From positions 1 through 33,306 of the forward strand of contig PLGM01000203.1 of NCBI GenBank assembly GCA_003139795.1: a stretch of 33,306 nucleotides of DNA, read 5' to 3'. The notes under the pieces are model-generated. The model did not search any database, had not been told where the DNA came from, and worked only from the letters and a program-made list of their open reading frames with translations. Positions 1 through 33,306 of the stretch are shown here, piece after piece. Made by a program: the position numbers and the translations under genes. Within the stretch, counting starts at the first letter, position 1. Every line of letters begins with the position of its first letter. The stretch is from Acidobacteriaceae bacterium (lineage in GTDB: Bacteria > Acidobacteriota > Terriglobia > Terriglobales > Acidobacteriaceae).

Positions 1-53
1 AGTTAATAACAGGCTCTAGTGATTCCGAGCGATTATAATAGAATCCAAATCGC

Positions 54-1586
54 ATGAAAATCATCGCGCGGCTATCCGGTAGTTGGTCTTTCTCCGATAT
101 TGCGTATTGCCTTTTTTTTGTTACTTTCTATGCAATATTCGCCAATGTTCCATTCTGGGCTGCCAGCCATTGGCTCGGTATAGTGCTCTTAGGCTGGTTT
201 TGCTTAGAATACGCCGTGATTGGCTTGCTTGCCCTTTTTGTGCCGAGAATTCTCGCCGTCTCCCTGCTGCTACTGGTCATCTCAGCGGATATGCTCTGCG
301 GAGTGAGTAAAACCTACTACCTCGCTCCCACGGAATGCCTCGCGAATATCGGTGCTTTGCATGGCCTTCCCGCCACCAGGCTTCTTGCCGTGGCCGCTGT
401 TGGCGTCCTCATTCTGCTCGTTTCCTCAATCGCCGCTTTTTTCCCGGTCGCGGCAATTCGTGGGGCCTATCGTTCTTACGCGGCAGCTTCTCTCTTGGCC
501 TTTGTAGTTCTGGCGGTTTCCGTGGACTGCACAGTGCTGGTTCGCAAGACAGGACAGGCGCCAAATCTTCTCCAACCTGCCTTTCGAGATGATGGTCTAA
601 GTTCTCACTACATGAATTATCTATGGGCTTCTCGTTATCCAATAATTCGATTGCTGCGCAGCGAGAGAATATTGGGGTTGCATCGCAATACCCTAAACAC
701 TACCCCGGAAGATGACTCCGCCGTTCCGAGTGCCGCCGCTCTGGCAGTAAGTTCCGCTGGACTTACTGCTGGCAAGAAGAGTGCAGGAATGCCAAATCTG
801 GTCATTGTTTTGGTCGAGTCCTGGGGACTTGCTATAGATTCGTCTGTCCGCGACTCGTTGGTTCGTCCCTATTCCAACCCGAGCCTGCTTGCTCAATACA
901 AAGTCCAGCAAGGCACAGTTCCCTTTTATGGGCCCACGGTGTCAGGAGAAGCGCGTGAGCTATGCGGCAACAAGATGGGCTTTCACCTCATCGTCTCCTC
1001 TACGCAGAAGTTGCAGGGCTGCCTCCCTGATCAGCTTGCCTCCTTGGGTTATCATAGCCTTGCTCTCCACGGGATGGACGGGCACTTTTTCGACCGGTTG
1101 ACCTGGTATCGCCACATCGGGTTTCAGGAGCAATGGTTCAGAGATCAATTTAGGCAAGGAGGATTGCCGGATTGCGCAGGCGCATTTGTTGGAACCTGCG
1201 ACGCGTCCATTGCCGAATGGATCGGACAACGTCTGGCCATAAATGGCACAAATCCGGATCTTGTATACTGGGTGACACTAAACTCCCACCTTCCGGTGCC
1301 TCTCCCGTCACAACTGGCGAACGGCGTTCCCTGCTCACTCACTCCAAACCTTTCACAGCAACCGGCGCTTTGTTCCTGGTATCAGCTCATTGCCAATGTT
1401 CACAATTCCGTTTCAAAACTCGCGATGACCAAACTAGCTCGCCCGACCATTTTTGTCATAGTTGGCGATCACGCTCCTCCATTTTCCGATCTCAGTTTGC
1501 GAAATCAATTTTCAGACGCAGTCGTTCCTTACGTTCTCCTGATTCCACGTCAAGACAACCAGAAGCAAACTTCTGCACGCAGATAA
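54..1586 (+). CDS. Membrane alkaline-phosphatase-superfamily (sulfatase/LTA-synthase-like) protein
   Basis: A 510-aa protein. The N-terminal third holds about five hydrophobic segments (roughly residues 15-33, 38-62, 65-83, 108-131, 142-160), followed by a large extracytoplasmic domain. Alkaline phosphatase superfamily hallmarks are visible: VLVES near residue 255 (metal ligand), GPTVSGEARELCG with Thr295 as probable nucleophile, NSHLPV and a C-terminal VGDHAPPF metal site. Relatives move phosphoethanolamine, phosphoglycerol or similar groups onto envelope or exported polysaccharides; which group is moved here cannot be told. The start has no convincing Shine-Dalgarno sequence, and only 53 bases precede it in the window. 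Codon use is more AT-rich than in the genes to the right, and an IS scar follows, so it probably belongs to a different (envelope or exopolysaccharide) region than the sugar locus. Confident of superfamily, not of substrate. Confidence 0.85.
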   Translation: MKIIARLSGSWSFSDIAYCLFFVTFYAIFANVPFWAASHWLGIVLLGWFCLEYAVIGLLALFVPRILAVSLLLLVISADMLCGVSKTYYLAPTECLANIGALHGLPATRLLAVAAVGVLILLVSSIAAFFPVAAIRGAYRSYAAASLLAFVVLAVSVDCTVLVRKTGQAPNLLQPAFRDDGLSSHYMNYLWASRYPIIRLLRSERILGLHRNTLNTTPEDDSAVPSAAALAVSSAGLTAGKKSAGMPNLVIVLVESWGLAIDSSVRDSLVRPYSNPSLLAQYKVQQGTVPFYGPTVSGEARELCGNKMGFHLIVSSTQKLQGCLPDQLASLGYHSLALHGMDGHFFDRLTWYRHIGFQEQWFRDQFRQGGLPDCAGAFVGTCDASIAEWIGQRLAINGTNPDLVYWVTLNSHLPVPLPSQLANGVPCSLTPNLSQQPALCSWYQLIANVHNSVSKLAMTKLARPTIFVIVGDHAPPFSDLSLRNQFSDAVVPYVLLIPRQDNQKQTSARR

Positions 1587-1632
1587 CCATGTGACTGTCA
1601 TCGTCAACTAGATGTGACTCTTGCGCATATTG

Positions 1633-1650
1633 GGTTATATGTCCATAACC
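1633..1650 (+). terminator. Weak candidate terminator hairpin after the first gene
   Basis: Perfect 6-bp inverted repeat GGTTAT/ATAACC with a 6-base loop, followed closely by TGCATTTTG. It lies about 45 bases after the stop of the sulfatase-like gene. The stem is short and the T tract modest, so this is only a weak intrinsic terminator candidate. Confidence 0.25.
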
Positions 1651-1711
1651 TGCATTTTGCGTGCGCCTATTCACCGAGAGCTGGTTCCGTAAATTCAGAC
1701 ATGGGTTTAAG

Positions 1712-2142
1712 TGGAGGTTCTGTCCGCCCGCAGCCTAAAATGGCTGGGATGAGGAGAGCAGATGAGCAGACGTCCGCGTCGGAACCACACAGCGTCCTTC
1801 AAGGCGAAGGTGGCTTTGGCCGCCATCAAGGGAGAAAAGACACTTTCGGAGTTGGCCGAGCAATTTGAAGTACACGCCAACCAGATTACGCAGTGAAAGA
1901 GCCAGCTTTAGAGGGTGCAGCCGGTTTTTTTGGAAGCGAGGCGAAGGCAGAGGCCGTGACGGCTACGGTGGACGTCGAGACCCTCCACGCCAAGATCGGC
2001 GAGCTGACGCTAGAGAACGATTTTTTTGGAAGGCGCGCTCACCAAGGCGGGACTGCTGAGCGCAAAGCGATGATCGACCCGGAGCACGACCTTCCTATCA
2101 AGCAACAGGCAGAGTTGCTGGGCATCAGCCGCAGCACGGTTG
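1712..2142 (+). mobile_element. IS3-family insertion sequence remnant (left end only)
   Basis: Left part of an IS3-family element. A plausible terminal sequence, TGGAGGTTCTGTCC, begins at 1712, followed by the orfA leader and the start of orfB. Similarity to IS3-type proteins stops near 2142, shortly before the adjoining IS5-type element. The DNA right of that IS5 element (2980-3090) does not resume the expected orfB sequence, so the right part of the IS3 copy is lost. The family call rests on the characteristic orfA/orfB protein starts; the exact left boundary is a guess. Confidence 0.7.
1762..2142 (+). pseudogene. Broken IS3-family transposase orfA and start of orfB
   Basis: The ATG at 1762 follows GAGGAG with good spacing. 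The product starts MSRRPRRNHTASFKAKVALA and continues AAIKGEKTLSELAEQFEVHANQ, the standard helix-turn-helix start of IS3-family OrfA. Codon 45, where relatives have Trp, is TGA (1894-1896). After it the frame continues with the LLEGAAGFFG and TLHAKIGELTLEND stretches. A seven-T run at 2020-2026 then shifts the frame by one base: with six T's the family sequence FLEGALTKAGLLSAKR and a stop are restored. OrfB starts at 2070 (MIDPEHDLPIKQQAELLGIS), overlapping the original orfA stop as ATGA, and breaks off after about 25 codons. Nonsense, frameshift and truncation make it a dead copy. Confidence 0.8.
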
Positions 2143-2160
2143 TCGCGAACTGCTTAACTA

Positions 2161-2183
2161 GGGCGTGTTAACACTATCTGAGA
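2161..2183 (+). repeat. Left inverted terminal repeat of the IS5-family element
   Basis: Starts GGGCGTGTTAACACTA. It matches the reverse complement of 2954-2976 at 20 of 23 positions (mismatches at positions 10, 17 and 18). Confidence 0.85.
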
Positions 2184-2932
2184 GCCTCGACAATCAGAGC
2201 GAAGGTTAGAAATCCCAGGAAGAGGACATCGAGTTTCTCAAAGCGAGAGAAGATGCGGCGGAAGCCCTTGAGACGCCGGAAGAGCCGTTCGATCTCGTTG
2301 CGCTTGCAGTACATGGCTTTGTCATACTGCCAGGGTTCGAGGCGATTGCTCTTGGGTGGAACCACCGGAATAAAGCCGAAATCCAGCGCCATTTGGCGGG
2401 TTTCGTTGTCTTCCTAGGCTCTGTCCATGATGAGGTGCAGCGGTGCCGGCAGCGGCCCGATGCCGCCCAGCAGGGTGCGGCCCTCGACCGCATCGGAGGC
2501 TTGGCCGGGCGAAAGCGAGAAGGTTATGGCCGCTCGCGCATTCGCGGCAACCATATGAATCTTGGTGGTCCATCCGCCGCGGGACTTTCCGATGGCCTGG
2601 GGTCCCTTTTTTTTTAACGCGCCTGCGCCGTCCGGATGCACCTTGACGATGGTGGAGTCCATCTTGACAGCTTCGATCTTGATACGCACGATCTGTTCCC
2701 GCTGCAAGCGCTCGAAGACATGGTCCAGAACACCGTTCTTGGACCAGCGATTCATGCGGGTATAGATGGTGTGCCAAGGGCCGAATTTTTTAGGCAATCC
2801 GCGCCACTTGCAGCCTTGTTCGGCTACATAGAGCAGCGCGTTGAGAAACTGCAGGTTGGTCACCCTCACGTTGCCCCGTTGACGGGGCAACTCTGAATCA
2901 ATGCGGCTAAACTGCGCTTCGCCGATCTCCAC
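2174..2932 (-). pseudogene. IS5-family transposase interrupted by an in-frame amber codon
   Basis: A single frame of 252 codons (counting the amber) split by TAG at 2414-2416. The upstream part has 172 codons and runs from MEIGEAQFSRIDSELP to LIMDRA. The downstream part continues EDNETRQMALDFGFIPVVPP and ends IVEALR. Relatives read DRAYED at the break, so a Tyr codon probably became TAG. The DDE catalytic residues appear to be Asp92 (KMDSTIVKVH), Asp170 (LIMDRA) and a Glu near 215 (NEIERLFRRLKGFRR). The stop falls just after the second Asp, so the truncated product should be inactive. A run of nine A's on the coding strand (GCGTTA then A9) marks the place where IS427-group elements often frameshift, but here the frame stays open through it. 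Confidence 0.85.
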
Positions 2933-2953
2933 CTACTAACAATATCCCGAAAG

Positions 2954-2976
2954 TCTCAATTAGTGTGAACACGCCC
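2954..2976 (-). repeat. Right inverted terminal repeat of the IS5-family element
   Basis: Read on the minus strand it starts GGGCGTGTTCACACTA, pairing with the left end at 2161-2183. It is followed by the outer CTAG copy at 2976-2979. Confidence 0.85.
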
Positions 2977-3090
2977 TAGGTACTTTATGCACCCGGATGG
3001 CTTTTTGGCGAGACACACCAGTTTCTGAACGGGACTTGCACCGCTTGTTGACCAGTTCTTTCATGTTCATGGCGCACAACTCGACTCTGC

Positions 3091-4143
3091 CTAACGTCGG
3101 CCCTCGAGCCAGTTGAGGTAATCGGAGTACAGTTTGGTGGACGCCGGAGAGCCGGCAAAAGCCGCGGAGCCGGGCTTATTCATCATTCCCTGGTACTGAT
3201 AGACCAGTATCTTATCGACCCATGGCGAGACGGCCTCCAGTTGGCGCAGAACGCGGTCAAAAGAGGCCGGCATCAAGGCACTGTTATAGACCTCGTCTTC
3301 GAACTCGAAGATCTCGACATCGGCCCAGATCTTTGCCTTCTGCGCGCGGTCGTGGGCTTTTCGCAGCCCCTGATAAAAGGCGGAGGTCTCCGTCACCTTC
3401 GACTTCCGCACCCCCACTTCATCCTGGTAAGCCACAATGTCAACATCCATCGCGTCCAGTTGCCGGACATACTCATCGTCGGGGATGGCTATGCGCGTGC
3501 CGTACGGCGCAATCATGATCTGCGCTTGTGGTTTGAGCTGGCGCGCCAGCCGGGAAAGGGTGTTGACGTAGGTGATAAACTCCGACGTGTAGCGCGGATT
3601 GATGCACGCCTCATCGGGCCAATACCACCCGTAGAAGCTAGGATGGTGGCCGTAGATATTGGTGAGTTCTTCCATCGACTGGAGTCTCTTCTTTGCGGCG
3701 ACGGGATCTGTGATGGTTTTGTCGCTTTCCCAGTTGCCGTAGAATCCGCTACCGATAAAGAACTTGATCTTGTATTTGTCAGCCGCGGAGAGCACTGCTT
3801 CGAGGGGGTTCGCGCAGGCCATGTCCCACTTCGGAAATATCTTCGAGTCGTAAAAAGAGCGGTAATAGACCGCAGTCGCCATAAGCACCAGGTATTCCAT
3901 GCCGGCCTCCGCGATTTCTTTGATCTTGGCATCCCACTGCGCGGCCGTGAAGCGCAGACAAGCTGGATTCCAATCGACTCCCTCGACCGTGGCGTGATGC
4001 TGAAATTCAAACCAGCTCCCGGCGATGGGCTTGATCGCCCCCGGCAGGGGCGAAGCTTTTGTTTCAGCCGGATCGATCGCCAGCGCTGCTGCCCCCATAC
4101 CCAGAGCCACGAGGAAATCCCGACGGTTCAGTTCGTTAATCAT
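3091..4143 (-). CDS. Tat-exported DUF4434-type TIM-barrel protein
   Basis: A 350-aa protein. The chosen ATG (4143) is preceded by GGAAGGAG about 8 bases upstream and gives a good twin-arginine signal (NRRDFLVALGMGAAALA); the 35 codons upstream in the same frame look untranslated. The mature part resembles the DUF4434 family, a (beta/alpha)8-like domain common beside polysaccharide-degradation genes. Visible landmarks are YGHHPSFYGWYWPDEA (164-179), VDIVAYQDEVG, KIWADVEIFEFEDE (271-284) and KILVYQYQGMMNKPGS. Glu178 and Glu277 are candidate catalytic acids by position, which is inference. It is the last gene of the minus-strand receptor-glycosidase run, 120 bases after the large glycosidase, and has a longer paralogue at 17086-18486. 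Function in glycan processing is likely; the reaction is unknown. Confidence 0.85.
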   Translation of the reverse strand: MINELNRRDFLVALGMGAAALAIDPAETKASPLPGAIKPIAGSWFEFQHHATVEGVDWNPACLRFTAAQWDAKIKEIAEAGMEYLVLMATAVYYRSFYDSKIFPKWDMACANPLEAVLSAADKYKIKFFIGSGFYGNWESDKTITDPVAAKKRLQSMEELTNIYGHHPSFYGWYWPDEACINPRYTSEFITYVNTLSRLARQLKPQAQIMIAPYGTRIAIPDDEYVRQLDAMDVDIVAYQDEVGVRKSKVTETSAFYQGLRKAHDRAQKAKIWADVEIFEFEDEVYNSALMPASFDRVLRQLEAVSPWVDKILVYQYQGMMNKPGSAAFAGSPASTKLYSDYLNWLEGRR

Positions 4144-4204
4144 GAAAAGACTCCTTCCAAAGTCGAAATAACAGCGATCGCGATGTTCATCACACGCATT
4201 GACG

Positions 4205-4223
4205 AGCGGGTTTGTCTCCCGCT
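4205..4223 (-). terminator. Short hairpin between glycosidase and DUF4434 genes
   Basis: Inverted repeat AGCGGG/CCCGCT with a 7-base loop in the 120-base gap between the two genes. There is no T tract on the minus strand. It could be a mRNA-processing or stability hairpin rather than a terminator. Confidence 0.25.
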
Positions 4224-4263
4224 GTGCACCTTCGCCCTTCCACGGCACACCGAGTCATGCAAG

Positions 4264-7200
4264 TTAGGAAGCCAGCGACCAAGGCTGGTTTACCGAGGCT
4301 TCCACCTGTTTCACGGCAGCCGCCTGATCCGCGGCTTCGCACAAAATCATCATGCTCAGGGAGCGAACTGCCTGGATAGGCAGCTTCAGCATGCTCCCAT
4401 CCTGCTCGGGCGGAAAGCTCTCGTATTGTTTCCATTGCGCTCCGGCCACTTCGCCCACCAGCACCACCGGTTGCCGCCATCGACTGCCGCCGGGAATGCG
4501 CAGTCGACCTTCTCCCATCGGCAGCAAGAGCAGCGCGCGCGAGCTTTCAAGCGGTTGCTCGTTAATGGAGATGGCCATGAAGTGCAGATCGCTGCCGATC
4601 AGCAATTCCCGGTTCACCCGTACATCCCCCGAGCTTTCCACGGCTTGCACTCGCTTGTCCTTTCCGGCCACCACGGCGCCGGACAGCCGCGCCTGCAGCG
4701 ACAGGCTTACGTCCCCGGCACTGGAAGAAACCACTAAGTCGCGCACGGCGTCCTTCTCGCTGTGGTTTACCAGCACGGTAATCTCCCGTCCGTCCTGTGA
4801 GGGTACACGGAAGCAATGCACTGGCGCCTGCGCCGGCACGATCTTCTCGCCGCTCATGTGAAGGCTTTCGCACAGTGCACGATAGAACGCATGCGCGTAA
4901 AGCTGATACCGCGGATCGCCATGCAGCTCGATGGGGTCTGCGCTGAAGATCACGCGTCCCTTGCCAAGCTGGAACTCAGTAACCACGGGATTGCCGTCCC
5001 GGCTCTCCACCAGCGAATGCGCCCCCGCCAAACGTGTCACGATTCCCGGCGCCGCCACGTATTCCGGCCAGCCTGTCGCTTTGCCCACCACCGGCAGAGC
5101 TCCGTTCTGATAGTCGATATTCGCAAAACGCTCCGAGACAAACTCCACGCCGCAAAGATCCTTCAGCCTCTGCGTCTGTGTCCGTTGGCGCAATCCGTCG
5201 TAGCTGATGTCGCCGGAGATATAGAGTTGCCCTCCCCGCTCCACGAACTCCTTCAGGTGCGCAACCACTTTCTCGTTCGGGCAGTACGGCAGCGGATAAA
5301 GAATCGTCTTCACCTTCGCGGGCAGCTCGTCGATGAACTCGTCCGCTAGCGTAGAGAAGGATACACGTTGATCGATTAGCAGCCGAATGCCGTTGGAAAC
5401 CCCTTCCAGGATGCGCATGCCTTGGCCGCCCTTGCGGTTCTCGCCGGGAATCAGCAGCAGCACGTCGCTTGGTTCATAGCGCGGCCGCAGCATGCGGAAG
5501 AAAAGCCCGGTGTTGCGATAAATGGCCCGCACGTCGCGTGCAATCAGCTCATTGGGGTAGTTGATGCCCCATTCGAACGGCAGGTCCGAAGGATACTTCC
5601 AACACCAGTTCTGGATCTTCGATGCGCCCAGGGCAAAGCCATAGTGCGCAATACCCAGGAAGTATGCCTGTTCATACGCTTCACTGCGGGCGGCGATATA
5701 GTCTTCCGCATCCAACCACGCCGGGTGCGTCTTCACCCCAAATTCGCCTACGTTCAACCCCTTGCCGCGCACCCGCTGGTCCAGAAACTTACACACCTGC
5801 GGGAAGCGATAGTAGTCTTCGTCCGCGGAGTTGAAGTAGCCGAAGTTCGCCAGCTCAAGCTGTCCGAGCGTGGTCAACAAATCGATTCCCGTGAGTGGTA
5901 GCTGGTAGAACTCCGCGGTCACAGGATGCCGCTGATCGGCCTTTCGGATCGAGTCGTACAGGGCATTCAGCCAGCGCCGCACCACCTGCGTGCGAAACTC
6001 AAAGTCGTCCAGCGTGCGCACGTCCCGCCAGTCGTCCTTGCCTGAGTGAATCGTCAGTTTGCCGATCGGAGCTTCCGGAGGCGTCAGTGCCCACGCCTTC
6101 CCGAGCGCTTCGTCCGACCCGTACTTATCTTTCAGATAGCGGTTATACATCTCTTGAATATCCGGCAGATTCGGATCGTGCAACTCCAGATCGCCATTCA
6201 GGTAATACATGATTCCCGCCGCATCCTTGTAGCGCGCCGCGAACGCCTGCACGTAGGCCTGTTGCTCGGCTAGATCCTTGTTGCTTACCGCCGTGTTGCT
6301 GAAGACCAGCATGCCCGGGAAAAATGCGCCGCCCACGCGCTGCACGTTCAGCAGCATGGCGTCGATCCACCGCCACCATGTCTTGGTCGGACGCTGCTGC
6401 GGCCCCCGCAGACCCAACAGGTTCTCGTACACATCGATGCAGGAATCCCGGCAGCCCTGGGCATCGTTCTTCCAAGTCAGCGGGTTTTCGTCCTGGTCGA
6501 TGAAGGTGTGCAGATAGTCGTCCGTCCCCTGCAGAAACAGACTGTGGCCGTCTACCTGGAAATAGTTCTCCCGGAATTCAAACGCCAGGCCCTTACGCAG
6601 CGTCTCTGTGCTCCACACCACGAAGCCCGTCTCCAACTGGTCGACCACCTGCTGGTCCGCGGCCAACTGGACCCTAACGCGATACTGCTCACCCGCAAAC
6701 GAAGCGGGATGCCACTCCGCTTCCACCCGAACCGTCTGTCCTGGAGCAATCGTCACCTTCTGGCTCGTCCGGTACGCGGCTTGGTCCGCGCCGGTCGCGG
6801 CAATCTGCCAGAGCAGTTCCAGTTCCTGGCTCTTCCGGCTCAGGTTCGTCGCCAGCACACACACGTGCACTGGCTCACCGTGCTGGTATGCCGCAAAATC
6901 TGTCTCGCACGCATGCAGGTAACACTTGTTTGCCAGCGCTTGGCTCACGGCGCGCAGGGTGCTTTCTCCCAGCGCCGATCCAGCGGAAAAGATGTCCTGG
7001 TTCTCCACGCCAAAAAACGCCCAACTGCTGCGGGCATAAGCGCCGCGCACATGATGCACCAACGCGCCGGCTGCGCCGCGCTTTCGACCCACGCCGTCGT
7101 ATGCCTCAAGCAGAGGGATCCAGCGCGCCTGGTTCATGCCCACCACGCAGGTTGCGGCGTAGCCTTCAAAGCCTCCGCTCAGCTCCCCGTTGCCACTTAT

Positions 7201-8856
7201 GATCCTCTGTCCCGCCGCCGGACGAATCGCAGAAACCCGCTTCAGGCGGAAATCCGCGTCGAACATCCCGATCTGCTCGGGCGCAATCTGCAGCTCATCC
7301 TGGGGAAATCCCAGCGCGGTATTGATGCGCACCTGGGGCGAACGGCGCTCCAGGCGGAACTGCGCTCCCCAGATTGTGCCCGTAGCGTTTTTCAAGCCAA
7401 ATCCAATGCGCAGCTTGCGGCAGCCGGGCGCCAGATAAATCAGGCGTTCCACCTTGTGCCATGGCAGCGATTCCTGGATTCGCTCCAGCTCAAGGCTCGC
7501 CGCGTAAATCTGTTCTCCCTTTTCGTCGAGCTGCTCAATGCCTGCGTACGCGTAGCCGTCGGGAGCGGACCGCACGTTTGCCGTGCGTATCCATCCCCGC
7601 AAAAAAAACTGGTCGCGCTCGGCGCCGCCCGGCAGTTCGCAATACCAGGCTGCATTCTGATTCCACAGCCCGCTGGGCACGCTAACTTTGCCTGCCGTTT
7701 GCTGTCCTGCCTCCGGCAGCGCCGCGCTTTCGGCGTTCGCATACTTGGGCCCAAGCGCGGCCCACGCGGTGCCTGCCTCTGCAAAGGCCGGCAGCAGGTT
7801 CTCCCCGCTTTCGGCCCTCACCGCCTCATCATAAAACTCCCACTTGCCGGCTTTCGAGACCAGTGGCGCCTGAAAGGCATATCCGCCGGTGCTGAGCAGG
7901 TCGCCGCCATCACCCAGAAACTCCTCCACAGCCGCGCGTGCAGGCAGTGGAAAACTTTCGCCGTAGGGCAGCACCAGCAGGTCGAAAGCAGCGCGATTCA
8001 ACCGCTTCGGATCGGCCAGTTGCTCTGCTGTCAGGAAAACGACATCGTAGGTCTCTCCTAGCACCTTTGCCAATTGTGCCGGGTCCGAGGCTGCGCCGCG
8101 TACAGGAAGGGAATCCCGCAGGATAGCCGCTGCCGGCTTGGAGCGCGCGCCGCTTTCGAGCGCATCCTTGTGCGCCCACTCCAGCGCCTGCCAGCAGTCC
8201 ACCGCATCGTCAAAATCTACCGCGGCAGCGCCTTCGACAAAGGTAAGGTCTGTGAACCAGGCCGAACCGGATGCGCGATAGATTCCCACCACCACCTCAA
8301 ACCACGAAGTGCCCGGCAGGCATGTGAAGCTCTGCGAGAACCGCTGCCAGCCCGCGGTTCCTGTATAGTTGCCGAAGCGCTTCTCCGGAATCTGCTTGCC
8401 GTCCACGGTGTATTCCGTGGGCCGGCCCTGAAACTCGAACTGCGACGCGGTGAAATATGCACCCGCCGCTTCTTCCTGCTGAACGACTCCTGCCGTCTTC
8501 ACCCAGCCGCTGAGCGTATAGGTTTTCCCGATCTCCGGCCCTAACACCAGAAAGCGCGCGTAGTCTCCAGATTCCGTGCCCACCCCCACCGACCGCCGCC
8601 CCGCGTGGCGCGAAACCTCCGCCACCTTGGCGCCATCGGTAAACTGCCAGCCCCAGGCCAAACCCTGAAATCCGCCATCTTCCAACAGCGTAATCGCCTT
8701 GCCTCTGCGGGCCAGAGACTGACGAGCGGTCTCCGGCAGCGCGGCGCTCCACACCTGGCGGCCGAAGAACGCAAGTCCGGTTGCTCCGGCGGCCTGAAGA
8801 AACGCACGGCGCGATTTTGGCCCCATAGCGGAATTCAACTCCGATGCGATCGACAT
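4264..8856 (-). CDS. Giant Tat-exported multidomain glycoside hydrolase (clan GH-A, GH42-like)
   Basis: 1530 aa from the ATG at 8856, which has GGGAGG about 9 bases upstream and yields a Tat signal (KSRRAFLQAAGATGLAFF, residues 14-31). An in-frame start at 8928 is possible but lies against a hairpin. Regions by inspection: a jelly-roll carbohydrate-binding-like domain (about 55-210); a Rossmann/GATase-like segment (240-335, with FDLLVLPYGE); a second jelly-roll (345-505); a beta-rich linker (510-750); a GH-A TIM barrel (about 755-1125); another GATase-like domain (1130-1330, with GGQLYISGD and FQLGKGRVIFSADP); and a beta-rich C-terminus. In the barrel, YYLNGDLELHD (Glu891) is the likely acid/base region and LNVGEFGVKTHP (Glu1038) the likely nucleophile. 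The barrel plus GATase-like arrangement recalls GH42 beta-galactosidases. Substrate unknown; the context suggests an amino-sugar or galactoside-containing glycan. Confidence 0.85.
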   Translation of the reverse strand: MSIASELNSAMGPKSRRAFLQAAGATGLAFFGRQVWSAALPETARQSLARRGKAITLLEDGGFQGLAWGWQFTDGAKVAEVSRHAGRRSVGVGTESGDYARFLVLGPEIGKTYTLSGWVKTAGVVQQEEAAGAYFTASQFEFQGRPTEYTVDGKQIPEKRFGNYTGTAGWQRFSQSFTCLPGTSWFEVVVGIYRASGSAWFTDLTFVEGAAAVDFDDAVDCWQALEWAHKDALESGARSKPAAAILRDSLPVRGAASDPAQLAKVLGETYDVVFLTAEQLADPKRLNRAAFDLLVLPYGESFPLPARAAVEEFLGDGGDLLSTGGYAFQAPLVSKAGKWEFYDEAVRAESGENLLPAFAEAGTAWAALGPKYANAESAALPEAGQQTAGKVSVPSGLWNQNAAWYCELPGGAERDQFFLRGWIRTANVRSAPDGYAYAGIEQLDEKGEQIYAASLELERIQESLPWHKVERLIYLAPGCRKLRIGFGLKNATGTIWGAQFRLERRSPQVRINTALGFPQDELQIAPEQIGMFDADFRLKRVSAIRPAAGQRIISGNGELSGGFEGYAATCVVGMNQARWIPLLEAYDGVGRKRGAAGALVHHVRGAYARSSWAFFGVENQDIFSAGSALGESTLRAVSQALANKCYLHACETDFAAYQHGEPVHVCVLATNLSRKSQELELLWQIAATGADQAAYRTSQKVTIAPGQTVRVEAEWHPASFAGEQYRVRVQLAADQQVVDQLETGFVVWSTETLRKGLAFEFRENYFQVDGHSLFLQGTDDYLHTFIDQDENPLTWKNDAQGCRDSCIDVYENLLGLRGPQQRPTKTWWRWIDAMLLNVQRVGGAFFPGMLVFSNTAVSNKDLAEQQAYVQAFAARYKDAAGIMYYLNGDLELHDPNLPDIQEMYNRYLKDKYGSDEALGKAWALTPPEAPIGKLTIHSGKDDWRDVRTLDDFEFRTQVVRRWLNALYDSIRKADQRHPVTAEFYQLPLTGIDLLTTLGQLELANFGYFNSADEDYYRFPQVCKFLDQRVRGKGLNVGEFGVKTHPAWLDAEDYIAARSEAYEQAYFLGIAHYGFALGASKIQNWCWKYPSDLPFEWGINYPNELIARDVRAIYRNTGLFFRMLRPRYEPSDVLLLIPGENRKGGQGMRILEGVSNGIRLLIDQRVSFSTLADEFIDELPAKVKTILYPLPYCPNEKVVAHLKEFVERGGQLYISGDISYDGLRQRTQTQRLKDLCGVEFVSERFANIDYQNGALPVVGKATGWPEYVAAPGIVTRLAGAHSLVESRDGNPVVTEFQLGKGRVIFSADPIELHGDPRYQLYAHAFYRALCESLHMSGEKIVPAQAPVHCFRVPSQDGREITVLVNHSEKDAVRDLVVSSSAGDVSLSLQARLSGAVVAGKDKRVQAVESSGDVRVNRELLIGSDLHFMAISINEQPLESSRALLLLPMGEGRLRIPGGSRWRQPVVLVGEVAGAQWKQYESFPPEQDGSMLKLPIQAVRSLSMMILCEAADQAAAVKQVEASVNQPWSLAS

Positions 8857-8934
8857 GTTCCAGCATCCTCCCGGTTCGAGCCCATCTAAGTGTCTTTTGA
8901 GGGGCGGCATCATGTTGGAAGGGGGCAAGATAAT

Positions 8935-8975
8935 GCGCTGCGGCCAAGCCGTTTTTTACGGAATGGCCGCAGCGC
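8935..8975 (-). terminator. Strong hairpin between receptor and glycosidase genes
   Basis: Perfect 12-bp inverted repeat GCGCTGCGGCCA/TGGCCGCAGCGC. A second 4-bp stem (CCGT/ACGG) lies inside it, separated by a 2x2 internal bulge and closing a five-base loop. On the minus strand it lies 41 bases after the receptor stop and 78 bases before the glycosidase start. The tail after the stem (ATTATCTTG) is only moderately U-rich. It may therefore act as a leaky terminator or a 3'-protecting hairpin that lets the receptor be made in excess of the glycosidase. Confidence 0.6.
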
Positions 8976-9015
8976 GTCGGACTTACTGCCGATTGCTTCA
9001 CTTTCAAACGACAGC

Positions 9016-12000
9016 TCAGAAAGCGAAGTGTAGACCTGCCTGTACTACCCGCTGTGTGGTTGCGCTGGTAATATGACCGAACGTCACGCTCCCGACATAG
9101 TAGTTGCTGTCTACCCCGTTGAAGAGAGTGTGGTTGAATACGTTGATCGCCGATAAGTTGAACTGCATGTGGACTCGCTCGTAAAGATGGAAGTCTTTCG
9201 AGATCGACGAGTCCAGCTGTGTCTGGCGAGGCAGCCGCGCTGCGCTCACACCGGAGTTTCCAAATGTCCCCTGGGCCGGAACAGCGAATGCATTGGGGTT
9301 GAGCCAGTCGTTGAGACCCTTGCTGTCCTGGGCCTTCCCAACCAGGTTAGGCCTCGGCGTGCTGTCTGCCACGCCGTCGTTCAGATATGGGCTACCCAAG
9401 GTGACCTCAATTGGCTCTCCGGTCAATACACTGCCGAGCCCGGATAATTGCCATCCGCCCACGGCGTTTCGCAGCACGGCGTTGGAGGTGAAAGCCGGCA
9501 GTTGCCAGACAAAATTGGCTTTCAGCATTTGGGTTCTGTCGAACGACGCAACGCCGCGATCAGCTTTCAGATCAAGGCTGTTTTGAGGGGTGTTGGCGTC
9601 GCCCGCCGCATCGGTGAGCACCTTCGAGTAGGTATAGTTGGCATTCAACGTGAGCGCTTTGCCCACCTGTTCTCTCAACGAGGCTTGCATGCCATTGTAA
9701 GTGGAGCTGGCTTCGGGAGTGAATTGTCCGATTCCTCCGTAGCCGAGATAGGGCCGCGCCGCATCGACGTTGAGGCCGACATCGGCATTGAGGGCGTTCT
9801 CGGCCACTTCCAATTGGGACCCATTCTGGTTCAGTTGTGTTTCGTACAACAGGTGGGTTCCCTGGGTGCGAACATAGTCCAGGTTCACCACGGTGTTGCG
9901 ATGCACCTGTTGCTGCACTCCGAAAGACCATTGCTGGTTGTTGGGATTGGTGTATTTGGGGTTCAGCGCCATGAGGCCAAGCGACGAATAGCTCGACTGT
10001 CCACCGCTGTGACCCGGGTTGTCCACGGTGACCTTATAGAGAGTCACCTTGGCATTGAAGGGCGGATTGGATTTTCCATTGAGCTCGTACGGAGCCGTGC
10101 GGTCGTAATACAGTCCATAGCCGCCTCGCAACGCGGTCTTGCCGTTGCCGAACACGTCGTAGCTGAATCCGACGCGTGGAGCGAGATTCAACTTTGGAGC
10201 ATTGAAGACGGCATCACCGTATGGAGAGTTCACGCCGGCAACGATGATCCCGTTGGTCGGCAGGTAAGCGCCGTACGACATTTGTGACGCAGGAATGTTC
10301 GACAGGCTGCCATCGACGGGGCTGACTGTGGGCGCCATTGCCGCTTGATAGAGCTGCGGCAGGAAGTTGGTGAGGAGATTGTTCTCGTCGATTTCAGGCG
10401 AGAAGAAGGTATAACGAAGACCATAGGTAAAGCTCAGGCGGTGGGATATCTGCCATTGATCCTGCGCGTAGGCCTCATCGTCCCAGTAACGCAGGTGCTG
10501 CATGGGGTTTGTCTCCTCCTCCTGATATACATCCGCAAAGTTGGTGAACATGTCGGCCAGGTCGTTTCCGGTCTGCGACCCGCCCCAGGTGAAAGAGCCA
10601 TTGCCAAGAGAGTCCTGGTTGTTCTCATTTTTGCCCTGCTGGGTAACCAGGAGGCCAAAACGCAGGTTGTGGGCGCCCCGGTGCCATGAGATGTTGTCGG
10701 TCCACTTATGGAAGAAGAAACCGTTCAGGAACGGCCAGTCTGTGTTGACCCCGGCATAGTGCGCGAAGTGCAGTTGGGGAATGCGGTCGTCCAGATTCAA
10801 GTGGGGGGCCGGGAAGTAAAAGGGTATGTTCAGGCCGCTCGCCCGGGCGCGCGAGATCGTAGGATCCTCCGAAATGCGGATGATGTCGTGATAGATGCCG
10901 AACTGCAATTCGTTGATCAAATTGGGAGTGAGCGTTCCCACCAGGTTGACCCCGAAGCTTTGCATCGGTTCAAATTCATGGGTCCCCTCAACATTCGGCA
11001 GAGGGTTGTCGCCCCACAGCGAATATGGAGAACCGATATGGTTCTGATCCTGAATGTAATGGGCGAACGCCTTCCACCTGTCGCTGAGGTTATAGTCCAT
11101 CCGGATCAATTCCTCGCGTACTGTTGTCGTGGTGGGCACAGCCGAGGCGAAGTTGTAGCCGTTCTTAAACGTCCCGGCGCGAGGGTAGTAGGTGTTGATC
11201 AACAAGAGCGCGTTGCTGTCCAGCATTCCCGTAGGGATTTGGTCGTTTGGAAACGGCTGGCCGGCCACGCAATCAACGCAAAGCGGATTTGAAGCCAGAG
11301 CGGTTGTCACGAGGGGCTCTGTCAGGCCAAGCGTTGAGTAGTCCGAGAAATCGCCTTTCAATTCGTTATCGGTGGGCACCAGCGTTGTGGATGTGCCCGT
11401 TGGCTCGATGATTCTGCGCCACTCTTCGGACCACAAGAAGAAGAGCTTGTCTTTCTTGATCGGTCCGCCGACGGTGTATCCCCAGTTGTTGTAGTGCTCG
11501 TTTGGACGCGGAGAGCCATAGAGATTGCTGAAGTAATTGTTTGCATTGAGGTCGCCGTTGCGCATGAACTCGAACGCCGTCCCATGGAATTGGTTTGTGC
11601 CCTGCTTCAAAATGGCGTTGATGGAGGCGCCGGCGCTGCGTCCCTGTTCGGCCGTGTAATTGCCGCGGTCAATCCTGAACTCGGCAAGGGCATCCACATT
11701 CGGGACGATAGAGTTGTTGCCGTTATACACGTCCAGGTTGGGCACGCCATCGATCGTCCAGTTGTTCGCGTTTTCGCGCACACCGTTAACCGATGCGGCT
11801 AGCCCGCTGCCCGAGCCGAAGCCTTCCTGGCTGCCGATATCGCTCGATACACCGGGAACAAGTTCAACCAGTTGGATGAAGTTGCGCGTGACCAGCGGCA
11901 TCGCCTCAATATCCTGGGAGCCCACCACCTCGCCGATGTTGCCGGATTCTGTATCCACAGTGATGGCGTCGCTGCTGACCTGGATCGTGTCGGTCACAGC

Positions 12001-12339
12001 GCCGGGCTTGAGAGTGAAGTTGGTCCTCAGTTGATCTCCGGCATCGAGGATGATGGAGTTTATCTGTTCCTGGCTGAATCCCTGTTTTTGCGCGGAGAGG
12101 GTGAAAGTGCCAACGGGAAGATTTGGAAAAATGTAAGTTCCCGAGGTGTCGGTGACAGTTTTCCATTGCACGTTGGTCTGTGATTGGATCGCAACCACCG
12201 TTGCCGTGGGAACCAGGGCGCCTGAACTGTCGACGATCTGGCCTGCAATGGACCCGGCGCTCGTGACTTGCGCCGGAGCCTTCTCGAAGCATACCGCTAT
12301 GAACAACAACAATGTTAGAGCGCGAATCCTGTACCACAT
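9016..12339 (-). CDS. TonB-dependent receptor, Oar-like with carboxypeptidase-regulatory domain
   Basis: 1107 aa. The ATG at 12339 follows GGAGGC six bases upstream. A signal peptide (ALTLLLFIAVCFEKAPAQ) precedes a beta-sandwich carboxypeptidase-regulatory-like domain (about 27-110; GSIAGQIVDSSGALVPTATV, then GTYIFPNLPVGTFTL). A plug domain follows (about 120-240; LVTRNFIQLVELVPGV, NGVRENANNWTIDGVPN), then a long beta-barrel region ending VVQAGLHFAF, whose terminal Phe is the usual outer-membrane-protein signal. Acidobacterial members of this group take up large substrates without a SusD lipoprotein, and none is found here. It is the first gene of the receptor-glycosidase-DUF4434 run. A predicted promoter overlapped by a GTATATAC palindrome lies about 100 bases upstream. 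The family is certain; the ligand (an oligosaccharide) is inferred from neighbours. Confidence 0.95.
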   Translation of the reverse strand: MWYRIRALTLLLFIAVCFEKAPAQVTSAGSIAGQIVDSSGALVPTATVVAIQSQTNVQWKTVTDTSGTYIFPNLPVGTFTLSAQKQGFSQEQINSIILDAGDQLRTNFTLKPGAVTDTIQVSSDAITVDTESGNIGEVVGSQDIEAMPLVTRNFIQLVELVPGVSSDIGSQEGFGSGSGLAASVNGVRENANNWTIDGVPNLDVYNGNNSIVPNVDALAEFRIDRGNYTAEQGRSAGASINAILKQGTNQFHGTAFEFMRNGDLNANNYFSNLYGSPRPNEHYNNWGYTVGGPIKKDKLFFLWSEEWRRIIEPTGTSTTLVPTDNELKGDFSDYSTLGLTEPLVTTALASNPLCVDCVAGQPFPNDQIPTGMLDSNALLLINTYYPRAGTFKNGYNFASAVPTTTTVREELIRMDYNLSDRWKAFAHYIQDQNHIGSPYSLWGDNPLPNVEGTHEFEPMQSFGVNLVGTLTPNLINELQFGIYHDIIRISEDPTISRARASGLNIPFYFPAPHLNLDDRIPQLHFAHYAGVNTDWPFLNGFFFHKWTDNISWHRGAHNLRFGLLVTQQGKNENNQDSLGNGSFTWGGSQTGNDLADMFTNFADVYQEEETNPMQHLRYWDDEAYAQDQWQISHRLSFTYGLRYTFFSPEIDENNLLTNFLPQLYQAAMAPTVSPVDGSLSNIPASQMSYGAYLPTNGIIVAGVNSPYGDAVFNAPKLNLAPRVGFSYDVFGNGKTALRGGYGLYYDRTAPYELNGKSNPPFNAKVTLYKVTVDNPGHSGGQSSYSSLGLMALNPKYTNPNNQQWSFGVQQQVHRNTVVNLDYVRTQGTHLLYETQLNQNGSQLEVAENALNADVGLNVDAARPYLGYGGIGQFTPEASSTYNGMQASLREQVGKALTLNANYTYSKVLTDAAGDANTPQNSLDLKADRGVASFDRTQMLKANFVWQLPAFTSNAVLRNAVGGWQLSGLGSVLTGEPIEVTLGSPYLNDGVADSTPRPNLVGKAQDSKGLNDWLNPNAFAVPAQGTFGNSGVSAARLPRQTQLDSSISKDFHLYERVHMQFNLSAINVFNHTLFNGVDSNYYVGSVTFGHITSATTQRVVQAGLHFAF

Positions 12340-12796
12340 ACTGGTGCCTCCATTTTCACAATGTACGTCCCCCGTTTTGGGGTATTTGGCGTCTCTGTCT
12401 CAATGCAGACAAAGTGCGACCCTGCTTTTCAGTATGGATGTATATACTACGAACGCATCCCGCGTCAAGCCGAAAATTCCGACGCCCTGCCCGTTGCGCA
12501 CTCCCCGCCGTCTCGCTGTCCGGCCCTACACATTCCTGGGCTGGGTTGCCTGGGGCCAGGTTTGCATCTGGATCGGCAACATTTAAAAGGGTGTAATCCG
12601 CATTGCGAGGGCGTGCGTTTTTGAGAGTACGAACGCGTGGCGCATCGCCAGCCTGGGTACCATAAACGGCAACTGGACCGCGGGGCCCCGACTCAACGTC
12701 GAGGAATGGTGTCTATGTATTGTTCGCCGTGCCCACTCCGCACGGTACAGGCTGTGCCCGGGCGCAGTCTCCCTGCAGGTGAGATTCGGATCTGGT
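12340..12796. other. Non-coding region upstream of the receptor gene
   Basis: A 457-base gap between the GntR gene stop and the receptor start. It holds the promoter/operator described at 12439-12468 and the receptor Shine-Dalgarno. A 6-bp hairpin CCGTGC/GCACGG lies at 12727-12745, about 50 bases after the GntR stop; it lacks a U tract on the minus strand. I see no conserved protein or RNA gene; the short frames inside look like chance openings. Confidence 0.5.
12439..12468 (-). promoter_or_regulatory. Sigma70-type promoter with GTATATAC palindrome (candidate GntR operator)
   Basis: On the minus strand TTGACG (12468-12463) is followed after 16 bases by TATATA (12446-12441); TATACA with 18-base spacing is an alternative -10. 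The perfect palindrome GTATATAC (12440-12447) covers the -10. It fits the GT-N-TA-N-AC pattern known for HutC-subfamily GntR repressors, and such a regulator is encoded next door. The site lies about 100 bases upstream of the receptor start. Confidence 0.55.
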
Positions 12797-13609
12797 CTAT
12801 TCGATGGCGGTCGCCGGGATCTGCAGCACAGCCCGGTAGCGGTCGCCGCGATATGCGGAGAGCGCCGTCTCCACCGGTAGCCCGTCCGTACTCCATAGCG
12901 TGCGCGATATCACCAGCAGGCTCGCCCGCGCCTTAACCTCGAGCAGTTCTGCCTCCCGGCGCGTCGCCGCGCGCGCCTCCAAGATCTCGTCCGCGCGGCT
13001 CACTCGAATCCCATATCGCTCCCGCAGCGTCTGGTAAAGCGACAGGCGCGAAAAATCAAGCTTCTCCACTCCCGGGAAGCGTTCAAGCGGAAGCCGGATT
13101 TCCTCGATGGCTACAGGCAAACCGTCGGCCAGCCGTAACCGAAGCAAGCGGTAAATCGGAGCATTCACCGCAATGCCGAACTGCGACGCCACCTCTGCAG
13201 GCGCTGGAGAGGTTTCCGCCTCGAGCACCCGCGATGTAGCCTTGATGCCCAGCGCCTGCATCTCCGCCGTAAAGCCGCGCAGGTGCGTGATGTCCTTCTC
13301 CACGCGCGGCTGGCTGACAAAGCTCCCCTGCCCCTTGTGGCGCGTAGCAAATCCCTGGCTCTTCAGTACCTGGAGCGCCTGCCGCGATGTCATCCGGCTG
13401 ACCCTGTAAATCCGGCTCAACTCTTCTTCGCTCGGCAGTGAATCTCCGGCGCGCAACCGTCCCGACTGAATCATTTTCAGCAGTTGCGTCTGGATCTGAA
13501 AGTACATCGGTGTGAAGCTGTTCTTATCTAAGGGTTCGAATTCCCAATCCCTGCGGTTGGTTGCCACCGGTGTGGGTATTTGGTCGCGTTGTTGCTTTCT
13601 TCCTTGCAT
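12797..13609 (-). CDS. GntR-family transcriptional regulator, HutC subfamily (UTRA domain)
   Basis: 270 aa. The ATG at 13609 has GAGGA eight bases upstream. The N-terminal winged helix-turn-helix (about 34-99) shows the GntR signature: FQIQTQLLKMIQSGRLRAGD, LPSEEELSRIYRVSRMTSRQ, ALQVLKSQGFATRHKGQGSF. The C-terminal half (about 110-262) is a UTRA effector-binding domain (IYRLLRLRLADGLPVAIEE, SLYQTLRERYGIRVSRADE). HutC members such as NagR and DasR sense sugar phosphates, often GlcN-6-P or GlcNAc-6-P, and release operators when bound. The adjacent amino-sugar enzymes make such an effector plausible. Predicted target sites with a G-N-N-TATACA core lie before the receptor, nanE-nanK and the FAD oxidoreductase genes. 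Effector identity and target sites are inference; the family is not in doubt. Confidence 0.93.
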   Translation of the reverse strand: MQGRKQQRDQIPTPVATNRRDWEFEPLDKNSFTPMYFQIQTQLLKMIQSGRLRAGDSLPSEEELSRIYRVSRMTSRQALQVLKSQGFATRHKGQGSFVSQPRVEKDITHLRGFTAEMQALGIKATSRVLEAETSPAPAEVASQFGIAVNAPIYRLLRLRLADGLPVAIEEIRLPLERFPGVEKLDFSRLSLYQTLRERYGIRVSRADEILEARAATRREAELLEVKARASLLVISRTLWSTDGLPVETALSAYRGDRYRAVLQIPATAIE

Positions 13610-14108
13610 CGATATTTCCTCGAAAGTTAACGGTCCCTATCGACCACAAAATGTTTTCCCGTGATGATTGCCGTCCTGCGTTGCTGACCCCGTGCGAGTG
13701 CGCTGAACTCCTCAAATGCTTTCCGGCCGCATGCTCGCTCGCCAGGAGGAAAGCCAAGGAAAAATCGCGCCACTGTTTCCGGGTGCGGCACCGTGCCTGT
13801 GCGGAGTGACTGTGACTTCTTCATTGCCAACGCAGTCAGAGAATACCTCCTATTTGCAGCCTTTCGGGCAAACCTCTCCGCCTTCCCGGCTATCAGGATA
13901 GCTCACGATGCAGAGAAATGGTGTCCGCTGCACATGCTCACCAGCCCGGGCAGTCGTGTGAGCCGCTCTCCTCTCCTTTCCAAGGCAAACATAAGGATGA
14001 TGGGCCCAGCATCAGAGGGGCCAAACTCTCGTCCGCCCCAGTGATAGGCGCGGCAGAGGATTCGCCGGCAACTGAGCAAGCTTCCGCCGCGGTCTCTGGG
14101 GAAGCTTC
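13610..14108. other. Non-coding gap between transporter and GntR genes
   Basis: About 500 bases with no recognisable gene on either strand; open frames here lack family features and mostly extend from shadows of the transporter. One 6-bp inverted repeat (GCTCAC/GTGAGC, arms 13936-13941 and 13958-13963) lies about 145 bases downstream of the transporter stop and might end its transcript, though no U tract follows. The GntR Shine-Dalgarno lies at the left edge. No clear promoter hexamer pair was found. Confidence 0.4.
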
Positions 14109-15146
14109 TCAATAGCTTGCTCTGCTCAACAGGATGACCGCTACCAGCAATACCGCGATTCCCGAATACATCCAGGTCCGCGCGCGTGCCGGAGCCTGTC
14201 TCCACTCGCCTAAGCCTATCCCGATCGCGTTCGCCAACAGCAGGCCCACCGCCAGGCTGAGGGGCCACCCGATGGAGGTACCCAGCGATCCCAATCGTGG
14301 AGCCGAAGCGCCGTACACAAAAATGCTTCCTCCCCACAATAATGCCATCACCGCCGACAGGCCGTAGAGCCGAAATCGCCCCGGTTGGGCAAACTTCTTG
14401 ATGCTGCCGTTCTTGCGGAACAGGTAAAAGCAGAATCCCAGGTTGGCTACCGAACCTGCACCCAGCATGATCCACCAGATCAGGTTGACGCTTGAAAACT
14501 GGCTCAGCCCCGCCGCGCGGCCATAGTCCGCGATCGGCTGCGCCAGGGAAAAGCCGATATTGAACACCGCCGACAGCACGCCCGATCCAGCGGCCATCAG
14601 CAGCGCGACGCCGACGGGACGCGCATGTCCCACCATGCCGCCTCTCTCCGCGTCAACGCCCGCAGCCCGCTCGCGCATTCGTCCTGCCCAGCCGCACAGC
14701 GCAATGCCTGCAAGTTCCACCGTCACAGCGCCCAGGATTCTTTCTCCCGAGGGCTTCAGCAGCTTGTGCGGGGCCAGCAGCAGGATCGGCAGCAGAGACC
14801 CCAGCGCTGAGCTAATCGCCAACACAAGGGTATTGGCGAGCGAAATCCCGATTGCGCTCACGCTCTGTCCGAACAGCAATGCCCCAAACCCCCACGCAAA
14901 CCCCGTGAGAATCGCAATCCATACGGCGTGCGCGGGCGCATGCGCGATAATTATCCAGCTCTGCGGCGCAATTGCGCTCACAATCGCGGCCGGCATCAGC
15001 AGGCATGAAATCACGATGAACAGGCCCCACACGTTCTCCCATTCCCATCGCCCCAGAAACCGCATCGGCAGGGTGAAACTTCCATTCATCAGGCCCGACA
15101 AAATCGCCAGGAGCGCCCCGGCAAGAAGCATGCTGTTCATTCTCAT
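14109..15146 (-). CDS. RhaT-family sugar:proton symporter
   Basis: 345 aa and strongly hydrophobic, with about ten membrane segments, for example MLLAGALLAILSGLMNGSF, WGLFIVISCLLMPAAIVSAI and SIGWPLSLAVGLLLANAIGI. The start with NGSFTLPMRFLGRWEWENVW and the inner segment TGFAWGFGALLFGQSVSAIG match the L-rhamnose-proton symporter (RhaT) family of the drug/metabolite transporter superfamily. It sits in the inner membrane and would import a monosaccharide with protons. Divergently placed to the NanE-NanK fusion across about 200 bases containing a shared promoter region, it more likely carries an amino sugar or another glycan product than rhamnose; no rhamnose catabolic gene is nearby. The start is uncertain: ATG 15146 or the ATG two codons later, with only a GGTGGAACGG stretch upstream. 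Confidence 0.88.
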   Translation of the reverse strand: MRMNSMLLAGALLAILSGLMNGSFTLPMRFLGRWEWENVWGLFIVISCLLMPAAIVSAIAPQSWIIIAHAPAHAVWIAILTGFAWGFGALLFGQSVSAIGISLANTLVLAISSALGSLLPILLLAPHKLLKPSGERILGAVTVELAGIALCGWAGRMRERAAGVDAERGGMVGHARPVGVALLMAAGSGVLSAVFNIGFSLAQPIADYGRAAGLSQFSSVNLIWWIMLGAGSVANLGFCFYLFRKNGSIKKFAQPGRFRLYGLSAVMALLWGGSIFVYGASAPRLGSLGTSIGWPLSLAVGLLLANAIGIGLGEWRQAPARARTWMYSGIAVLLVAVILLSRASY

Positions 15147-15256
15147 ATCCGTTCCACCCCAAGCCTGGGGCCGGTTTTCCGCCTTATTCCGCGTTCCCCG
15201 CCGTTCCGGGGGAGCTGGAAGCGGTCCATCACACTCATCTCATTTGCCCGTCCATC

Positions 15257-15288
15257 TTGTCACACCATAGTAGGCTATACAATAATAC
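15257..15288 (+). promoter_or_regulatory. Candidate nanE-nanK promoter with TATACA operator-like motif
   Basis: TTGTCA at 15257-15262 is followed by an AT-rich stretch offering TACAAT (15278-15283, 15-base spacing) or AATAAT (15281-15286, 18-base spacing) as -10. GGCTATACAAT at 15273-15283 resembles the GTATATAC and GTCTATAC motifs found in two other promoters of the locus. The position about 65-90 bases before the chosen nanE-nanK start supports that start over the longer frame. The divergent transporter may share the region. Confidence 0.4.
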
Positions 15289-15349
15289 AAATCGGCGGCG
15301 CGGTAAAATCTGCCGTCCGTTTGCCATGCAAGGGAAATGGGGAGATCGA

Positions 15350-16978
15350 ATGTCCGCGATTTTTAAGCAATTGAAAGGCAGATTAATCGTTTCCTGCCAA
15401 GCTTCCCCCGGCGATCCTCTGGAAGACACGAACGCCATTCGTCGCATAGCACTGGCTGCGATAGGCGGAGGAGCGGCCGGCCTGCGCGTCAACAGCGCGG
15501 AGCATATAGCGGCTCTGCGGCGGGATACAAAGCTCCCCATCATCGGCATCCAGAAACAGTATGGCCCAGCGGGGCTGCGCATCACACCCGATTTCGCCGC
15601 CGCCGCCGCCTTGGCCGCCGCTGGTGCCTCCATCATTGCTCTCGACTGCACTAATCGCGTCTGGCCCGATGGCGACCCCTGGCAAATGCTCATCGAGCGG
15701 ATTCACCAGGAGCTACGCCTGCCCGTCATGGCCGACATCGCCACCCTCGATGAGGCCCTGGCCGCCACCGCTGCTGGCGCCGACTGCGTGGGAACCACCC
15801 TGAACGGATATACCGAGCGCACCCGCGACAATCAAGGCTTCAGTTGGACGCTGCTCGTGCAGATGGCGCAACAGCTCCATGTCCCCATCATGGCTGAGGG
15901 GCATATCTCTACTCCCAAGGAGGCGCGCCGCGCTATCGACGGTGGCGCATGGTGCGTTATAGTCGGCTCGGCCATCACTCGTCCCGGAGTCATCACCGCC
16001 AACTTCGTGGATGCTCTTGAGCAGTCCGGATCCTCGGCTCCTGCAATAGGCGTGGATATCGGCGGCACCTCCATCAAGGCTGGCCTGGTGCAGCGCAGCG
16101 GAGAAGTTCTCCTCACTTCCCAGACGCCTACCGACGCTGGCAAAGGGTGCGATGCCATCATCGCCGGTCTGGTCCAGGCTGTCGAACAGGTGCTGGCAGC
16201 CGCGCGCGACAAGCACTTCCAGCCGGTGGGCCTTGGCATCGCCACTGCCGGCGCCATCGATCATCGCGATGGCAGCATCTTCGCAGCCACCGACAATCTC
16301 CCCGGATGGGCTGGGTTCCAACTGCGCGGCTTTGCCGAGGAACGCTTTCATTTGCCGGCTTTCGCCGTGAACGATGCGCAGGCTGCCGGGCTCTCGGAAC
16401 TGTATTTCGGCCTCGGTCGTAGCCTCTCCGATTTTGTAGTCCTTACCATCGGCACGGGCATCGGCGGTGGCATCGTTACCGGGGGCAGACTTCTGCGCGG
16501 CCAGCACGGCTTTGCCGGATCCATCGGGCACGGTGTGATCTGCGCCGGCGGCCGGCCTTGCAACTGCGGCCGTAACGGCTGCTTGGAAGCCTATGTCTCT
16601 ACTGCTGCCCTGCTCCGGAATTATCGCGAACTCGGCGGAGCCGTCCCTGAGGGCAAGATCGACGACGCGGACCTTGCCCTCAAAATCAACCATCTCGCAC
16701 GCAGTGGCGATGCAGCCGCGCAAAAGGCCTATGCGGTGATGTCCGAATTTCTGGCTGAGGGAATCGCCAATCTCTTCAACCTCGTCGATCCCCAGGCAGT
16801 CCTTCTCTCAGGCGGTCTTATTGAGGAATACACGCAGTTCGTTCCCGGCGTGGAAAAGCAGGTGGCAAAGCTTCTGCACTTCGGAACAAAGCGCCAACCC
16901 CAGGTCCGCACTGCCAAGGCCGGACGCTTTGCCGGCGTGCAGGGGGCGGCTGCGCTAGTGTTTGAATCCGGCCGCTAG
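15350..16978 (+). CDS. nanE-nanK: Bifunctional ManNAc-6-P 2-epimerase / ManNAc kinase (NanE-NanK fusion)
   Basis: 542 aa from the ATG at 15350, which has GGGGAG six bases upstream. Residues 1-225 are a NanE (beta/alpha)8 epimerase converting ManNAc-6-P to GlcNAc-6-P. Signatures include GRLIVSCQA, IIGIQKQYG, VMADIATLDEA, GTTLNGYT, MAEGHISTPKEARRAIDGGA and VIVGSAITRPG. Residues about 232-540 are a ROK-family kinase: IGVDIGGTSIKAGLV at the ATP site, VNDAQAAGLSE, TIGTGIGGGIV, and GHGVICAGGRPCNCGRNGCL, containing the zinc-binding CNCGRNGC. Together they would turn ManNAc into GlcNAc-6-P in the cytoplasm. Fused NanE/NanK enzymes exist in databases but the two are usually separate genes. No NanA lyase or NagA is seen nearby. 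It is followed by a DUF4434 gene on the same strand about 105 bases on. Confidence 0.93.
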   Translation: MSAIFKQLKGRLIVSCQASPGDPLEDTNAIRRIALAAIGGGAAGLRVNSAEHIAALRRDTKLPIIGIQKQYGPAGLRITPDFAAAAALAAAGASIIALDCTNRVWPDGDPWQMLIERIHQELRLPVMADIATLDEALAATAAGADCVGTTLNGYTERTRDNQGFSWTLLVQMAQQLHVPIMAEGHISTPKEARRAIDGGAWCVIVGSAITRPGVITANFVDALEQSGSSAPAIGVDIGGTSIKAGLVQRSGEVLLTSQTPTDAGKGCDAIIAGLVQAVEQVLAAARDKHFQPVGLGIATAGAIDHRDGSIFAATDNLPGWAGFQLRGFAEERFHLPAFAVNDAQAAGLSELYFGLGRSLSDFVVLTIGTGIGGGIVTGGRLLRGQHGFAGSIGHGVICAGGRPCNCGRNGCLEAYVSTAALLRNYRELGGAVPEGKIDDADLALKINHLARSGDAAAQKAYAVMSEFLAEGIANLFNLVDPQAVLLSGGLIEEYTQFVPGVEKQVAKLLHFGTKRQPQVRTAKAGRFAGVQGAAALVFESGR

Positions 16979-17085
16979 ACCGTTCGTCTGGTTGCGATCA
17001 GGCAGCCGGTCTCGATAAGCCTGCCGGCCTCTGGAGCGGACCTCGCGTCGTGGCTGCAGGCTTTCCACACAAGCGGAGGCATCAA

Positions 17086-18486
17086 ATGAGAAGGTTTCGC
17101 CTGCAATGGTTGCCAGCGCTGCTGTGGGGCGGCATGGCGTGGATTTCCGCTTCCGGGCAGCAGCCCGTGGCCCGGCTTGCCCTCATCCCGCCCTCTCCGG
17201 TAACCGACAAAATCATGCTCGACATCCGCGGAGCGGTTGAAAACCCCGGCAATCGCAGCCGCAGGTTCATGCTCGCTCTCTATCTTGATCGAGAGTCTCC
17301 GTCCGCGCTTGTGAATTCAAACTTGCAGCGCATTCCCGCCCACGCCAGTGCCGGCATCTTCTATCGCCGCTCCACTGAGGACTGGCCGGGCAGCCACCGT
17401 GTCATTCTTGTTGCTACATGTGGTGGCCGCCAGGTGCGTGCCGAACGCGAAGTCCAGGTGCTGCCTTCCTCCGTTCGCTCCACCCGTACCGTCGATGGCG
17501 CCTGGGTAGGCATCGTGCACTGGAGCGAGGAAGAAGGCAGCCACTGGAACGCTGATATCCGCAAGCTCACTGAAGACGACTGGCGTCAGCAGATCCTCGC
17601 CATGCACAACCTCGGCATGGATACCGTGGTGATCCAGGAAGTCTTTCGCAACGAGGCCCATTACGGCGACAACAACATCGCCACTGCGGGCTATCATGGA
17701 CTTGCCTACTATCCCTCCGCCCTCTTCCCAGGGCGCGTGTCCATGACCTCCCGCGACCCCATCGAAGCTATCCTCTCTCAGGCCGACCGGCTCAATATGA
17801 ATGTCTTTCTCGGCGTCGGCGCCTATGCCTGGTTCGACTTCAGTCCCGCCGCACTCGCCTGGTCCAAGCAGGTCGCCGCGGAGTTATGGCGCCGCTATGG
17901 CCATCATCCGTCTTTCTATGGATGGTATGTTTCTGCGGAAGCTTATGGCAGCCTCGTCCCCGACCAGGGGGAACAGGAGAAGGACCGCTACCGGCGACAG
18001 GTCATTGCCTTCTTCCGCGAGTTCCAGGCCTATTGCCGAAGCCTCGCCCCGGAGAAGCCGCTCATGCTGGCTCCCAATGCTCATGGCATGCTCAAGTCGC
18101 GCGATGTCTGGCCGCTCGTCCTCGAGCATCTCGACATCGTCTGCCCCTTCGCCTTTCATCGCATGCCTGCCGGCGATATCACCGGCGAGCAGGCCGCACA
18201 GCTTTGGCAATCCATGTGCGACAAAACCGGCACGCATCTTTGGCTGGATATGGAGGCGTTCCTCTTTGACGACAAGGCTCTGGTCCCGCGACCCATCGGC
18301 GGGCTTATTCAGGACATGCAACGCTTCCCCAACTTTGAAAAGATCCTTTGCTACCAGTACTCGGGCCTTTTCAATGCTCCAGGGTCGCGCATCACCCCCG
18401 GCGGTCCTCCCACCGTAGTTCTCTACGATGACTACCGCAGGTATCTGCAGAGCCTGGGCCGCGCTCCGCAGACCACAACCCCTTAG
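17086..18486 (+). CDS. Secreted DUF4434-type protein with N-terminal beta-sandwich
   Basis: 466 aa. The ATG at 17086 follows GGAGGC five bases upstream; a start 12 codons earlier has no such site. A signal peptide (LPALLWGGMAWISASGQQ) precedes a beta-rich domain of about 105 residues (LDIRGAVENPGNRSRRFMLA, FYRRSTEDWPGSHRVILVA), then a DUF4434 TIM-barrel domain (about 138-455). It shares with the 350-aa paralogue YGHHPSFYGWY (271-281), an acidic residue just after it (Glu285 in SAEAYG), WLDMEAFLFDD (Glu390) and KILCYQYSGLFNAPGS. It lies directly downstream of nanE-nanK, so it is probably co-expressed with a cytoplasmic amino-sugar enzyme although itself exported. A glycosidase-like role is likely; the activity is undescribed as far as I can tell. 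Confidence 0.87.
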   Translation: MRRFRLQWLPALLWGGMAWISASGQQPVARLALIPPSPVTDKIMLDIRGAVENPGNRSRRFMLALYLDRESPSALVNSNLQRIPAHASAGIFYRRSTEDWPGSHRVILVATCGGRQVRAEREVQVLPSSVRSTRTVDGAWVGIVHWSEEEGSHWNADIRKLTEDDWRQQILAMHNLGMDTVVIQEVFRNEAHYGDNNIATAGYHGLAYYPSALFPGRVSMTSRDPIEAILSQADRLNMNVFLGVGAYAWFDFSPAALAWSKQVAAELWRRYGHHPSFYGWYVSAEAYGSLVPDQGEQEKDRYRRQVIAFFREFQAYCRSLAPEKPLMLAPNAHGMLKSRDVWPLVLEHLDIVCPFAFHRMPAGDITGEQAAQLWQSMCDKTGTHLWLDMEAFLFDDKALVPRPIGGLIQDMQRFPNFEKILCYQYSGLFNAPGSRITPGGPPTVVLYDDYRRYLQSLGRAPQTTTP

Positions 18487-18597
18487 AACATTTTCACTCT
18501 GAAGCCATCCCCCCAAAGCACTCTTCGTGAGGCCGCTCCACCCAGATCCGGGATTCCCAGCGAATGGACAGGTTTCTTCGCGCGCTTCCGCATAGCC

Positions 18598-19857
18598 CTA
18601 CACCGCACTGCTCCCCAGCTTTCCCTCGCCAAATTTCTGGTTGGTGATCAGAGGCTTTGCCCACAGCGAAACCGCGAAGATCCACCCAAAGGTTACGTAC
18701 AACAGACACATGCCCGTGCGCAGGCCAAATGAGTCGGCGATCCGCCCCGTGAGCAGCGGCATGATTGCTCCTCCCATGATTCCCGAGCACATAATTCCGG
18801 CCAGCGCTCCCTGGTACTCCAGCACCGAGTTCAGCGCGAGAGAAATGATGATCGGCCACATCACCGACGCGAACAACCCTATGCACGGAAACGCAAATTT
18901 GGAGATTGCGGCCGGACCAAAAAGCGCCACGGAAAGACAGGTCAGCGCACCGATGGCGAAGGCTCCGAGCACGCGGCGGCTGTCAAACAACTTCAGCAGG
19001 ATCATGCCCACGAAGCAGCCCACGGTTAGCAGGCCCCAGAACCAAGCCACTGCCAATGCCCCGGTGGTTTGCGGATCGTAGCCGTGATATTTCCACAGAA
19101 ATTCCGACATCCAATTCGCCGTACCCTGCTCCGACCCCACATAGAAGAACACGCTGAAGAAGTAGAGCCACACCACCGGTTTTTGCAGAAGATAGCGATA
19201 CATGCCGGAGGTACCCGCTGATTCATCCACCTTCCGCTTCACTTCAGGAAACCGCGAGAAAGCCAGAGCCAGCGTGATGGCGGCGATCACAATCGCAAAA
19301 ATCCAGTACATCGAGATCCATCGCATCGTCTCCGGCACGATTGCGGCCAGTGTCGACAGAAAAAAGTTCCGCCCCGGCGCCAGTTCCAGGTTGCGGACAA
19401 CATACGAATAGATCTGCGGGCTTAAGAACGACGCGATTCCGAAAATCAGTTGGGCAAATGCCGAGTTAAAGGCAAAGTGCTCTTCTCCTCCTGCCACCCG
19501 CAGCAGAGGGTTGATGGCCACCTGCAGCGCAGCCATGCTGCTCCCAATCAGAAACAGCGATACCATCGCTACGGGGAAGATGTGCAGCCACGCAAACAGG
19601 AGCGACGCTGCCAATGCAATTGAGAACATTCCCAAGATGACCGGCTTCTCTCCCCAGCGTTCGACCATGAAGCCGGCGGGAATCGAAAACACCCCATAGG
19701 CAACAAAGAAGGAGAAGGGAAGAAGTCCAGCAGCAAAAAGACTCAGATGAAAGCTCTGGATAATGTCCGGAACAATTGGGCCAAGAATATTTGTCACAAG
19801 CGACATGACAAAAAAGATCGCAAAAACAATCGTTACCAGGTACTTGCTGCGCTTCAT
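18598..19857 (-). CDS. MFS sugar transporter (FucP/NagP-like)
   Basis: 419 aa with about twelve membrane helices in two halves joined by a charged loop near FPEVKRKVDESAGTSG. Features include IFFVMSLVTNILGPIVPDII in helix 1, GVFSIPAGFMVERWGEKPVI (the MFS loop 2-3 signature region), AALQVAINPLLRVAGGEEH and GTANWMSEFLWKYHGYDPQT. The NPLL and GTANWM elements resemble the fucose:proton symporter group, which includes the GlcNAc transporter NagP. The ATG at 19857 has GAGG about 10 bases upstream. It is the last gene of a minus-strand operon, 23 bases after the SIS enzyme gene. Likely substrate is GlcNAc or a related amino sugar, from context. It converges with the DUF4434 gene at 18486, with no clear terminator between. 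Confidence 0.88.
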   Translation of the reverse strand: MKRSKYLVTIVFAIFFVMSLVTNILGPIVPDIIQSFHLSLFAAGLLPFSFFVAYGVFSIPAGFMVERWGEKPVILGMFSIALAASLLFAWLHIFPVAMVSLFLIGSSMAALQVAINPLLRVAGGEEHFAFNSAFAQLIFGIASFLSPQIYSYVVRNLELAPGRNFFLSTLAAIVPETMRWISMYWIFAIVIAAITLALAFSRFPEVKRKVDESAGTSGMYRYLLQKPVVWLYFFSVFFYVGSEQGTANWMSEFLWKYHGYDPQTTGALAVAWFWGLLTVGCFVGMILLKLFDSRRVLGAFAIGALTCLSVALFGPAAISKFAFPCIGLFASVMWPIIISLALNSVLEYQGALAGIMCSGIMGGAIMPLLTGRIADSFGLRTGMCLLYVTFGWIFAVSLWAKPLITNQKFGEGKLGSSAV

Positions 19858-19880
19858 GGAGTTTGTGCCTCGGTTTGCTG

Positions 19881-20933
19881 CTACTCTTCGGTCGTAACTT
19901 TTGTTGCGTGCATGAAGTTTCCGGCTTCAAAGCCTGCGTTTGCTGCAAGGGCCAATGTCAGCATCTGGACAGGCAGAATCTCGACAATGGGCAGCAGGCG
20001 TGAGAGCTTGTCGGGAATGCGCAGGGCTGCAATCTCCGCGGCGGGCCCGATTAGCTCTGCCCGTCCTCCGCCATCGCGTATGTCGCGCACCAGCTTGCTG
20101 TTCAGCGCGCGGATATTGGCTTCGCCCTCCATTACCAGCACCATGGTCTCCGGCCCTGCCATCTCCATCGGACCGTGCCGGAAGGCCGCGCTGCTCATGG
20201 CTTCCGCAGTCGAACGTGTCGACTCCTTCGTGATCAGCGCGCCCGTCTCGGACGAAGCCAGTGACCGCCCTCGTCCCACGATGAATAGCTGGCGTATGTT
20301 CTCCATCTCGCTGGCCAGCGACTCCACATGCTCGCGCCAACGCGCCAGATAACTGGCTACCAACGCCGAGCCTGCCTGCATCTCGGCATACAAGGCGTCG
20401 GCCACTTCGCCGCGCCATGCCGCTCCCAGAATTTCCAGGGCGGCCAGCGTTCCCACATATGTCTTGGCGGAGACGGAAAACTCTTCTCCGCACTGAGTCA
20501 GTATCAGAAAGTTCGCCTGCCTGGCAAGCGGGCTGTCCGCAGTGTTCGTAACGCCAATCACCGTTGCCCGCCCCGAGTTCTGCTCCAGCATGCGAACTAC
20601 CTCCGCACTGCGGCCCGACTGCGACACGGCCACAATAATCGTGCTGCTGGCCAGCAGGCTGGGCATCGAGTGAATCAGTTCCGACGAGTCTACGCGCTTA
20701 ACTGGTTCCCCTTGGGCGGTCAACATCAGCTCCAGTGGATACAACGCGTGCAGCGAAGATCCCATGCCAGTTAACACCACGCGTGCATGCCCCTGGTGCC
20801 GTATCTGCGCGAGGCGGTCAAACAGGTCTGCTTTACAACGGAGATCTTTGAGTGTGTCCTGTAGAGCCTGCGGCTGATCCAGAAGGTCGCGTAGATAAGG
20901 GCCCTCAACAATACGGTACGATGTACGTTTCAC
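19881..20933 (-). CDS. SIS-domain amino-sugar-phosphate deaminase/isomerase (NagB-II / GlmS-isomerase-like)
   Basis: 350 aa containing two SIS domains. The first shows VVLTGMGSSLHA (53-64) and VAVSQSGRSAEVV (101-113), which bind the sugar phosphate. The second shows LFIVGRGRSLASSETGALIT, followed by KESTRSTAEAM and AFRHGPMEM, the equivalents of the GlmS isomerase catalytic segment. The end, MHATKVTTEE, resembles the GlmS terminus with its active-site Lys. It lacks the glutaminase domain, which points to an alternative glucosamine-6-phosphate deaminase (GlcN-6-P to Fru-6-P plus ammonia) rather than a synthase. It lies 14 bases downstream of the ROK kinase gene and 23 upstream of the MFS gene, a tight operon. 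An AgaS-type role on another amino sugar remains possible. Confidence 0.88.
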   Translation of the reverse strand: MKRTSYRIVEGPYLRDLLDQPQALQDTLKDLRCKADLFDRLAQIRHQGHARVVLTGMGSSLHALYPLELMLTAQGEPVKRVDSSELIHSMPSLLASSTIIVAVSQSGRSAEVVRMLEQNSGRATVIGVTNTADSPLARQANFLILTQCGEEFSVSAKTYVGTLAALEILGAAWRGEVADALYAEMQAGSALVASYLARWREHVESLASEMENIRQLFIVGRGRSLASSETGALITKESTRSTAEAMSSAAFRHGPMEMAGPETMVLVMEGEANIRALNSKLVRDIRDGGGRAELIGPAAEIAALRIPDKLSRLLPIVEILPVQMLTLALAANAGFEAGNFMHATKVTTEE

Positions 20934-20947
20934 AACTTCTCCTCCAG

Positions 20948-21859
20948 TTAGCGGTCAAAGCGGTTGTGCCAAACCTGTGCGGCGCCAATCAGACCGGCGT
21001 TGGCGCCCAAGGATGAAACCGCAATTTCACAGTTCTCCACGGGAACCAGACGACACTTGCCGCGGACGATCGCGTGAATGCGGTCCAGCAGCAGGTCGGC
21101 ACTCTGCATCACGCTGCCGCTCAGCGCAATCACCTCCGGCATCAGTATCGACACCACGTTGGACAGCCCGAGCCCCAGATACTTCGCCAGACGCTCCACT
21201 GCTCGCTGCGCTGAGGCATGACCCGCCCGCGCCAGCATGCAGATCTCCTTGCCTGTGCGACGGTCGTCGTCCGGGTTCTGTTCCGCGTACCACTGCTCCA
21301 GCGCGGGCCCCGACGCCAAGCTCTCCCAGCAGCCTGAGGCGCCGCACGTACACAGTGGACCGTCCGGTTCCACAATGTGGTGGCCAATCTCCGGGTGGGC
21401 ATGGTTCGCTCCCCGGTATACGTCTCCGTTCAAAATGATGCCGGCGCCGATGCCAGTGCCCACCGTAATGCTGATCAGGCTGCGTTTGCCCTGGCCTGCT
21501 CCCCACCGTGCCTCACCCAGCGCCGCCGCATCCGCGTCGTTCTCCAGCGCTGCCGTAACGCCGAAGGCGTCGGCCAGCTCCCGCACCGGGTTCCAGCCCT
21601 GCCAACCTGGAAGTGTGTTTACGTCGCCAAGCTCGCCCGTAATTGGGTCTACCGGGCCCGTACACGCAATGCCGATGCCCGTCAATCCAGCACCAGTCTC
21701 CAGAACCTGTTTGTGCAGTATCTGCAGGATTCTGTCGCGCGCGTTCGCGGGGCCGCGTTCCATCTGAACCGGAATCTCCGTGCGGGTAACCACGGCCCCG
21801 TTGTCGTCTATGAGGCCAAGAGCAATCTTTGTGCCTCCAATATCAACGCCAGCTATCAT
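20948..21859 (-). CDS. ROK-family sugar kinase (N-acetylglucosamine kinase/glucokinase-like)
   Basis: 303 aa, the usual length for a ROK kinase. Visible motifs are AGVDIGGTKIALGLID (phosphate-binding), ENDADAAALGEARWGAGQGK with the catalytic Asp, ITVGTGIGAGII, and the zinc site HPEIGHHIVEPDGPLCTCGA followed by SGCWESLASG. The HPEIGHH form is common among NagK and glucokinases. It starts at ATG 21859 with GGGAG five bases upstream, 27 bases after the glycosidase stop, and is followed closely by the SIS deaminase and MFS genes. With those neighbours GlcNAc is the likely substrate, giving the cluster a second kinase besides the NanK domain of the fusion protein. Glucose or another hexose cannot be excluded. 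Confidence 0.9.
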   Translation of the reverse strand: MIAGVDIGGTKIALGLIDDNGAVVTRTEIPVQMERGPANARDRILQILHKQVLETGAGLTGIGIACTGPVDPITGELGDVNTLPGWQGWNPVRELADAFGVTAALENDADAAALGEARWGAGQGKRSLISITVGTGIGAGIILNGDVYRGANHAHPEIGHHIVEPDGPLCTCGASGCWESLASGPALEQWYAEQNPDDDRRTGKEICMLARAGHASAQRAVERLAKYLGLGLSNVVSILMPEVIALSGSVMQSADLLLDRIHAIVRGKCRLVPVENCEIAVSSLGANAGLIGAAQVWHNRFDR

Positions 21860-21886
21860 GCATACTCCCTATGCGCAGATTGGATC

Positions 21887-24088
21887 CTATTTCCAATCCA
21901 GCACAGCTCCATCGTATGGGTCAAGTTGCAGCGACCATCCCGACTGCTGGTGCGTCACTGCCTGTTTTCCGTCTGCCGTTACGCGGCTCAGAGCCTGCAC
22001 CGGCAACGAAGTCTGGATCGACACCTGCTTGGTCTGAGCCGTATGGTTCACCACCACCAGATATCCGTGGTCCTTCGCGTTCAGGGCCGCGGCCTCGACT
22101 GAGGGATCGTCGGTCCAGACCGTCGCCTTGACGGCGGCCCACTCGCGCAGCGCCTGGTAAATGCGGTAGGTCGCGTCCTTGCCTTCAAACGCGACTGGCT
22201 GATTGGCCAGGTACATCTCGATCGGATACGCTGACAGCAAGGTCTTTCCTCGCCCCAGCGAATTCGCCACCAGCGCAGGCCGCCCATCCTGGTCGACGGC
22301 AATCACCTGACCGCTGCCCACCTGCAACGTCGCGGTCCACTGGTTCAGCGTATCCGCAGACGCAGTGTAGGTAAAGGTGTCTCCGGGCTTCAGGCCACCA
22401 AAGGGCGCCACAATCTTCAGCGTCACCTCCCGCGCCGGTGCACCATCCACAAGCCGCGCGCCGAAGATATCTTCCATGTCGGGAATCGCCGCGTCTGCGC
22501 TCACAGAGGCATACACGACTCCGCCGTTTTCCACGTACGCCTTGGCCTTACCCCAGAAGTCCGTGTGCACATGCACCAGCGCTGTGTCCGTGCTCGTCAG
22601 CGGAGAGGCCAGCACCAGCATCGGATACTTCTGCCAGTCGTCATATTCGCGCGGAAACTCTGCCTTCATGCCCGCGCGCCGCGTCAGGATGTACGACGAA
22701 AGCCATGCGCCCGTCAGGCGCGTGTTGTCGTCCGGGTACGTTGTGGGTGCCTGTCCGTTCACGGAACCGCCTTCCGCCGTCGAGGTGTAGGGTGCGTACT
22801 CCGGCCCGGTCAGGCCAAAGTGAGATGCGTCTCCGTACGGCTTTGACCACTCGTTCGGCACCAGCAACGCCACTTCTGCCGGCGCCGGCTCAATGCCTGT
22901 CAGGTCCAGGCCCGCCATCGTCTTCGCAAACTCGGCAAGCATTTTCGCTGCCGGCCGCTCCTTGCGGTCCCATGTCACGATGCCGAACCGCGTCTCATGT
23001 GGCGAGCGCAGATACGGAACCTTCGCATACTGGCCGGGCGCCGCATCTGTGTAGCACCAGATCAGAAAGCCGTTTGCTCCCGCCCCGAGCCCTGAGTACA
23101 TGGCTGCCCTCTCATAGGCCGCAATCGACTCCGGCTTGTACTGCGCCGACGAAGCCCCTAACTCCTGGATCATCACCGGGTGGCCGGCTCCCTCCGTCAG
23201 CGCCGTTTCAAAGGCTGCGCCATAGGTCTGCCGCTCCGAAAGCATCGGGTCCGGAAACAGCTTCGGCGCGTAAATCGTGTAGGGGTGAACGCTGAAAAAG
23301 TCCACTTCATTCTTCAGCAGGTCCGGCCGGAATGGCCCGTGCCCCACGTCCTCCATTGACGTCCCCACCACCAGAGGATGCAGCGTGTCGTAGCGCCGCA
23401 GCGCTCCCGTGATCAGTCGCGTCCAGTTGATCGCCATCGAGTCCGTCGTCGAGCCCGCGACAATCCAGAAAGGCGGCTCGTCCGTCAAGTCCCACGAAAG
23501 AATCGCGCTCGATTTCCCAAAGTGGCGCGCAAGCTCCTGAGCAAAGTCCGTCTCCAGCCGCAGCATAAAGGGGTCCGAGTGCGGATTCCGTCCCTGCCGG
23601 TACGGCACGTCCCAGTACGCTTCGCCCACTTCGCCGCCGATCAGCATCTCCGGGTGGAGATAGATTTTGTAACGGTTGGCGAGCGAAATCAGGGTATCCA
23701 TCTGCCGAAAGGCTTCCGGATTGTAATCGTCTGGCCGTGGCTCGAACCACGACCACACCAGGTCGAGCCGTATCGTGTTTACACCCAGCGCGTGCATCTG
23801 CGCAAAGTCGGCTTCTATCTCTGCCGCATCCCATTGATAGGGCCATTGCATCGCGGCCTTCGCCGGCACCCAGTTCACCCCCACGGGCAGGAATCGCTTC
23901 CCGCCCGCGGAAAAGTAGTTGCCGTCCAGCTTGACTGCGGGAAGGGGTGCGGACATCTGCACAGCAGGGGCTTGCGCCGATGTATCCGGCTTCGCCAGTT
24001 GCTGAGCAGAGCCGGAGAACAGGGCAAAGTTACTTGTGCAACAAACTCCGCAGATCAGACTGAGATTGCAAAGAGTTTTCCATTTCAT
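21887..24088 (-). CDS. Secreted clan GH-A glycoside hydrolase (GH5/mannanase-like) with GATase-like C-terminal part
   Basis: 733 aa. The ATG at 24088 has GGAAGGA nine bases upstream; the N-terminus reads as a signal peptide (NLSLICGVCCTSNFALFSGS). A TIM barrel occupies about 50-390: FLPVGVNWVPAKA, LGVNTIRLDLVWSWFEP, ILSWDLTDEPPFW (Glu204, acid/base), FFSVHPYTIYAP, and VMIQELGASS (Glu309, nucleophile). This matches retaining clan GH-A enzymes such as GH5 cellulase/mannanase-like proteins. The second half contains an amidotransferase-like fold (about 440-620; YPMLVLASPLTS, VENGGVVYASVSADA, LGRGKTLLSAYPIEMYLA) and a short beta-rich tail, similar in plan to the 1530-aa enzyme. It is second in the minus-strand operon after the FAD oxidoreductase. 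Linkage specificity is unknown. Confidence 0.88.
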   Translation of the reverse strand: MKWKTLCNLSLICGVCCTSNFALFSGSAQQLAKPDTSAQAPAVQMSAPLPAVKLDGNYFSAGGKRFLPVGVNWVPAKAAMQWPYQWDAAEIEADFAQMHALGVNTIRLDLVWSWFEPRPDDYNPEAFRQMDTLISLANRYKIYLHPEMLIGGEVGEAYWDVPYRQGRNPHSDPFMLRLETDFAQELARHFGKSSAILSWDLTDEPPFWIVAGSTTDSMAINWTRLITGALRRYDTLHPLVVGTSMEDVGHGPFRPDLLKNEVDFFSVHPYTIYAPKLFPDPMLSERQTYGAAFETALTEGAGHPVMIQELGASSAQYKPESIAAYERAAMYSGLGAGANGFLIWCYTDAAPGQYAKVPYLRSPHETRFGIVTWDRKERPAAKMLAEFAKTMAGLDLTGIEPAPAEVALLVPNEWSKPYGDASHFGLTGPEYAPYTSTAEGGSVNGQAPTTYPDDNTRLTGAWLSSYILTRRAGMKAEFPREYDDWQKYPMLVLASPLTSTDTALVHVHTDFWGKAKAYVENGGVVYASVSADAAIPDMEDIFGARLVDGAPAREVTLKIVAPFGGLKPGDTFTYTASADTLNQWTATLQVGSGQVIAVDQDGRPALVANSLGRGKTLLSAYPIEMYLANQPVAFEGKDATYRIYQALREWAAVKATVWTDDPSVEAAALNAKDHGYLVVVNHTAQTKQVSIQTSLPVQALSRVTADGKQAVTHQQSGWSLQLDPYDGAVLDWK

Positions 24089-24147
24089 AGGGTTGAATCC
24101 TTCCGTGCCGGTCGTATCCGGCAGGCTATCTCCACTTGGGACGTCAA

Positions 24148-24165
24148 CTTGAGAGTAAACTCAAG
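24148..24165 (-). promoter_or_regulatory. 18-bp inverted repeat upstream of the secreted glycosidase gene
   Basis: Perfect 6-bp arms CTTGAG/CTCAAG separated by six bases, about 60 bases upstream of the glycosidase start. On the minus strand the right arm runs straight into TTGACG, a -35-like hexamer, but no matching -10 was found. It could be a regulator binding site allowing separate control of the last four genes of the operon. Confidence 0.35.
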
Positions 24166-24279
24166 CTGGCACGGGAATCGCGCCGGCTCCCAGGTTGTAG
24201 CAGAGACCGATAATTTGGTGAATCCCATTGAAACGGCCGATTCACCTTTGCAGCGATGCCAGCTTGACTGCATGTGTGC

Positions 24280-26322
24280 TCACCTGGGCGGCTTGAAGAA
24301 TGGCGTGCCTGCACTGCGCACGTCCCCATTCAAAAGACTGTTTGCGGACAGGTTAAACAGCCAGACAGCGAACTCGCTGCGCCGCACCAGGCCATGATGC
24401 TGTTCTGCGCCATGCTTGAATCTGGCCAGTTTCTCCCAGGCAACGGGCGCACTGTCTGAAAGATCAAGCTGAGAAGCATCGGCAGGGTCCAGCTTTTCGA
24501 GAGCGGCGTTTACTTCGCCGGCAGATACCGGCTGGTCCGGAGAAAAGTGCAATGTGCCGTTTTTTGGCGGAAGCAAACCGAGAATGGATATCGCCTGAAC
24601 GGCTCTAAACTCTTGCGAGGTTACTGGCACATCGTCATACCACACTAATGGTTGACCAAGGCTGATCAAATCAAGCTGTAAGCGCCGAAGCTGTATTGGA
24701 TTCTGTACAATCTCATGCAGCGGAACTGCCGCGGCCAGAGCCTCATGCGCTGATTCTCCCGCGGCAACGCCAATTGCCCACTCGGTAGGGTGCAGGCGAT
24801 AAGCGCCGTTGGTAAAATGCGTGGTTCCAATGTTCTTCGATGCGGCCAGCAGGTTCGCTATGTTCCGCGACATCAAGGCTGTCAGCGGTATCTGATACGG
24901 CTTGGAGTCAGGCAACGCCGGCTCCGGATCGCAGGCATGAAGATCCATTGGATAATAGCCAATCCCGACAGAATCTTCGAATTGTACGGCCCGAACCGCG
25001 GATGGATCTTTCGGCGCTACGTCTTGCTCGCGAACCGTTCCCAAAGCAAGAATTCGCCGGGATTCGCGCACGTAGGGAAATTGGGACAGTCCATCCTGAC
25101 TGCCCATGGCATCTTTCGTCATGGCGATGTCGGCATATCCCTTGCCGCGACCGTCGTCCCTTCGCGCCTCGCGAGCAATCCACCAGGCAAACCCGAGTGA
25201 CACCTGCTTGCCGTGCTGCATAGCGCGCGCGGTCTCCTCCTGATCGTCCGATAGAATTCCTGCATCGCAGACATCGTTGCTCGACCAGTTGATCATGCTA
25301 AGGTCCGACGGGAAGGCGCCCGGCTTAAACTGCGATGCATCGACGCTTCTGCGATAAGACCAAAATGAGCCCGGCGTCTCAGCAGCATGCTCGAAAAACC
25401 GATAATGCAGCGTAAGTTCAGGGCTCTCGACGCTATCGAGCGAGAAATACTTGATGTTTTGTTCATACTGGGCGGGCTTTTCACTCATAGCGGCAGAAGC
25501 CTTGCGCAGAATGAAAGGATACGTAAAGCTTTGCAAAGCCTTGGGGTTCGCAACCGGCGGCGCATCCGGCTCACCGGTCATGGCGCTGGATTCCGCGCCG
25601 GTTACGTAGTCGGCGCCTGCCAGAGGAAGGAACTCTCCCAGTTCAGTTGCATCAATGAATACTGTTCCTTGAAGGCGAAAGAATGTCTTGTCGGCAAAGC
25701 TGTAAAAGACGACGCTTTGAAGAACATTTCCCTGCTTCTCAACTTTTACCGGAGCGGTGCGCATATAGAGGGACAACATCTTCTTCTGCTCGTAAGGATG
25801 CAACATTTCCTCGAGCGCACGGAGTCCGACGCTCGGCTCAAAACAGAGACCGCTGACCCAACAATTACCCGGGTTGAATTCGTCTGCGCCCGGCTGGCTC
25901 TTCAGAAGTGGGCGATAGTGTTCCCGAATCTTCTGACGCAACACCAGATAGGATGCGTTGCTTCCGGAAGTTTCGGTCCACTCATTTTCGTCCAGGGCGG
26001 ATACGCCCTGAGAGGTCATCTGGCCGCCGATCCAATGTGTTGGCTCCGTCATACAAACGTGATGACCGGCACGCGCAGCCGTCATTGCCGCAGCACTTCC
26101 TCCCAGGCCCGCACCGATTACGACAACTTCACATTTCCTGGTCGGGAGGTCACCTGGAATCGTCACCACCATCACGGCGCTGGCAGAGTCGCCTTCTGAG
26201 GCAACCGCAAGCGGATCCAAAATTCTTAGAGTCTGCGCCCCCGCACATCCAATTGCGACCGCAACCGCAACAGTCGTCAGAGCTACCCGGTAGCGCAATC
26301 TCTTCACGATCGTCCTACACAT
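24280..26322 (-). CDS. Secreted FAD-dependent oxidoreductase (PF12831 type) with SLH-like C-terminus
   Basis: 680 aa. A signal peptide (RYRVALTTVAVAVAIGCAGA) is followed by the dinucleotide-binding motif VVVIGAGLGGSAAAMTAARA (GAGLGG at 70-75) and WIGGQMTSQGVSALDENEW, typical of the PF12831 family. Later motifs include VFIDATELGEFLPLAGADYV, MSRNIANLLAASKNIGTTHF and LHPTEWAIGVAAGESAHEAL. The last ~110 residues (AISILGLLPPKNGTLHFSPD with SAGEVNAAL, and LVRRSEFAVWLF) resemble S-layer-homology repeats. Such flavoproteins recur in sugar-degradation loci; their reaction, presumably oxidation of a sugar or glycan-linked group, is mostly uncharacterised. The translation start is weakly supported (GGACGG upstream). 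It leads the five-gene operon and has a well-formed promoter. AT content is higher than in its neighbours. Confidence 0.88.
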   Translation of the reverse strand: MCRTIVKRLRYRVALTTVAVAVAIGCAGAQTLRILDPLAVASEGDSASAVMVVTIPGDLPTRKCEVVVIGAGLGGSAAAMTAARAGHHVCMTEPTHWIGGQMTSQGVSALDENEWTETSGSNASYLVLRQKIREHYRPLLKSQPGADEFNPGNCWVSGLCFEPSVGLRALEEMLHPYEQKKMLSLYMRTAPVKVEKQGNVLQSVVFYSFADKTFFRLQGTVFIDATELGEFLPLAGADYVTGAESSAMTGEPDAPPVANPKALQSFTYPFILRKASAAMSEKPAQYEQNIKYFSLDSVESPELTLHYRFFEHAAETPGSFWSYRRSVDASQFKPGAFPSDLSMINWSSNDVCDAGILSDDQEETARAMQHGKQVSLGFAWWIAREARRDDGRGKGYADIAMTKDAMGSQDGLSQFPYVRESRRILALGTVREQDVAPKDPSAVRAVQFEDSVGIGYYPMDLHACDPEPALPDSKPYQIPLTALMSRNIANLLAASKNIGTTHFTNGAYRLHPTEWAIGVAAGESAHEALAAAVPLHEIVQNPIQLRRLQLDLISLGQPLVWYDDVPVTSQEFRAVQAISILGLLPPKNGTLHFSPDQPVSAGEVNAALEKLDPADASQLDLSDSAPVAWEKLARFKHGAEQHHGLVRRSEFAVWLFNLSANSLLNGDVRSAGTPFFKPPR

Positions 26323-26641
26323 CGCCGTCCAGTCGATTCACAAAAATCGCTAGCGATAATATAGTTGTATAGACATAGTGTCAAGATAATTGTGTGCTGT
26401 CGAGCTGGAAGCCATGACCACATTAGGCCTGATTCGTCGGCCAGTGTCCGGGATTCAGGCTCCCCTTGCCGGCGCCTGATTTCCGGCAGGATCGGCGTTA
26501 TCTTGACGAGACGCACCAGCATTACTCACTCTCGGCAACCGCGGGGATACCCCATCGAACCCCTGGGCTGATCGCAGGCGCCTGACGGCCGAATGGCGCT
26601 CGGTTTCCAACCCCGCCGGGCGCGGCGTATCGTTACTAGCT
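26323..26641. other. Intergenic region between divergent FAD oxidoreductase and isomerase-like genes
   Basis: 319 bases between divergent genes. The left 60 bases hold the minus-strand promoter and palindrome described separately. The remaining 250 bases show no conserved gene, no tRNA and no clear promoter for the plus-strand isomerase-like gene. Base composition changes here from AT-leaning to very GC-rich, a likely boundary between accessory and core DNA. Confidence 0.4.
26346..26384 (-). promoter_or_regulatory. Near-consensus promoter with two operator-like elements before the FAD oxidoreductase gene
   Basis: On the minus strand TTGACA (26384-26379), then exactly 17 bases, then TATTAT (26361-26356): a near-perfect sigma70 promoter. 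Inside the spacer lies GTCTATAC (26374-26367), matching the GT-N-TA-N-AC pattern of HutC-type GntR operators. Overlapping the -10 is a perfect 12-bp palindrome, ATCGCTAGCGAT (26346-26357), which suits a second repressor such as a LacI-type protein. Confidence 0.6.
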
Positions 26642-28096
26642 GTGACGAATGAGCGCGGATTGGAAAAAATAGACCAGCGGCACCGGGTGGGCCTGTTCAG
26701 CGTGGGTCTGGATACCTACTGGGGCCAGTTCGCCGGTTTGAGGGAGCGGCTGGAGGAGTATAACCGCACCATCGCGGCCAGGCTCGAAGGCTTCGGCACG
26801 GAGGTGGTCAACCTGGGCATGATCGATGGGCCCCGGAAGGCTGCAGCCGCGGGTCACGCGTTCCGGCAGAGCGACGTGGACCTGATCTTTCTCCATGTGG
26901 CCACCTATGCGCTCTCCTCGACGGTGCTGCCGGTAGTGCGGCGCGCACGAGTTCCAGTCATCTTGCTGAACCTGTCTCCGCAGGCGGCTATCGACTACGA
27001 AGCCTTCAACCGCATGAAGGACCGGACGGCCATGACGGGGGAGTGGCTGGCCCATTGCCAGGCCTGCTCGGTGCCTGAAATCTCCAACGTCTTCCGCCGC
27101 TCGGGAATCGATTTCCACCAGGTGACAGGCCTGCTGGACCAGACCGACGAGGCCTGGGCGGAGATCGAGGATTGGCTGGCGGCTTCGCGCGTGGCCCACG
27201 CCATGGAGCACAACCGCCTGGGCGTGATGGGCCACTACTACGGCGGGATGCTCGACATCTACTCCGATCTCACGTTGCAGTCGTCCGTCTTTGGCACGCA
27301 CGTGGAGATCGTCGAGGTCGACGAACTGTCAGCGCTGCGGCGTGAGGTCGCGAGCGAGGCGATTGGCCGGCGCGTGGCGCTGATTCGCGATGTGTTCGAC
27401 GTGCAGGCGGATTGCTCGCAGGCAGAGTTGGAGCGGGCGGCACGCACCTCCCTGGCGCTGGACCGGCTGGTGGAGAATTACCGGCTAGGCTCGCTTGCCT
27501 ACTACTACAAGGGCGCGGGAATCCAGGAAAACGAAGACACGCTGAGTTCCATCATCGTGGGCAACAGCCTGCTGACGGGGCGCGGGATTCCGGTGGCCGG
27601 AGAACTGGAGATCAAGAACGCGCAGGCCATGAAGATTCTGGACTGCCTGGGCGCGGGCGGCTCGTTCAGCGAGTTTTATGCCAACGATTTTGTGGACGAT
27701 GTGATCCTGCTGGGCCACGACGGACCTGGGCACATTGCCATCGCCGACGGCAAGCCCAAGCTGCGGCCGCTGGGCGTTTATCACGGCAAGGTGGGCAGCG
27801 GCCTGTCGATCGAGATGAGCGTGAAGCATGGGCCAGTGACGCTGCTTTCCGTGGCCGAGGATGGGCGCGGGCGGCTGAAGCTGGTGGTGGCCGAAGGCGA
27901 GTCGGTGGCGGGTCCGATCCTCGAGATCGGCAACACCAACAGCCGCTATCGCTTCCCCATCGGGGCGCGGGCGTTCCTTGAGGAGTGGAGCCGGCAGGGC
28001 GCAGCGCATCATTGCGCCATCGGGCTGGGGCGGCAACTTGCAAAGCTAGCCAAGCTGGCGGCTCTCTTGGGGATCGATTGCGTGCGCGTGTGCTAG
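26642..28096 (+). CDS. L-arabinose/L-fucose isomerase-family protein
   Basis: 484 aa, close to the length of L-arabinose isomerases. N-terminal Rossmann-like domains show RVGLFSVGLDTYWGQFAGLR, DVDLIFLHVATYALSS and VILLNLSPQAAIDYEAFNRM. The middle has GVMGHYYGGMLDIYSD, and the C-terminal part YYYKGAGIQENE, PVAGELEIKNAQAMKIL and ILLGHDGPGHI. The Glu residues of IQENE and GELEIK and the His of GHDGPGH sit where AraA/FucI bind Mn2+. Family members interconvert aldoses and ketoses in the cytoplasm; this branch is usually annotated only as isomerase-like. The start is a GTG without an evident Shine-Dalgarno and is the only reasonable one in frame. Codon use is GC-rich and unlike the genes to its left. 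It stands alone on the plus strand; the link to the sugar locus is suggestive only. Confidence 0.82.
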   Translation: MTNERGLEKIDQRHRVGLFSVGLDTYWGQFAGLRERLEEYNRTIAARLEGFGTEVVNLGMIDGPRKAAAAGHAFRQSDVDLIFLHVATYALSSTVLPVVRRARVPVILLNLSPQAAIDYEAFNRMKDRTAMTGEWLAHCQACSVPEISNVFRRSGIDFHQVTGLLDQTDEAWAEIEDWLAASRVAHAMEHNRLGVMGHYYGGMLDIYSDLTLQSSVFGTHVEIVEVDELSALRREVASEAIGRRVALIRDVFDVQADCSQAELERAARTSLALDRLVENYRLGSLAYYYKGAGIQENEDTLSSIIVGNSLLTGRGIPVAGELEIKNAQAMKILDCLGAGGSFSEFYANDFVDDVILLGHDGPGHIAIADGKPKLRPLGVYHGKVGSGLSIEMSVKHGPVTLLSVAEDGRGRLKLVVAEGESVAGPILEIGNTNSRYRFPIGARAFLEEWSRQGAAHHCAIGLGRQLAKLAKLAALLGIDCVRVC

Positions 28097-28135
28097 GCTT
28101 TGCGCCGCCGCTGTGAAGCTGCGCTTTGAAGGGCG

Positions 28136-28501
28136 CTACTTTACGCGATGCGCGACGAACTCCACCGCGGGACGGTCGCCCATGGTGCGGGTGAACTTGA
28201 TTCCATCCCCGTCGGCCTTGCCCACGTAGACGATCTTCATCTCATTGCCGTTGAAGTTCATGACCTGGGCGAAGGTGATGTTATCGCCATCGACCTTGCC
28301 TTCCGAAATATCGGTCTCTCCGCGCGGGCTGGTGATTTTGCCGGTCAGGGTTGCGCCATCGACGTGAAAGTCGAAGGTGAGGGTTTGCGTGCCGCGGGGC
28401 GTTGTGACGTCCCCGGTCCACTTGCCGTTGAAGTCGGCGGCCAAAGCCGTCACGGTACCGAGTGCGAGAAACAGAACCGCGAGAATTGCCTTCCGAACCA
28501 T
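28136..28501 (-). CDS. Small secreted beta-rich protein of unknown function
   Basis: 121 aa from the ATG at 28501, which has GGAGGG five bases upstream; 33 further codons upstream in frame have no support. A clean signal peptide (MVRKAILAVLFLALGTVTAL, cleaved after ALA) is followed by about 100 residues of alternating polar and hydrophobic strands. Typical stretches are DFNGKWTGDVTTPRG, LTFDFHVDGATLTGKI, GEGKVDGD-like turns and IKFTRTMGD. It resembles the small lipocalin-like or META-like extracytoplasmic proteins that are abundant and unnamed in Acidobacteriota. It is about 150 bases downstream of the SpoIIE phosphatase gene on the same strand and could share its transcript. No catalytic motif is seen. 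Confidence 0.75.
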   Translation of the reverse strand: MVRKAILAVLFLALGTVTALAADFNGKWTGDVTTPRGTQTLTFDFHVDGATLTGKITSPRGETDISEGKVDGDNITFAQVMNFNGNEMKIVYVGKADGDGIKFTRTMGDRPAVEFVAHRVK

Positions 28502-28650
28502 ACTTCCCTCCGTGGAGCGTAAAAAGAATCGCGGCGCAGAACCAGTGAATCTGCCGCCGGTTAGATAGACGGGTTTCCGGGCCTTCCGGCCACAACACAT
28601 CGTAATGGCGCAATGTGGCCAGTGTGAAGCCGCGCGCTTCCAAAGCGATC

Positions 28651-30684
28651 TCAGGCCGCTGATGCAACCGCGGCGGCACGCGCGATGGTTACCACGGTGA
28701 TGTCGTCCTCCTGGCCGAACTGCTTTGCGGCCTCGACAATGGCGGCGGCGGGCTGAGTTGAAATGGCTTTCGCGCGGTCGAAGCCGAACAGTTCGCCGGC
28801 TTGGTTTTGCGCTTCGACCACGCCATCGGAGTAGAAGGTCAGGCGGCTCTCGGGTGCGAGGAAAAACTCGGTGGCTTCATAGGTGGCGCCGCTCATTACG
28901 CCAAGGGGCAGGGCTTCGGGCAGCGCGACTTCCTTGCCATCCAGATAAGGCGACAAGTGTCCGGCGTTGGCGATGGTGGTCCAGCCGTTCGCGGCTATAT
29001 GCGCTGCAAGGGCCGTAGAGAAGCCCCCGCCGGACCGGCCGACGAGCCGCTCGTTGAGGCCGGTAAGCAGCTCGACAGGGTCCTTGGTGTACTCGCTCAA
29101 ACCGCAAATGGCGCCCACCAGCACTGAGACAAGCATGGCGGCGGGAAGGCCTTTACCCGCCACATCGCCGACCACGACCACCAGGCCGCCTTCGCCCGCC
29201 GGGACGATCTGGAAAAAGTCGCCTCCGATCTGTTGTGCGGGCTCGTAAACGGAGTCGACCGTGAAACCTGGGACGATGCCGCGGTGCTCGGGCAAAAGGA
29301 CCTTTTGAACCTCTTTTGCGGCTGCCAGTTCGCTATCCAGAATCGCTTGGCGGCGGCTCAAGGTGCTGGAGCGGAGCAGCATGATGATGGCCAGCGAGAG
29401 TGAGGAGAGAATTCCCGATACGTAATTGAGCGGAATTGCAAAGGGGCCGGCGGGGAAGCGATCGATGAGCCCCAGGCCGCGGAGAGCCACGTCGCGCAAA
29501 GCCGGGAACTGGAACATCGTGTCTAGCGCGATTTCGGTATAGAGGTAGAGACTGAAAAGGGTCACCGGGATGAGCAGAATGCCCGCGTCGCGATTGCCGC
29601 GCCGCCAGTGAATCGCAAGCACAATGGGGACGACAACCGAAAGCAGGGCGATGAAGGGGAGATTGCTGATGAATTGGAACTGCAAGGGCGCAATGAAGTA
29701 GAGCAATTGGATCCCGCTGTACGCGTTCATTAGACCCGAGACGATGAGAACGATGCGCCACCGCCAGCCGATGCGCTGATGTACGAAGGCAAAGTACATC
29801 GACACCATGATGTATGGGGCGAAAGCACGAAACAGGATTACCGGGAGCTGCCAGCCCTGAGCAATGTCGTGGAATGTGGTGATGAGGGGGATGGCCGCTT
29901 CGATCGTGCTCAGGACGCACGCAGCGAAGACCCAGAGGTACTCGGTTTGGCGTCGCTGAGCGCTGTAGAGGACCAGGGCAACTATCCCGAGACCGATGGC
30001 AAAGAAACGATCCAGCCAGACGACGGCGTTTTGTCCGAGAATGCCGAGCCAGTCGTCGCGGTAGAGCGTGTCGTGCTGCCCGAGGGTAAGATTCTGAGCA
30101 ACAAAGCCAGGACCTTGAGCGGTCCATTCGATGGGCGAGATGTGGACGCGCAAGGCAATGACCAGCGTGCCGGAAGCAAGCAGACGATCCGGAATGGGCT
30201 CTAAAACCCAGGCATTCATGGTGTAGGGCACGAAAGGCACGATCGACCCCGCAGCGATCAGCCGGTCGCCATTGACATAGACCTCGTATGCTTTGGAAAT
30301 CGAATGTTCTTTGAGCCCCAGGCCGGTCTGGTCTGGGTTCACCTTCACGCGGAGGCGGTACCAGATCACCTCCGGACGTTCGAGCGGAAACAGGCGCTTG
30401 ATGTCGGAGTGAGGATCGAACGGGGTCCACTGCGAGTCGTCGAAGTCAGGGCGGGCGTAGGCGGGGTCGTCGCCGGCATGGACAAGCCATGCCGTGCCGA
30501 GATCCGTGGGCTGACGCAGGTTAGTGGCGTCGAAGGTTGCGTCCGCCCGGGCTGTTTGAGCCCCTTGAGCCTGCACACCCGGTGCCAGGATCGACAGGCA
30601 CAAAAATGCAGCGGAAACAATGCGGCAACCCGAAGGACAAGTAGCGCGAAGACTCGACGGTACGAGGCAAGAAGATGAATTCAA
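28651..30684 (-). CDS. Membrane PP2C-type (SpoIIE/RsbU) phosphatase with 7TM sensor region
   Basis: About 677 aa from a TTG at 30684 preceded by GGAGG; a TTG at 30744 (697 aa) is the alternative. Order: signal peptide (AAFLCLSILAPGVQAQ); an extracytoplasmic jelly-roll-like domain (AWLVHAGDDPAYARPDFDDS, IWYRLRVKVNPDQ, EVYVNGDRLIAAGS); seven membrane helices, as in 7TMR-DISM receptors; a short coiled linker (SRRQAILDSELAAAKEVQKV); and a SpoIIE phosphatase domain. The phosphatase shows metal-binding and catalytic motifs IGGDFFQIV, VVGDVAGKGLPAAML, ANAGHLSPYLDG, FYSDGVVEAQN and EDDITVVTIA. Such enzymes dephosphorylate anti-anti-sigma proteins in partner-switching cascades; no partner gene is in view. 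The outer domain looks able to bind a carbohydrate-like ligand. Confidence 0.87.
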   Translation of the reverse strand: MNSSSCLVPSSLRATCPSGCRIVSAAFLCLSILAPGVQAQGAQTARADATFDATNLRQPTDLGTAWLVHAGDDPAYARPDFDDSQWTPFDPHSDIKRLFPLERPEVIWYRLRVKVNPDQTGLGLKEHSISKAYEVYVNGDRLIAAGSIVPFVPYTMNAWVLEPIPDRLLASGTLVIALRVHISPIEWTAQGPGFVAQNLTLGQHDTLYRDDWLGILGQNAVVWLDRFFAIGLGIVALVLYSAQRRQTEYLWVFAACVLSTIEAAIPLITTFHDIAQGWQLPVILFRAFAPYIMVSMYFAFVHQRIGWRWRIVLIVSGLMNAYSGIQLLYFIAPLQFQFISNLPFIALLSVVVPIVLAIHWRRGNRDAGILLIPVTLFSLYLYTEIALDTMFQFPALRDVALRGLGLIDRFPAGPFAIPLNYVSGILSSLSLAIIMLLRSSTLSRRQAILDSELAAAKEVQKVLLPEHRGIVPGFTVDSVYEPAQQIGGDFFQIVPAGEGGLVVVVGDVAGKGLPAAMLVSVLVGAICGLSEYTKDPVELLTGLNERLVGRSGGGFSTALAAHIAANGWTTIANAGHLSPYLDGKEVALPEALPLGVMSGATYEATEFFLAPESRLTFYSDGVVEAQNQAGELFGFDRAKAISTQPAAAIVEAAKQFGQEDDITVVTIARAAAVASAA

Positions 30685-30767
30685 GCGGCCTCCACAGTGG
30701 ATCGGCTTAACCCTAACACTCCCCTCGCGGAGACTTCTACACAAAACCCAGCGCAGGCTGTGACGTT

Positions 30768-30869
30768 CTATCTTTTGCGCCAGCGGCGCCAGAGGAGCAG
30801 TGCTACCAGCAGAAAGAAAGCCGTTCCGGCGGCGACACGGACCAACTCGGCGTGCGCGGCGGCGGACAC
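30768..30869 (-). CDS. Possible 33-aa single-helix membrane peptide
   Basis: A short frame starting at GTG 30869, five bases past the glycosyltransferase stop. It ends TAG at 30768-30770. The product contains GTAFFLLVALLLWRRWRKR: one clear membrane helix with a strongly basic tail, as in real small membrane proteins. The frame has no Shine-Dalgarno and differs from that of the upstream gene, so it may instead be the original C-terminus of the glycosyltransferase after a frameshift. Real coding status is uncertain. Confidence 0.35.
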   Translation of the reverse strand: MSAAAHAELVRVAAGTAFFLLVALLLWRRWRKR

Positions 30870-30873
30870 CCGG

Positions 30874-31734
30874 CTACCCGCCCGGCCTGGCGCGATGAAT
30901 GGGTTCGATCTGCTTGCCGTAGCGTCCGCGCAGGGCGTTCCAGCGGATGATGGCGATCTCTTCGAGCATCTTCATGCCGTCTTTCAGGTAGCTCATGCGG
31001 GTGCGGGCGTCGTGGTGCCAGCTCACGGGCACCTCCTGGATGCGGTAGCCGCGCTTGAGGGCGATGAAGAGGATTTCCGGGTCGAAGCCCCAGCGCTCGA
31101 TGGTCTGGAGTTGGAAGACGGTCTGGGCGGCGCCGCGGGTGAAGGCCTTGAAGCCGCACTGGGTGTCGGCAAAGGGCAGCCCCATGACCGTGCGCACGAC
31201 GGCGTTGAAGCAGCGGCCGAAAAACTGCCGGTAGAGCGGCTGGCGATGGGTCTGGCGGCCTTTCTCAAGCCACCGGGAGCCGATGGCGATGTCCGCACCC
31301 TGGGCGATGGCCGCAAACAGCCCTTCGGCCTCCTCGATGGGCGCCGACAGGTCGGCGTCGGTGAACATGACCACCTCGCCCAGGGCCTGTAGCAGGCCGG
31401 TGCTCACGCTGTAGCCCTTGCCGCGGTTGCCGGGATTTTCAATCAGGCGGACTTCGGGGGCGTTGACGGCAAAGGCCCGCACCAATTCGGCGGTCGCGTC
31501 GCTTGAGCCGTCGTTGACTACGATCACCTCGGCAGCCCAACCGCGCTCGCGGATGCACGTCACCACCGACTGGAGCGTCGCCGGGATGCGGGCGCTCTCA
31601 TTGAAAGCCGGAATGACGATGCTGTAATTGGGATACTGTGTCACGCTGAAAACCACCGCCTGGCCAGGGGTCGGATTCGTTTGCATCCGTCTGGAATCGT
31701 CTGGGCTTGCTTTCCGGTGAAGAACTTCCGCCAT
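30874..31734 (-). CDS. GT2 glycosyltransferase, dolichyl/polyprenyl-phosphate glucosyltransferase-like
   Basis: 286 aa from ATG 31734 (AGGTG four bases upstream); GTG 31794 and ATG 31686 are in-frame alternatives. GT-A fold motifs are clear: YSIVIPAFNESARIPATLQS, VIVVNDGSSDATAELV, NPGNRGKGYSVSTGLLQALG, MFTDADLSAPIEEAE with the DxD metal site, IAIGSRWLEKGRQTHRQPLY, FADTQCGFKAFTRGA, and WGFDPEILFIALKRGY. These match the ALG5/DPG-synthase branch of GT2, which transfers a sugar from a nucleotide donor to a polyprenyl phosphate at the inner membrane. It has no C-terminal membrane helix itself; a tiny adjoining frame encodes one. It is divergent from the HU gene. The sugar donated cannot be told from sequence. 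Confidence 0.9.
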   Translation of the reverse strand: MAEVLHRKASPDDSRRMQTNPTPGQAVVFSVTQYPNYSIVIPAFNESARIPATLQSVVTCIRERGWAAEVIVVNDGSSDATAELVRAFAVNAPEVRLIENPGNRGKGYSVSTGLLQALGEVVMFTDADLSAPIEEAEGLFAAIAQGADIAIGSRWLEKGRQTHRQPLYRQFFGRCFNAVVRTVMGLPFADTQCGFKAFTRGAAQTVFQLQTIERWGFDPEILFIALKRGYRIQEVPVSWHHDARTRMSYLKDGMKMLEEIAIIRWNALRGRYGKQIEPIHRARPGG

Positions 31735-31892
31735 CATAACGCACCTGGCTTGCCCGGCCCGCGCAGACACCGCTGCCCGGCCGTTTTCCGCCACCTGTTG
31801 ATGGGCAAAGGCTCAATTCCCACAAAGGCTCTTTCTTTTTCACGCTTTCCGGCGCAAAATCCGTTTATGCTGTGAGCGGAGGCCTAAAGGAT

Positions 31893-32189
31893 ATGACAAA
31901 GGCAGACCTGGTGGAAAAGGTGACCGGCTTGGGAGACCTGACTCGCCGCGACGGCGAGGTCATTGTTGAGACAATCTTTGGTTCCGTGATCGCCGCCCTG
32001 CAAAGCGGAGACAAGATTGAGATTCGGGGCTTCGGGTCCTTTCGCATCCGCCAACGCAATTCCCGCATCGGCCGCAACCCCAAGACCGGCGACCGCGTCG
32101 AGGTTCCCGCAAAACGGGTTCCCTACTTCAAACCTTCCAAGGAGCTGCGCGACCTGGTGAATCCCGGCGAGGCTGCCAAGGTCGCATAA
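31893..32189 (+). CDS. HU/IHF-family DNA-binding protein
   Basis: 98 aa. The preferred start is ATG 31893 (MTKADLVEKV), the canonical HU/IHF N-terminus, with AAGGAT just upstream and GGAGG a little further; GTG 31872 would add seven residues. The protein shows the dimerisation helices (residues about 3-40), GDKIEIRGFGSFRIRQRNSR leading into the DNA-binding beta arm, the arm tip IGRNPKTGDRVEVPAKRVPY with the intercalating-proline region RNPKTG, and FKPSKELRDLVN at the C-terminus. The fit is closer to IHF-alpha/HU of Gram-negatives. It bends and compacts DNA as a dimer. It is transcribed away from the glycosyltransferase and converges with the laccase-domain gene, with a paired hairpin between them. 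Confidence 0.95.
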   Translation: MTKADLVEKVTGLGDLTRRDGEVIVETIFGSVIAALQSGDKIEIRGFGSFRIRQRNSRIGRNPKTGDRVEVPAKRVPYFKPSKELRDLVNPGEAAKVA

Positions 32190-32256
32190 GCGCCCCATGC
32201 AGAGAAACTTCGCGCTTCCATCAGCCTTTCTGAATATCCTGCGGCTGCAAGGCATT

Positions 32257-32312
32257 GCTGGACCGCCGCGTTCCGAGTCATAGCCGGAAACGCGCACTCG
32301 AAAAGGTCCAGC
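32257..32312. terminator. Hairpin between convergent HU and laccase-domain genes
   Basis: Perfect 8-bp outer arms GCTGGACC (32257-32264) and GGTCCAGC (32305-32312). Inside them is a second stem, CGCGTTCCG (32267-32275) with CGGAAACGCG (32285-32294), with one bulged base. The outer arm touches the stop codon of the minus-strand gene. It sits where a bidirectional terminator for convergent genes is expected, though U tracts are weak on both sides. Confidence 0.45.
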
Positions 32313-33230
32313 CTAACGCGGCCGGATGCCGATCAAGCTCATCATGCGTCCCGCGTGGCCGCGGGAGGCTCGATGAGAGAAGAACAGCTCCGGCTGGCAG
32401 CTTGTGCATCCGCCAATCAATTTGATCGACCGGGGTTCGAGACCCGCGCTGAGCAACTGGCGGCGGTTGGCCTCCACAAGGTCCAGGTGCAGGCTGGGAC
32501 CAATGGGCGAGTGGCCCGGAGCGCGCTGGGTGAGAAACAGCATGGGATACCTGGTCCGCACCGGATCGCTGTCGTCGACCTCGCGGAAGAGTTCATCGGC
32601 ATAGGCGAACTGGGACTCGAAGCTGGAGAGCACCTCTTCGCCCACGGCGTAGCAGCAGGCGCCGATGCCGGGGCCGATGGCGGCAATCAAATCTTCAGGC
32701 CGGGAACCGAATTCGAGGCGCATCCGGCCCACACCGGTCTCGACAATCCGCTTCACCGTGCCCCGCCAGCCGGCGTGGAAGGCGGCCACGGCCCGCCGTT
32801 TGCGGTCGGCCACCAGCACCGGGATGCAGTCGGCGGTCTGTACTCCCAGCAGCAGTCCGGGCTCATCGGTCATCAGGCCGTCGGCCTTCCAGGACCGCTC
32901 CCGGGCGGCGTCCCCGGCAGTGGCGACGACCAGGACGCTCGAATGGATCTGGCGGAGAACGATCAGAGGCGTGGCCGCGTCTCCCGTGATTGCCGCGACG
33001 AGGAGCCGGCGGTTGTGGCCCACCGTTTTCCGGTCGTCGACAGCGGTAAAGCCGAGATTCAGCTCGCCCGGCGCGCCTTCAGCGCAGTACGCCCGGCTCA
33101 AGCCTCCTTTGCGGGTGCTGAAACCGTGCCACAGCCAGCTCGTCTTCTGCCGGCCCGGCTTTTCCCAGCCGGGAACCGCGAGCCACTGGACGCCGTTCGG
33201 CGCCACTCGAGGAACGGGCGCGGACTGCAA
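32313..33230 (-). CDS. pgeF: Peptidoglycan editing factor / multicopper polyphenol oxidase (laccase domain, PgeF/YfiH family)
   Basis: 305 aa from TTG 33230 (GGAGGAG just upstream). Family motifs: HGFSTRKGGLS, LGFTAVDDRKTVGHNRRLL, VLRQIHSSVLVVA, GVQTADCIPVLVADRKRRAV, AAFHAGWRGTVKRIVETG, IGPGIGACCYAVGEEV and KLIGGCTSCQPELFFSHRAS. The conserved His and two Cys (QIHS, TADC, HAGW) form the zinc/copper site. Members remove mis-incorporated L-Ser from peptidoglycan precursors (PgeF) or act as purine nucleoside phosphorylases. The frame stays open from the chosen start to the window edge, so the true start could lie further upstream and the gene may be cut off here; a TTG start is unusual. The catalytic core is complete. 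Confidence 0.9.
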   Translation of the reverse strand: MQSAPVPRVAPNGVQWLAVPGWEKPGRQKTSWLWHGFSTRKGGLSRAYCAEGAPGELNLGFTAVDDRKTVGHNRRLLVAAITGDAATPLIVLRQIHSSVLVVATAGDAARERSWKADGLMTDEPGLLLGVQTADCIPVLVADRKRRAVAAFHAGWRGTVKRIVETGVGRMRLEFGSRPEDLIAAIGPGIGACCYAVGEEVLSSFESQFAYADELFREVDDSDPVRTRYPMLFLTQRAPGHSPIGPSLHLDLVEANRRQLLSAGLEPRSIKLIGGCTSCQPELFFSHRASRGHAGRMMSLIGIRPR

Positions 33231-33306
33231 CAGCTCCTCCGGCGCCGCGCGCGCAAAGCGTACCCGGAGGGGGACGCTGGCGGACTTGCACCCCAGCGAC
33301 GAAGAC

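Follow-up and report, generated by a model that had tools for sequence, protein, structure and literature searches.

A putative glycosidase of GH-A descent with a replaced active-site signature and its linkage to N-acetylmannosamine genes in Acidobacteria

The locus and the architecture of GHX

The DNA analysed here (hereafter the window) is contig PLGM01000203.1 of an Acidobacteriaceae bacterium, 33,306 nt in length. Its subject gene, designated GHX, encodes a protein of what we call the GD type, i.e. with Gly-Asp at residues 888-889, as distinct from relatives of the NE type, which have Asn-Glu there. The following genes make up the locus:

3091-4248, minus strand: DUF4434 protein with a Tat leader, 15 bases downstream of GHX (profiles; kept in locus L003)
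4264-8856, minus strand: GHX, 1530 amino acids, GD-type GH-A-derived protein with a twin-arginine leader (frame, alignment)
9016-12339, minus strand: TonB-dependent outer-membrane transporter with a CarboxypepD_reg domain (profile)
12797-13609, minus strand: GntR/UTRA regulator (profiles)
14109-15146, minus strand: RhaT-like sugar symporter (profile)
15257-16978, plus strand: NanE-ROK fusion, i.e. an N-acetylmannosamine (ManNAc)-6-phosphate 2-epimerase joined to a NanK-like kinase (active-site residues, kinase matches)
18598-24088, minus strand: MFS transporter, SIS deaminase-like protein, ROK kinase and a glycoside hydrolase (GH) with an Asp-Glu motif (profiles)

The NanE-ROK fusion faces the TonB, GntR/UTRA and RhaT-like genes. 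An open frame at 15713-16723 on the minus strand was rejected as a gene, since the NanE-ROK frame occupies the opposite strand there and Pfam gave no match for it. No RNA or tRNA feature was found in the window at the gathering threshold or by ARAGORN, and a promoter scan returned 8 promoter-like elements against 3.9 expected and 15 terminator-like elements against 13.2 expected.

The 1530-residue open frame proposed in an earlier, sequence-only reading of the window is genuine: it runs from 8856 to 4264 on the minus strand with no internal stop, and frame 1 of the plus strand over the gene contains several stops. The same reading proposed export by the Tat pathway. The leader is indeed present (SRRAFL at residue 15), but the profiles PF10518 and TIGR01409 do not match GHX at E 0.01. 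An RR-x-F motif stands near the start of the open frame in all six acidobacterial members; by eye, it is absent from the five other homologue rows with a visible leader (the start of L009 is cut), and the twin-arginine leader, judged from these rows, is not general across the homologues.

Structure prediction, which had been proposed as a check, was carried out with AlphaFold2 in two models, each built on an alignment of 10 rows and covering, respectively, residues 520-1530 (mean pLDDT 82.6, pTM 0.84) and 40-760 (mean pLDDT 82.1, pTM 0.77). The protein is, as had been claimed, far longer than GH42-type enzymes (about 690 residues), and the models together with structural matches bear out a GH-A-type barrel, two jelly-rolls and Rossmann-like segments on both sides of the barrel. 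The order is leader, jelly-roll 1, Rossmann-like segment, jelly-roll 2, the rest of the Rossmann-like segment, Ig-like domain, barrel, GH42M-like domain and a beta-rich C-terminus, the main parts (all on the minus strand) being these:

8227-8697: jelly-roll 1, CBM16-like, residues about 54-210 (Z 16.8, rmsd 3.0, 144 aligned)
7807-8133: first part of the N-terminal Rossmann-like segment, residues about 242-350 (model secondary structure only)
7342-7764: jelly-roll 2, inserted, residues about 365-505 (model and structural search)
6622-6924: Ig-like beta-sandwich, residues about 645-745 (5t9a, Z 14.6, rmsd 2.0, 102 aligned)
5482-6588: TIM barrel, residues about 757-1125 (model and structural matches)
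4867-5469: GH42M-like Rossmann domain, residues about 1130-1330 (profile and fold match)

Jelly-roll 1 occurs in the acidobacterial and armatimonadetal rows of the 10-row alignment and is missing from the planctomycetal ones. The structural match of jelly-roll 2 falls within residues about 342-505 (Z 15.7, rmsd 2.6, 148 aligned). The second part of the N-terminal Rossmann-like segment, likewise delimited by secondary structure only, follows jelly-roll 2 at residues about 541-645; read in this way, jelly-roll 2 would interrupt a single Rossmann-like domain. DUF4350 was matched in 6 of the 10 members, a count that gives no position of the match within the protein. No Pfam or NCBIfam family reaches its cut-off in GHX: Glyco_hydro_42 scores 19.8 bits (cut-off 21), although it matched all 10 members at E 0.01, and GH42M scores 19.7 bits over residues 1182-1307 (cut-off 25.8), with the GH42M fold being matched in the predicted model.

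Relatives of GHX and the GD type

A scan of named genomes yielded nine homologues from three phyla (three from Acidobacteria, one from Armatimonadetes and five from Planctomycetes) with 31-84% identity over most of the length, so that GHX can be taken for more than a product of chance. With the protein itself as the query (E 1e-20), only one of 396 Acidobacteriota genomes was matched, namely the window's own. With the wider family being counted, and the genome used as the centre included in the figures, the 10-row profile matched, at E 1e-60, 7 of 392 Planctomycetota genomes, 56 of 251 from Armatimonadota and 4 of 299 from the class of L005. The armatimonadotal places taken into the comparison number 57, part of all those matched. 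The family alignment comprises 79 rows from Acidobacteriota, Armatimonadota and Planctomycetota, including the window protein and a distant match (L081:5381-8470) that was used as the root of the tree.

At residues 888-889, 47 of the 79 rows have Gly-Asp (6 acidobacterial, 32 armatimonadotal and 9 planctomycetotal), 28 have Asn-Glu, two have Asp-Asp, and His-Gln and Trp-Glu occur once each. With the motif columns masked, the 47 GD rows form one side of a split with an SH-like support of 0.998, and together with the two Asp-Asp rows they do so with a support of 0.915. The 28 NE rows do not make one side of any split in this tree, in which L167 is placed among them. Because the Gly-Asp group received a support of only 74/99 in an 18-row tree, the split is not beyond doubt. 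The six acidobacterial members constitute one clade (support 0.999).

The active site and the nearest known glycosidases

Clan GH-A, one of the best-understood groups of enzymes, has an Asn-Glu pair on strand 4 and a Glu on strand 7 of the barrel as its hallmark. GHX has the (beta/alpha)8 barrel in the predicted model and, by position, the strand-7 Glu, but not the Asn-Glu pair, which aligns with Gly888-Asp889 both in profile alignments to GH42 structures and in NE-type relatives, 3 rows in one comparison and 28 in the family alignment. The positions of most interest (minus strand) are as follows:

6424-6426: Glu811, strand 2; in 46 of 47 GD rows, versus Arg in 28 of 28 NE rows (alignment)
6190-6198: Asn887-Gly888-Asp889 at the end of strand 4, in place of the x-Asn-Glu of clan GH-A (alignments)
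5911-5913: Glu982, strand 5; in 47 of 47 GD rows (alignment)
5743-5745: Glu1038, strand 7, at the nucleophile position (alignment and model)

The eight strands of the modelled barrel span residues 775-781, 809-816, 844-851, 884-887, 979-983, 1002-1007, 1033-1039 and 1080-1083, so that strands 2, 5, 6 and 7 carry Glu811, Glu982, Gly1006 and Glu1038, respectively, and Gly888-Asp889 comes just past strand 4. The pLDDT of the block is 57 at Glu811, 66-75 at the motif, 60 at Glu982 and 80 at Glu1038, and below 50 throughout residues 1041-1056, for which reason the placement of Lys1042, His1044 and Trp1047 towards the sugar is only putative.

The sequence-only reading had assigned the roles of acid/base and nucleophile to Glu891 and Glu1038, respectively. 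Glu1038 holds up, being present together with Gly1037 in all 47 GD rows that also share Gly888 and Asp889, and its catalytic role is predicted from its position. Glu891 had to be abandoned: it falls outside the Asn-Glu column in the profile alignments to GH42 structures, and its own column varies among the relatives (E, Q, R, F, A, S, T, K). The suspicion that the protein lies outside described families has, on the other hand, been strengthened, although for a different reason, namely the Gly-Asp in place of Asn-Glu together with the loss of the strand-2 Arg and the strand-6 His and Tyr.

The two types differ at a whole set of positions. The NE type has Arg811, Asn888-Glu889, His1006, Glu1038 and Trp1084 (28 of 28 rows each), Tyr1008 (27 of 28) and His850 (20 of 28), with Lys1042 in only 2 and His1044 in 9 rows, and has, by these residues, the look of a GH-A enzyme of the usual kind. 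In the GD type, Glu811 (46 of 47) and Leu850 (44 of 47) are joined, in every row, by Gly1006, Phe1008, Glu1038 and Trp1084, as well as Glu982, Tyr984, Asp1014, Lys1042, His1044, Trp1047 and Arg1057. The strand-2 Arg and the strand-6 His and Tyr are replaced in 47 of 47 GD rows, whereas Glu1038 and Trp1084 are common to both types. As far as the aligned sequences go, the replacement of the signature and its fixation are firm. To our knowledge, an Asp as the acid/base and a lack of Arg and Tyr around the nucleophile would be unusual for GH-A. The NE-type relatives, which come from Armatimonadota and Planctomycetota, belong to the same family by profile and have the barrel in common with GHX; we know of no function for them.

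Among the structural matches listed, which include GH5 mannanases and mannosidases, a GH164 beta-mannosidase and an exo-beta-D-glucosaminidase, no solved chain has the whole architecture of GHX. The GH42 beta-galactosidases (3tts, 5e9a, 4oif) align over the barrel, the trimerization-type Rossmann domain and the next beta-domain (among the matches listed, Foldseek E 1.5e-26 for 3tts; VIA Z 23.6-24.0, rmsd 3.2-3.4, 584-594 aligned) and likewise have a Glu on strand 7, but they differ from GHX in having Asn-Glu on strand 4, are only 14-17% identical to it and lack its extra jelly-rolls and second Rossmann segment. The GH164 beta-mannosidase Bs164 (6t7g, 6t5o) has the same three-domain core (6t7g: Z 24.0, rmsd 3.9, 573 aligned); in the sequence search with the 10-row profile, 6t5o came at E 0.077. 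Bs164 is, however, only 12% identical to GHX and differs in its catalytic motif, described in PMC7105311 as Asn159-Glu160 and Glu297, with Asn159 binding O2 of mannose. The GH5 exo-beta-mannosidase Op5Man5 (7bob; Z 24.4, rmsd 3.4, 473 aligned) resembles GHX in the barrel and a GH42-type domain, and the GH5 mannanase 1rh9, top among the matches listed (Z 25.9, rmsd 2.9, 293 aligned), in the barrel only.

Five GH5 exo-mannosidases have Arg58, Asn155, Glu156, His240, Glu281 and Trp317 in common, according to PMC8233224. When Arg811 and Trp1084 are equated with the Arg and Trp of these enzymes by strand, GHX would keep only the last two of the six (the Glu281 and Trp317 positions). The mapping of His1006 rests also on the profile alignment to GH42, in which the Arg811 column falls on a Ser of 4uni. 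The barrel and domains of the archaeal exo-beta-D-glucosaminidase 8oug are similar to those of GHX as well (Foldseek E 2.8e-24). In GlmA, the residue before the acid/base deviates as it does in GHX, but the Asp178-Glu179 pair retains the Glu acid/base, unlike the Gly-Asp of GHX (PMC6566704). GHX is of GH-A descent, with a motif that is neither that of GH42 nor that of GH164. Set against Pfam and NCBIfam, the GD type is apparently an undescribed family; a described CAZy family with a Gly-Asp motif is possible.

Gene neighbourhoods and the putative role of GHX

In all six acidobacterial loci the RhaT-like gene lies within about 5.3 kb of GHX. NanE is encoded in all six respective genomes, in five of them within about 6.5 kb of GHX; across a sample of 396 acidobacterial genomes, one of which is the window's, it was found in 23, the six genomes and the sample having been drawn differently. 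NanE, a NanK-type kinase and a transporter are linked in five of the six loci, the kinase being of the BadF type in L135. L003 has the same gene order as the window; RhaT, GntR and GHX follow in succession with short gaps in L004; RhaT adjoins GHX in L005; and in L135 NanE, GntR, GHX and RhaT adjoin, with a BadF-type, NagK-like kinase instead of the ROK domain. The surroundings of GHX in L136 comprise RhaT and a pair of GH2 genes, one of which has mannosidase Ig domains; NanE is on another contig there. L135 was found only after the ManNAc idea had been formed. As the acidobacterial members constitute one clade, the six linkages do not amount to six independent events.

The NanE half of the fusion carries, as matched by eye, all six active-site residues (Gln, Arg, Lys, Asp, Glu, Arg) named in PMC8482478, and the matches of the kinase half include ManNAc kinases from humans and bacteria. 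NagA was found above its cut-off in three of four genomes. Outside Acidobacteria, genome searches led us to reject the NanE linkage for the family as a whole: NanE was found in none of the six genomes with GD genes in the first set, in none of four Planctomycetota genomes and in 12 of 31 Armatimonadota genomes, in none of these on the contig of the GD gene compared. Non-acidobacterial GD loci have mixed neighbours (GH78, GH43, apiosidase, galactokinase-like); SIS lies beside 2 of 31 armatimonadotal GD loci, and the planctomycetotal loci have no consistent neighbour gene. The two Asp-Asp relatives of GHX, both from locus L137, have ROK, SIS and UTRA regulator genes for neighbours.

The locus also offers an internal comparison. 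Work on GlmA shows that the residue before the acid/base contacts the C2-OH (Asn) or the C2-NH2 (Asp) of the sugar and that an acetamide would clash with the Asp (PMC6566704). The neighbouring GH at 21887-24088, whose closest solved relative is the exo-mannosidase Op5Man5 (7bob) with Asn-Glu, has Asp-Glu at the motif in 14 of 14 sequences (the window and 13 others, leaving out fragments without the motif and L105, which is the same gene as L102). It lies with SIS in 10, MFS in 9 and ROK in 8 of 10 loci from nine genomes (L107 and L108 being from one genome, and the matching genomes G854 and G865 left out), a context that correlates with what is expected for free glucosamine. Gly888 would fit an acetamide-bearing substrate, because a Gly leaves room at the position that senses C2.

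The reading we consider the most likely is that GHX is a glycosidase acting on an N-acetylated amino sugar, in Acidobacteria ManNAc; in its full form, that of a secreted GH-A-derived glycosidase of an uncharacterised family with a rebuilt -1 subsite that releases ManNAc in Acidobacteria, it is held only tentatively. Asp889 on strand 4 would take the acid/base place and Glu1038 on strand 7 keep that of the nucleophile, as in a retaining enzyme; Gly888 would replace the Asn that holds the C2 substituent, making room for the acetamide; and Glu811, Glu982 and probably Lys1042, His1044 and Arg1057 would stand in for the missing Arg, His and Tyr. In Acidobacteria, where ManNAc is proposed as the product because the RhaT-like symporter and NanE lie near GHX, the enzyme would free ManNAc, probably from the non-reducing ends of a beta-ManNAc glycan. 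The symporter would import it, NanK and NanE convert it to GlcNAc-6-phosphate, and NagA and a deaminase finish the route. Amino-sugar glycans, listed in the sequence-only reading beside galactosides as substrates to screen, fit the gene context better than the latter.

Our confidence in this reading is lowered, and that in its first rival raised, by the pLDDT below 50 in the loop after Glu1038. In this rival, family and fold are the same but Glu811, Asp889, Glu982, Glu1038, Lys1042, His1044 and Arg1057 support a chemistry foreign to GH-A: hydrolysis with inversion, the binding of a metal, or the reaction of a lyase or transferase. The fixation of new charged residues in step with the complete loss of the strand-2 Arg and strand-6 His and Tyr speaks for it, and unusual catalytic pairs do exist, such as Asp14 as the base and His134 as the acid in the inverting GH156 (PMC6811678); GH156 is absent from the best 50 structural matches listed, which excludes nothing. 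However, both types retain Glu1038 and Trp1084, an acid remains at the strand-4 place, and the CBM-like modules and sugar-uptake genes suit a hydrolase, and we regard this rival as rather unlikely, if to be taken seriously. It is less probable still that GHX cleaves a neighbouring sugar (GlcNAc, mannose or other) of a ManNAc-containing glycan, with ManNAc being freed by another enzyme of the locus. The DUF4434 proteins, whose genes flank GHX, could be such ManNAc-releasing enzymes. Against solved structures DUF4434 gave nothing convincing, and the literature search found no paper on it. GD genes outside Acidobacteria have no NanE link, and NanE-ROK with RhaT occurs without GHX in 4 of 20 NanE loci compared (out of 24 NanE places; two of the four are in one genome), which means that another enzyme can feed this module. 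Nevertheless, among the loci compared DUF4434a adjoins GHX only in the window and L003, while GHX, RhaT and GntR adjoin in L004 and L135.

The other three alternatives are far more remote. That GHX is an ordinary, if long, GH42 or GH164 enzyme (a beta-galactosidase or beta-mannosidase) would agree with the barrel, the GH42M-like domain, the high rank of both families among the structural matches listed and the match of all 10 members to the GH42 profile, but it is highly improbable given Gly-Asp in 47 of 47 rows and the sub-threshold score of that profile in GHX itself. At least as improbable is a sialidase-like enzyme feeding NanE via sialic acid. NanE and NanK also act in the breakdown of sialate, and the sialidase place appears vacant in the genomes of the window and L003, where no BNR_2 match was found (there are three in L004's genome and one in L005's); in L004's genome one BNR_2 match even lies 1.4 kb from a NanA-family match, elsewhere than the GHX locus. 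Yet in the four genomes searched, all of which have NanA-family matches, none of these exceeds the nanA cut-off or lies on a NanE contig, and the structural matches listed are beta-hexosidases. We therefore reject the sialate route for the window's genome, which has neither BNR_2 nor a NanA on the NanE contig, and deem it unlikely for the locus. Just as hard to credit is a pseudoenzyme that merely binds sugar: most canonical catalytic-site residues are lost, but Asp889, Glu982, Glu1038, Lys1042, His1044 and Arg1057 are present in 47 of 47 rows, as would be expected of an active site under selection.

Returning to GHX as a glycosidase acting on an N-acetylated amino sugar, we tentatively envisage that a single lineage exchanged most of the signature and the new residues then became fixed, that Asp889, Glu982, Glu811, Glu1038, Lys1042 and His1044 form the new arrangement, and that the acidobacterial members are dedicated ManNAc-releasing enzymes. 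ManNAc is a constituent of polymers of the cell wall and capsule and has a known epimerase route; no glycosidase releasing it was found by name in the literature searched, a search whose scope excluded most subscription journals. If the acidobacterial members do release ManNAc, they would fill this gap. The GD and NE types together represent a natural before-and-after experiment in rebuilding a glycosidase active site, and they suggest a testable rule, by which the C2 substituent of the substrate can be read from the residue preceding the acid/base: Asn for OH, Asp for NH2 and Gly for NHAc.

DUF4434 and isomerase-like proteins in the window

The locus of the putative glycosidase GHX also encodes two DUF4434 proteins, for which a literature search by domain name found no paper and a comparison with solved structures revealed no convincing relative.

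3091-4248, minus strand: DUF4434 protein
17050-18486, plus strand: DUF4434 protein, second in the locus
26642-28096, plus strand: arabinose/fucose-isomerase-like protein

The isomerase-like gene is adjoined by one for an FAD-dependent oxidoreductase; a second case of a fucose-isomerase-like gene, this time close to NanE (ManNAc-6-P 2-epimerase), occurs at locus L062. At three Armatimonadota loci with the Gly-Asp (GD) type of GHX, the GD gene has as neighbours an MFS transporter gene and one for a galactokinase-like GHMP kinase; the assignment comes from Pfam in L149 and from similarity in L151 and L152.

A neighbouring Asp-Glu glycosidase

21887-24088, minus strand: GH5/GH42-like enzyme, Asp-Glu replacing Asn-Glu

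This replacement occurs in all 14 of the 14 sequences of the enzyme, and its gene forms a conserved set with SIS (deaminase-like), MFS and mostly also ROK (sugar kinase) genes. The product appears to be an exo-glucosaminidase belonging to a glucosamine pathway.

Variant relatives of GHX

L086, 1-5049: Asn-Glu-type member, one open frame, preceded by an alpha-L-rhamnosidase (GH78)
L167, 7261-11787: member preceded by a 3-keto-disaccharide hydrolase domain, with Asn-Glu replaced by His-Gln
L137, 5044-9381: Asp-Asp-type relative
L137, 11761-15906: Asp-Asp-type relative, second at this locus

Both Asp-Asp-type relatives reside in a single locus, which also holds ROK and SIS genes and a gene for a UTRA regulator, and share Glu982 and Gly1006 (GHX numbering) with the GD type. 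These relatives may be an intermediate.
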